From positions 40,157,198-40,221,197 of the forward strand of contig OZ020515.1 in NCBI GenBank assembly GCA_963971425.1: a stretch of 64,000 nt of DNA. The letters run 5' to 3'. Below, piece by piece: positions 1-64,000 of this stretch; the stretch's first letter is position 1, and each line of letters starts with the position of its first letter. Origin of the DNA: Bryoerythrophyllum caledonicum. Taxonomy: Eukaryota > Streptophyta > Bryopsida > Pottiales > Pottiaceae. The notes under the pieces were generated by a model, which was given only the letters and a program-made list of their open reading frames with translations, did no database searches and was not told the origin of the DNA. The position numbers and the translations under genes were made by a program.

Positions 1-2016
1 TAGTATTTTTACCCAAGTTGTAATTTACACAATAGAGTTGAGTTCGTTCGTTGGGGAGGTAGACTATAGGTATCAATTAATAGAATGTCACTATTGGACT
101 ATTGAACAACTTTATTTTACCTGATTGGTGTAAGTGGCTGTACAAAGCCAATTTATCACCAGAGATTCCTTGCTATTGGTATATTCATAAATCAATTATC
201 TGACCTTCTTGTCTTCAAATTGGTGCCTCTTAACAATCATCCAGTTTGGCTTCCATATCAATACCCTCATAATATTCACCTAACCTCCAATATAGCGCAA
301 TCTCAAGGCCATGGGGTTCTCTTATTATTCTAGTCTACTCATATCTGGGTTCAAATTTAACAAACCATTGGTAATCTTCCTCTTGCAGCATTGCTCCAAT
401 TGGGGTTCCTCAATTGGCTGTTAATAATATGTAAATTTCTTCACAACTCTGCTTCTTCTCTTCTAGTTTGTCAGGTCCAACAAATCTTCCCAAATAGTCA
501 GTTCTCCCGTATTTCAAACTCAACAATCTCTGCAACTTCTCCAATAATTTAGAATCGGATAATCCCTTTTCTAGCATAATATTTCAATTGGTGAAATAAC
601 ACAACAATATTCCATTCACAATCTCTGTTCTCTACTACAACGGCACTAATTATGGATTCTTATTGGTCTGCTAAATTTGACAGCTCCATAATTAATTACA
701 CCAATTGGTTTTGACAACCAATTTTGCAATTTACCGATCACGGTCACCAATGGGAATTATCTTTGCATGTCCGTAATATAATTCCAACTCCAATTGGTAA
801 ATTCTCCAACAGTCATGCTTCAACAAAGTCACAATCGGTACTTTAGCCAATTGGCACAACCAATTCGCATCACCACAATCACTTTACACCAATCAGGTGC
901 CAGAATCTCCATTGATTCATTAATTCTTCCCGACTGGTTCTTTCACCACATGGCCGCCATGCCATACATACATATGCAACTCATCAAGTCATCTCACTGC
1001 TTCTCAATTTCCACAGCATACACCAATGCACAATCTCATATTTCTCCAAATTAAGGTAGAGACACCCATAACCGACATGTGACCAATAACCGATATATCC
1101 TAATTCCTAGATTGTGAAAGAACAGATGTACCTCATTTGTATATTTCTGTTATGGGTTCTGAAGTACTTTTCACTTTGAAAAATTGTACAAATTTCAATA
1201 TTGGGAGATAATTCATGGAAAAATGCTCATTCTTCATGAACCTTATTTTCCTACTAACCAAAATTATCTCCTTATCGATAACCCAAGCTTTGATATGCTG
1301 AAATGCTTAAGTTGTCGGTTATAGGTGTCTGTACCTTAGTAACACACAATTCAAATACAACAATTACACTTTTGCTCAAGTCACACAAATTCTGACATCT
1401 CCAAGAAAGGTAATTAACCAATCTTTCAATTACTCTTCCACTGATTTCAACTTCAAATTGGCCACATACACTGTTCCACTCACATCACGTTCATTTCACC
1501 CCAATATTCACCAAAGTGAACAACATTGATTCTCCACTTGGTACACACACACACAATTGGCAAATACAATCACACAAAGTCATACAGAACAATTAATTTT
1601 CCAAAGTAATTATTATATTAATCAATAATGTATTTGTAAATAGGTTTTTCTAAAAATTTTCCACAAGTCTCCAATTAGTTCTCACAACACAATTTCAGTT
1701 CTCCAATTATCTCAACAGCAACAAGCATCAAAACTTCCACATCCGGGGGAGGAGTCTCAACACACATGGCATGAAGACCTAAACTCCAATCGGTACTTTC
1801 TAAACCTTGTACTTCTCCCATCTGTCATGACGCTGTAGATCATCTCACTAATCAGTTGGAATTCATCTCCATAACTACTTAATCAAAAAGGAGCTAACTA
1901 ACAGGGCTATTTACACTCAAAAATTCTTATCCTATTGATGACTCTTCACATAATAACCAAAAATTTCATTAATAGGATAATTAAGACTACTTAACCTACT
2001 ACATGTTTGCACATTA
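1..2016. repeat. Non-coding stretch with dispersed CCAATTGG palindromes
   Basis: No open frame here looks like a protein. The notable feature is recurrence of the palindromic word CCAATTGG and one-base variants, for example near 393, 411, 585, 701, 791, 846, 1456 and 1553. Spacing is irregular. The stretch lies on the 3' side of the DUF7869-like relic at 2017-2134, so it may be that element's flank. Nothing else was recognised. Confidence 0.5.
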
Positions 2017-2134
2017 ATCTCATGAGAATGCTCATGATCCTCATGCGGTTTTGGCAATGCCAAGGCAATCCAAAATGGACAAAAATCCCCATGAGCACGA
2101 TGCACCGCAAGTACAAAGCTGTCGTACCAGGAAT
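2017..2134 (-). pseudogene. Relic of DUF7869-like element protein, C-terminal part
   Basis: Minus-strand translation gives a short stretch with the core FCPFWIALALPKPHEDHEHS. It aligns well with the minus-strand product at 63530-63640 (FRPFWIALAFINPHPDREHS) and more distantly with the one at 7900-8050. No start, stop or flanking domain survives, so this is a fragment of an element otherwise lost. Its position suggests the first 2 kb derive from the same decayed element. Confidence 0.7.
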
Positions 2135-2323
2135 TTTCAAAAAAAATTTAGTTAGTTAGTTAGAAGTGTTAAGCTTGGGTTAAATAGTTAAATTTGAGAT
2201 TTAGTACTAAACTAGTTTTAATTCCTAGCTAGGATTAGGGAAAGAAAAATCACAGCTTAGTTAAAAACCTTAAACATAATAAGAGTAGGCCTTAAAGGGA
2301 GAATTTGCTCTTGTGGCGCAAGA

Positions 2324-2398
2324 CCTTAGCCCAAGACCCTAGCCCAAGACCCGAGCCCGAGACTCGAGCCCAAAACACCAAGCCAAGACCCGAGCCCT
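2324..2398. repeat. Short degenerate minisatellite (AGCCCAAGACCC type)
   Basis: A unit of about 12-14 bases, AGCCCAAGACCC with variants such as AGCCCGAGACTCG, repeats five to six times in tandem. It lies between the DUF7869-like relic and the retroelement ORF that starts at 2611. No function is evident. Confidence 0.7.
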
Positions 2399-2610
2399 AG
2401 GATTTCAAGACAGCTCGGAAGAGGAGCTCTGACTGTGGGAGCTCGGACTGCGAGAGCTCGGAAGAGGAACCCGGACCGAGATGCAACGAGGAGCTTGCTG
2501 GTGAAGAAGACTCATTGAAGGGTGCTTGAATCAAAGAACCAAGGCGGCAAGCACGAGCTCGGAAATCCCCGAGGGAGCCAAAGACAGGAAGAGGACGACC
2601 ACGACAACGA

Positions 2611-3582
2611 ATGGCGGCCGGACCCTCTTTCAACCCGGCAACTTCTATGGTGAAGGAGATCTCCCCTATCATCCCCAAGGATCCTCTTGAACTCATCAAG
2701 TTGAAGGAGGATCTCCTACGGATAGGTTGTCTCTTCCTCCTTGATTTCTGTTGGGGTTTTTGTGTGGAGTCAACTGTATAGGAGATACGGCAGGACCCAT
2801 TGCCTAAACCAGAGGGAGATAACATCCGGGCTTGCCCGGATTGGTGGACCATGGAAAGGTGGCAGGAGGTGTATGGTTTTCCACGACAAGGAGCGGATTG
2901 GACAAGTCTAAAGAAGGAGGAGTACGCTAAGGGACGTTTCAGCACCAAGGACGCCAAGAATGGCTATGCATTACAGGAGTGTCTCGACCCCCGAGCTAAA
3001 CGGGTTTTTGCGTTCCTCGTATTAATCTTATACCCAGAAAAACCTACCCGACTTACAATCATACTTGCTAATTCCTTGTATGGTTCCTATCTTTGAGAGA
3101 GGATGGTGGACTGGGCAATTATTGTAAAAGATGTGGTGATCAGGTTAACGAAGAGCGTCAACAATGTCAAGCGCTCACCAATCTGTCCCTTTCTAATCCA
3201 CCTCTATCACCACTTCAAGGAGACCACTCCCGAAGAGGCAATGGCACATGGAACTCAACTTATGATAAAGAAATTCGAGAGGACGAAGTCGGAACCCGAG
3301 CCTAGATCTGAAAGGAGGAGCAGCTCATCTGAGTCAGGAGAAGCGGCACCACCACCTGCCAAGCGTCAACAACAGAGGCAGAGAGGAGCACCTTCTACTC
3401 AGACTCGTGCTGCGGTCTGCGCTGTAGCGACAGGACGAGCTCAGTTTGGAGGTAAGATTTATCGTGCATCTAAGTTGATAGAAGCTCTTCGTGTATATGT
3501 GGACAACGTGGATAGGACTCTAGGACAAGTGAGCAGTCTGGTAGGCAACCCAGTCTCGTACTCGCTCTCCAAAGTTCCCTGA
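2611..3582 (+). pseudogene. Retroelement-associated ORF, copy 2 (broken, antisense to gag)
   Basis: One reading frame runs from the ATG at 2611 to the TGA at 3580-3582, interrupted by a TAG at 2779-2781 and a TGA at 3094-3096. It is homologous to the N-terminal half of the ORF at 9976. Shared points include the PIIP..D start region, the W...W..Y block near 2850, the YPEKP block near 3035 and the L..HLY helix near 3200. The C-terminal part is rich in Ser, Glu and Gln. It faces a gag gene on the opposite strand that ends at 3459, so the two converge and overlap. I infer the antisense ORF of a Tat-like Ty3/gypsy element. The biochemical function is unknown. Confidence 0.6.
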
Positions 3583-4472
3583 TCTGAGCTGGAGCTTTCG
3601 GATCCGCTTCCGGTTCCAGAACTTTCCGTGTCAGAGCCTCTCCGTCGCCAACGGTCCTTCAGCTTGCTCTTCTTCTTCTCATCACGTTCACTCCTTCTTA
3701 GTAACTTCCATAAGAACTGGGCCGAATTCTCATAGTTTTGGGCGGCCTCCATCGCCTCCCGTAGTGTGTGTGGCCGAGTTTGTCGGATCTGAAATCCCAT
3801 TTCTTCCGGTAGCCCCGCCACATACCATTCCACTTGAACACTTGGTGCTATGTCCGTGGTGAGTTTCTGGATGAGCACCTTCACCCTTTGCCCGTACCTC
3901 CTTACGGATTCCTGCGGCTTCATGGCGATCTTACTTAATCTCCCTAAAGCTCATGCTTCTCCTCCTGCTTCACGGAAAGTTTGAAAGAATAATGGGATGA
4001 GCTCATTCCAATCATTCTTCACCACATCCGACAGATCTTGGTACCATTTGAGTGCCTCCCCCTTCAAGAAGCCTTAGAAGATCCGGTGCTTAGAAGCCAG
4101 TACTTCCTCGTTTGCTAGGGCTGTTGATTCAAAATCCCCAAGCCAATCGTCCACATCCTGATGACCGTCTCCTTTGAACTTTTCGTACTTCAGGCGGGTG
4201 GAGGGGGCCATTTCTTCAGATGATGCCTCTTCCTCTTGTCCGGAATCTTTCGTATCCGGTTCCGGTTCCACGAGAATCGTTATTACCTCCTCCACCTGGG
4301 ATTGCAAAACTCCCTCCACAGTGGTAACAACCACAATTTCTTCATCTTCCCTTGAGGTAGAAACGATGGTGGAGACCTGACTTGAACCAGGAGTTCCGGA
4401 AGTGGTTTGTCTCCGGTTTCCAATCCGGTTGGATCTCCTTCTTTCCGGTTCCGCAAATTGCTCTTGATTCAT
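3459..4472 (-). pseudogene. gag: Ty3/gypsy-type gag (capsid) gene with two in-frame stops
   Basis: Minus-strand frame from an ATG at 4472 to 3459, broken by TAA (4074-4076) and TGA (3951-3953) without loss of frame. The N-terminus is acidic and disordered. The middle holds a Retrotrans_gag-like core: W....F, then GEALKWYQDLS, W.ELIPLFFQTF, then a LGRLSKIAMKPQESVRRY block and WYVAGLPEEM. The C-terminus is basic then Ser/Glu-rich. Gag forms the capsid of LTR retrotransposons. The primer-binding site lies upstream at 4673-4690, correctly placed for a minus-strand element. No protease, reverse transcriptase or integrase follows, so the element is deleted or non-autonomous. Confidence 0.8.
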
Positions 4473-4672
4473 AAGGTAGAGTCCTGGTATTCCTCAAGAC
4501 TTACTTCACAAATTTTAGATCAGGGTCTACACTTGTAGCTTCCTGATCCACAAAACAATTTACATGATTCCGGTCATCCGGTCATCCATTCCGGTCTCGA
4601 AAACCCCGAAACCTAAAACAACCTCGACTTTCTACCGGCTCTCTCTTTCTTCTAACCAACTAGCTATTAGAA

Positions 4673-4690
4673 TCCCCGGTAGCGGCGCCA
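4673..4690 (-). other. Primer-binding site resembling the tRNA-Asp 3' end
   Basis: On the minus strand this reads TGGCGCCGCTACCGGGGA. Plant Athila/Tat-type gypsy elements commonly use TGGCGCCGTTGCCGGGGA, complementary to the tRNA-Asp 3' end, so two positions differ. It lies 200 bases upstream of the gag start and directly after the inferred 5' LTR. The tRNA assignment rests on recalled family knowledge. Confidence 0.7.
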
Positions 4691-5970
4691 AAAGTTTTTA
4701 CGTGTCGGAACACGGAGGTTGTAAATGCATCTCCTTAGTCGTTTTTAACAACAAAAACACCCAAGAAGTGACTCGAGTTATCGGTCCAGGGATTCTGTGA
4801 AGTGATTGGCTAGAAAAAAAAAAAATTGATCCGATGGTACTTCCTCTTTTTGTATTTTCTATGACTCTATTCTTTCGAAACTATCCGGTCAACTGATATT
4901 TCCGGTTGGCCGGAAGATTCCGCATTTGTATCCGGTTCCGTATCCGTTTCCGCACCCGGAACCCAAAGTAACAAGTAACCAGAATTAAGCTCTAGTTTAG
5001 CCTCATGATGTTAGCTATCGGAGGGTGCGTCCTTGATTAAGAGAGGGACGGTACTCAGAACTCTACTTCCGTATATTACTGTGGCGAAAGAATCCACTTA
5101 GGCTCCAAACAAAACAAAACACACAAAACACGACAAACATCTAAACCTCGACAAAGCACAAGGACACTAGGTACTTCCTCACAACTGGTGGGCACTCTGG
5201 CCGGACAGTAGGTCACGCAGCAAGCACCTAATTCCCAACCTGATACTACAATGACGGCCCCCGAATTCTAATCCGGTTCCGAATCCTGATCTTGATTTGA
5301 CGTGTAGCTTCTCAAATCCAGCAGCCACTTAGGACTGCGGTAGTCTGTAACCTGAGCAAGAAGAGAGCACACAAGGTTTTCGACCTTGATTTGACGTGTA
5401 GCTTCTCACATCCGTAGCCACTCAGGACTACGGTAGTCGGTGACCCAAGCAAAAAGAGAGCACACAAGCAAGAACCACAACCCATTCACGATATCTAAGA
5501 ACCGGACCTAGAATCCCCTCTCTTTACTCCAACACTCGGGTATCACCAAGGACAACCATTCGCTAATGGGCTCACTCCTATCCCAGGATACTTGGTAACG
5601 AGACGAACATGAGAGTAAAGGCACGTAGATTAAAGATGTAAATGGCTTTGCAACCATTCAATATATACACAAAATATTCTTAGATCTAAGATCCGAGTAT
5701 CACACAAAGTCAACACGGCCCTCAAATATCAAAAACGGCCACCTGCCAACTAATCCTACTCAAAAAGGTACTGTTGGCCAACTTCCAAAACAAACCCAAC
5801 CAAATCCGGAATTCCCGGATCAGATCCAAAATTTACGGGCCGGTTCCAGTTCCTGATCCAGTTCCGATTCCTGAAAAACTTTCCTAACTGCTAGGCTGCG
5901 CATCCGTGGTGTCCATTCCTGAACCTAAAATCCTTGGGGGTTAGTCCTACACTTGCACTACTCCTAGTTT
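4691..5970 (-). mobile_element. LTR-like and leader sequence of the gypsy element
   Basis: This follows the primer-binding site on the LTR side. The plus strand from 4703 begins TGTCGGAACACGG, which would be the reverse complement of an LTR 3' end. No coding frame is present. It contains a 94-bp tandem duplication (starting at 5291 and 5385) and dense TTCCGG words. The outer LTR boundary and a matching second LTR were not found, so the end coordinate is approximate. Confidence 0.45.
5291..5475. repeat. 94-bp tandem duplication inside the LTR-like region
   Basis: Two copies begin with CTTGATTTGACGTGTAGCTT at 5291 and 5385. They share the sequence through the AAGAGAGCACACAAG segment with several substitutions. 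The duplication is non-coding and is probably internal to the LTR. Confidence 0.8.
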
Positions 5971-5977
5971 CCTACTT

Positions 5978-6633
5978 CTAACCAGATTCGGAACCCTCGG
6001 CTCCGGTTCCGATTGTGATGCCTACCATGGGTGACACCCATCTTCCTTGCGACCTTGGGCTTCTTCCGGTACCGCGGCCATCTTGCTCACAGGAGTCTTC
6101 TCCTTCGTCTCTTGCCTTGTTGACCGGGATGATGCCCTCGTCTTCCTCATGGATGCCGTTGCCTTTCCGGTTCGGGGTGAGGATCACTGACCGGAAGCTC
6201 TGGAGTCCGGGGTCACCTGTTCCTTGATCACAATCCCCGTCTCCTTGCTTTTACTCTTCCCCTTTACCTTCTTGCTCCGCCCATCCTTCTTCTCACTCCA
6301 GACAGTTACCGGTGTAGTGTATTCCGGTTCCTGTTCCGGTTCCGCTTCTGCTTCGACTGATCCCGGAAGCGCTTCTGAAGGTGAGTCTACCTCGCTCACC
6401 TTCCCCTTTCCTTTACTAGCAATCCGGAAGACCCTGTTGTTGATTGTCCAGCATCCCTCCAGGACCTTCTCCATCTTGGCCTGGTACTCTACCATAACTC
6501 CGACAAATCTCTTCATCTCCCTTCCGGCTGCTTCCGGTATCTTCCTTCCGCTCCTCGTCACCGGCTCCGGTTCCACGTTCGATTCCGTTTGCTGTTCCGA
6601 GTCCGAAGTCTGCTTCCGATTCCAGGTATCCAA
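5978..6633 (-). pseudogene. Low-complexity acidic/basic ORF, possibly retroelement-derived
   Basis: A minus-strand frame of 149 codons (6633-6184) encodes a Glu/Pro/Lys-rich product with repeated Glu-Pro pairs (near AEAEPEQEPE) and a short conserved-looking stretch, EKVLEGCWTINNRVFRI. A downstream frame to 5978 is basic and broken. No domain is recognised. The Glu-Pro runs come directly from the TTCCGG-rich DNA, so part of the apparent protein may reflect base composition. It could be a decayed gag or leader ORF of a second element. Confidence 0.3.
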
Positions 6634-6663
6634 AACCGATTCTTGTTTTTGGTTGGGTGTGTG

Positions 6664-7160
6664 AAAATACCCATTTTCCTCTACTTGATCCGGTCCACCC
6701 TTAGCCTTTCCTTAACACTTTTAAAGTTTAAGGTTTTGACTCTTACGATCAATTGGTAAAACTAACAAAACTAGGATCATATCACTTGCTTAACTAAAAA
6801 AAAAAAACAATTTCCTAAAGTATTTACAAACTTTAATTGTGGTCTAGTGTGAAAAGGAGGTTCCGATAGGGTATAGATTAAAAGTCGATGGGCACTTCAC
6901 AGTTTAATGACAATGAGCAAGGCTCATGTCACACTTACACATGCTTGCTTGAATATGAATTAGTAAGATCAGAACCTTAAGAATGTAGACAACACCATCA
7001 TCGTTATATTGGGAGATTCAGCGACTCCCAAATTAACACATGTAGAACATAAGAGCTAAAGTGCACATCTAAACTCTACCTTATGGAGGGATATGAGTTT
7101 CTATTAAATTGGGAGGTAATGTTCACTACAAAAATACTACAAAAACACGAGTTCAGAAGT
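6664..7160. other. No gene seen
   Basis: The sequence is AT-rich with short ORFs only. It is on the 3' side of the DUF7869-like gene. No repeat boundary or RNA gene was recognised. Confidence 0.4.
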
Positions 7161-7175
7161 GGGAAAAAAGTTGCA

Positions 7176-7350
7176 CACACACTAGCTCTCTTCGAACTAA
7201 AGTGTCCCCATCACATAGAGGTGCAATGAACTCAAAAAAGAAATTCCACACACTTTAGCTCCACTTGGCCTAAAGTGCGCACCATTACTAAGTGCAATGA
7301 ACTAAAATGAAGACTTGCTGACACTTTAGCTCCACTAGAGCTAAAGTGTG
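7176..7350. repeat. Palindrome/spacer array, variant family (about 71-bp unit)
   Basis: Three imperfect palindromes of the form CACTTTAGCTC-N5-GAGCTAAAGTG start near 7179, 7252 and 7323. They are separated by related spacers containing GTGCAATGAACTNAAA. The best copy (about 7321-7349) has centre CACTA in place of the GACTC seen elsewhere. The same spacer type recurs at 17050-17185. Confidence 0.75.
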
Positions 7351-7659
7351 AACCAACATTAACTTTCTACCATTCACCATGAAGGCAATTATTGGTATTA
7401 TTGATTTCAAGATTACAAGTAATTTACCACATTGTTTTTTTAAAAAGGAAACAGAAACACACTGCAAATTATCACGGATATGCAAAAACAATGGAGAGAA
7501 TATATCATAGCAATCATTGGCATTAGATATAGTCATACAGAGTGTAATCCAATACAAATATCTATAATCTCAGCACCAATGGATCTAACCATATTACATG
7601 AAGTATCACGCATCGGAATCCAAAATCTAGGAAAAAGAAAGTTCATTTATCTAACTGTA

Positions 7660-9490
7660 TTACGATTCGGCCCTTGCAAGTGCTTTCAAGGAGGCCTTGA
7701 TAATCACTACTTGACCCTTCGGAATTTTTGTAGTTGAATCTTGTACATGACCTCCATCCCTCTTTGAAGACCTAGGTTTCCATGCTGTCAAGATTGAATC
7801 GGTACTCTCCCACGTTATGGCTATCCCCTTTTCAACTGTCAAGCGAAGGTTGCAATTGGTATCTCAATCTATATAGAACTTCAGAACATCCCGATCACGC
7901 GACATAGGCCGGAAGAATTGAATACGGACGGTGTTTGGCATATCCGGGTTAGAGTTAGGATCTAAAATTGCTTGAGCAATCCAAAATGGGCGCTCGTCTC
8001 CATCACAAGGCCGCAATGCAACAAAATAGCCAGCATAAAGATCACGACCAACTCTAAAAGAAGGAGGTGGACGATCGCGTCTCTGGCCAACAAAATGCTC
8101 ATCTTCACGGTACTCCTCCCAAACCTCACCATCCGCTGAGAACTCATCTTCAATAGCATGGGCAATTCGCGTTGTTGGCCAAAAGCCGTCTTCCAGTGAT
8201 ATCCGCGTATCCATTGGAAGAATTAGAGCATCTCTAACGTCGCGCCAATAGTACGATAGTGGCTCAAAACGTGATCTGGCTTCAACAGACTCCCACGATG
8301 ATTGCTCCCAATGATCGATGAATCCTGACAGCCCCTTCACAATCTCAGGGAGATGCCGCATCGTAGAAGGCTTCAATGCGTCAGGTTCTCCGCGAGGCCA
8401 TAAACTTCTCCCTTCAGTATCCTCCTTCCACAATCTGATGCCACTACCTTCCCCTCCTTTAGGAAGCCAATCCTCATCATGACAAAGAATTTTATACTTC
8501 ATTACCAGACAACCACTTGAGTCCACCTAAAACTTGAATTGATGAGCCTTCGTATGACCCTGCAAAGCTACATCACCGTCCGCAATCATATCCCAATGAA
8601 CTTCTTAAAGTCAGGAACCTCTTGGATGAGATGCGGGATTGTGGGAACACTCTCATTTTTTATGAATGACCTCATGAGCAGAGGAATGGTTGGAAAACTC
8701 TCCTTCCTCAATGCCATACTCCAACGTTCGAATAATGCATCTATATCATCATGTGTATGACCAACTAGCATGAAATTAACATATACCTTGCGGAAGATGC
8801 GTTTTGCAACAAGGAGAAACCAAAAACAGAAAACAAATCTATTTTTGTTATCACCAACAGCATTGTCCATTTGCACGTTCAATATTGGAGGCAAAGGCCT
8901 CCCTGGAACTCGGATATCTGGAATTGGCCCTAATGGATCCAAACACATCTCAGAACCCCGTAATACCACCGCATACAATGGATGAGAACTAGATTCTGGA
9001 AAGAGTTGCCAGGAGGTTGATTTTGGAGGTGCCTCCAGGTCACGCAATAGTTTTGCGAACGACCCGACTGTGTAATTGGCATCATGGGAGTATAAATCAA
9101 GGCCGTAATGGGCATAACGTTGGTCCACATGACCATGGGCAAGCATGCATGTGACTGCAAGAGGCAACTTCAAAAGCCCATCTAAGTGCTTTGTTTTTTG
9201 TGAAAAACCGGGGAGGCGGTCTTCGAGTGATCCATCTTATCATGCATGATGGTTAGAACCTCCTGGGGCGACGACTTTGATCAAAATCAGTTCAGGTAGT
9301 ACAAGTCCCGATGTACGAAATCAGAATCGATGTGAACCTGCATCTTCTTTTGCCATAGCAGTGATGCTTGTGTCCCAGGTTCAGTAAGCTTCTTCTGCTC
9401 CTGGTATTTGTCACACGTAGAACAACGGGCAAAGTTGTCTCCACCTTTCTTGGCATAGTTGTGGGAATCTGTTCCTGCAAAGTTCCGGAA
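7660..9490 (-). pseudogene. DUF7869-like element protein, central and C-terminal part
   Basis: In minus-strand order: a CSTCD Cys pair near 9410, a HDKMDH block near 9240, LAVTCMLAHGH near 9150, DNAVGDNKNRFVF near 8850, then FMLVGHTHDDIDALF near 8765, the hallmark of DUF7869-type plant element proteins. Next come GHTKAHQF, a VGRDLYAGYFVALRP...RPFWIAQ domain near 8000, and a C-terminal STDSILTAW motif near 7790. Defects are frameshifts near 9195 and 8590, TAG at 8527-8529 and TGA at 7864-7866. The N-terminal part lies at 13120-14300, beyond an unrelated element. I infer a transposase-like protein. The catalytic chemistry of this family is not established to my knowledge. Confidence 0.75.
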
Positions 9491-9975
9491 GTTAACCTAA
9501 GAATCCGGCAAAAACAAAAAAAAAGTTAGTGTTAGAATGTTAGAATTATAAGTTTGAACTATAGAATAGATAAATAAGAAATAAGACAACCTGGGGGTAC
9601 CAAAGATCCTTAAAACCGTTTAGGAATTACCGTAAATCCAAGGGATTTGGAACCGGAGAGATCGCTCACATCCGGAATCTGCCGGAAGCATCCGGAACCG
9701 GAAGTAAACCGGAGCCGGAGGGAACCCGGATCCGGAATTGGTCCGGAGCCGGAACCGCTATTATAACCGTAACGGCCGTCCGTACACCTCCGAAGGTATT
9801 AAAGCAAGAAGTTAGGTTTCACTCCCCACACTTCTTGGCTTACTCTTTTCCCTCCGCCCGTGCGTCTTATCTTCTTGATTCCCCTAGAACGGAAGTATTT
9901 CCAAGTAGAGAGAGTGTGTGGCAAGGTCAGTGCGTGCAGGTGGAACCGGGGAGACTGTGAGGAATCTCTGCAGAA

Positions 9976-11964
9976 ATGGCGGAAGGAGAACCTTCCCGGA
10001 CTAGTCGTGGTACGACGACGCAACCGGTGGTTCAACGGGTAGTCCCGATCATACCGACAGACCTGGAGGAGAAGGCCGTCCTCGAACACTACCTCACCAA
10101 CATGGGCTGCCAAGGGCTTCTCGACGTGGCGTGGGGTGCAAAGGACCCGAAACTGGTGGTGGAGCTGCTTGGGACGCCGGACAACCAGTACGATGGCACA
10201 ATCCGAGCTCACCCCAAAACTTGGGATATTCCGGAGTGGCAGCGTACCTACTCCTTCAGCAGCGGAACCGTCAAGACAGCGGAGTGGAGCGAAGACATAC
10301 TTGGAGACGAATTCACAAGGCAAGCCGACCCCAAAGAAGGCTACAACACCGACGACCTCCGGCATCAAGACGCGCAAATTGTGGTAAGATTCTTGAACCC
10401 GATCTTTCACCCGGAGAAACCTAAACGGGTGGTGTCTAAATGGGCCACCACCATATTAGGTTCGATGAGAGAGAAATTTAGTGTAGATTGGGCCTCGCTT
10501 ATGAGCGAGATGATCAACCGGATGGTTAAGGGACTCCAGAAGTCGAAGAGGGCCGGCACCCCTCTTCTCTTGTACCTCACTCACCTCTACGCACAACACG
10601 ATGTGCTTACCCCGGACGAGCAAGACGCATACGAGCTGCTGCTGGAGATCCAAAACTATGGAGGTCCAGAACCAGGAGACGATAACGAGGTTCCGGAGGA
10701 CGCGGAGACTTCCTTGCCCGAGGCAGTTCTCCAAAACCGGAAGCGGAGCAGATCTGTACCGCGGGAGTCGACACCGGGACCATCTACATCGATTCAGCCA
10801 ACGGGTGAGTAACCTCCGCAAGACCCCAGGTCAGCACCACGTGAAGGTCGCATTCCTCCGGCGGAGCCCCCGCACCTTGTTGCACTCGACGGGCCCGACC
10901 TACTGGAGCTCATCCAGCATGCAGGTTGGCGTGCGGCGATCGTGTGCCAATCTGAAGCACGATTACGAGAGGTCTTGGACGGCATCCGGCGGGAGCTGGA
11001 GGTAGAGAGGGTCGTGGAGATACCGACAACGATCCAAGAACTACAGAAGAACACACTCCCGCTCCAAGCCTTAGAGATCCAGCAGGCTGCCATCATCCGA
11101 AGTCGAGACAAGTTTGCTGCCACGTGCGACGAAACGTTTACGGCGTTGACAGAGTCCCGAAAGAAGCTGAAGGAAGCGGAAGATCGAGCAGACGCTTCCG
11201 CACAGGCCTTGACGGAGGTACGCGCCGCTTTAGCCTTTCCGGTTGACACGGTCAACCAGAGTCTTCTCTTCACAGATCAGCTAGAGAAGGAAGGAAGACT
11301 GAACCGGATCCAGATCATACGGTTCTTGCACGACCACGGCAAGAAGATGGAGAAGACATGGACTCGGATGTAGGAACTGCTGGCCAACCTGCCCACTTAG
11401 GGACCGGATAACCGGAGCACTCAAGCACCATAGGACATTGCAGTTCGGGTCCGTATCCGGACGTCTCCGGACGAACCCGGACCTTCAAGCGTACACCCGG
11501 AGGTTTCCGGGAAGCAGACGGATATCCCAACTCCGGCGGAGCCTGCTGCACCCATGACCGGCAGTCCTCCCGGCAACCCAAGCCCTGGTGCTGGAAGGCA
11601 CTGGACGGAGTTACTACCGGAGGTAAGTCAGGGCGAAACCCCTTCTCCCATCCGGCCTGCACCTACTCCTCCCTCATCAGGTCGCCGGAAGTCCACTCCA
11701 CCACTCGTTAGGAGTTTGGCGATGGATCTTCCTAGTCCCGGAGCCGAATTCCAAGGCTTTGCTGAAGCTCCGGAGACCATTGTGGTGGATTCCACCTCCG
11801 AACCCCCTCCATCGGCAACATCACAGCCTCCAACTTCCGGAGCCGGATCACAAGACCTTCCGGCATCTTCTACTCCCCAGCGGAGGAGGACAGGCAAGAC
11901 GAAGGCAGAGGCATCTACGAGACGTACCAGTCGAAGATTCAAGAACGTTGGATCACCCCCTTAG
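9976..11964 (+). pseudogene. Retroelement-associated ORF, copy 1 (degenerate, about 660 codons)
   Basis: A single frame runs from ATG 9976 to 11964 with four in-frame stops: TAA 10810-10812 and TAG at 11371, 11398 and 11431. Residues 1-240 are homologous to the ORF at 2611-3582, with PIIPTDLEE near the start, W.IPEWQRTY near 10225, HPEKPKRVV near 10410 and a helical segment LLLYLTHLYA near 10565. The middle (10940-11340) is heptad-like and rich in Glu, Lys, Arg and Ala, probably a coiled coil. The rest is Pro/Ser-rich and ends in a basic tail. It occurs twice in the window, both times with retroelement sequence, so it is element-encoded. The function is unknown; an antisense ORF of Tat-type elements is the best guess. 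Confidence 0.55.
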
Positions 11965-13110
11965 GTAGGTTAGATTTAGGAGTAGTAGTAGCTTAGGGAT
12001 CAGAATTAGGTAGCGATTAATGATGGGGCCCAAAGTTGCACCCGGCTACTCAATCCGGAAACTAAGCCTTCCGGAAACTTGGAACCTTCCCGGAATTTTG
12101 CGTACTTTTCGGATGTCCAGAATCCGGATCCGGGAAAATAGGATCTGAGATTCACTTTTCCGGATTTTTCGGGATAAGATCCTCCGGATTTCTTGCAGAC
12201 AGGATAAGCCTCAATTTAGGAACGATTCTTGTACTTAGTAGATGGGTTGTAGAAACTCATGGCCTTGTTTATTTTCCTCTACGTTGAATATATTTCAGAG
12301 CTGTTCTGGATTTGCTACCTAGTATTTGTGAAGAGAGTTATTTTACGTGTGAGGTTCAAGGTCCGTTGCGGTAGTACGTTTTGTGCAAGTTTCTTCGAAG
12401 AGAAGGATGTGTTGTTGTGCTAAGGAGTGAACCGACTTGGATATTCAACAGGGGAGTGTCCGGAATAACTGGAGGAGGTTGCAGAGGTGTTCCTGGTCAC
12501 CTTTAGAGTCCGGAAGAACCAGGAGGGGAAGAGATATATTGCAGAGGTGTTCCTGGTAGTCTCTAGGGCACGGAACAGTCCGTGTGAACCCGGATTTCGA
12601 TCCAAAACCGGAGTTTATCCCCCACGATAGGCTATGTGAGTCTAGAAGGAGTCCTCCCCAGTAGAACTATATCCCTATCTTCGTAGGGCTACAAAATTAC
12701 TATCGGAACGTCGTTGTAGTCCGGCCGTACCTTTGTGTGACCGCATCCGGAAGGCCTTCCGGATGTCCTGAGAGTTACGTCTAGGACCAACACCCTATCA
12801 CAGGTTAGTAGATTAGAAGAAGAGTGATTGTCCGGTCACTATAAACTCCGGGGCAGTGGGTGTCTAGCCACTTAAAGTTACAAGGCAGTGGGAAATCCGG
12901 CCACTTACACAAAATAGGATCAGTGGACTTCCGGTCACTCGTTTAAACCTTCCGGAAGCCGCTCTGAGGAGGAACAGAGGTAAATCAAACTACCCTCCAC
13001 ATTTCCGGAAATCATTTCCGGAAATAACTGTGAAACCTTCCGGAAACTAGATCCGGAAAGTTTTGCTTGGGTTTTGGAATCCGGAAGGATCCGGACTATC
13101 ACTGACTAGA
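11965..13110 (+). mobile_element. 3' non-coding part of the TTCCGGAA-rich element
   Basis: There is no coding frame. TTCCGGAA and TCCGGA occur very frequently. A 19-base direct repeat, TTGCAGAGGTGTTCCTGGT, lies at 12479 and 12539. A small hairpin array occupies 12832-12945. The region is probably the tail or LTR of the element whose ORF ends at 11964. Confidence 0.5.
12832..12945. repeat. Short array of CAGTGG...CCACT hairpins
   Basis: Three units with arms CAGTGG and CCACT (last copy TCACT) start at 12854, 12886 and 12921. Each has a 7-8 base loop, and unit spacing is 32-35 bases. A half unit precedes them. The array lies in the non-coding tail of the TTCCGGAA-rich element. Confidence 0.7.
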
Positions 13111-13119
13111 TTGACTAAC

Positions 13120-14300
13120 CTAGGTGATTAATAGACTAGTGATTTTGGGGTAATTTGAAAGGATAACTAGATCTCTGTGGGAACAAAACCGGAGTGGTTT
13201 ACTTTGGAAGCACTTAGTGACGATTGAGTGCATTCCGGAGGAATACTGACTCTGCAATCTACGACAATAGTACTCAGGGAAGCTCACTCGCCGAATCTTA
13301 CTCAAGCTTGAGGTTGAGATTGGCGGCAATCCACAATCAGCGAGATGATCATCAAAAAGCGGTATTTGATCCTTCCACTTAAACTTGCAGGTAAGACCTT
13401 TGCCACAGCCTTCTCCCCAGATGGGAGAACACGAGACTTGTGAGGCATGTGGTCCGCATGTCTATCGAGGATGGCTCCAAGAGCGGCAGTAGCCACAACT
13501 GTATGACCTCTAGGCTTACGCAAACCGGTATTCCCGTGGTGTTGAGCCGCATGACCAGCGGCAGCATCCTTCGCATTCCGATAGAAAGTACTCGAACTTA
13601 CATCCATGATTTTTATCCAGGCATGAGCATAAACGTCCACACCCTCTAGGGTCACAACCTTCCTACCCGCAGCGTTTCTATGAAACTGCCTGTGAACGTC
13701 GAGTTTGATCTGATTCCTGAACTGCACGATGGTCTCACTGTACAAGCGCGTACGGAGGACTTTTATTTTATCTCTAGGGTAGTGTTGAACACAGTTTTAA
13801 ATGCAACAACTATTACTCGCAACTGTGTTAATGGAATGAGGGGTCATGAGGAACTCAGAATTCCTGGACACTATTGGACGTGTATTCCTTGAGGAATTGT
13901 CGTACGAACGGGAGCTCCCACCTACAGGTCTGTTACGCTCAACCAACCAGACATTGTAAACGTCCCTAAGGCAATGATGGAAGAGACTCACACTGTTTAG
14001 GAAGACTTGTTGAATTGGCAAGGACTTAAACGAGTACCTCCATTCATCAGGAGCTTCCTCCAGAACAAAAGTACTGGACACCTGTACTACAACATTGGAA
14101 TCCCCAAGAGGACCAGAGGAACCTAGAAGTGCACTGGACCGGACATTGCGAACCAACCCCTCGGCAATGCGAACACCCGAACCATTGTGAAGCGATACAG
14201 TCATCCCGGCCCACAGACGGCGAGGAATAACATCAAAGTCAGGAAGGTCTGGATTAACGGGAGCGTCAACATGAACATTGTCGTCCTCAGAGGAAGACAT
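13120..14300 (-). pseudogene. DUF7869-like element protein, N-terminal part
   Basis: The likely start is ATG 14300, just after a splice-acceptor-like TTGGAATGCAG. The first segment (14300-13797) is acidic and then has a WAGMTVSLHNGSGVRIAEG block. A break or small intron near 13770-13810 leads to 13745-13302. That part holds HRQFHRNAAGRKV, VSSSTFYRNAKDA (helix-turn-helix-like) and ADHMPHKSRVLPSGEKAV, all typical of N-termini of DUF7869-type proteins. A further frame to 13120 contains PPISTSSLSKIRRVSFPEY. The rest continues at 9490-7660. The palindrome array at 14585-14938 lies directly upstream, in the promoter or leader intron. Confidence 0.7.
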
Positions 14301-14584
14301 CCTGCATTCCAATGAGAAAAATGTTAGATAATCCTTCTAAAAAGTATGGATGAATATCTTGAAGGAATGGACATCAATGCAAAAGCTTATGAAGTGGAAA
14401 ATTTAGCTCGAATCGAGGTAACTTCTAGTGCTTGAAATACAACCTGCATTTATTTGAATTGACATTGTGTACAAGGCAATTTTAGCTCGACTCAAGGTAA
14501 ACTCGGATGGAATTTGACAAGAATGCAATTTCTTGTTATCACTCAAAATACGATTATGAAATAATCGCACCCGTGCCAATGACA

Positions 14585-14938
14585 ATTTAGCTCGACTCGA
14601 GCTAAACTGTTATACCATATTTTCTACGTTAGTTTAGCTCGAGTCGATCTAAACTGTCGGACTATATTGATAACGACAGTTTAGCTCGAGTCGAGCTAAA
14701 CGGTCGTTGTAAATAAGGTATTACAGTTTAGCTCGAGTCGAGCTAAATTGTCATACCATAATTTCTACGTCAGTTTAGCTCGACTCGAGCTAAACTGTCG
14801 TTATCAATATAGTCCGACAGTTTAGATCGACTGGAGCTAAACTGTCATATCTTATTTACAATGACCGTTTAGCTCGACTCAAGCTAAATTGTCATTGAAT
14901 ATATGGTATGGCACTTTAGCTCGATTCGAGCTAAAGTG
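14585..14938. repeat. Eight 25-bp palindromes with seven 22-bp spacers (47-bp period)
   Basis: Palindromes start at 14585, 14632, 14679, 14726, 14773, 14820, 14867 and 14914, exactly 47 bases apart. Each has arms like GTTTAGCTCGA and TCGAGCTAAAC around one central base. Spacer order is A, B, C, A, inverted B, inverted C, then a diverged inverted A. Inverted B matches B exactly over 32 bases including flanks. The two A copies differ at 3 of 22 positions, and C versus inverted C differ at 3 of 32. Irregular palindromes also occur at 14401 and 14480. No Cas-like gene is present and the host is a eukaryote, so this is not called a CRISPR array. Confidence 0.95.
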
Positions 14939-14942
14939 TCCT

Positions 14943-15555
14943 TCCGTGATTCTCGGCGTCATTTTTGGTCTTCATATTGACAAACTCTTCAGCCTATGGA
15001 TCTTCATGTCTGTGTACTAGCACCCGAATTCTTGCATTAGTCATCGACATACGTGCAGTGACGCTTCAAAATCACAGTGACAACTAGAACTAGTGCAGTA
15101 ACCTTCACTGTCACATCCTAATTGCAAGAGTGCACGGAGAATGCAAGAAGTATACATCAATGTGTACCTTATGAAGTAGACTTTTGGTGCGTTGTTGCGT
15201 TGGGCAAGCGCCGAACTCAACCGTGCGCAACCCTAAACCCTCCTCAACCTCCCACAGTTGTACTACCTCCAAGCCTCTACCCAACAACGTTGCACAACAA
15301 TCAAACTGAGAAGGGAAAAAAATGAAGAAAGTGGGCGGAGGTTCGGCGAGGTCACTCACGCACACACGACCGTTCAATATTTGGGGGGAGGAAACTTCAG
15401 AATTAGTGGGAGGAAACTTTTCCACGGCCCCTTAAAAAATGAAAATTTGAAATCTTGGCGGGAAACTTAATGAACTATTTCCCGGTCGACTAAAATAAGG
15501 AAGAGTACATACCTCGAATATACTCGAAAATGCAAGTTATTTACACGTATATGTG
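14943..15555. other. No gene seen
   Basis: Short ORFs exist on both strands but none shows a recognisable domain or splice-supported continuation. The stretch links the palindrome array and the telomere-like repeats. Confidence 0.4.
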
Positions 15556-15559
15556 GGAT

Positions 15560-15675
15560 TCAGGGTTAGAATAACGCTCAGGGATAGGGTTAGTGTTTAG
15601 GGTTAGGGTTTAGGGTTTAGGGTTAGGGTTTAGGGTTTAGAATTTAGGTTCAGGATTAGGGTTCAGGGTTTAGGT
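15560..15675 (+). repeat. Interstitial telomere-type repeats (TTTAGGG/TTAGGG)
   Basis: The tract is made of TTTAGGG and TTAGGG units, cleanest at 15597-15640 and degenerate on both sides (AGGATTAGGG, TTCAGGG). TTTAGGG is the common plant and green-algal telomere repeat. The tract is short and mixed, so it is interstitial and not a chromosome end. A few similar units occur at 51050-51075 inside the solo LTR. Confidence 0.85.
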
Positions 15676-15679
15676 CCTT

Positions 15680-17030
15680 GGTTTTGGTATTATCTTGCCG
15701 ATGATTTCATTTCAATTTGCTAATACTTTGAATATTCCGGATATTGACAATTCCACTAAGGTATAGGGGAATGTAGAGAGCATATTGAAATGATTAGAGT
15801 GAATTTGTATTACAATCCAAATAGGACTTATCTATAAAGTTGAAAGAAAAGACCTTTACAAATGAGTAGCATTATAAAAACAAAAAACAAGTAATATATG
15901 CACGTGTAATTTGGAGCAAAAAAGTATGTATTCAAACATGCTTCGGACATCATTTCTTTGGGGTTTTTTTAAAGTGCGTATTGTTACTATTTTGTAATTA
16001 ACTTTGATTGTTCATTCTTGCGCAAGAATCCCAAGTGTCCCCATGGTCTGGATTTGGAATTGAAATTGATTACTATCCACTAAGTACTCAAAGACTGAAA
16101 ATGTGCGGAAACTAATAGTTGGATTAAAATATCTTATTCTTGACTTCACATTGTACTATCATGAGTTTAGGGTGTGACAATCTAAGCATGACATGAAAGA
16201 TGGAGGAATTCTTGACTATGCACAATTTATTTTATGTTTTGACGTGAAATTAAAGACTCTGTCGCTTGTAAAACATAGAGACTGGAACAATATTAAAAGA
16301 TTAAACAAGAAATGAAATGACCTCATGAAAAAGAAAGGATAATCAAAATATAAAATATAACTAATACAAAGTGTATCACTTAGTGCATCAAGCATAATTT
16401 AATGTTAATAATGTAAGTAATTTTGGATTTATTTATACATGCAATAAAGGAATAATTAGTTTTTAGCACGTTCAAGTGGTCGCAAATTATATTTTAAATT
16501 CTCAAATTTTTGTACAAGAATGGTGAAAAACATGAGGCATATTACGAAGTAATTTTTTTTTGTATTGAACGTCTTCAATAAAAGTTTTGCTAGCCAAAAG
16601 AGAAACTTCTCAATTGTGGGCACTTCGAGCAATTTTATAACCTTATGGTATGACACACTATGGAATGTGATATTTTCAATACATAGAAGTAATATTAGAA
16701 CGTTTGATATTGTGGAAAAACATGTTATTTTTCTAGTGACAAATAAGATTATATCCCAATTAATACATTTTCACACATTGTCACATATTATTGATTTAGG
16801 GTACCAGAAATACTTAGACTTCATATCCACTGAAGACTAGGAGATTGTCATATTTTTTTGCTTTTTAATATTACTATTGGAGGTTTAGGTCTACATTATT
16901 TGAAAATCCTTTTAAAATTCAAAAGATTTTATTTCACATTGTGAAATACTTAACCATAAAGAGAAGTATGGAGTTCAAAACGATTGTTTGAAGAAATGAA
17001 AATACACATTGCACATACATCAGCTTGGTT
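15680..17030. other. No gene seen, AT-rich
   Basis: AT-rich sequence with only short, unconvincing ORFs (for example 16456-16840). No repeats with clear boundaries were recognised. Confidence 0.4.
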
Positions 17031-17039
17031 TTTAGCAGA

Positions 17040-17190
17040 GGAGTGCTCCATCACTACGTGGAATGAACTAAAAGGAGTGTGTGCACACACTTTAGCTCCA
17101 ATAGTGCTAACGTGTGCCCCATCACTAGGTATAGTGAACTATAAAGAAAACACGCACAATTTAGCTCTACTAGAGCTAAATTAGAAGGAG
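17040..17190. repeat. Palindrome/spacer array, variant family (second locus)
   Basis: Palindromes start at 17089 and 17158, 69 bases apart, with CACTTTAGCTC or AATTTAGCTC arms. Spacers of the CCCATCACTAGGT..AGTGAACTA type lie on both sides, with a further spacer copy at 17048-17075. Both spacers match the one at 7205-7250. Dispersal of the whole unit, not only the palindrome, indicates copying of the array. Confidence 0.7.
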
Positions 17191-17399
17191 CTTGGGAATA
17201 ATAGGACGTAGGTATGCAGCAAAAGGAAAATCTCAAAAATTGGACAAAGTATAATATACATATGAAGGAAAAATGAAATTTCAAGTAGAAGATTGGAAAA
17301 ATAAGAACATTCTTTCGGGAACGAAAGTGAGAAAAGTAAGGAATATTGGAGAAGTGAAAAACTTAAACATACAATAAATATGGAAATATAGAAATACAA

Positions 17400-17760
17400 A
17401 AAAAATACTCATTAGATATCCATCACATATAATGCATTCAATGTGCATTACATATTCAATAAATATTCATTAAATATTCATTAAATATTCATTGAATATG
17501 CGAATACACATTGATTTTACATTTGAAATTTATTAACTATTCATTAACTATTCATTAACAATACATTAAATATTCTATAAATAATCCTTAAATATACAAA
17601 TATACAAATATTAATCAAACTGTCATAAAATATACTTTTAAAACTCTAAAGATTCATTAAATAAAATTTAAATATTCTTTAACTGTTCATAAAAATTACA
17701 GATATACAAATAGACATTAAATATTCTATAAAAAATCATAACAAAGTCATTTGTTATTGG
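17400..17760. repeat. AT-rich ATTCATTAAAT-type simple repeats
   Basis: The words TATTCATTAAAT and ATTCATTAACT repeat with short gaps, most densely at 17455-17570. The tract is non-coding. It may be a satellite remnant or low-complexity DNA. Confidence 0.7.
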
Positions 17761-18137
17761 CTAATGATATGATTACACATTAAATGTTCAGTAGATATTC
17801 CTAAATAATGTAAAAGAAATTCAAGACAAAATGATGAGAATAGTTCTGAATAAGACGATAAATATCTCAATATATTTAAATAATTATATGTGTTTACTCT
17901 ATACAATAACAATTTTATCTTTTGTAAATAGTATTTATAGCTAACTTCTACAAGCTTTCACTTTTAATTGCTGTAATCATAAATTTACAATGTAAGTATC
18001 AGTTTGAAATTATAAAAGTATAATTTTTTTCCAAAATTATTAAAATGCAAAAGCATGTTCAATTTCGTATTGAAAGTAATAGACAAAAATTCAAAGACAA
18101 AAAGACAACTACAAGAAGACAAAGACAAAAAGATGAA

Positions 18138-18400
18138 GACATAGTTGTAGGAGCCCCAACAGCTGTTGTTGAGACCCCAACAGCTATTGTTGGGGGCCCA
18201 GCGACTGTTAATGGGGCCCCAACAACTATTTCTGGGGGCCCCAGCGACTGTTGTTGGGGCCCCAACAGCTATTGCTGGGGGCCCCAGCGACTGTTGTTGA
18301 GGCCCCAATGGCTATTGCTAGGGGCCCCAACGACTGTTGCTGGGGCCCCAACACCTATTGCTGGGGGCCCCAACGAGTGTTGTTGAGGCCCCAGCAGCTA
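18138..18400. repeat. GGGGCCCC palindrome array (about 21.5-bp spacing, 43-bp unit)
   Basis: About a dozen GGGGCCCC palindromes or one-base variants lie 21-22 bases apart. Two spacer types alternate: AACAGCTATTGCTG and AGCGACTGTTGTTG. The second resembles the reverse complement of the first (about 10 of 14 positions). The repeat unit is therefore two palindromes, 43 bases. Long ORFs over this tract on both strands are by-products of the repeat. Confidence 0.9.
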
Positions 18401-18959
18401 TTATTACGTGATGGTAGTGGGATGGTGTTGGTTGTGATTTGAACTGGTGTAGGACGAACTTATATATAACGACGGTAATGAATTTACACCTTCTGTAATG
18501 CAGTAATTGAAATTGTGTCAAGTGAAAGTCAGCTAATCCACTCAAAGCATGAAAGAAAACCAAGCACTTTAATCCTATTTTCAACACTAAACACATGAGT
18601 TGTTCACGTCCGTGCAATCAAAGTTTGTGTATTATAAAGAGTATTTGAATATATAAGTCTTAAATGAGATCATACGTTTGAAATTGGAAATATTATATTT
18701 TCTTTGACTCTCGATCGTTGCCTCAGAATTTAAAAATTTGTACTGTCTAAGGCTTAGAGAAATTGTCTTGGAAACTTACAACTAGAGAAATTGTAAACGC
18801 GTAAAAAACTGACATTATGAGAAGGTTTAACTTTTCTTAGAAATGAAATGGAAAATATGCAAAAAGTACGAAATCGAACTGATTTTTTTTTAAATCGAAA
18901 AGTAATTTAAAAAAATAATCAAAATGTAAATTTTTAAAAAAAAATTCTGAAAAAATTGG

Positions 18960-19062
18960 TGCATCCACCAGAATACCCGAGGGTATTTGCCTGATATCTG
19001 AGGGAGCATCCCGAGGGTATCTAGGCAATCCCGAGGGTATCCCAAGGGTATCCTGAGGGTTT
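18960..19062. repeat. CCCGAGGGTAT repeats
   Basis: The word CCCGAGGGTAT, in one copy extended to the palindrome ATACCCGAGGGTAT, occurs several times with variants (CCCAAGGGTAT, CCTGAGGGTTT). It sits just upstream of the inferred leader of the locus that begins near 19100. Confidence 0.7.
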
Positions 19063-19085
19063 CGACGCGACCATAGGAGCCGTCC

Positions 19086-20186
19086 TCACGGCTTAGGGTT
19101 ATGAATTGAAGACGTCCAAGGTCTCGAATCGGGCCGCGAGCTCTCTTTCTCTCTCTCTCCTTTCCGTGCTCCTGTGCGTGTTCTCCTTCGTCTTCGTGTC
19201 TGTGGTGTGCGTGTTCTCCTTCGTCTTCGTGTTTGTGTCTGTGGCTTGTCTAAGTTAGTTTTGTGTTCGTGTTCGTGTTTGTCTTCGGCTCGTGCTGGTG
19301 TTGTGCGTTTGTTCATGTAGAGTATTGCTCAGTTCGTGTTTGTAGAAGCACTGTCAATAGAGTTTCTGTTAGGGTTTGTTGCGCACGTTCTCGGAAACGT
19401 GTAGACTTAGGTTTTCTGCTAATAGGATTTGCAAGAAGTGAGGGTTTGAATTAGGTGAGGTTTCAAGCACGTAGAGATTGAAACGCGTGAAGCTGTGAAG
19501 GATTAACGTGATTTTCGAACAAGGAGGAGGAACAAGAAGCTGAAGAAGACTTTCGACACTTAAAGGTATGTGTACAGATCGCGTTCTTGTACAATTGTTT
19601 CATGGTTTTTCTGCTTTGGTGAATTATGTTTGATGTTTCGTGTTTTCTGGTTTTATGTTAGCTGAAATTATGGTGTTTGGTGGTGTTTGCTGTGATTGTA
19701 TGGATTTTTTTTTCCTTCAGGCATTTGTTGTATTTTATTGCTCTTAGTTTCTGTTTGTATTAGAAGTGCGTGTGTTGATTGTTGTTTTGTGGAATTCGTG
19801 TTATGTTCTGTCGTAGTGGTGATGCTAGTTCGTTTTTTAAAATGAAAATTAGTTTCAATGTGTTGCTTTGAATGTGCTGGTTTGTGTTGAATGTGCTGAT
19901 TTCGAAGTGTAGAATGTTGAATGTATTCATTGTTGGATGTGTTGAAACGTTCAATGTGATAAATGTTCAATGTATTGCTTTATGTTTAGGTTTTTCTGTG
20001 GTTCTGCATTGTGATTGCTTCTTTGTGGTTGTATTTTCTGTGTGCATGTTGTTGTTTATTGGTTTTGGGATAGAGTGATTGGTTGTTTAATTGATTGGTT
20101 GATTGATTGTTTGATATTGATCTTGCAGGACGTCTAGTTCCAACAGAGTTTGTCTGGGATTAGAGTTCCAAATCAATGGCTGAAAG
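19086..20186 (+). promoter_or_regulatory. Inferred promoter and 5' leader of the 20-31 kb locus
   Basis: A pyrimidine-rich TCTC tract (19140-19165) is followed by a leader ending AAAG|GTATGTG at 19565. A leader intron of about 563 bases ends TCTTGCAG at 20128. The next exon holds an ATG at 20176 (ATGGCTGAAAG), split after 11 coding bases by GTAAAATC at 20187. The coding codon resumes in phase at 21438 after TGTGTGCAG. The two consensus introns and the phase match support the model. The transcription start cannot be placed. Confidence 0.5.
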
Positions 20187-22882
20187 GTAAAATCCATACT
20201 CTAACCCAGGAGCCCTACACCCTACGCCTAGAATATCATTTTACAAAACACAAACCTGCAGAAACTGTAATACATAATCATTTCAATCAACACATTTTAG
20301 CTTGAGTCGAGCTAAAGTGGAGCCAAAATAGCACACTCTTGGCTACACTTAAGCTCGACTCGAGCTAAAGTGCGGCTTAAATTACACACTGTTGGCTACA
20401 CTTTAGCTCGACTCGAGCTAAAGTGCGGACAAAGATGCATTAGACCAGTGCAATTCTGCTCAACAGAAGCTAAACTGTACAGGACCAATGCATCTCTGTT
20501 GGCACTTTAGCTCGACTCGAGCTAAATTGCGGTTTTAATTACACACTGTTGGCTACACTTTAGCTCGACTCGAGCTAAAGTGGGGACAAAGATGCATTAG
20601 ACCAGTGCAATTTTGCTCAACAGAAGCTAAACTATACAGGACCAATGCATCTCTGTTGGCACTTTAGCTCGACTCGAGCTAAATTGCGGTTTTAATTACA
20701 CACTCTTGGCTACACTTTAGCTCGACTCGAGCTAAAGTGCGGACAAAGATGCATTAGACCGGTACACTTTTGCTCAACAATAGCTAAACTGTACAGGACC
20801 AGTGCATCTTTGTTGGCACTTTAGCTCGACACGAGCTAAAGTGCGGCCTAAATTACACGCTGTTGGCTACACTTTAGCTCGAGTCGAGCTAAAGTGCGGA
20901 CAAAGATGCATTAGATCAATTTCACAACTCAATAACTCTGCCTATCAAAATAATCATCAATCTAATTATCAAATCCAAGACGCTTTACCTCGAATCGAGC
21001 TAAAGTGTAAAACAGATGAAATTACCCACAACCTAAACATCACCACTTTCATTCCTAAAAACATTCCAGAAGTAGAGGTTACCGATGATATCGATGACCC
21101 AACTCATGACTAGTTCTCGTTCACCTCTCAGAAATTGTGCATGAGCTTAAGTCCCGCTCCAACCACTTGAGAACCTCATACAGAGAGCTTCGTGAGTGAT
21201 TGAATCGGTTCGTAAGCTTTTTCACAGTTTCGGGAGTTGAACAAGAAGTTGTCATGAATTGATTGCATGGGTTGAGGAAAATATTAGAAATGACTATACT
21301 ATAATGCAGAGTGTTAAATAAATACTTTGCGTTCAGATACACTTTAGCTGGAGTCGAGCTAAAGTGTAACCTCTCCGTCCTTATTGGATGATCAATTTAG
21401 CAATCAAATATTTGTGCTTGGTTTTGTGTGTGTGCAGATCTGATAGGGACAGGATGGTGACTCAGCTGCAGCACTTCTTCCAGCCGAAGCCCGTCGACAT
21501 TGATGATGACGATGGAGACGACAACAACCACTCGGATTGCTGGGAGCTCAAAGACCCAACAATGACACTGAAGTGGACGCTGCTGTGGGCCCCCTACACA
21601 GAGAATCTAGTGTTTGGTCAGACCTTCGCTGGTGATATCAGTGAACCCCAGCACACCGACTTCAAGACCAAAATTACTGATGTAGTCCACGAAGATAAGG
21701 ATCTAGTGAAATTGTCGTGTGAAACAACCACTGAGTCTGTTGATCCTTATTTGTTCACTATTGTAGTGAACAATACTTCGTCTCCATTCTGTATCTACGA
21801 TTTAGTCAGTTCTCTTAGGGGGTCACAATTTAATGATATAGTGGCTCAGGTTGACCACGAAATCTCACAAAAGAAATGGGAGACTAGTAGTGGTTAGCCG
21901 CTGAAAGCGAAGGCTGTAGCAAATAAACTCCGCGTCATTCTTTCGAGAATGAGTATCTTTGCCGCTCTTGAGCAGGCAAAACTAATCGCGGCGAGGTGCC
22001 CAATAGAACTTTCGGTATTATCTGGGGCCGTAACCAATAGCGAGAATATGAGTCAAGCGTCGGTACCGGTTAGAACTCCAAGTGCAAGAACAAGTCGAAG
22101 CACCTTGCGGAACATGCTGTCCGCTTCTCCCGTCAAGAAGCGCTCAGCTGCCAAGAAGCCGGAGACCTCTTCTAGGAAGAAGACGAAACTCGTTTCAGAG
22201 GAGGAGTTGGCCAATTCGATGGCCTCTGCTCTATCAGAGCTCCCTTCGGCGCTCGGGTTCGGAGAGGTAATCGACTACACCAACGTCCAACAGATTTACC
22301 AGAAATTTTGGACGGAGTGTCAGAGCTGCTTCTTCCAAGGAGACAGAGATGAAGATCGAGCTTGACGTAATGAGGCTGCATAATGCACCGCCGGAGTGGA
22401 CGATCCGTGCATTCGAACCTCGCGGTATGGAGGAGTTGAAGCATTATTACCTCGAAATGCCGGACAAGACGCAGAAGCAGACTCTCTGCGTCATGCCCAA
22501 GCTCGATCATATGCCAACGACGGTTGCAGAGCTCAGCGACTGCGACTTCTGCATCATCAACAGCCAGCACAGCATTGCTGCATCAAAGTCGATGATAAAC
22601 GGCAACGTCCCGGAGGTTATGACAAGGCACTTTCGAACATGGCAGTGTTACATTGTCTGGACGGAGGACCTTGAGAAACTGAGGAAGATTTCCGCGTATT
22701 ATAATTGCGTAAATCACTTGGTCCAATTCAAGCCGACGTGGGCAACAAATATCCTTGGCTCTCGGGCGTTGTGGATCTAAGCTGGAAGACCAATGCCGAA
22801 GCACTCCGCCGCAGGCATTCGCGAGTCCCATAGGTCAGGTCGGAGAACGGCAGTGGAGATTGCCAATGACAAGAAGTTTGAG
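20176..22882 (+). pseudogene. Locus exons 1-2: acidic N-terminus and ParB-like segment
   Basis: Exon 1 is 20176-20186 and exon 2 is 21438-22882, ending GAG|GTAATT. The N-terminus MAERSDRDRMVTQLQHFFQP is followed by an acidic Asp run. A Ser/Lys/Arg-rich basic stretch (22080-22200) could carry a nuclear signal. The last 150 codons contain ELSDCDFCIINSQHSIAASK, then a W..YIVW segment and a NILGSRALWI helix. This spacing recalls ParB/Srx folds (a G-Q-H-R signature followed by a strand and a helix), but Gly and Arg of that signature are changed. Defects are TAG 21895-21897, TAA 22778-22780 and a frameshift near 22330. The ParB assignment is tentative. Confidence 0.45.
20294..20895. repeat. Palindrome/spacer array with 157-bp higher-order unit, inside intron 1
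   Basis: Palindromes (ACTTTAGCTCGA, one base, TCGAGCTAAAGT) start at 20294, 20347, 20400, 20504, 20557, 20661, 20714, 20818 and 20871, with degenerate ones near 20453, 20610 and 20766. Spacing is 51-53 bases, and three units form a 157-base repeat present about four times. Within each unit one spacer (GATGCATTAGACCAGTGC) is matched by an inverted relative (AGGACCAATGCATCTCTG) after the next palindrome. Confidence 0.9.
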
Positions 22883-23635
22883 GTAATTAATCCTAACCAA
22901 GGTCATGCACTTTAGCTCGATGTGAGTGGCCAAAGTGGGCCCTCACTCTTTTTTCTTCATTTTTTCGAGTTTTCTTGATAGTATTAACTAAATTTTAGCT
23001 AAATTGGTGGTCAATCCACCTATTAGAGTCAAAGTCCTAGATTAATAGGCCTAATGCCATGATGGGACACTAAGTTCCCTATCTTTTCCTCCTCCCTACT
23101 AATATACTTAAAAGTGTAGTGGAAGTGGAATGGACATGAAGAGAAAGATAAAAAATGGGAAGGAAGTCCTTGGAAAATGACCAAAAATTGAGAAATGGGT
23201 AAAAAATATGGGAAAAAATTGGAAGAGTGTCTCCCAGCAGGTAGAAGTAGTGGTAAAATTTCTAGAATTTTCCGAGTTGAATTGCTATTTTATTCTAGGG
23301 GTTGACTAGTTGATCGACGGGTTGACCACTCGGGAAAAATACTTAAAGAACTCCAAAAATGCTAGGAAAATTTAGGTAGACTAATTAGGGTGCTGGGAGT
23401 CCAGCTGTGTGGTTAGTTTTTGAAGTTATAAGTAAATTGCAAATCATCAGTAGATAGTAGTAGATCTAGTGTAATAGTCTTTAAAAGATCAAAAGAAAAA
23501 GAAAAAAAAAGGAAAAAAGAAAGAAAAAAAAAAGAAAAAGAACACAGCCAGGCAAAATGCCTAGCGAAGAGCGCTGGAGCTCTCTTTTTTGTGGGGGTCT
23601 GCTTCTTTTTTTTCTCCTCGTGAGCACCGGGAATC

Positions 23636-23960
23636 GGGGCGCGAGGAGAGCTGAATTGGGTGTGGGTGTGCCGCGAGTGTGCGGGCGTGAGGCACCTGTG
23701 TGTGCGCGGAAGCTGGGCTCTCTGTTTTTTTTTGGAAAAGAGCTGTTTGGAGAGGTGCGCCCTGGGCGCGAGGAGAGCTGAATCGGGTGTGGGTGTGGGC
23801 ACCGCGAACTGAGGGAGTGGGAGAGGAGCTCCTGTGAGCGAGAGGATCGAGAGCTGGAGCTCTCGTGTGTTGTTGGTTTTTTTTTTTTGGGTTGGGTGTG
23901 GGTGCGCCGCGAGTGCGGGCGTGAGGCACCTGTGTGCGAGAGCACCTGTGAGGGTGCAAC
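23636..23960. repeat. GC-rich imperfect direct repeats
   Basis: A segment GCGCGAGGAGAGCTGAAT followed by GGGTGTGGGTGTG occurs at about 23639 and 23767. A third related copy without the first half lies at about 23893 (GGGTGTGGGTGCGCCGCGAG). The GTGAGGCACCTGTGTG motif recurs at 23686 and 23920. These generate the long spurious ORFs in this part. Confidence 0.7.
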
Positions 23961-25337
23961 GAGGTGGAGGTTCCGGCGAGATCGAGCGAGGAGAGCTGAA
24001 GCTCTTGGGTTTTGGGAGGTCTCTCCTCTTCTTCCGTGTGAGCTGGGATCGGTGCGCGAGCTCCGGCTCCTGTGTGCAACGAGCGAGAGGCTCCAGGTGC
24101 CGCGATCGACGTGAGGATTCGGGGGCTGGAGACCAGGCGGAAGAGGTGTGCACCTCTGTGTGTGCGAGCTGGAGATCGGCCAGCGAGAGGAGTTCCTGTG
24201 AGCGGCGGAGCTGGGAGTTGAAGGCTGGAGCTACGTTTTTTTTTCTTTTCTTGTTGTTTTTTTTTTTTTTTCTTCTTTCTCACCTGTGTGAGGAAGTGTG
24301 AGCAGGAGGATGGCATCGGAAATCGCGCGTGTCTATAGACATGCGCAGTAGGGTGCATGGTGGTTGCCGGAAGGAGAGGCGAGCTGGAGGATCCAGGCGG
24401 GAAGAGTGCGCGTGTGTTCCGACCCGCGTGAGTTGGAAGTGAGGCGCGGATGTGGAGAAGAGCTGCGCGAAGGTGTTCACGATCTAGAAGGCGCTGTGGA
24501 AGAGATCGTTGAGCTGGAAGTGAAGTGCTGGAGTCGAAGGTGAGCGAGAAGAGGCTGCAGCGATTGGACCAGGGAGTATTTCTTGGGTGAAGCTATCTTC
24601 CTTAAATTCTCACATGCATGCAGTCGTAGCAGTTCTTCCTGTGTGTTGATTGAATTTGTGGGATCTCTAAACGTGCGCGGAAGCGCTTGAGGATTTTTTT
24701 TGACTTTAGGGTTTTGGAACTTAGTAATGATTGCTCGCTGGTCGATGCAAGAATGCTGGAGCACACTTAAGTGAGAGTGGCTGGCTCGTGTAAGTTGAGC
24801 CAAATTTTATTTCATCTTCTTTTTTTTTGCTAAATAGTTTAGGGAATGCTTGTAAGTTGGTGCTCGTTGGAACCGTTGGGAAGTTGATGAATGGCGTTTC
24901 CACTTGAATGATGCGTGGACTCGTGAGGGAGTCGTGAATGCTTGTTGTGGCTGTAGGTCACCGCTGCCGCCTATATGAGGCAGTTTTCAAGGTCCGGTTG
25001 AATCTTCTAATGAGTCTATCGTCAAGAACACGAAGAATGGATGAGACTAGAAGTTGAAAACGCTCAATTCGGATTTAATCTTGGGAAGTTAAGCTGTTTA
25101 AAACAAAAAGAGGGGAAACTGGAATTCACAGGGACTGTCTACTGCCACTGCTGGTTGAGGTCGGTGTTAGTCTTGAATGAGGTATTTAGTGGTTTATTCA
25201 AGTTGGAATTGAGCTGCGGATTAGGTTAAGAGGAAATTTTTTTGGATTCGGAGTCCCGAATCAAAAGATAAAGGTGGCTAAAGTTGTTGCTCAAAACAGG
25301 ATCTGGATCAGGCCTGATCAGCCGACCTAAACAAAAA

Positions 25338-25440
25338 ATATATATATATATATAATAAAATAAAAATAAATAAATAAATAAATAATAAAACAACAAAAAA
25401 TTAAAATAAATGAATAAATAAATAATAAGTAATAATACTC
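25338..25440. repeat. AT-rich microsatellite
   Basis: A (TA)n run is followed by AAATA/AATA repeats and similar poor-complexity sequence to about 25440, inside intron 2 of the large locus. Confidence 0.85.
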
Positions 25441-25824
25441 ATAATAACTAATAGCCATAATAATTAGATAACAATTCATTAGTTAACTGTTCACACCTAT
25501 TTAAGTTATCCAGAGCTAAGTGATTAAAATTCCAAGGGAGGGTTAATCGAGTTCACTTAACTGGGTTAAGATAGTAGTACTATTACTTCCTAAATATATA
25601 AATGGATACGCCAAGATCCAAATCCAGTAAAGGTAGAATGTATGGTTAAGCATAAGGAATGGTTTAAGTGGTGTAAGAATAGGACCTTGTGGGTTTAAAA
25701 ATTGATTCTCTTAGGGGGTCTATTTTTGGGCTTACACTCGACTCGAGCTAACTTGTGTGTTTGCACTTTTTTAGTATAGTTGTGTACATAGATTCAATCA
25801 CATATAGTGTATACTCTCCGGTTG

Positions 25825-25851
25825 CAAGTTAGCTCGACTCGAGCTAACTTG
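25825..25851. repeat. 27-bp palindrome with altered arms
   Basis: The arms are CAAGTTAGCTCGA and TCGAGCTAACTTG around one C. Compared with the common CACTTTAGCTCGA form, both arms carry the matching changes, so perfect symmetry is kept. Confidence 0.95.
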
Positions 25852-25929
25852 AGTTTCTTGGACCTACTGGCCACGTTTATTTTCTACTGTGATTGTACAC
25901 TAAAGCAACCCTGCCAATGTTCTGCACAG

Positions 25930-27290
25930 CCATTTCTAAATGCGGTTTGTGAGCGCTTCGCAATGATCAACGTTGCGAAAAGCCAGGCAACGCTCAAGAA
26001 AGCCGGAAAGGCAAAGGAGCTCTCGATTACAAACGAGGTGAAGATTATCACCTCGTGTGATGAGATCTTCAAGCTCTGATCGGACGTCATCTCTTCTGCG
26101 GCACAAGGCGACCTTATCAACGTCGATTCAACAACGTCGCCCTTGTCAAAGTTTAAGGACGCCAAGTCCTGAGTGCCTGAGAAAGATGGGGTTTTGACGC
26201 GCGAGTTCTTCAAGTTCTTCGGCAACATGACCGAGGCTGATCACGCAACACTGTGTAAGCATATACTCAATCGGTCAGGACCATCGCGAAAACTACCTTA
26301 TCCTAAGGTGGTTGTGAAGCAGCCGCAATCAGTGCTGGAGGATTGTTACAGCGCCCGGGACCGGGTTGATCGAAGGAAGAGGAAGGAGGTCGCTTGGATG
26401 GAGCTTCAGTTGATCATGCCGGAGCTCGCCTTCTTCAACAGCACTGGAGCGTACAGTCGTTCCAACTCGCGAAAGTTCAAGACGAACTACAACGTCAGCA
26501 AGGCCTCAAAGTGTGCCTTCTTGGATTGGGGTCCACCGGATTCGTACTATGCAAAATCGAGGCAGACGCAGTTTCGCAACTACAAATGTGAAGATCTCTC
26601 TCCGTATGCGAAGGAGTTCTTCAGAGTCTTCATCGATGTGCGGTCACGGTTCGTTGCACCTTTGGGGGCCTTGCACTTTTGTCCATACAAGGCGGCAACC
26701 AACTCGCTCGGAGGATGGCCCTCAGATTCGTGGCGTAACATGGGTTGCAACGTGAAGCTTGGCATCATCGACTTCCGTAATATCACTGGTTTCGCAGGGA
26801 AGGCAACGTCGTCATTGGAGAAGCCCTTCTTCGACGAGTTCATGACAATGTTCGCATCGAAAGGGCAGCCCTCACCGGTCTTCCAACGTGGCTCTTTATT
26901 TACGGCGACGAGTAGTCACACCTTCAAGTGACAGCGTTTGCTGAGGGCCTGTCGTTGTGCCATGCATATGATGTGCTGCAGTCGAAGTATCTTCCCTCCG
27001 AGAACGAGCGCTTGGGGGGATTTGCACCGAAGACCAACAACGCTCTCGACCCGGTTCGCCTCCTTTTTCTCTTCAAGTTGGAGCTTACGCAGATCCCGGC
27101 CGTGAAGAAGACCTACGCAGCTCCGGAGCATGTGTTGCACACCAAGCTGCGCAAGTACAACGAGCTGGCGTATTCGATGAACATGAACGAGCTGAGGATG
27201 GAGTTCTTCATCAAGGTTCTGGAGCTGTTCTGCAAGAGGGGGGAGTCTGTTGTCCAGCTGTTTGGCGGGACTAAATTACTGACTGCAAGT
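25930..27290 (+). pseudogene. Locus exon 3: permuted DNA-methyltransferase-like domain
   Basis: Starts after TTCTGCACAG and ends AGT|GTGCTAAG. In order it encodes a helical linker, then AFLDWGPPDSYY near 26520, aligned with motif IV (DPPY) but reading GPPD. A helix LSPYAKEFFRVFIDVRSRF and a strand LGALHFCPY follow, as after motif IV of DNA methylases. Near the end come VLELFCKRGESVVQLFGGTK (motif I-like, usual form FxGxG). Motif IV before motif I is the beta-class order of bacterial N4C/N6A methylases. Key residues are altered, so catalysis is unlikely. Defects are TGA 26077-26079, TGA 26170-26172, a frameshift near 26875 and TAG 26913-26915. Confidence 0.5.
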
Positions 27291-27576
27291 GTGCTAAGTA
27301 TCCTTGCAGTTTAGCTCGACTCGAGCTAAACTGTTGATTCCTTCTCTGATTGCGCATGTATTGTTTCAGAGAGGTCGTCCACGATTTTATAGCGTGGCAC
27401 TTTAGCTCGAGCCGAGCTTAAGTGTCGGCTTATACTTATATGGTTTTCTAGCAGTCATCAATCGTCATCAAATCCTTTCAAGTTTTAATAGCTGCGTTTT
27501 CGTATAAGTGTTCTTTTGTGCTCACTTTAGCTCGATTCGACCTAAAGTGTAACTTGTTCAATCCATTGGTGTGCAG
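27291..27576 (+). other. Intron 3 carrying three palindromes
   Basis: The donor is AGT|GTGCTAAG and the acceptor is TTGGTGTGCAG. Three copies of the TTTAGCTCGA...TCGAGCTAAA palindrome lie at about 27309, 27397 and 27522 within 286 bases; the first has perfect CAGTTTAGC/GCTAAACTG arms. Splicing joins the motif I-like strand to a LGAFCIFHDTD strand in phase, as expected for a Rossmann-type fold. Confidence 0.55.
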
Positions 27577-28541
27577 ATGTTGGATCTGGGAGCATTCTGC
27601 ATATTCCACGACACCGATGAGCAAGACCCCGACAACGCCCTGGAGGTAGCGTTGACGTTGGATCGGGCTGATTTCAATGTTGCTTCATATCACGTCAACG
27701 CGGAGATCTTCCCCGAGCTTGGAGAGGCCGTTGCAAAGGGGAACAAGAAAGCGGTTATTGATCTCGTCGATGAGGAAGAGGAAGAGGATGTGGTCCCGAG
27801 CCCCCCTGGGTGTGTGCCCGAGCACCTGTACGGCCACACTTGATGCCGATTCCCATGACGATTTGGAAACCGCCACTCCGCCGGAGCTTCATAGTGGCTC
27901 TCAGTTTGAAGCGGGAGAGACAATGGGTACCTCGCGGCAGCGGCTCGATTTCCTGGAGTTGGAATCGCTTGATATCTCCGAGAGGCCACATTCCGCTCCG
28001 ACCTTGGGTGGGTCATCCGCTCGGCCCGCAGCCAAGAAGAGGAAAGTTGCCGGCGCGACCGGACGCTCTCCGTTGGCAACGGCGAGCAGTGCTCAGGACG
28101 ACATCAAGTTTATCGCCCTCGAGAAGAAGCTTGAAGAGGAGGCCACCCGGATGAGGTTGATGGAGCAGCGGCTGGCGGAGCGTGACGAGGAGCTCAGGGA
28201 TCTGCAGCGGAGGCGTGACGAGGAGATGAAGAGGGACCAAGATCAGAGGCATGCCGATATGATGCTCATGATGCAGAGATTCATGACCGCTTCTTTGCCT
28301 CCTGTTACCACGACACCACCCGTAGTGAATTTTACGATCCCTCAGCCTCCCATCTCAGTTGAAGAAGGGACTGGGAGTCTGCCTCGCGGTTCGCTGCTGC
28401 CGTCTCCGGCGGGTTCCTCCCCCGTCTCCATCGGGGGTCAATCGCTTCTTGTTCCCCCATCCCCGTTGACCCGCCCCTCTTCCCCTCCGAAGTCGCCCGC
28501 TTGGGACATATCTATTGTTGATGTCCCCAACTCATCGTCAG
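27577..28541 (+). pseudogene. Locus exon 4: end of methylase-like fold, NLS, coiled coil, Pro/Ser-rich tail
   Basis: It opens with MLDLGAFCIFHDTDEQ, which continues the methylase-like fold after motif I and has an acidic residue where the cofactor-binding strand usually ends. A frameshift near 27830 separates an acidic region (DLVDEEEEEDVV) from the rest. Then come a PAAKKRKVAG nuclear-localisation-like motif near 28030, a strongly charged coiled coil (28100-28290, EKKLEEEATRMRLMEQRLAE and onward) and a Pro/Ser-rich segment. The exon ends TCAG|GTTAGTG. A nuclear protein is inferred. Confidence 0.5.
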
Positions 28542-28749
28542 GTTAGTGTTACGTAGTTGCAAGTGTATAGAGGCAGAACATTTTGTAAATGTCCAATTTT
28601 GTACTCCAGTATTTTTTGTTAATATTACAGTGCTCAGTGATCACTTCAACTCGACTCGAGCTAAACTGCTTGACATCTGACGACTCTGACTTGTATCAGT
28701 GTCCAATGTGCGCATCTGCTCATGGGTTGAAGTTGTTGAATTTTTTCAG

Positions 28750-29021
28750 ATCTAAGTTTTGGTGATGACGCGATTGCTCAACCAGTCGTAGATGAGGTCG
28801 TCCAAACCGCAGTCCCAGTCGTAGAGGATGTCGTCCAAGCTTCGGCCGTGCTCGTAGACGAGATCAATCATGATTCTCCTGTCCCGGAGCCCCCTCTTCT
28901 TGTCGTGGAACCGTGCCCTCAAATGGTTCTGGAGCACTCGGAACCCCTTCACACCATGCAAGTTTCGTTGGAATCGATGGGGGTCCGAAACGAATTGCTC
29001 GAAGACGATGAAGTTCTCGAG
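28750..29021 (+). CDS. Locus exon 5: Val/Glu-rich short repeats
   Basis: The exon starts after TTTTTTCAG and is in phase with the previous one (G|AT). It encodes two tandem copies of a VV[DE][DE]VVQ-type repeat (QPVVDEVVQTAVPVVEDVVQ) and then an acidic C-terminal stretch. It either ends at GAG|GTGCTC (29021), joining the FCP1-like exon in phase 0, or reads on to the TAA at 29031-29033. The intron before it (28542-28749) contains a palindrome near 28643. Confidence 0.5.
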
Positions 29022-29163
29022 GTGCTCTTCTAACACTATTCTCACTCTGCGCTTCCCCGTGTCGCTTCCCCCTGTCTATTCTCTTCATTCTACATTATGT
29101 TGACTTGTCGTTGTTAATGAATCTTTAGTAATATTGTTCGTTCTCCTGGCGTTTCCGAACCAG

Positions 29164-29958
29164 GTCTGCGAGGCATCAATAAGTGGTGCCAGTAATTTAG
29201 AAGAAATACCTATAGTCTTTTCAGATTCCAAGGGCAGGTGGTTGAATGTTGGGCTGGACCTAAATGGGATTCTATGCACGTGTAAGCCATCGTGGCAGGC
29301 CAAGGGATCCAGGAACTCTACCCCGTCCATTCACTCCGCTTCGCTGCCGGCCGAAGTAGGCCCTAAGCTAGTTCGGGTGCGCCCTGGTTGTGCTGAATTC
29401 CTTACGAAGTTGTCTAAGATTGCAACCATCACAATCTGGAGTTCAATGATGGAATCTACAACACGTGAGATATGTCAATATCTTTTTCAGCATAGTTCTG
29501 CGTATCCTCTCAGGATCTTTGGTCAGGAGAGTTGCAATAGGGTTCCCGAGCGTAGAGTCGGTAGCAAAACAATCTACATGAAGGAATTTGGCACTCAAAA
29601 GGACATCTTCTTGAAGACGTTATCGAACCATCTCTTCAATAGGTTGGGCCGTGAGTATACTCCGGCAAATACGCTTGTCATTGACGATAGCCCGATTAAG
29701 CATGTGCTCAATTTGCCGGAGAACGTCCTTCTTCTTCCGTCATGGTCGCACAACCATGATGGCGCGAGAGATGATTATGTACTGCTGGAGGAATTGCTGC
29801 CATATCTCTCTGACCTTCATCAGTTTTCGGGTGGCCTAGCGCACTACCGTGCTGAACATCCCTCCGGCCGGGAGATGTTCTATAATGATCAGAAGACGTG
29901 TGGTCAGTCTGCGAGTATCTGTAACGCAATTCTAGCCTATCAGAATCTCCGTTCCTAA
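29164..29958 (+). CDS. FCP1/SCP (NLI-interacting factor)-like phosphatase domain
   Basis: It starts after CCGAACCAG and is open to TAA 29956-29958 (265 codons). The HAD-type signature appears as VGLDLNGILCTC near 29250, followed by VRPGCAEFLTKL and ITIWSSMM. A VIDDSPIKHVL block near 29690 is the second acidic motif of FCP1/SCP domains, and LLPSWSHN...LLEELLPYL closes the domain. FCP1/SCP enzymes usually dephosphorylate RNA polymerase II CTD serines using DxDx(T/V). Here the second Asp is Asn and Thr is Ile; plant FCP1-like proteins with DLNG-type motifs are known to me, but activity here is doubtful. Whether it is fused to the upstream exons or starts its own gene is unresolved. Confidence 0.7.
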   Translation, partial: VCEASISGASNLEEIPIVFSDSKGRWLNVGLDLNGILCTCKPSWQAKGSRNSTPSIHSASLPAEVGPKLVRVRPGCAEFLTKLSKIATITIWSSMMESTTREICQYLFQHSSAYPLRIFGQESCNRVPERRVGSKTIYMKEFGTQKDIFLKTLSNHLFNRLGREYTPANTLVIDDSPIKHVLNLPENVLLLPSWSHNHDGARDDYVLLEELLPYLSDLHQFSGGLAHYRAEHPSGREMFYNDQKTCGQSASICNAILAYQNLRS

Positions 29959-30226
29959 TGTAGTTGGAAACGCTTAGATCCTTAATACACTTTAGGTCGA
30001 ATAGAGCTAAACTGTTTCGATTGACTGCAGCTCCATTTTGTAAATTTTGTTGGACTGTCTTTTGTATATATTTTTTGATAATACAAATGGAGATGTTTCT
30101 CCACTGTGTTTGTTGCGCGGATTGGATACCTACTACTGAGGGAATGTTGTCCTCTTTCTAATGATTGGAGTTTTCATCTATTGTTTCTGAGGTATGTGAG
30201 TGTCACTTTTGTTGAAATTTCTACAG

Positions 30227-30544
30227 GGCTGTGATTGTCGGGCGTCCGTGGATTCCTTGTTGGGCCCAGAGGAGTTCGCCCTTTCCCTTCGGAGTAAAGG
30301 GCTTTTGTTGCACTCTGCTGCAACCGTGCAGTCAACCATGGATTATTCGACCATGGCGGTGGACGACGGAGTTGTTGAAAGTCCTATTGCATGGGAGCCA
30401 ATTCATGAAAGGAACAACTCACCTTCGCCGCAATGGCCACGTTCAGTTCCGGGGTCTCCGCGTTTAAACCTGGATAATTATACTCCGGCAAAACGTATTC
30501 TCTATGACGGTTTAAGGGATGCCACTTACCAATGCTCGCTCACG
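30227..30544 (+). CDS. Locus exon, unrecognised product
   Basis: An open segment of 106 codons between TTCTACAG and ACG|GTGCGTG. The product contains GPEEFALSLRSKGLLLHSAA, a Ser/Pro-rich middle and YTPAKRILYDGLRDATYQCS. No domain is recognised. It splices in phase 0 to the exon at 30836. No phase-compatible link from the FCP1-like exon was found, so an exon may be missing between them. Confidence 0.45.
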
Positions 30545-30835
30545 GTGCGTGTTATGTTGACCTCCAAGTTATTGCACTATTGAGTCGTTCTTGCCTAGGG
30601 AGTCTTGGTTTGTTGTTGAGGTACCTTGCACTCTTGTAGTTTTGTTTCATTTGTGCCTGTTTTTGTTCATTGGATGTTAAATGTGCTCTGTGAATTTTTC
30701 CTTCTGCATCTTAGCTCCATACGACCTAAAGTGCACTAGGATGGATCTTGATGATATAGTTTTCATGTGTGCCGTATAGGTGTATTAGACCTAAAAGTGT
30801 ATTTGTTTGGATTGTTTGTGGCGCCTATTGTGCAG

Positions 30836-31081
30836 GTTCGATCTGGTAAATGTCTTCGCCCCCGTATTCTCTCAAGAAATGCTGCTGGAATCAAATGCTC
30901 TCCTTCCGCTCCTTCCCGCCGTCACTCGCTGCCCAAATCAAACACGGACGAGGTGCGTAGGCGGGGTTTGCAGCGTCTTCTTGAGAGTCCATTAATGCAA
31001 GAGAATGGCGCAACATGGACTAGGCAACGTCAGAGGGCTTTTTTGAAGACGCGTATAGAGGCTTATGGAGGGACTCCCTAG
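30836..31081 (+). CDS. Terminal locus exon, basic C-terminus
   Basis: It starts after CTATTGTGCAG and ends TAG 31079-31081 (82 codons). The product is Arg-rich, with CLRPRILSRNAAGIKC, RRRGLQRLLESPLM and TWTRQRQRAFLKTRIEAYGG. An AATAAA is present downstream at about 31164. The preceding intron holds a degenerate palindrome near 30712. The function is unknown. Confidence 0.5.
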   Translation, partial: VRSGKCLRPRILSRNAAGIKCSPSAPSRRHSLPKSNTDEVRRRGLQRLLESPLMQENGATWTRQRQRAFLKTRIEAYGGTP

Positions 31082-31099
31082 ACTGTTTGATTAGTGATA

Positions 31100-32650
31100 G
31101 GGCGATTGTGTTTTGCCTCGGGGTAAATGAGTGTTGTGTGTGACTTTCTTTCATGAAGTTTTGAATAAAGCTTGGATTAATGGTATATGCTTCTTTTACC
31201 GTTACCACTTTTTTGGACAATCAGCTATTTTGGTCCATCCATGGTATGAAATATAGTATTCATGATACATTGTTTTTATGCTTTGCACCTTCAAATGTCT
31301 ATATTTATTGATACTTCAACGACCATATATCTTCATAATCATGGAAATTTCCCAATATAACGAATATGGTGTTAGACTCTAAACATACTTTTACCTTCAA
31401 AAACCTTAAAGCAAACAACAAATGACACTTTTATTATAGGAATTAGAGACAACTACCTTAAGATTGGACGCCGGATCATCCCCTAGAACAAACCTAGCTT
31501 TGGATGAATCTTGGGTGTTTTGTAAGTTGACCCATCCCAAACCTTACACATCTCTCACTTTATACTCCTAATCTTCAACAATTCATAATCCATCTAAATT
31601 ATTGTCATCACATTATATTTAATTTATATTTACCCAAAACCTCTTATAAAAGAATTTCAAATGAATCAGGTATCTAAACTAACTTGCAGGTTTTATTAAT
31701 AAATGTATGCCATAATTCACAGAAGAAATATGCTCACCCCCATGATTTTCTATCTCAAAATCACATCACAATTTCTCAACAAGTACCACTCATCCATGAA
31801 ACCATCATATTTCTATTAATAATAGATAAATTAATTTTATTAACCGGTTGATTTATTGTGCACAATTTACCCTCCTTTCCAAGACATAGAACAATGGTTC
31901 TCAATCTAGTACGTCAAATAGACAACTACCATTGCTCACTCACTTTTCCCTACACCAGGGATACTGTTTTTTAGTTAGATATAAGACTCCCTTCGACTGA
32001 TACAGCTCTGTGGCACATTCCATGTCCATTTGACTGTTACTTCACCTCCACATATCTGGATGTATGCATGATGGTTGAAAACAGTCCTTTGCAACTATGT
32101 CAATTTGACTCAACATGACTTATTCTGATGCAGACCATAACTAAATTGCAAGCTGTACCTTGTAATAACAAATGAACAAACTGGAGACACACTATATTCT
32201 ATTGAACACAAGCTTGAAACCACTACTGTTGGATTGAAATAATATATTTCTTTTAGTAATCACAACAGGTCAACATCAACTTGAATCGAACATGAATCAG
32301 AATCCATAACATTTCTACACTTTGATCAAACTATTCACTCAAGCTCTCTCCAGTGACATATACACTCAGAATGTTCTAATTTCTAGTGTGTTGTGGTGTT
32401 TTCTTCTCTTTCCAACTTTACTTATGTTCTCAAAGTTGCTTTGACAAATTTTCATATCTAGATTCCAAAACATACAACCGTCATGTCTACTCATATCAGA
32501 TTCTAAAGGATGGCGGCTAGAAGTTTACTAAAATCTCTTTTCTAATTACAAAAGCTTAAACATGTTCTTCCTCAAAAAAACTTCAAAGTACTTAGGAAAT
32601 CAACTCCCTTCACACTGTCAAATTGAAAAAAGATTCAAAACAAAATTTTT
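31100..32650. other. No gene seen
   Basis: An AT-rich spacer between the large locus and LINE C. No convincing ORF, RNA gene or repeat boundary is visible beyond the probable poly(A) signal near 31164. Confidence 0.4.
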
Positions 32651-32654
32651 TACT

Positions 32655-34440
32655 CACACATGTTATTTGCGAGTCAAAAATGTTAGGGTTTTTCCAGAAA
32701 TTTGTAGAGAGTTTGTTATCTATATTATTGTTGCTTGTCCATTTTTCTATGTTAGGGAAATTTTCTGTAATGTTATCAAGATCATTGTGGAGGTCTTGTT
32801 TTTTGAGATATTTGTCAAAGAATTTAACTTGGCCTTTCTCTACGGTATCTTCTTTAGCATGGGCATGTTTGTATGAGTCTTGGGGATTTTTTTTGTGAAT
32901 TTTTTCTCTCTTCTTTTGCTAATTTATCTGCTTGTTTGTTTCCATCAAGATTGGCATGGGCTCTGACATTATGTAGGATTGTAATTTGAGTTGAGTTTTG
33001 TAGCATTTGGACCATTGACATTACTATGGTTTGGTCGGGGTGACTATTGTGGAGGATAGGGTGCGTTATTTGGGTGTTTAGTAAACGGAGTACATTAATA
33101 CAATCTGTGAATATGTGTGTGGGTTCATTGGTGTATTTTGTTTTTGATGATTTGTAGTGCTTTGTGGATGGCCATCATTTATGCTCTGATAATATTTTGG
33201 AGTTCGTAAAGTCTTTTGGCTAATTTAATTTCTTTAGTAGGGTTATATATATTTCATAGCAAGCTTTTTCTCTGTGCCAATTTCCAGGGCTCATCTCTTC
33301 TAGTGGTTTGAAAGAACCATCGGTATAATAGCTATATGCAGGGTTAAATTTTGGTGAAGAAAGTATTTGGTAGTTAGGGAGAGGTGGAGGTGTTACAAGG
33401 TAGTTCAACGTATTGTTGGTGTGGTTTAGTTTTGATCATTTTTTGTTACGATTTATTGGAGTTTGTATAGGTGTAGGTGGGGCTAATTTTGTGTGTAGTC
33501 GGTGTATGTTTAGAGTGTTTGCTATGGAGGTGAGTTCAGCAAGTTGTTCTAAAGTGCCAAAGTTTTGATTTTGGTGATGAATGTATATTATTTGTAGTGT
33601 AGAAGGTTCGAGTCGAGGTTTTTCAAGCTCAAGTGGAATAGAAGGCTCTTTGTATGGTACTGAGTCTGCATTAAATAGTGCAATGATATGAGAGTCCGGA
33701 AATGGGCCTCAGTGTTGGTTAAAGTTTTGGTACTATAATCCAAAAATTAATATTTTAAGTTATAATGAAACAGTAATAGAATAATTCAAATTGCAACAAA
33801 AGAAAAAGTGGACAGCACAATACATGAGAAAAAGTTGTAAGCCTCCAAAGTAATAAACTATATAGAAAGAAATATGAGACAAAAATTGCTCAACACACGA
33901 GCTGCCTACAAAGGCTAAGAAACATAGAGAGAAATAAGAAGGAAAAGGAGAAGGAAATGGAGAAGTAGAAGAGAGATGTGAGAGATCCAGAGGGAGTGCA
34001 AGGGCACCCCTCTTTATACTCTCCCATGTGGAAAAGTTGGAAGGACGCTTCCTTCTTGGGAAGCCTCTTTCTATGAGGGAAGGATTTCTTGGTAATCACC
34101 TCCCACCTCATGGATCTTGAGGTGGGAGGAGATATGATAAAGATATGGGTTCCTTATGGAACCCATATCCTATGACCACGGTCTTGCAAGACTGTGGTCA
34201 AATAAAAGAGGCATTTAACTACATAAAGTAAAAAATAAATAAAAAATAAAATCTAGGGGGTGACAGTACCAGTTCTTGTCAAGTGTGATGATGAGAGTGG
34301 AGGTGTAATTTGGATCATGTTTGGCGGCAAGGTGAGCCCAATGTCTTGTTGTGTATCCTCTTCATTGTAAGGGTGTGCTATTCTATTACCGATCCATTTG
34401 TGGTTGAAGGCTTTTCCCAAGGAGCCAAATATCAATGATA
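32655..34440 (-). mobile_element. LINE fragment C (RNase H region), truncated at both ends
   Basis: It is homologous on the minus strand to LINE A. Near 34430 it encodes IFGSLGKAFNHKWIGN. Near 33400 it encodes YSYYTDGSFKPLEEMSPGNW (the first RNase H catalytic Asp in TDGS). Nucleotide similarity to LINE A continues to about 32655. Many frameshifts are present. Sequence equivalent to the last 600 bases of LINE A, including the 3' tail, is missing. A 532-base insertion interrupts it at 33734-34265. Confidence 0.8.
33734..34265 (-). mobile_element. Probable solo LTR inserted in LINE C
   Basis: Comparison with LINE A shows 532 extra bases between two GTAC copies (33730-33733 and 34266-34269). On the minus strand it starts TGTCACCCCC, a common plant LTR start, and ends GGATTATA; a canonical CA end may have mutated to TA. 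Near its minus-strand start it contains two strong hairpins: ATGGGTTCC/GGAACCCAT (34146-34169) and GACCAC.GTCTTGCAAGAC.GTGGTC (34175-34200). No coding frame is present. Confidence 0.6.
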
Positions 34441-34449
34441 CCCCCTTTC

Positions 34450-35090
34450 AAATAGCAAACCATGAAGTCTTCAATGCAATCACCTCAATCTTCATAAAGT
34501 GTGTTCTTCACGACATTAAATTCGCGAATAGTATACAAGATACATTGTAAAATATTTGGAGAGGTGAAATTCTCCATAATAATGACACACTTAATTAATC
34601 ATGCTAGATGCACAAAGCGGTGGAAAAATATAATAAAAAGGCTACCTTTGGAATGAATTTGTATGTCCAGTGCTTTCTAAAAACTCACAGTTTTTCTTTG
34701 TTCTACATTTCCAATGACTACATAGCAATAAGTTGCTTTTCGAACATCTACCATTTCTTTCATTTCATTTACTTGGTCTTTTACCCTACAACAATGAGAT
34801 TCTTCCCAAATAGTGTTGAGAAATTCACAAACTCCCACAGCTATAGCTACAGTATATCAAAACAAACCAGTCATATTGTGTGCTGATTTCTTGAGCAGAG
34901 CCGATATTCAATTTGATATCAAGTGCGGTGAAAGCAGCTTTTTCAGTAGCTACAAATTCTCATAACCGCCTCGGAAAACAACGGTGTCAAGATGTTCACC
35001 GGTTTCAACTCCAGCTAATTTCCGTATTCAACTAAAATGCAACTAACCTAAACCTAGCACAATTTCAAGTTATTTCAAGGTAAGCTAGTG
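34450..35090. other. No gene seen; 3' flank of the TPR-CHAT gene
   Basis: AT-rich sequence with short ORFs only. The part just below 35092 should contain the 3' untranslated region of the minus-strand TPR-CHAT gene. Confidence 0.4.
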
Positions 35091-35091
35091 C

Positions 35092-38000
35092 TCAAATGCA
35101 AGCTATGCGCTGCTCTAAATTTGGAAGCGTCACGCCTGGTAAGCCGAAACATGAGAAACATGCCCAGTCCAGAATGGTCCACTCCAACTCTCCTTTCCTC
35201 TCGCCCTTCCGGACTTTCTTATGCATCATGGAAATCACCACTTTCTGCATCGCATGTGCTAAGCTGTAACCCAATGCAAGCTCCTCATACAGCTTCTTCA
35301 TAAACTCTGTACAAAACGTCGCCGGAGCTTCCCACACCGCTAGCACCGAGCTTGGCACCCCCGCCAGGATGAACGCCCTCGCAAACCCCAGAATCCCTCC
35401 TCCTAATCCGCGCCACACACATCACATCAGTACCATCCTCAAGTGTAAGTTCGCCAGGTACTTCCACGGAAAATCATCCAGAATTCTCCAAACCTTCAAA
35501 GCGTTTGGACACGTACCTGCCACTGCTCCGAGGCCAGTCTGACAAGCACTCGCAACAACAGCGCGAGCACGCCACCCCGACGGTGCGAGTGTTATGATTC
35601 GCTCGGCGGTCAGCCTCTGACCATCGTTGTCAGTGAGCAGCAGTGAGCCCTGGGGGAATTGGGAAGAGACCTCGCCGTGCATAGAGAGATGAACCCAGGA
35701 CGCGGTGGGCAGAACTTCCAGCATGCGCGCCTGGCTCAATTCATCAGGACTCGTGTCTTTCAGCACCGTCAACGCTGTTACGGATCTCATTGCTTCAGCC
35801 ACGGCGTCTACTTCTTTGTGTGCCTGCTTCAGAGGACGCCATCCAGGTGGGTACCCAGATTTCTTCCCCACCAATACAGGTGATCCTGCGCCCTCATCAC
35901 AGTCGCGACGGACCGCCTGGCAAATATACAGCAGATATTCATGTCAATTTGTGCCGCGTCAATCATAATCATAGCCTAGGTAACTCATAACTCATACTCA
36001 GGGGTCGGCAGCGACTCACACTCAAAGATTATGACATACGGTGTGTTAGAGACTTGGTTAAGCTGACGGATAAACATCGAACAAGCCACTCTAGCTCTCA
36101 TTATCGAATCAAAAAGTCATGAGAACGGTCCAACGTTATCAAACCTTCTCATAGAGATGCTGACAGTGCCTGGTGCACCAAAGGGAAGGGGAAACAGAGA
36201 TCGCATAGTCTTCAATGAGATGACGTGAGCCCTTCGATTCGTGCAACGCACTAAAAGGTACCATACCGAGATCCTGTTCACGATTTTCAGGAGCACAAGT
36301 GAGAGACATTCGTCCGAATGGAAATGACGTTTATTGTAGTCCAGTAGACTTAAGAGGAACCAATGTCCACTTCGCGACAACCAAGTTTTAGATTAACTGG
36401 TTCTCGAAACGACCATGAACGAGGCAGTGTTACCTCGTGTGGCAGGAAGACAAGCGCGTCCCCGGGTTTGTAAGCATCCTCTAATTTCGTCTTGATGGGT
36501 GTGATCAAGACCTTGTATAGGAGCTGAAGCAGCTTAGAAATCTCAGCCTTTTCCTGCAATCAGCAGTCACACAGTTCAATGCAAGTCGAAGGGCACGTCC
36601 AGGCACGTCTCCCAGATTGAAGCCGCTAGACTTCTTCACATACTTGCACAATTTGGACACAGAGTTTCAGTGAAACAAAGAACTTACAGTCATGCAACGC
36701 GCGGTTTTTTGGTTTTTGAGCGTCTCGATAGCCTTTCCGACATGCTTTTGAATACCAACAACCATACCAGGAATATATGGGTTGTAAGCCCTCACTTCTG
36801 TTGCGTATTTGTTCATGGCTGCTACGACTCTCTGAAAGGGAGTTTCCGAGTTTACACTTCCAGTAGAACTCTCGGCTGTCTGTTATCATGTGGAAAAATC
36901 AATAAGTAAGCATTGGTGCTGAGTTTTCAAGCTTAGAAACTCGTCTTGCAGAACATTAATGCAGCAGATAATGGAATGGCATAATTTACCTCAGGGCGTT
37001 GCTGAACGGACTCGTTTAAGTACTTTTCAGCTTGACACTGGATATCTTCAGGAAGTTCGCAATGCAAACATACTACAGCTGCGAATTGCATAAATATACC
37101 GCCGGAAATATGATCATCGATGACGACGTGTGTCATGAGCTCAAAATGGCTAATATATGTGTACTCAACATATATAGTCTTTCTTGAATGATACAGCAGT
37201 GGAGACGCTAGTGTCTTATTGCGCCCTATGAAATTGAAGGGGAATGGGTCGTCAATCAAGAAACGGCGAGTGTCAAACACCTGTGAAGCTGGATTATTAG
37301 TACTTTTAGTGGACGCTTCAATGAATGACATGAGCATTCGCCCCTTCCCTCGCTCTGCCCATACCAGCGCACTTTCCGCGTAGCTCAACTGAGATTCGCG
37401 GCAGGTTGATGCATGTGATCGGTGCATTTGACACTTAGCCAAAGCCGCGCACGCAAACTTGGTATGCTCAAAGTAGCGGAGAGCATGATCTTCACTGATT
37501 GCTGAAAAAGTGTCCTGCAGTTTCACAGTTTCATGAAATGCTAGATACCATAGCTCATAAGCCATTTCGAAGTCCGAAATACTTGGAATGAATGCTAACC
37601 GACCCAATGTTAGTAGCACCCGCAATGCAATGGCTTTGGATGGTAGCTTATTCAAATACTCAAAAGCAACATGATAGTGTTTTTTGCAAGCCTCCATATC
37701 ACCCATTCGGAGGTAATACAAACTCAAACTTTCGTGATAAACTGCATGATTATCGTAATCGCCCCTCGCCTCTGCCACCTCCAATTGCTTGTGATAGGAC
37801 CTGATCATGACAGCTTTAAATCCATTCGGATCTGAAAGTGCTTCCGGATCGTTTCTTGCCATGAGAACTGCACGGAAATGAACTGCCAATTGATCATATT
37901 GAAATGCAACATCTGGACTCCAATATTTCTTCAAAGCGTTTCTGTTGAGGTTTAATATTCGATCATCAAGTCCAGATTCGTTGGACTGCGGGATGCCGTT

Positions 38001-41000
38001 AAACCGGTGATTGCATCCATTTTTGTGCAGATGCCAGGGCTTCTTCATAGTTGAATGATGTGCCAACAACATGGATACCAATCCCTGCCGTGCCTCGTCA
38101 TGGCAATTTTCTAGCAACTCCGAACTCTTTTCAAAGTTCATTTGAGCTTCCTCGAAGAAGCCGTTGTCTTGTTGAACAAGACCTAGAAATACGAAAGCAT
38201 CTGACAAAAGTTGATGACGCCCGCAGACAGAAATTACAGGTAATTCTTGCGAAAGTACAATTCTTGAAGAACTGCCGCTGATTCTTTCAGGGTTGCACGT
38301 ACACTCCAGTTGTTGATATCCTGCAATAGCTTGCTCCAGAAGAATCCAATTAGCATACACGCTGAATTCTGAATATGTTTGATAATATAATTTTGCGAGT
38401 TGCATCAAGATCCATGCTTGTTCAGAAGCCTCAGTCATCTTGTTTCCCTCCACCTGCAGTGCTTCTGTAAGGTAATATATTCCATCCTCAATTCGCTCAA
38501 GGTTCTTTTGGACCTTTCCGATCTCAAAACAAACGCGCCCGACCTTCACAAGGATGCATCTAAGTTCACCATTACGCCAGGAAGGAGGCGACAATAACAG
38601 AAGCTCACATATCTCTACGTATTTTATCTGTTCCAGAAGCAGCAGATCCTGTTGTTCAAGCTGGTCATGTATGTGCATAAGATTTTCCCGTATACTAGAC
38701 TCCCTTTTCAACCATTCCGTATCTGAACGGTTGGCAACGATAACCAAACCCGAGTAAAAGGATTGAAGAGCAGTCTCCAATTGCCCCTGGTGTATTAAAC
38801 GTTCGCCCTGGGATATATAAGCATCCGGTAGAAGTAGATGAAGTCCACAGCCAAACATTCCGGGTTTCCGGAAGGTTGAAGATCTTAAAGAGCCGTCGAT
38901 GCTATTAGAGCTGCACGTACACGCAGCTTCCTGAAGTCCTGCGATAACTTGTTCCAGTAGAATCGAAGAAGCATACGTCATGTTGGATTCTAAACTCGCT
39001 AATTCGTAGTGGAATTGCGAGAGTTGCATCAAGATCATTCCTTGTTCAGAAGTCTCTGTCCTCTTCTCTCCCTCCACCTTCAATGCCTCTGTTAGATAGT
39101 TAATTCCATCTTCCAATTGCTCCATGTCATTACAAGTACGCCCAACATAAAAACAAGCCCGTCCGACTTTCACAAGGGTGCGTTTGTAGAATGATCTACT
39201 AGGCCAAATCTCAGGAATTTGTATCAAAGGCTTACAAACCTTCACGTATTCCTTTCTGGCAGTAAGCAGCAGTTCCTCTTCTCCAAGGATATCATGTATA
39301 TCAATCAGATTTTCCCAAGCACCAATCTCCCTTATCTTATACACCAACTTCGAACGTCGGCTGGCAGCAATTTTCTGAGCAGTGTAATAATGCAGCTTGG
39401 CCTTGTCCATATGCTTCAGGTGGGTGAAAGCATGCGCGGTTTTGTAAGCGAAATGGCACTGCAATAAGTTGCCAGCAAGCCAAGGAGTGTGATTTATATA
39501 CTCTAAAACTTTCTCCAACTGGAAAACAGCACTCTTCTCAATTGATCCGCTCCCATCCGCTATGTTGGAGGTGATAGAAAAGACATGCCCAAATATCTCA
39601 TCAACCTTCCTGATGCCATATTTTATGATTCCGTGGAGCAAGCCTTGAACTGCATCGGAAATCACCAGATTTGGGTTCCTGTCTTCACGTCTAGGAACGA
39701 CGCCAGGCTGTACAGACTTCTCCTCTAATCCATGCTCATGTCTACTACATGTTGTGCCATCCTCAATGCCAGGTTCAGGAGTCTTCGGCACTACAAGCTC
39801 TGTCGTAGGAAGCGTCACGCCTGGTAAGCCGAAACATGAGAAACATGCCCAGTCCAGAATGGTCCACTCCAACTCTCCTTTCCTCTCGCCCTTCCGGACT
39901 TTCTTATGCATCATGGAAATCACCACTTTCTGCATCGCATGTGCTAAGCTGTAACCCAATGCAAGCTCCTCATACAGCTTCTTCATAAACTCTGTACAAA
40001 ACGTCGCCGGAGCTTCCCACACCGCTAGCACCGAGCTTGGCACCCCCGCCAGGATGAACGCCCTCGCAAACCCCAGAATCCCTCCTCCTAATCCGCGCCA
40101 CACACATCACATCAGTACCATCCTCAAGTGTAAGTTCGCCAGGTACTTCCACGGAAAATCATCCAGAATTCTCCAAACCTTCAAAGCGTTTGGACACGTA
40201 CCTGCCACTGCTCCGAGGCCAGTCTGACAAGCACTCGCAACAACAGCGCGAGCACGCCACCCCGACGGTGCGAGTGTTATGATTCGCTCGGCGGTCAGCC
40301 TCTGACCATCGTTGTCAGTGAGCAGCAGTGAGCCCTGGGGGAATTGGGAAGAGACCTCGCCGTGCATAGAGAGATGAACCCAGGACGCGGTGGGCAGAAC
40401 TTCCAGCATGCGCGCCTGGCTCAATTCATCAGGACTCGTGTCTTTCAGCACCGTCAACGCTGTTACGGATCTCATTGCTTCAGCCACGGCGTCTACTTCT
40501 TTGTGTGCCTGCTTCAGAGGACGCCATCCAGGTGGGTACCCAGATTTCTTCCCCACCAATACAGGTGATCCTGAGTCCTCATCACAGTCGCGACGGACCG
40601 CCTGGCAAATATACAGCAGATATTCATGTCAATTTGTGCCGCGTCAATCATAATCATAGCCTAGGTAACTCATAACTCATACTCAGGGGTCGGCAGCGAC
40701 TCACACTCAAAGATTATGACATACAGTACGGTACAGATCGAACATACTTAGTGTGAAGCTGTCTGTGCACATTGACAGAAAAGAAATGTTTCGGGGAATC
40801 TTTGTTTATTACCGAACCTGCAGAGCTTCTTGTGTCGCATCCTAATCTTCGAACTTTCAAACCTGCGAATGTACATGGCTACGCATACCGAGGCCACGGA
40901 TTCGGAATTAACTGTTGGTTGCTTAGTCAGTTAATGAGGGAGGTTCGTTAATCGCTAACCAGTGCTGGTAATAACATCCTCGCAGCGATTATGCTGTTTT

Positions 41001-44000
41001 GGACCTAAGTTTGATGAGCGTGACTTCGTTTGCTAGAATTTGTGTTCGACTGATCATATCCTGGCGCATAAAGATCGCACTAGCCACTCTATGTCTCATG
41101 ATCGAATCAAAATGTGACGAGAATGGTAAAATGTAATCGAACCTTCTCATGGAGATGCTGACAGTGCCTGGCACACCAAAGGGAAGGAGAAACAGAGATC
41201 GCATAGTCCTCGATGAGATGACGTGAGCCATCTGATTCGTGCAGCGCACCAAAGGGTACCATACCAAGATCCTGTTCAAAATTTTCAGGAGCACAAATAA
41301 GAGAAATTCGTCCAAATCGGACACAACGTTAGTGTAGTCCAGTAGACTTAGGCATGGTCAATGTCCACTTTGCCACAACCAAGTTCCTAGAAACGACCAT
41401 GAACATGGCAGTGTTACCTCGTGGGGCAGGAAGACAAGCGTGTCCCCGAGTTTGTAAGCATCATCTAATTGCTTCTTGATGGGTTTGATCAAGACCTTGA
41501 ATAAGAGCTGAAGTAGCTCAGAAATTTTAGCCTTTTCCTGCCGTCAGCAGTCACACAGTTCAATGTAAAATGAAGGCCACGGTCACTCACGTTGCCCTCG
41601 AAGCCGCTAGACTTCGTCACATTCAATGCGGTTAGCACTTGCAGGTAGTACTCCAGGTTTTACAAAACAAAAAACTTACATTCGTACACTCGGCGTCGGG
41701 ATTATCTTTGAGAGTCTTGTTGGCTTGTCCGACGTGCTTGTGAATGCCAACAATCATACCAAGAATCCATGGAGTGGAAGAATTCCTCTTTGTTGAGTAT
41801 CTGTTCACTGCGGATAGAAGTTTCCGGACTGCTCCGGGGTTTATCGAACTCTCTGCTGCCTGCCATCATGTCGTGCGATCAAATAGCGAGCATTATCTAA
41901 GAAATTTAATGCATAGATCAAATGTTTAGTACAAATGCACCAATTGTATGGCTGTGCAGACAATGGATCTACCTGTGCAGACATACTCATTACCTCCGAA
42001 CGCTCCTGAAGAGACTCCTCCAAGTATTCCTCAGCTTGACGCCGGATACCTTCAGGAAATTCGCAATGTAAACAAGCGGGGTCTGAATTGTACTGAACAG
42101 TTGCCCTGCCTGAGGATGGATCATCAACGACAAGATGTATCAGGAGTTCATGATCGCCCGGGTTGAGTAATGAAAACCTAATGTATACCGTCTTGCTTGA
42201 TGATACTTGGGGAGTATTGCATATGAAACCGAGCGCATATGTGTCATCGCTTAAGAAACGGCGACGGTCGAATTGTGAGGCGAGATCATCAGTGCTTTGG
42301 GCCGATGCCTCGATGAGTGACATGAGCATTCTCCCATTTCCTCGCTCTGCCCAAACCAGAGCACTGTCTACGTAGCTGATCTGGGCGGCTTTTGCACGAT
42401 CTTGTTTATGATCTCGAAGGATTTGACATGTAGCCAAAGCCATGCATGCACGCTTGTTAAGCTCAAAGTAACGGAGCGCATGATCTTCACTGGTCCTTGT
42501 CATTAGCTCCTGAAGTTTTAGACTTTCCTTGTAAACTGTCTCCCATAACTCATAAGGTAATTCTAAGTTGGAAGAACTGCGCATCATACATATCCATCCC
42601 AACGTCTGTAAGGCCCGCAATGGTGTACATTTGGCTGGTACCTTGTGCATGTACAACAACGCTTGGTTACAATGCTCCACGCAAGCCGCAATAGCACCCA
42701 TCCTGTAGAAATGTACGCTCAAACATTCGTGATAAACTGCATGAGCTTCATAATCACCCCTCTCCTCTGCCATCTTCAAGTGCTTGAAAATTGCTTCCAC
42801 GTGAGCGGCTTTATTGAATCCATTTGGATTCTCTGCTGCATTTAGAACTTCACGAGCATATATTACCATTCGATCATGCACAAACACAACACTGGGAGAA
42901 TATTTCTTCAAAAATTCTCTGTAGTGACCCACTACTTGTTCAAAATGAGTTTCGGTGTAGAGGGGGCTGTCTTTAACGTGAAGGGAGGACGTGTACATAT
43001 GGGACTCTAGAAAGAGGTGATGTGCTAATTCCATATGAAACGAAGCCTCGCGCTTCCTGTCATCACATTGTGCCACCAAATACAAACCTTCTTCAAAGCT
43101 ATTTTGCGCTTCCACCATAAAGCCATGATGTTGCTGAACCCTACCTTGAAATAGATAAGCATCTGCTAATAATTGATGATGCGCACAATCAAGCATTCCT
43201 CCTTCCTCCCAGGATAAAGATCTCGAAGAACCATGATCCGAGCTGCACGTGCACCCAGCTTGTTGAAGTCCTGCAATAGCTTGTTGTAGAAAATTCCAAC
43301 TAGCATACTGGCCCTCACACTGACCGATTTCTGAATCTGTTACGTAGTAGAATTCCGAAAGTTGCAGCAAGATCCACGCTTGCACTCCAGAATCACTCTT
43401 CCTGTCTTTCTCCAATTGTAAAGCTTCTTGTAGATACCCTATTCCACTTTTAGCTTGCCCCTCATGTTGATAAGTAATCCCGATCTCAAATCTGGCTCGT
43501 GCAATTCCCACAAGAATGCGTCCTCGGTTTTCACTGACCCAGCTAAGAGACTTCCTCAATATAGACTCACAAATCATTACATATTCCTCCCTTGTATGGC
43601 GCAACCGTTCCTTTTCACCAAGAACATCATGTATGCTTATGAGATTTTCCCAAATACCAATCTCCCTTTTTACAAACGCCGAATCTGGCCGGTAGGCAGC
43701 AGCAATTTTTTGAGCAGAGTAGAGATATTGCTTGGCCTTTTCCATATGCTTATGCCTTGAGAGAACTTGCGCGACTCTGTCGAGGAAACAGCAATGCAAG
43801 AGAGTGCCAGCAAGACCAGGAGTCTTTTGTATGAATTCTACAACTTCCTCCAAGTAAACCCCTACATCCTCTTCCTTTCCACTCCGGCCAACTAAACCAG
43901 AGGCAGCATCAAAGACATGCTTGAATATATGATCAACACCGTCCGCGCCAGTGCCATAAGTCTCAATACCGTTGAGCAGGCAATCGATGGCCGGCTCCGA

Positions 44001-44042
44001 ATCATCGTCTCTCGAGGTGCCATCGTCGTTACTGGTATCCAT
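35092..44042 (-). CDS. Double TPR-CHAT protein, 11 coding exons, about 2,375 residues
   Basis: Exons (minus, 5' to 3'): 44042-41994, 41859-41680, 41537-41418, 41271-41143, 40601-40202, 40087-36990, 36879-36688, 36553-36434, 36273-36145, 35916-35517, 35402-35092. All introns have GT..AG ends, the phases agree and the total is 7,128 bases, an exact multiple of three. Module 1 is a TPR-type helical region (residues about 1-650) followed by a CHAT domain (about 750-1060). That domain has LGMVPFGALHES, HLSMHGE (catalytic His about 906) and VVASACQTGLG (Cys about 951), then GGGILGFARAF. Exon 6 reads from this domain straight into a second TPR region and CHAT domain. CHAT domains are caspase-like cysteine proteases, related to separase. 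Substrate and role are unknown; a protease switched on through the TPR part is plausible. The first ATG is chosen because it follows an acceptor-like TTCCAG by 12 bases. Confidence 0.85.
35123..36039 (-). repeat. 917-bp duplicated tract, copy 2 (second CHAT module)
   Basis: It matches 39808-40724 at a constant offset of 4,685 bases. I see only two differences (35889 and 35891). It covers the CHAT exon with the His/Cys dyad, the 114-base intron and the start of the last exon. Identity stops sharply on both sides, whereas neighbouring exons of the two modules are clearly diverged. Confidence 0.95.
39808..40724 (-). repeat. 917-bp duplicated tract, copy 1 (first CHAT module)
   Basis: Partner of 35123-36039. 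It includes the exon 40601-40202, the 114-base intron 40201-40088 and the beginning of exon 6. Even intron bases are identical between copies, which points to recent gene conversion or recent duplication. Confidence 0.95.
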
Positions 44043-44055
44043 TACTCCAGCACCC

Positions 44056-45203
44056 TGGAAGGCCAAATTTCACACAGCATTCGTTCGAATGCTCCTGTAT
44101 GACTTACATGTTCTTTTCTTACAGAATACAAAGTATTATCACATAAAATTCAACTTCTGGCTAAACACATCTTTTAAGGCACATAAATCAGGACAACGCC
44201 TCGCATATGTAAATTTCAATAAATCGGGATACAAGGCAATTAAACTATGTAATCCTTGCCTCAGAAATTCGACCTCTAGATCAGTGCACTTTTGTCTGGC
44301 ATAACAAGGAGTTACTGCGAAGTTAACCCTTAAACGTCATACAGGCACGTACAGTATTTTACTCTGCAGAGCACAAAAAAATTCCAAGTTTAGTAAGACT
44401 TACAACCTTAGGTTCGAAGATTGTTCAAGTAACATCTTTCATTTAGAGGTCATTTCAATCAATCTGAACCTTATCATGTTCATTTACGTCGCTATACACT
44501 CATCCCTCCCATAAGTTATGGCCAAATCTAGCGCCGGTGGATGCGGGTAGTACTTAGTAGAGGATAAAGTTAGTTGAGATTTTAGAGGAGGTTTGGTAAG
44601 TTCCGTTAGATTTTACTTGCCACCCACAAACCCTAATACCCACAAATTCACAAACCCACAAATCCACAAATTACACAAACCCTAGCTAGCAATATAACTT
44701 AGTGGAGGTATAATTTAGTGGAGGTTTTACACTAACAGTGGTTATAAGTTAGTTGAAGTTAAAGTTAGCTAAGATTATAAGTTAGTGGAATTATAACTTA
44801 TGAGAGGTATAACTTATGGGAGGGATGAGTGTACATGGAGAATACAGTGGCTATCAGTGGCACCTTCTGACGTTTAAAGGGGTGCTTACTTGTCAAATAC
44901 TACGATGATGCCCAAAGACTACGCCGAGTTTATCCCTCGACAATACACTTCTGAAAAATGGCCTTATTTCTTTGTTACATTCTCTGTGAATAGTCATCTC
45001 AATTCGGAGTGGAAGGGTGAGAACACATAGTTTGCTCCCCAGCGAGGAAACCACACAACAATAAATACACGCCATATAAATTTAATCCCGCTAACCGGGT
45101 AGTGCAGAGAATTTGAAGCAGAAGCCTGTCACCGAAAACCTTCAAATGTAAATGAAACAAGAGTGAGAATCTTGTGCAATTTAACAAAGCAGTTCAACTT
45201 ACT
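44056..45203 (-). promoter_or_regulatory. Inferred leader intron of the TPR-CHAT gene
   Basis: On the minus strand a strong donor, CAGCAA|GTAAGTTG, lies at 45203/45202. An acceptor, GGCCTTCCAG, ends at 44055, 12 bases before the chosen ATG. Reading the upstream ORF through this splice gives a stop, so the upstream exon would be untranslated. The intron would contain the MITE at 44495-44833. The promoter is not located. Confidence 0.4.
44495..44833. mobile_element. Stowaway-like MITE
   Basis: Perfect terminal inverted repeats of 25 bases lie at 44495-44519 and 44809-44833. If the outer TA is the target duplication, the inverted repeats are 23 bases and begin CACTCATCCCTCCC, close to the CTCCCTCC start of Stowaway MITEs. 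The element is about 340 bases, non-coding, with internal TAACTTAG/ATAACTTAT sub-repeats. Confidence 0.85.
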
Positions 45204-45609
45204 TGCTGTGAGCTGACAACCAACCACAAGCATACACTCGCTTGGACACCCACGAGTATGCAACGTACGCGCTAACACTCCGTCGATCATACACCATCAC
45301 ATCGCTAAATCGAATCACCACCGTCTTCAGCACGCTCTGATCCCCCGAAAAACAGAACAACCTAGAGCGCCCGTGATGAATAAAAACACAACCTGTGTCT
45401 TGGAAGATAATGGATCCTTGTAGAGAAGTTTTCAGATCTTTTCGTCGTTTTGTACAGACAAACTTAAAATAATGTGAAGACAAACTTAAAATAATGTACA
45501 GACAACTGCACAAATTCAAGCTTGTGTTAACCCTTAACCCGTAAACGCCGGAGCCTATGACCGTGGAATAATCCCAATTTCTATTCAACTGTGTGCTTAA
45601 TTTTTCATT

Positions 45610-48125
45610 CAATATAAGTGGAATTTTTTTATTTTATTTTTCAGAGATGAAATCGCATGTTCTGATTGTGAAACAGAATTCACAGATTTTTTTGTGAGAA
45701 TTTGAAATTATTCTGATTTTTTGAAGGAAAAGTGAAGAAAATTTACATTAGATAGAAATTGTGCTTAAAAATTCTGAAAATTTCACTAGAGATGCAAATC
45801 ATAGTGCCAAAAGTTGTGGTGTAAATGAAATTTCCGTGTCCAACTAATAATAGAAATTCGGTTATAGGTCCAAATTTTGAAGTGCAATAACTTATTCAAA
45901 GTTGGGTATTTCTCAAATTTTCATATAGGACTGGAAATTGGACTTCATAAAATTCGTTTTATTAGTTGGACTCAAGTTCAAAAAATATCAATTTAATGGA
46001 TCAAATTCAGATTTAGAGCTAATGCTAGAAGTTTCTCAAATCCACTCTAGTTGCACCCGTTATTATTGCAATCTTTGCTATGGACAAAAATTGCACACTT
46101 CCATGAAGGGTATGTGAAGTGCATGGAATGCACATATACGCTTATAGCATCTTCACAAAAAAATGGATGAAAATGAGGATTTTTCATCACGTGGGAGCAT
46201 TTTATATTCTTCCATCAACCAAATTTTGGTCGCCTAGATGTTTAAGGGTTAATTTTCTGCCCTGCGTTAAGTGGATCAACAAACTTTGACTTCAATTGGT
46301 GATAAATTTTTGCACTAGACAAGGTCTAAATTCATTACCATTGTGTTAAGCATAATACTAGTTCCTTGTGCACCAATTTTTAGAGGTAGAAAAAGGGAGT
46401 AGCATATTCAAAACAAATGTGCAAGAAGTGGAGGTTCAAAGATTGCCAATTCTTGTTTTATTTGTTTGTGAACTAAATATGTTTGAGAATGATAATCCAA
46501 ACAGTCAATATGAAGGTCAACACTACACAGGGTTGTGGAAACAATAAAAAGTGGAAAATATGAAGATCTCAATGTTTTATGTGGAAAAGAAGAAGTTATT
46601 TTGTACCTTGCCTAACAATGTGTGACAATGTGTGAAATTGTTTGACTAGGGATAAAATGTTATTATCCACTAAAGACAAAAATTATTTTTAGATAATGAT
46701 AAAAAAAATGATATTACTTGCTAGTATTGTAAATGTCACATTCAATAAAGTGTCTTAGCAAAAGTTTTTGGAGTTGCCCATTGTGCCCGCACTCGAGGAT
46801 TTCTTGTTTAGGATGACATAAATTTCCTTTTCTTAGTCCAATGACAATAAATATTATACTCCCACATACCTCTTGTCTACTTCTATTTTAATACAAAATT
46901 TCAAAAAAATGAATATGGATTGCAACTACGGGAACCTGCCCGAGATTTGCAAAAGCCTACCTCGTGACTTTTTGCATTTAGGGATTACGTATCAACGTTC
47001 ATAGGTTCATAATCATAGGCATCCAAGAAATTTTTATAGAACTAAATTGATTTAAATGAGATGATGAAAAGGTGGCGGAGAGTAGAAGATACTTGGTGGT
47101 GAGTGGTGGTAAGGAGGTAGTAAACATTGTGACACATATTGAAATTTGTCCACATTAATTACGTTTGAAAACCAGAATTGATATCGTGATCCACATCATT
47201 TTCCACCCACATTACCAACTACATTTGGTAAGTGACTATAGAGTACCTATGATTAATGTGAGCATTCTCATCTATAATACTATAGATGATTCCTTCCATG
47301 ATAAATTAAAATATTTAAATGAACTCCAACCGTAGCACTGTACATGGTAGTCAGTGCCTGCCGTATTCGTGCTTGCAGCGCAAGTCAGCTCCTCGTGGAA
47401 AGGTGGCATAAGTTGAACTGGACTGCTGAGGGGAATCCTCGCTACGTCTCGGAATTTCCTCTAATCTCGAGAGTTCATATCCTATCTAGCGGTTCAAGTA
47501 TTCATAAATTTGTCTCTGCTGCGCTACTTGATTTCCAGATGAGTTAAGTTGACACTAGTACAATCCTAGTATTCCGAAAATTGGTTAGGGAGCTAGGACT
47601 GTGTGATTCGGCAGCGCGCACTCCCCTTGTCGCCCCCTTTCATCACAGTCAGGGCCTTTTTTTTGGATTTGAAGTTTTTGCCACAGTGGCTACAATGAAC
47701 TATCAACAACGGCAAGTTTGGCTTTTCATTGCAGTGTGAGGTGGAAATCCTGTGGCTACAAGCAAAATGGAAAGGAAGCAAGTGGGCCCTCGACAGTGAA
47801 ATGACAACAAATACATTGGCGAAATTTTTTATTTCCTACAATGTATATCGGCTATAAAAAACTAAGAATGTGGTGCAAGTTGGCACTACTGAGTTTTCAT
47901 TGGATTCACCATGGGCGTTAGCAGAGGAAATTTGGCGTGAAACTGGCTACAATTCGAAAGATACTAAACAAATAACATTTTGACGAGCAACCGATAACCT
48001 GCAAGCACAAACAACCCCTCCCTCCTCCCCCTGACAAAGTACGTACTTTCAAAAACAAGTCTTTGTACATTTTTGTTCCCACATCATATGGTCATACAAA
48101 ACAGAAAAACCCTAAACACATAATC
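45610..48125. other. No gene seen, AT-rich intergenic
   Basis: Long AT-rich region without a convincing ORF. The short ORF at 47344-47547 has no recognisable domain. A 21-base tandem pair (GACAAACTTAAAATAATGT) lies just upstream at 45459-45500. Confidence 0.4.
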
Positions 48126-48130
48126 GATTT

Positions 48131-48215
48131 CACAAGCATATATTACCATTTGATCATGCACAAATACAACACTGCGAGTATATTTCTTCAAAAATTCTCA
48201 GTAGTGATCCACTAC
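48131..48215 (-). pseudogene. 85-bp fragment copied from the TPR-CHAT gene
   Basis: It closely matches 42851-42935, within exon 1 of the TPR-CHAT gene (shared CATATATTACCATT, TATTTCTTCAAAAATTCTC and other blocks; a handful of substitutions). No further similarity is visible on either side. It lies about 20 bases from the 3' tail of LINE A. Confidence 0.85.
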
Positions 48216-48528
48216 ACTTTAATTGATATTTAGTGTAGTAGTAACAAAAAGAAGAAGAACACCGGTCTCCGAAGGAGGCCGGCGTGAATAAAGTGTCTGT
48301 TCGTTCCACTACTAAGACCATGCCCACATGACAAGGAATTAGTGAGCTGGGACTACTTCCCTCTCTCGAGGGTAGACACTATGTAACAAGAAACCAAAGA
48401 ACCACAAGTCAACCAACCAACCAACCAATCACAAACCAAGCAACTAGCCAACGAACTAACCACAAACCAGGCAAATAGTCAAAAACCTTAAAACCAACTA
48501 ATCATGAAAATCAAGGCGGGGGGAGAAT

Positions 48529-50148
48529 TTAGGGGGGGTCCTGTGTATCAGGGAGGGCTTGGTTGTTTTCGATTTTGCGTTTATGTAGAAGAATGGACAT
48601 GGCATGTTGGATAGCTATGGTGTTAATGTTTTTAAAGGATGTTTTAATTGTTTCAATGGGTATCTTGAAGGTGTCTTCTAGAGTTTTCATAGATGGGATA
48701 AAGGTGGTGGCCCGAGCGCCGGATGTGATTACCATAAGGGGGTCGACATTCCATCCAAGGGCGATGATGTCGTCAATAAGGGGTTGGTATTTGTCTATTT
48801 TGTTTTGGATTGTTTCCGGGGAAAATCTATCGTTGCAATATGTGAATTCAATGAATTGAATGGTGTAGTCTTGGTTGACGTTATCGGGTGGTGGGTCATT
48901 GTATGGTAAACCTTTGACACAAAGGATGTCCGGTTTGAGCCTAGCGTTGCAATGGCATCTTTGGGTCGTACATGAGCATGGGAGTAGCCACGGGGGGGCC
49001 GTATTTTCTTGTGGATTGTTGTTAAAAGTGTCGGCGTTCATTAGTATAAAACATCTCGATTTATTGTAGGAGGTGATTAGTTTTCGGACTTCCCATACCG
49101 CTTTGTTATGTCTTTTAACAATTAGGGAGTGTATGTGGTGGTTTTGACATTTGAGTAGAACATGTAGCCATGTGTCGGGGTCCGTTGAGGGGCATATGGG
49201 GCATGTTATGGATGGAAATCTTTCTATTCCAAAGAAGAGTTGTTTACGGGCGTTTCCCATGTATTGACTGGTACGGAATTTGATAAGGCATGTTATTTGT
49301 GAATCGGTGATGATGGGGTTTTTCCAAAAATTTGTAGAGAGTTCATTGTCTATGTCATTGTTGTTAGTCCACTTTTCTATGTTAGGAAAGTTGTCTATGA
49401 TTGTGTCAAGATTGTTATGTAGGTCTTGTTTTTTGAGGTATTTGCTTAGGAATCTGACCGGGCCTTTATCAGGGGTGTCTTCTTTGGAGGGCCAATTTTC
49501 TTTTTGGAAATAGTAAGGGGTGGCATGGGCGTGTTCATGTGGGTCTTTGGCATTTTTATGTGATTTTTCTCTTCCTTCTTTTGCAAGTTTATCCGCTTGT
49601 TCATTGCCATCAATATTAGCATGGTCTCGGACTTTGTGGAGGGTTGTGATTTGTTCTCTTTTTAGTATCATTTGGACCATTGATTCTAGTATGATTCGGT
49701 CGGGGTGACTATTATGGAGGGTAGGATGTGTTATTTGGGTGTTTAATAAATATAGTGCGTTAATGCAATCTGTAAATATGTGCACCAGTTCATTGTTGTA
49801 TTTTGTTGAGACGATTTCTAGTGTTTTGTGGATGGCCATTAGTTCTGCTCTGAGGATATTTTGCAGTCCATGTAGTCTTTTGGCTAGTTTGATTTCTTTC
49901 GTAGCGTTGTATATTCCATAACCGGCTTTTTCTCTGCGCCAAGATCCCGGGCTAATTTGTTCTGGCCGTTTAAAGGAGCCATCAGTATAGTAGCTATATT
50001 CGGGGTTAAATTTAGGTGGAGTGTTAGTTTGATACTCCGGGAGGGGTGGGGGTGTTAATGTGTAGTTTAGTGTATTGTTATTGTAGTGTAGTTTTGACCA
50101 TTTTTTGCTTCTGTTGACGGGTGTTTGCATTGGCGTTGGTGGGGCCAA
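48529..50148 (-). CDS. LINE A ORF2 C-terminal part: RNase H and CCHC-like finger
   Basis: A 539-codon open frame. RNase H catalytic residues in this frame are Asp56 (YTDGS), Glu102 (RAELMA), Asp127 (FTDCIN) and Asp186 (GNEQADKLAK), so the DEDD set is complete. Further on ITCPICPSTDPDTWLHVLLK followed by CQN gives the C-x2-C..H..C pattern common at LINE ORF2 C-termini. It would be the C-terminal part of a polyprotein with endonuclease and reverse transcriptase. The listed start is only where the frame opens. RNase H would remove RNA during target-primed reverse transcription. Confidence 0.85.
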   Translation of the reverse strand: MAPPTPMQTPVNRSKKWSKLHYNNNTLNYTLTPPPLPEYQTNTPPKFNPEYSYYTDGSFKRPEQISPGSWRREKAGYGIYNATKEIKLAKRLHGLQNILRAELMAIHKTLEIVSTKYNNELVHIFTDCINALYLLNTQITHPTLHNSHPDRIILESMVQMILKREQITTLHKVRDHANIDGNEQADKLAKEGREKSHKNAKDPHEHAHATPYYFQKENWPSKEDTPDKGPVRFLSKYLKKQDLHNNLDTIIDNFPNIEKWTNNNDIDNELSTNFWKNPIITDSQITCLIKFRTSQYMGNARKQLFFGIERFPSITCPICPSTDPDTWLHVLLKCQNHHIHSLIVKRHNKAVWEVRKLITSYNKSRCFILMNADTFNNNPQENTAPPWLLPCSCTTQRCHCNARLKPDILCVKGLPYNDPPPDNVNQDYTIQFIEFTYCNDRFSPETIQNKIDKYQPLIDDIIALGWNVDPLMVITSGARATTFIPSMKTLEDTFKIPIETIKTSFKNINTIAIQHAMSILLHKRKIENNQALPDTQDPP

Positions 50149-50268
50149 TTTTGTGAGTATCCGATGTACGTTTAGAGTCTTTGCTATGGAGGAGAGTTCT
50201 TCTAGTTGTTCTTGTATGCCTAGAGTATGATTTTGGTGGTGGATGCATATTATTTTAGAGTGGATGAT

Positions 50269-50580
50269 TCAATTCTGGGTTTTTTTTAGATCTAGTGGGA
50301 TGGTGGGTTCTTCATATGTTATTGAATCGGCTTCAAATATTGTGATGATGTGTGTATCGGGAAACGGGCCCGAGTGTGGATTATGATTTTGGTACCAGTT
50401 TTTGTATGGGGTTATGATTAGGGTGGAGGTGTGGTTTGGGTCATGTTTGGCCGCGAGGCGGGCCCAATGTAGAGCTTGTTGTGTTTCTTCTTCATTGTGT
50501 GGGTGGGCCATACCATTAACTATCCATTTGTGGTCAAAGGCTTTGCCTAGTGATCCGAATATTTTATCTCTTTCAAAGGG
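50269..50580 (-). pseudogene. LINE A ORF2 segment 3' of the solo LTR
   Basis: Encodes FERDKIFGSLGKAFDHKW, then NEEETQQALHWARLAAKHDP and an FEADSITYEEPTIP segment. It is colinear with LINE B at 56910-57210. A frame break near 50265 separates it from the RNase H ORF. The codons before FERDKIF belong to the inserted LTR. Confidence 0.75.
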
Positions 50581-51844
50581 TGTGAGAGCAAAATATTGCT
50601 CTCTTGTTTTGTTATTGTTCATTTGTTACTTTTATGAATGTAATGTAAACAAGCAATGTCATCTTGAGGTAATTTGACGAAATTTAAGTTAATTAAGTCG
50701 TGAATGCAAAATGCATGTTAGAGGATAGTTGTCGCAAGGCCTTGGGTAGGATGTTTGGCACTAATTTAAGCTTTAGGTTTGATTTAGTGGAGAAGGACTA
50801 GAGGAGGGAAGATCCCCCCTAGTGAATCCTTAAATTAGGAATAGGGTTAGTTGCTTAATTTAGAGTTGAGTGTTTTACCGTGGGCCTTGCGCAATTAGCT
50901 TGTAATGTTCATGGTTGTGTTTATGGCTTGATTGTCTTGGTTTTGTTCATTTAACTTCGTGGTGGTGTTTGTGAGTTACATTCATTCGTGGAGGTTCGTC
51001 AAGAATGGAGCTCCATGGAGGTTGGGAGCAACATTCATCCGTGGAGGCCTTAGGGTTAGGGCCTTAGGGTTAGGGTGAGCCGCCTCTTTGGCGGCTCCTT
51101 TTTTTTGTACTTAAGAGCTTGTTTTCAAGCTATTCTAAAGCCCTCAAGTTCTCAATCAATCCCTCTCTTTGTATCTTGATTCATCTTGTGTCTCTCCCTC
51201 TTCCTTTTGTTATGCTTAGTTGTTGAGAGAAGGAAGGCCATGGGCCTCCTTCTCTCTAATATTGATCCCCTCTTCCATTGTGTTTGTACTTGCATTGTAC
51301 TCAAGTATAGTGTGGTGTTTTTGCTCATTTCCATGGAGTGTCTCTCAGCCAATTGCTCATCAGTCCTTCAATTGTTGTCCAAACAGATCAAGATTTGAGA
51401 TGGTAGTAGATCTCTTCACTAGCTTTCCGTTGGTATATGGCGCGTCCAATTCGGAGTTATAGGGAGTGAGATACACCCCTCCAAAGTTACGGGTGTAGTA
51501 AGGGTTTTCCCCGCTGGCAGTAGAAAAGTAGGCCTCAGTCTTTTAGCAATCAGTCCTAGGGTTTTAGTCCTATGCTTCTGAGATTTTAGGGGTGGTTGCG
51601 CAATTGGCTTAGCTTTCCAAAAAGCTATGGCACGCCCCAATCGGAGCTAGGACAAAGAATTGGCAAGCAAAAAGCTAGAGGTCACTTCCAAGGTGATCCG
51701 GCGGAGCAGTTTTCTACTCAACCCCTTCTTGTTTTTCATTCTCTTCTTGTTTCCTCTTCTCCCTTGATCCTCTCTTCTTGTGATTTCTTTCAAATAAACC
51801 CTTGTGACCAAAGACCACCGCCATGGTGGTTTTTTGGGCTCACA
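50581..51844. mobile_element. Solo LTR, 1,264 bp, inserted in LINE A
   Basis: It begins TGTGAG and ends CTCACA (perfect 6-base inverted ends, TG..CA). It is flanked by the 5-base target duplication AAGGG at 50576-50580 and 51845-51849. The empty site is supplied by LINE B, where the coding sequence is continuous at about 56905-56925. It contains an interior hairpin, GCCGCC...GGCGGC, followed by T7 at 51069-51095, and no coding frame. Loss of the internal region by LTR-LTR recombination is inferred. Confidence 0.9.
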
Positions 51845-51849
51845 AAGGG

Positions 51850-53304
51850 GGAGTAAAATTTGTTGAGTTTGGTGGGGCATGTGACAGGGGAGGAGAAATA
51901 TGAGTGTTGGATGTTGAATGTAGAGATTAGTGAATTAAGTATAGGTATGGGTAGAGTATATTGTGTAAGTTTAAGAGGGTTATTTTTTGGTAATCTATAT
52001 TTGTATATTTGGTATAGCCAAATGACTTCGGTTTCGAACGGTTGGGTTGTTGGTTCAATGTTTGTAGGGGTTTGTAGTTTGGTATTGTATTGGTTCCACA
52101 ACCATGTGAGCCTAGTGATTGGGATGGTAAAAAGATGCCTTCCATCTTCTTCGTATAAGTGTGCTTGGTCTTTGTCAATTATTATTGTGTTAGATGAGGT
52201 AAGAGTGTCTTTTTCGGGGTTGCATTCCGTTGTGTAGATGTTTAGTAGGGGGATTATTGTGGGTGGGGTTACGGACCTTGTGTCTTGGGGTTGGTTTTGT
52301 GGGTGGTGAACTTGGATAATTTCGGTGTAGAATTTGTGTTGAGTTCTTTGATAATATTGTGTCAATTTATTTGTGTTATGTGAAATGGTGTTTTGGTTGT
52401 GTCTTCGGAAGAGGTTTCTTTGGGGGAGCCATTTGCTGTAAGTGTGGTTATTGTGAGTCCATTGGCATAGATATCTAGTGTAATTGTTTTCTATTTGGTT
52501 TTTATCTATTTTCTCCTTGTATTTGTGGTGTATGATGTTGTTAATGGGATAGGTGGTGGGGTTTTTGAGGATGTGGTTTGGGGGGTGGGGGTGGTGTGGG
52601 TGGGAGTCGGGAGGGTGGATCGATTGTGTGGTGATATTTTTTGGGGTGATGTCATTGTTTATTGTGATGAATGGGTCTCTAATTGTATGAGAGTATGTAT
52701 GTGTATTGGTATGTGTATTGGTATGTGTATTAGGTGGGGGGGGATATATTGGGTGACAAAAGAGTTGTCGTGCAATTTTTAGGGCACTTTTAATAAGTTT
52801 TGATGGGATGAAGTGGTAGGTTTTAAATTCTTCATTGTTCATGATGTGTGTTCCGTTGGGTAGGGAGATTTTTTTTAGTTCGTAGATATTTTTTGTTAGG
52901 AGTTTTTGTAATAACTTTTGAGATAATTGTGTGTTGAGTGTATTATGGTTTTGTGTTTCAAGAGTCCAAGCTTTTTCTAGTGTTGTTGGTTCTGTAAGAA
53001 AGTTGGGGAGAGTGCTTTTTAGGTGGACTTTTGCTACGTGTTTTAGTAAGAAGAAGGTACGTGTTATTGGTGATCTTGTACAATTTGTCTTTTTTATTCT
53101 AGGTATGTTTTCTGCCCCCCCATATTGTGCGAGGATGTGTTGTGTTAGGCCTTTGTATATTTTCCCAAGTCTGCCACTGTTATTTAGAGCGTTCTGGAGT
53201 TGTTCTCCTATGCATCTAAGGTATGCGTTTTTTAGTGAGAAGGCTTCTAGTCCAAAGAGGTTGTGTGGTAGTTGGGTAATTATGTTAGACATACATTTTG
53301 GCAT
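51850..53304 (-). CDS. LINE A ORF2, post-reverse-transcriptase segment
   Basis: An open frame from about 53304 that runs on into the solo LTR (stop at 51790). It is colinear with LINE B 55500-56910: HNLFGLEAFSLKNAYLRCIG, AQYGGAENIPRIKK, then a His/Pro/Asn-rich linker and a W.Q.NLF block. Its natural continuation lies across the LTR at 50580. The function of this connecting region is not assigned. Confidence 0.75.
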
Positions 53305-53669
53305 GCCGCATACGGTTTTTTGTGTGGTAGTTATTTTTAGGTCCAGTTTTTTGATGGTAGTAGTAACACTCTATATATACTCATCAATAATATCTCCGAC
53401 ACACTTGAAAAACTTGTAAAGCCCATCCAATACCACAAATGACAAACCGAACATCACAACAAGGCGGTTACCTATCCCGCAAACTTTCTAAAACATCGAA
53501 ACAACACCTAGCTACATACCACATAATACGAAAAACTATTAGAATCGTAAAAAATAACCCTCAATGGCGTAACCACCCCATATGTAATGAATTACTAAAT
53601 TTACAACATACCCAAATTCCCCCCCCCCACCTCCTCCGAACCTACCCCATGATACATGGGTAAAAGACA

Positions 53670-55257
53670 TTGCATTAATCGCAAAAAATGCCAATATACA
53701 ATCCCGGAAAGTAACTACAAAATACGCCAAAGATAATATTAAAAAAACCATCTCAAAATATAGACAATTATACGAAACTAGCCCTAAGAAAATAAATAGA
53801 AAAGCTTTTAAAAACATTGAATCTCCACCACCAGATTGTATCATTGACCAATACAATAATATTCTAACTAGTCCCGAAGACATTGCAAATGAAATATTCA
53901 ACCAACAAACAAAAAATAACAGACCCATAGTACCAACATGTAACTACCAACCAGAACACCCAATCGAATGCACATGTGCAATACGCCAATATCCATGGCA
54001 TGATCTACATGAATTTACCTTAGACAAATGAGGCGAACCTGAAATCCCACTACATACATACTTCAACAGAGCCAAATACGACATATGTCTCCGCAACATC
54101 GGAAACAACAAAGCCCCAGGGCCAGATCGTATACCGAACTCAATACTCAAAAACATGCCTCCAAGATTTCATGAATTACTATTCCTATTCTTCTTTCACT
54201 GCTATAAACAAAAACAAATATCGGCCTCATGGAAAACAAGTGCAATGGTTTTACTATACAAAAAAGGAGATCCCTCAATACTACCAAATCATAGACCAAT
54301 TGCATTAGCTAACACAATATATAAACTCTACACGAGTACACTTACCTCTATACTATCCTCATATGGGGAAATTTTTTAAATCTTACATGATAGTCAAGAA
54401 GGATTCAGAGTAGAAAAAAGTACCTCTAGACAAATACAAACCATAATAGCCGCACTAGAAGACGCACGATTNNNNNNNNNNNNNNNNNNNNNNNNNNNNN
54501 NNNNNNNNNNNNNNNNNNNNNNNNNNNNNNNNNNNNNNNNNNNNNNNNNNNNNNNNNNNNNNNNNNNNNNNNNNNNNNNNNNNNNNNNNNNNNNNNNNNN
54601 NNNNNNNNNNNNNNNNNNNNNNNNNNNNNNNNNNNNNNNNNNNNNNNNNNNNNNNNNNNNNNNNNNNNNNNGTATGTTGACTTTAAAAACGCATTTGGCT
54701 CTATAGATCACGCTCGACTATTAGCAATAATGACCGATCTTGGTTACCCAAAAGATGCAACTACACTAGTTGGAAACATCTACTCCCAATCATCTACTCA
54801 CTACATTGGTGAACACTTTGGAAAGACAAAACCTATCTTCATACAAAGAGGAACTATACAAGGGGACACCCTTGGTCCATACCTCCTCATCATATTTTTA
54901 GAACCACTACTTAGATGGCTAGAACGAGGCAACAATGGATACATTTTTGGTACATCACAAGTCACCATAAACTCTGCAGCCTACGCCGATGACCTTGCTG
55001 CCATAACTAATAAAATAAAATCTATTCAAATACAAATTGATAAAATTGATAGATATTGTAAATGGACTGGTATGGACGTAGGCATCCCAGAATGTGCTGC
55101 TACTGGATGCCCAAATAAATCCAAAATGAATCCAATTGCATTTAAGGCCCTAATGCAAGCTTCTAACATCAACTACCGCAACCAACCGATCCCCATACTA
55201 CACCAAAATGAACCATACGTATACCTAGGCACCAACCTTGTTCCCTCACTAAAATAG
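53670..55257 (+). pseudogene. LINE B reverse transcriptase
   Basis: RT landmarks in order: RNIGNNKAPGPDRIPNSIL near 54090, WKTSAMVLLYKKGDPSILPN near 54230, HRPIALANTIYKL, then the gap, YVDFKNAFGSIDHARL near 54675, QGDTLGPYLLI near 54860 and the catalytic YADD at 54982-54993. In-frame stops include TGA near 54028, TAA near 54377 and TAG near 55255. It is typical of non-LTR reverse transcriptases; the clade is not assigned. Confidence 0.85.
54472..54671. other. Assembly gap of 200 N
   Basis: A run of exactly 200 N inside the LINE B reverse transcriptase. It is a scaffolding gap of arbitrary or unknown real length. The protein motifs on the two sides fit one element. Confidence 0.99.
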
Positions 55258-55308
55258 AAAATCCAGATTCACACTACGACCTCAAAACTCATTAAACAAT
55301 GCAAACAA

Positions 55309-56830
55309 TTGACAACATGTCCGGCCACTATGAAACAAAAAATAAAAATGGTTGACACCGTACTACGCCCAGACGTAGCATACAACTTCTACGCTATACC
55401 ATACTCTATGCCAGCTATCAAAAAACTTGATCAAAAGATTATAGCTATACAAAAAAACCATTTGTGGTATGCCAAAATGTATGTCAAATGCAATAACCCA
55501 ACTCCCACATAACTTATTTGGACTTGACTCTTTCTCCCTCAAAAATGCCTATCTCCGATGTATCGGTGAACAACTACAAAATTCCCTAAATGACAAGGGT
55601 AGGCTCGGAAAATATATAATGGATTAACTCAATATGTCCTTGCTCAACATGGTGGTGCCGAAAATATACCTAGAATTAAAAAAATTGATTGTATAAGATC
55701 ACCAATAACTCGTACATTTTTCTTATTAAAACACGTAGCTAAGGTCCACCTCAAAAGTACACTTCCAGACTTCCTCTTCGATCTAACATCATTAGAAGTA
55801 ATATGGCGTCAAGAAACACAAAACCATAACACACTCAATACCCAACTCTCCCAAAAACTTCTACAAAAACTCCTCTCAAAAAATATTTTCAAATTAAAAC
55901 AAATTACTTTACCAAATGGCACACACATCATGAATAATGAAGACTTCAAAACCTTCCACTTCACCCCATCCAAACTAATCAAGAGTGCCCTAAATATTGC
56001 CAAACAACTTTTTTGCCGACCAACATGCTCCACCACATGCAATATCCCTTGCAACATACACCCATACTCCTACATACTCTAGGACCCATTCATCACCATC
56101 AATAATGACATCCTCCCAAGAAATATCCCCCCACCAATCCACCCTCCCAACCCCACACCCATATCACCCCCGTCCTCCAACATACATCCCCAAAAACCCC
56201 ACCATATATCCCATTAATAACATCATACATCATGAACACATACAACACATAAATACTAACAATATACAAAATACCTATACAAGATATTTATGCCAATGGC
56301 AACACAACAACAATATATTCAACAAATGGCTTCCCCAAATAAACCTTTTTCCACAACACAACCACAATACCTCCACATACAACACCAAAATATTAAAACA
56401 ATATTATCAAAGAATCCAAAATAAATTCTACTCGGAAATCATTCAAGCCCACCACCCCCAAGAACAACTCCAAGACTCAAGATCCGTAACTCCACCCATA
56501 ATCATTCCAGTCCTAAACATCTATACAACGGAATGTAACCCCGAAAATGATATTTTAACATCTTTGAACACAATTAAAATAGATAACAATCAAGCACACC
56601 TATATGAAGAAAATGGCCGACATTTATACACTATTCCTACTACTAGACTCCAATGGCTATGGAATCAATATAATATGAAATTACAAACTCCTACAAACAT
56701 CGAACCAACAACCCAATCATTTGAAACCGAATTAATTTGGCTATACCAAAGATATAAATACCAAATTCCAAAAACAATCCCCTCAAAAGTGCACAATATA
56801 CAATACCCACACCCATTCAAGACTCGTTAA
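55309..56830 (+). pseudogene. LINE B connecting region
   Basis: Colinear with LINE A 53370-51850. It includes MKQKIKMVDTVLRPDVAYNF near 55330, GGAENIPRIKK near 55655, a His/Pro-rich linker (56000-56250), then W.Q.NLF and EVIQAHHPQEQ-type blocks to 56830. Several frameshifts are present, including one near 56030. Confidence 0.75.
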
Positions 56831-57386
56831 TTTCATCCTTTAACATTGAACAATCATACTTTTCTTCCCCCGTCACATGTTCCACCAAACTAAAAAAAAT
56901 CTACTCAACCTTTGAAAGAGACAAAATATTTGGCTCCTCGGGAAAGGCCTTTGACTACAAATGGATTGGCAACGGTATAGCACATCCCCACAATGAGGAG
57001 GAAACACAACAAGCACTACATTGGGCCCGCCTTGCCGCCAAACATGACCCAAACTACACAACTACACTCATCATCACACCGGACAACAATTGGTACCAAA
57101 ACTTTAACCAACATTCAAGCCCATTTACGGACTCTCATATCATTGCACTATTTGAAGCAGACTCAATACCATACGAAGAGCCTACTATTCCACCTGAGCT
57201 AAAAAATCCCCGGATTGAACCATCTACATTACAAATAATATGTGTCCACCACCAAAATCAAACCCTTGTCACCCAAGAACAACTTGCCAAACTCACCTCC
57301 ATAGCAAATATTCTAAACATACATAGACTATACACAAAAATGGCTCCATCGACACCTATACAAACTTCCGTAAACCGAAACAAAAA

Positions 57387-58957
57387 ATGGTCAAAACTAA
57401 ACTACATCAACAATACATTAGATTACCTTGTAGCACCTCCCCCCTTCCGAACTTCCAAACTCATACCTCACCAAAATTTGAACCCGCATATAGCTACTAT
57501 ATAGATGGCTCCTTCAAACCACCTGAACAAATTAGCCCAAGAAATTGGCGTAGAGAAAAAGCTGGCTATGGCATATATAATCCACCAAAGAAATTAAATT
57601 AGCCAAAAGACTCCATGGACTACAAAATATCCTTAGAGCAGAACTTATGGCCATCCACAAAGCACTACAAATCATCACAACAAAATACAATAATGAACCT
57701 GCACATATATTCACCAATTGTATCAATGCACTTTATCTACTAAACACCCAAATAACACACCCTACCCTCCACAATAGCCACCCGGACCAAACCATATTAA
57801 TGTCAATGGTCCAAATGTTACAAAATCGAATACAAATAACAACCCTTCAAAAAGTTAGAGCCCATGCCAATATTGATGGAAATGAACAAGCAGATAAGTT
57901 AGCAAAAGAGGGCCGAGAAAAAACACACAAAAATGCCAAAGATCCATACGAACTTTCCCATGCTACCCCATACTACTTTCAAAAAGAAGATTGGCCTTCC
58001 AAAGAAGATACCCCCGATAAAGGCCCCGTTAGATTCATGGGCAAATATCTCAAAAAACAAGACCTCTACAACAACCTTGACACAATCTCGGAAAATTTCC
58101 CTAACATAGAAAAATGGACTAGCAACAATAACATAGACAATGAACTCTCTACAAATTTTTGGAAAAATCCCACCATTTCCGACTCACAAATAACATGCCT
58201 CATTAAATTCCGTACCGGTCAATGTATGGGAAATGCCAGAAAACAACTCTTCTTTGGAACAGAAAGATTCCCATCCATAACATGTCCCATATGCACTTCC
58301 ACGGACCCCGACACATGCCTCCATGTTCTACTTAAATGCCAAAACCACCACAAACACTCTTTAATTGTTAAAAGACATAACAAAGCGGTATGGGAAATTT
58401 GAAAACTAATTACCTCCCATAACAAATCGCGATGTTTTATTCTCATGAATGCCTGCACCTTTAATAACAACCCACAAGAAAATACAGTTCCCCCTTGGCT
58501 ACTCCCATGTACATGTGTAAGTCAACGTTGTCATTGCAATACTAGACTCAAACCAGACATACTTTGCGTTCGAGGCCTATCATACAATGACCCCCTACCC
58601 GACCACATAAACCAAGACTATACCATTCAATTCATCAAATTCACATATTGTAATGATAGATTTTTCCCATAAACAATTGAAAACAAAATGTATAAATATC
58701 AACCCCTTATTGATGATATTACAGCCCTCGGATGGAAAGTGGACCCCCTTATTGTAATCACAGACGGCGCCCGTGCCACCACCTTTATCCCATCTATAAA
58801 AATCCTTGAAGATACCTTTAAAATCCCCATCGAAACAATTTCACAAACTTTCAATAACATTAACACCATTGCCATTCAACATGCTATGTCCATCTTAGTG
58901 CACAAACGCAAAATTGAAAACAACCAAGCCCTCCTCAACATACAAAACCCTTCATAG
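57387..58957 (+). pseudogene. LINE B RNase H and C-terminal finger
   Basis: Encodes YSYYIDGSFKPPEQISPRNW (first Asp), ILRAELMAIHKAL (Glu), FTNCINAL (third catalytic Asp replaced by Asn) and GNEQADKLAKEG (last Asp). CPICTSTDPDTCLHVLLKCQ follows near 58290. Breaks are a frameshift near 57600, TGA near 58400 and TAA near 58670. The product ends at TAG 58955-58957. Confidence 0.8.
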
Positions 58958-59104
58958 CATTACCCACTACTTACTTATCTTTAAAACTTCAAAAACCTTC
59001 CACATTGAAAAACACCCCCCCCCCAATGTTCCCCTCTTCTTTATCCTCTCCTCCTCTTCTCTCCCCTCTCCCCTTTTCCTTTGATACTTTTTGGATATGG
59101 TTGG

Positions 59105-59199
59105 TTCTTCTTCTTCTTCTTCTTCTTCTTCTTCTTCTTCTTCTTCTTCTTCTTCTTCTTCTTCTTCTTCTTCTTCTTCTTCTTCTTCTTCTTCTTCTT

Positions 59200-59229
<30 letters not shown>
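59105..59229 (+). repeat. (TTC)n microsatellite, about 41 units
   Basis: An uninterrupted TTC run at the 3' end of LINE B. Shorter TTC/GAA tracts mark the 3' ends of LINE A (near 48251) and LINE D (63138-63165), so the run is an expanded LINE tail. It creates spurious poly-Leu, poly-Ser and poly-Arg ORFs. Confidence 0.95.
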
Positions 59230-59230
<1 letters not shown>

Positions 59231-59239
59231 GTGTAGTAG

Positions 59240-60520
59240 TACGAATCGTACCCCCTGGGGACAATTTAGATTTCGGGCATGTATCTAAAATTCGACCAAA
59301 TTTTTTTTTTACTGCAAATTTATACTAGATTTTCTCTAATAAGAGCTTCGTGGAGGTATTTTTATTATTATATATGGACTTGTGGTATGAAAGTTAGTAC
59401 CACTCAAAGTCAAAAATGGGGACTCCGGATAGCTCCAAATTTTTTGCTTGAAGTTTCTATTGACATTGAGATTTTCCATACATACAAAGAATATCACCTT
59501 CTTTGGAAATGTTAAATTTTTTTTGGTCTTTAGTGTAAAAAAGTATTTTATCCCAAGTCAAACATTTTCACACATTGTCGGGCAAGGGGGGAAATTTTTT
59601 CATCTTTTCTACATAAAACCTAGAGACCTTCATATTTTTCACTTTTTATTTTTTCAACAACAATACGTGGTGAAAACCTTCTCATTGGACATTTGGATTA
59701 TCATTTGGAAACATATTAATTTCACAAAAAAATCAGACGTGACATGGCAATTTTTGAACCTCCACTCTTTGCATACTTGTTTTGAATATTGTAGAGCAAA
59801 ATTATTAAAAATGGATTTTTCCTTTAATTAATAGCTTAAAGGGTTTTGAAATAGCTTAAAAAGTAGATAGTTAGTAGTAAAAGTTAAAGAAAGCTTTGAA
59901 AATAAGTTGAAAGCTTAAAATAGCTTAAAGGAAACAATGTTAGTGTGAAAGGATTTAACGAAAAGACTTAATAGAATAGTCACACCTTTTAATCAGTTGA
60001 AAAGGTTTAAAGAAACTTGAAAGGATGGAAGTGAAAGGAAAAAACCTTTTAGGAAATAGTGTGACCTTTCATAGTTTTAGCTTAAGTGGAATAGGAATTC
60101 ATTTTGAAACACCGTATTTGCAAAAAGCAAACTTGTACATTGAATAACAGACTTTATTCTTCTCTTCCTCCATATCTGAAAATTTTCAAAATCTTCTTTC
60201 AAGATTGTGGTTTAAGAAAATCTTATAGGTAGTCATTATGTCTTCTTTGGTGTTTGAAATCCATAAATTGGTTCTTGCACTTTTAATTTGTGAAGATTCA
60301 TGATGTCTCCTAGACACTTTATAATGAACACATGTATAATCATTAGTAAATATATGTAATAGGTTTGTCAACTATAAGGTTGACATTGATTCCATCATAA
60401 ACACAAAAACATAGTACCTACATACTTCTGCTAATACAATTGTAGTACAAAAATCAACACATTATCTAAAATACTAAAGAACCAACTTGATATACTTTGA
60501 TTAGTAGATTCCGCTAACCA
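59240..60520. other. No gene seen
   Basis: AT-rich with repeated AGCTTAAA-type words at 59820-60070. Short ORFs have no recognisable content. This is the 3' flank of the DUF7869-like gene on the minus strand. Confidence 0.4.
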
Positions 60521-60525
60521 TTGTT

Positions 60526-62280
60526 TCACTCTAAATTTGGCAAGTCATTCTCAAGTCCATCATCGTGAATATCTTCCGTTATATTTGCCATGTGTTCAAG
60601 CAAGTGATACATCTGTGCCTTTGGAATTGTTATTTCTTTTCCTGTTTCTCTATCACCAACAACCATAGTTTCACTCTTGGACTTGCTTCTATTCATCCAT
60701 GATGTGATGGATGTGTCTACATCAATCCAATCTACCGGCTCTGAAGAAGGTTCCCATTTCCATTGTATGCAATTCTCATACCTCCGATGCCACTTGCCAG
60801 GCACATCTGGCAACCGAGTGGGTTTTGGCCAATACCAAGTCACTAGCATTGACTTGGTCTCCTTTGAAAGCCCTCTCATTTGGGTCACCTTTCCAAGAAA
60901 AAATGGTATACTTGCTTCCCTATCTTCTTCACCCGTGCACATTGCTACAAAATGACCTATCTTCACATCTTCCAAGGCATCAAACATTGAAAATGCACCT
61001 CTATTTGATTGAGGATCACTCCCCCAGAATCATCACAAACTGGTCTTTGTTTCTTGCTTGGCCTTGAAGGTTTATTTTGTGGTTTGTCTCGCATAGGACC
61101 AAAATATCCTAAAACTTCAGTTGGTGGGAAACTGCTCAATACCTCATGGACATCCTCTGTAGTCGTTGTAGGGCCACCAGCAATACCATCTCTTGTACAC
61201 TCCGCAGTTCTTCTTTCAACTTCACATTCCATAGTACGCATAAAATATTCATGGGGCCAAAAAGGACCTCTCTTGGCTTCCGATTTATCACTTGCAGGAA
61301 AATAAAGAAGGTAGTCTATGAACCGCCGTATTTCTTCAATTGCATCCACGTTCCTGGGAACATGTTGATTCCTGTTGATGCATCTCTCTTTCATCCGAAT
61401 AAATGCTTCCAATGACTTCACTTCTTTCTCATCAACATCTTTCACAACGGCAAGGCCAAGTTTATCGCCGTCTATTGGCAAGCTCTTCAAATACTGATAG
61501 CCTTCTTCTAGTTGCCATGAAGGATCGCAAGCATAGTTCCTCTTTTGAACATACGGCATGTCATCTTTTAGATAAAACCTAAAATGATGTGGAATGGGAA
61601 CACCGATGATGGCATATAATCTTGTCCATAAATGTGGTGTAATAAAAGACTTCCAATCCCAAACATGTTCCAAATGTCTTGATGTTGCGAAGGCCTCCGT
61701 GTGAGATACTCCGTTCTTCACCATCTCCAACAGTTCTTTCAAAGAATTGATGTCCCGCGATTTTAAGCTCCTCGAAATGACACTGAACCTCTGATCAATA
61801 TCTTCATGGGTATGTCCTACAATGACGAAACTAATATATACTTCCGCGAAGTACTGAGACCCACCAATGCTGCACACAAACCAAACATATATTGGTTTTT
61901 GTTTTCTCTACCACAATTATCCGCTTGGATGCGTAGTACAAGCGGTAACATATTACTTCGTCGTCTCCTGACATCTCCTAAGACGTGCATTATGGACGTC
62001 ACAACTTGATTGCTATCATGTTTGTGGTGCAAGTCTATCCATAAATCTGTATAAAGACCAATACCATGTACAAGTACTCCACACAAGTGCGTCTTCACAT
62101 AACGATCTTCTATGCCCTTCACCGATTTCCAAAGCTTTGGAACCATGGTTGTGTTTTGATCCATGCCATCCACTATCAAACATAATGATCCCGTAGGAAA
62201 AAGTATGGCTTCCTCCTTTGCCCGCCAATAATCCCTCCTTTCTTCTCTCTATAAAGTATTGTGGAGTTGACGATTCATCT
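60526..62280 (-). pseudogene. DUF7869-like element protein, second copy, frameshifted
   Basis: In minus-strand order: YWRAKEEAILFPTGSLCLIV followed by DGMDQ near 62180, RIQADNCGRENKN near 61920, ISFVIVGHTHEDIDQRFSVI near 61810 (DUF7869 hallmark), a long helical region to 60990, then the C-terminal segment VKIGHFVAMCTGEED...PFFLGKV..LVTWYWPKP and DVDTSITSW, ending at 60526. Frameshifts lie near 61890 and 60990. The C-terminus is acidic. The N-terminal helix-turn-helix part is not found upstream. It is related to 7660-14300 but well diverged, so it is a separate insertion or subfamily. Confidence 0.75.
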
Positions 62281-62289
62281 TCATTCATT

Positions 62290-63050
62290 CTTTTTGCATA
62301 GGAACACCATATTCATTAAAATGAGACATTTCAGAGTCTCAATTTATCATGGTGTCTTATTTTAGTCAGTTTTTTTTTTCATTAATTTGAGACTACGTAT
62401 TAAATTGAGACTCAATCTTGATTGAAAATGCTAAAGTATCTAGCCATATCATGGATTGTTGAATTCATTTCGTATGAAATTGAATATCATATTTCATTGT
62501 GTGTGTAAAGGTATTAGGTTATCAAAAATGTACATAGATATGGAGCAGAATACCTAAGGAAAACTATTACGTCCAACAAAAAATCATAGCAAGAATAAAA
62601 TTACTCCATGAAAATATAAGCAGCAATAAATTTGAGGATCCCTAGTAGGGTTCAAAATTGGAATAAAATACACATATACACTCATTTGCAAGCCACCTAG
62701 AATGCATATCTTTTCATTTGAAAGAGAAACAATTTCCAAACACCATGGTCGTTGAAATACCAATCACTGAAATGTTAGCATATATTGTAGCAATCCATTA
62801 AAAACTGCTATTAATAGACAATATCAATGCATCAAGGATAAACGCACAATTAATCACACTCACAATGTGGACCACGGTTTATCCATCAATAGTATAACAA
62901 AATAACAATAACGTTGTATAATATTGAAAGCAATCCAATACATCACTATTATTATGGAACTACAAACTCTAATCACATTCTATCTACAAATATGCTATGC
63001 GCACATTCAAAGTCTAGAATTCCATCACATAGATACAAGTTCAATACATA
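62290..63050. other. No gene seen
   Basis: AT-rich sequence between the two DUF7869-like copies. No N-terminal exon of either copy could be identified here. Confidence 0.4.
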
Positions 63051-63057
63051 CTATTAA

Positions 63058-63165
63058 CCCTTGCCCGGTGGGCATGGACTTAGTGGTGGAACGAACAGAC
63101 ACTTTATTTATGCCGGCCCCCCATTGAGGATTCGGCGTTCTTCTTCTTCTTCTTCTTCTTCTTCA
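63058..63165 (+). mobile_element. LINE D, severely 5'-truncated 3' end
   Basis: It matches the 3' terminus of LINE A (48240-48330, reverse complement): GGAACGAACAGACACTTTAT, then a GCCGG..CGGC stem-loop and a TTC tail of about nine units. Only about 108 bases remain, as expected from target-primed reverse transcription that stopped early. Confidence 0.8.
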
Positions 63166-63293
63166 GTACATACTTAATAGGATATCCAGCCCGGAAGAAC
63201 AAAAATTCAAATAAGAACATGCACCTCCACCTATTTTATATTGGTAGGATAACTCCAGTCCTCAAGAAACACAAAACATGTTGAAATCTAATA

Positions 63294-64000
63294 TTAAACT
63301 AAAGATGCCTTGATTATGTCCACATGTGATTTTGGAATTTTGAGCCTAGAGGAGCTTAGGTTTCCACGCAACCTAAGCTTCCAAGCCGTTATAATACAAT
63401 CTGTATCCACCCAGATTGGTTCAGATTCAGTTTCTTTGACCCAATTATTCCCATGACTACAATCCCACCCTTGTTACGTTTTGAAGTCCACATGACGTTG
63501 GGATGCAGGTTTGCAGTATTGCACTTTAATCTCATGAGAATGTTCACGATCCGGATGTGGATTAATAAAAGCCAAGGCAATCCAAAATGGGCGGAAATTC
63601 CCATCAGCAGAACGCACCACAAATACATAGCCCTCGTACACATCTCTACCAACCCGAAACAATGGAGGGGGACAATGACGTCGTTGTCCAATGAATGGAG
63701 GATCCTCTACATACTCTTCCCTCAACGATCCATCAATCTCATATTCATCCACCATAGATGGAGCATATATAGATAATGGCCAGAATCCCTCTCGTAGAAG
63801 AGGCAATTCTTCCAATGGCACCTCGAGAGCAGTCTTAATACCTCTCCAATAGTGCATAATGTGCTCGTTCTTCCTCATGTATTCACCCGAGAGATCCTCG
63901 TTAGCCATAGATTCCCAAAGACTTAGAAACCCAGAGATACCCTTCATAACCTCATCATAATTCTCATGACATTGCGGATTGAGAGGAAGCGGTTGTCCAC
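63294..64000 (-). pseudogene. DUF7869-like element protein, third copy, partial at window edge
   Basis: One frame runs from the right edge of the window to TAA 63294-63296. It encodes a SGFLSLWE helix, DPPFIGQRRHCPPPLFRVGR, DVYEGYVFVV.....FRPFWIALAF and the C-terminal VDTDCIITAWK motif. A single in-frame TAA near 63474 interrupts it. The order matches the C-terminus at 7660-8526. The rest of the gene lies beyond the window. Confidence 0.75.

Follow-up and report, generated by a model that had tools for sequence, protein, structure and literature searches.

The host element and its genes

The window, a 64,000-nt stretch of contig OZ020515.1 of Bryoerythrophyllum caledonicum, holds a copy of a giant DNA transposon with two divergent genes, one encoding a DUF7869 protein and running leftward from 14300, the other (gene 2) running rightward from its ATG at 21454. 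A strictly periodic series of palindromes (array 1) lies upstream of the first and a looser series (array 2) upstream of the second (Table 1). The inverted ends, AACACCATattCGTTATATTGGGA, are flanked in all 9 of the 9 copies checked (that of the window and eight others) by a target duplication of 4 bp; since these mark the outer limits, array 1 is an internal part of a DNA transposon. The window copy is 24.4 kb long with its nested insertions, or 20.6 kb when the insertion at 9460-13266 is subtracted. Judged from where their matches stop, the eight other copies fall into five of ~17.2-18.6 kb and three of ~32-43 kb, the latter presumably holding nested insertions.

The insertion at 9460-13266 contains two adjoining open frames (283 and 186 aa), and self-comparison found no long terminal repeats in it. 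A second nested insertion probably splits gene 2 at ~22800-25700, where the C9 copy has ~1.4 kb against ~4.2 kb in the window. Also inside the element, at 18144-18402, is a tandem array with a 43-bp period, rich in GGGGCCCC.

Table 1. Coordinates of the transposon, its genes and its palindromes in the window
Feature	Position	Strand	Remarks
Left 4-bp target site duplication, AGAC	6987..6990	.	equals 31374-31377
Giant DNA transposon copy holding array 1	6991..31373	.	homology to other copies runs from 6991 to ~31373 in tens of loci
Left terminal inverted repeat, AACACCATcatCGTTATATTGGGA	6991..7014	+	24 bp
Three palindromes near left end	7181..7345		at 7181, 7254 and 7325
DUF7869 gene	7864..14300	-	ATG at 14300; long open copies in L011, L013, L017, L027
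Nested insertion without palindromes	9460..13266	.	3.8 kb; 5-bp duplication
Single palindrome, 102 bp upstream of DUF7869 ATG	14402..14422	.	90% identical across copies, flanks 82%
Single palindrome upstream of DUF7869 gene	14481..14501	.	94%, flanks 79%
Array 1, eight palindromes	14581..14940	.	exact 47-bp period
Exact inverted tract, 60 bp (spacer 2 and parts of both adjoining palindromes)	14642..14701	+	mirrors 14773-14832
Mirror copy of inverted tract (spacer 5)	14773..14832	-	mirrors 14642-14701
Palindrome pair between the two genes	17091..17180
Array 2, upstream of gene 2	20296..20893		spacing 52/53/104 bp
Single palindrome upstream of gene 2	20984..21004
Single palindrome ~90 bp upstream of gene 2 ATG	21343..21363
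Gene 2, start of conserved ~490-aa protein without known family	21454..22780	+	interrupted in window copy
Palindrome pair where gene 2 ends in the C8 and C9 copies	25732..25848		placed by coordinates
Single palindromes between and beside the right-part ORFs	27310..30730		at 27310, 27401, 27526, 28645, 29991 and 30710
Right terminal inverted repeat	31350..31373	-	24 bp
Right 4-bp target site duplication, AGAC	31374..31377	.	equals 6987-6990

The element is abundant. With the array as query, a search of the same genome (437 Mb in 894 contigs) yielded at least 123 matching stretches from the best 40 of 577 candidates; because only the best candidates were scored in the genome searches, copy numbers given here are lower bounds, and counts within families are affected by relatedness. 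Twenty array places were fetched with ~4.5 kb on each side and compared to the window in 250-bp bins: 16-18 of them match the window at 7000-9459 and 19-20 from 13267 to ~16000, with fewer matching further right, where the fetched loci end. Some array regions are 99% identical between loci, indicating recent spread. Of the 40 places scored when an L056-type array was the query, 27 fell on the 65-Mb contig C1, which suggests that this subfamily is concentrated on one chromosome.

The DUF7869 gene of the window is broken, by an in-frame stop at 13797-13799 as well as by the insertion at 9460-13266, and is still matched by Pfam (E 5e-36; E 3e-40 for the L017 copy). L011 has a 686-aa open frame with a start almost identical to that of the window gene. 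Pfam scans covered 20 proteins as well as copies of gene 2; among the 20, DUF7869 was the only domain matched in a putative transposase gene, and a literature search on DUF7869 found nothing. Genome-wide there are 3,611 first-look DUF7869 candidates; 150 of them were scored, and open frames of ~1,070 aa are common among these. The window itself has a second, different DUF7869 gene fragment outside the element (60963-61907, minus strand; 28% identical in alignment), and this right part of the window is without palindromes of the array motif.

Gene 2 has a stop-to-stop frame of 502 aa (487 aa from the ATG) in many of 150 listed copies, the others being shorter or containing stops. Among four full-frame copies of the protein, three are 85-87% identical to the first. 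In six comparisons between four copies picked for their open frames, dN/dS was 0.14-0.21, indicating a protein under constraint. It holds a basic stretch, and searches of Pfam, NCBIfam and PHROGs gave nothing significant for it. Predicted folds of the DUF7869 protein and the gene 2 C-terminus are of low confidence (pLDDT 31 and 41, respectively). Apart from an ORF with an NLI-interacting-factor (NIF; CTD-phosphatase-like) domain at 29104-29958 on the plus strand (E 2e-16), which is possibly a captured host gene, the non-DUF7869 ORFs of the element that were scanned gave no informative Pfam match.

To the right of the element, an exact 678-bp duplication (35123-35800 and 39808-40485) lies beside two large ORFs, of 1057 aa (with TPR/CHAT matches) and 742 aa, and a masked stretch (N) at 54430-55257 falls inside an open frame that looks reverse-transcriptase-like by eye. 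An Rfam scan of the window at gathering thresholds gave no match.

The palindrome: position, conservation and a sister form

The eight palindromes of array 1, with the core TTTAGCTCGASTCGAGCTAAA, start at 14586, 14633, 14680, 14727, 14774, 14821, 14868 and 14915, bearing out the exact 47-bp period described in the first-pass annotation. They are not isolated: two degenerate sites (14402 and 14481) come before the array, and array 2 follows at 20296-20893. With up to 3 mismatches allowed, the window has 29 occurrences of the motif and 100 shuffles have none; allowing up to 5, the 21-bp palindrome occurs 36 times in the 20.6 kb of the element and 0 times in the other 43.4 kb, nested insertion included. 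The palindrome is element-specific. In exact form it occurs 3,562 times genome-wide, and the reversed pattern 0 times. Array 1 lies ~280-640 bp upstream of the DUF7869 ATG and array 2 0.56-1.16 kb upstream of the gene 2 ATG, each with two single sites nearer to the gene. The pair at 25732-25848 is assigned to the end of gene 2 on the basis of the C9 and C8 copies, whose match to the window from 25737 onward starts where a 488-aa gene 2 frame would end.

Within 40 arrays, the palindromes are 88% alike and the 16-bp spacer cores 56%, with shuffled cores at 35%. When single sites were compared to their flanks in up to 20 loci, five of seven were more conserved (one slightly), one equal and one less. 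Besides the two sites nearest the DUF7869 gene (Table 1), the more conserved are those at 7325 (99% against 92% for flanks), 17091 (97% against 92%) and 17160 (99% against 98%); that at 7254 equals its flanks, and that at 7181 is less conserved (90% against 93%). In 40 young arrays palindromes and flanks have decayed alike (1.9 and 1.8% divergence), as expected of dead insertions. A CpG-decay test for hypomethylation of the palindromes showed no difference (1.8%, against 1.6% for flanks). The length of the spacers is only weakly constrained: in ten representative arrays there were 0.023 length changes per substitution in spacers, against 0.046 gap openings per substitution in flanks.

Neighbouring palindromes alternate in orientation in 420 of 697 cases. 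Selection for an RNA hairpin was considered and rejected: among the mutated pair positions in 357 palindromes, 306 were changed on one side and 26 on both, with 10 of the latter compensated. The symmetric change between families, described next, is evidence for symmetry, yet a dimer site accounts for it equally.

Part of the L027 locus is a related element, with 69 and 66% DNA identity to the DUF7869 gene region, and carries an array of TTCAGCTCG...CGAGCTGAA with a 34-bp period. This sister palindrome has C/G instead of T/A at positions 3/19, both half-sites being changed symmetrically, and its form TTCAGCTCGASTCGAGCTGAA has 641 exact sites genome-wide. The 4,583 sites in the genome thus divide into 3,562 T/A, 641 C/G and (by subtraction) 380 mixed, where independent halves would lead one to expect 1,361 mixed. 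The two forms are also divided between elements: C/G makes up 9 of 14 sites in a further locus, L120, and 4 of 9 in the nested part of L027, while the window has 29 of 33 T/A and 0 C/G, and loci of the window family 875 of 965 T/A and 8 C/G. L120 has a gene 2 homologue (37% identity over 493 positions, E 7e-103; ~40% in a multiple alignment) situated between two clusters of sites, eleven upstream and a three-site array of 45-bp spacing at the gene end. Its DNA gave no match to that of the window at E 1e-5. Another DUF7869 family, L119, known here from one locus of 5 kb, has no palindrome array. The two families with palindromes thus share the motif, its place and its symmetry, as a co-evolving symmetric binding site would predict. 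The scarcity of mixed sites may instead come from common descent of the two families rather than from selection on each site; against this, array 1, array 2 and the single sites must then all have changed together.

Orientation and copying of the spacers

To follow the spacers across copies of the element, 94 arrays were parsed: the window, L009-L028, L045-L063, L064-L083 and L084-L118 minus L116, which could not be oriented. L001-L008 repeat other places and were left out of the array counts. The period in the parsed arrays is 47 bp in 663 of 755 steps and 46 bp in 80. Orientation is mostly stable. Among close arrays in the first 40, there is no reversal in 1,036 of 1,047 aligned spacer pairs, at a threshold that misses L021 and L052; nine of the 11 exceptions belong to one array (L048), and two are misalignments.

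Single reversed spacers do occur. Position 4 of L048 is an in-place flip, the reverse complement (26/26) of position 4 in L052 and L057. In the other cases a spacer that differs from its siblings matches the reverse complement of another in its own array: position 5 of L071 and L072 that of position 3 (26/26; 15 differences from siblings), position 9 of L066 that of 7 (26/26; 2 differences), position 4 of L021 that of 8 (26/26; 6 differences), position 8 of L052 that of 4 (25/26, near-exact; 7 differences) and position 2 of L017 that of 5 (26/26; 16 differences). L071 and L072 are ~17 kb apart and were counted as one backward event.

Near-identical spacer pairs within arrays number 18 inverted (in 15 arrays) and 19 direct (in 17 arrays); L027 entered this count with its sister-family 34-bp array (four 13-bp spacers, one direct pair) and not with a window-type array. 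Among the inverted pairs, nine of 18 come from one subfamily (7/9 or 7/10) and are largely inherited; among the direct ones, 8 of 19 (all 7/9) trace back to a 94-bp duplication held in common, so that both counts overstate the number of events. On these counts backward copying is roughly as common as direct duplication, and any one spacer is seldom affected by either.

The backward copies could be explained by fold-back template switching among the self-complementary repeats, or by gene conversion in inverted orientation, in which case no recombinase would be needed; a literature search on inverted conversion gave nothing on this element. Inversion of single spacers by template switching had been suggested for array 1 from its sequence. 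The process fits the reversed spacers in sibling copies, although not array 1 itself, and the expectation that other arrays would hold spacers in both orientations is borne out to the extent of the single cases listed above. Elsewhere orientation is stable, making programmed switching unlikely. The arrays also document, as a natural archive, how self-complementary repeats are copied backwards, in part in copies sharing 97-99% identity.

Array 1 has a history of its own. The first-pass annotation gave its spacer order as A B C A B' C' A', with B and B' (spacers 2 and 5) identical over 32 bases and each of B and C flipped on its own. The reverse complementarity of spacers 2 and 5 is indeed exact, but the exact inverted tract is 60 bp long, and it is centred on the fourth palindrome (14737). 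The letters overstate the diversity of the spacers, not being independent types (A and C' are 73% alike). In six relatives (L009, L010, L013, L014, L020 and L022), spacer 3 matches the reverse of spacer 4 at 20-25 of 26 positions and the reverse of spacer 6 at 16-18; the window is the opposite, with 18 and 23, respectively. The window's spacer 3 agrees in its first part with the reverse of spacer 6 and at its end with spacer 3 of L009. Between spacers 2 and 5, 26 of 26 positions pair in the window, 23 in L010 and 21 in L009, against 11-13 in L013, L014, L020 and L022. These comparisons point to spacers 2-3 and 4-5 having formed one inverted block in the window's subfamily, and to a later overwriting of the window's spacer 3 from spacer 6. 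Since, among the arrays compared, spacers 2 and 5 pair only in the window and its two closest relatives (L009 and L010), the full block belongs to this subfamily. With the six relatives and a tract mirrored about 14737 indicating one mirrored block, and spacer 3 overwritten later, separate flips of B and C are rejected for this array. Assembly error as the sole cause is unlikely, arrays of the same type having been parsed in 94 loci on many contigs.

Possible functions and known systems

The reading we favour, if by a modest margin over even chances, is that the palindromes are docking sites for a symmetric regulator, probably encoded by the element. Each palindrome would bind a symmetric (dimeric) DNA-binding protein, for which the gene 2 product is the first candidate. 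Sites upstream of both divergent genes and elsewhere between ORFs would recruit the regulator, which would either switch on the element's own genes or keep them unsilenced. The spacers would be passive. Template switching or gene conversion inside the array would duplicate, delete and now and then reverse single spacers or blocks, reversal being possible because every repeat is its own inverted repeat. Few systems allow a direct test of how transposons recognise their own copies. This genome offers thousands of copies of the palindrome, two half-site families and a conserved candidate protein, so that co-evolution of motif and protein could be tested by swaps.

A bolder version, which we think rather unlikely, is a parS-like system of self-marking. 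The gene 2 protein, possibly with a highly diverged ParB-like domain, would bind the palindromes as a dimer, spread from the two dense clusters and mark or protect the chromatin of the element; motif and protein would change together between sister families, the motif symmetrically in its two half-sites, and the array would be renewed by fold-back copying, with reversal of single spacers as a further outcome. The gene 2 C-terminus contains IINGQHSVAAS, a ParB-like motif as read by eye. It found no support in searches of Pfam, NCBIfam, PHROGs and PDB sequences, nor in a Foldseek search, which carries no meaning given the low-confidence model behind it; tblastn with the C-terminal domain gave no plasmid match and six phage records, the best at E 0.5, which were left out of account. 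Were this version true, a eukaryotic giant transposon would carry its own self-marking system.

CACTA elements have dense short motifs that are bound by their transposase, and with this precedent the palindromes might be internal or subterminal repeats on which a transposition complex assembles. Three sites do lie within 0.36 kb of the left end. The dense arrays, however, are ~3.8 and 9.5 kb from that end (not counting the insertion at 9460-13266), their distances to the right end are 16.4 and 10.5 kb, the last 0.64 kb at that end has 0 sites at up to 5 mismatches, and both are upstream of genes. Transposase binding is on these grounds rather unlikely.

That the array is a neutral, satellite-like one spread by slippage, with the palindrome as a by-product, seems improbable. 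Direct and inverted duplications are frequent, and the nearly equal divergence of palindromes and flanks in the 40 young arrays (1.9 and 1.8%) would suit such an origin. Homogenisation, however, would affect the spacers too, yet their cores are 56% alike and the palindromes 88%; the motif is found at single sites as well, and a symmetrically changed form is kept in a sister family, although no alignment to the window was obtained for the non-coding DNA compared.

The arrays might also act as replication origins or hr-like sequences, combining enhancer and origin as in large DNA viruses. Baculovirus hrs have a similar architecture, with tandem units of a ~30-bp palindrome gathered in scattered clusters (PMC2834656). 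The Pfam scan of 20 proteins recognised no replication gene, and a cut-and-paste element, being integrated, can do without its own origin; we consider an origin quite improbable here.

Very improbable indeed, in spite of the single reversed spacers in L048, L071/L072, L066, L021, L052 and L017, is the likeness to a CRISPR array or a shufflon that the layout had first called to mind: spacers are related to each other rather than foreign (core identity 56%, against 35% shuffled) and recur in many copies of the element, the frequent switching by a site-specific recombinase that defines a shufflon is contradicted by 1,036 of 1,047 spacer pairs being unreversed at the threshold used, and in the Pfam scan none of the 20 proteins matched a recombinase or a Cas-like family.

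For docking of an element-encoded regulator, as favoured here, several known systems offer partial parallels, although a literature search on palindromic motifs in transposons gave nothing on this element. In bacterial REP/BIME sequences, palindromes that alternate in orientation are set apart by short linkers, of which there are a few types. This arrangement resembles the arrays here, but REPs and BIMEs are bacterial, intergenic and associated with different proteins, and alternation in the present arrays is limited to the 420 of 697 cases noted above.

The palindromes of the baculovirus hr enhancers are bound by IE-1 (PMC2834656). The likeness lies in two respects, the dispersed tandem units centred on a ~30-bp palindrome and, on the hr side, binding by an encoded regulator in dimeric form; the setting differs, a transposon with target duplications here and a virus there. 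No protein of the element among those scanned with Pfam matched IE-1.

Sola elements make 4-bp target duplications, as does the present element. Ectocarpus Sola1, 21.5 kb long, has a gene for a ParB-like/methyltransferase protein on the strand opposite the transposase, and its authors suggest that this protein may bind and modify the element; nested insertions are reported for most of its giant families (PMC12477816). A size of ~20 kb, a divergent accessory gene and nested insertions are common to both. The gene 2 protein, of ~490 aa and without a methyltransferase match, differs from the 1104-aa protein given for Sola1, and no tool used here tied DUF7869 to Sola.

The VANDAL transposons of Arabidopsis have VANC proteins with target motifs that are dense in non-coding parts, introns and upstream regions, and that form tandem arrays changing fast between related copies (PMC5735166; PMC10398659). 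The VANC motif is 9 bp long and directional, in contrast to the 21-bp palindrome, whose element carries a DUF7869 gene and makes target duplications of 4 bp. Pfam, which may hold no VANC model, pointed to no VANC-like protein when run on gene 2 and the other non-DUF7869 ORFs scanned. The two systems share an element-specific short motif that is dense near genes in non-coding DNA and forms fast-evolving tandem arrays, and that differs between related families together with the proteins of the element.
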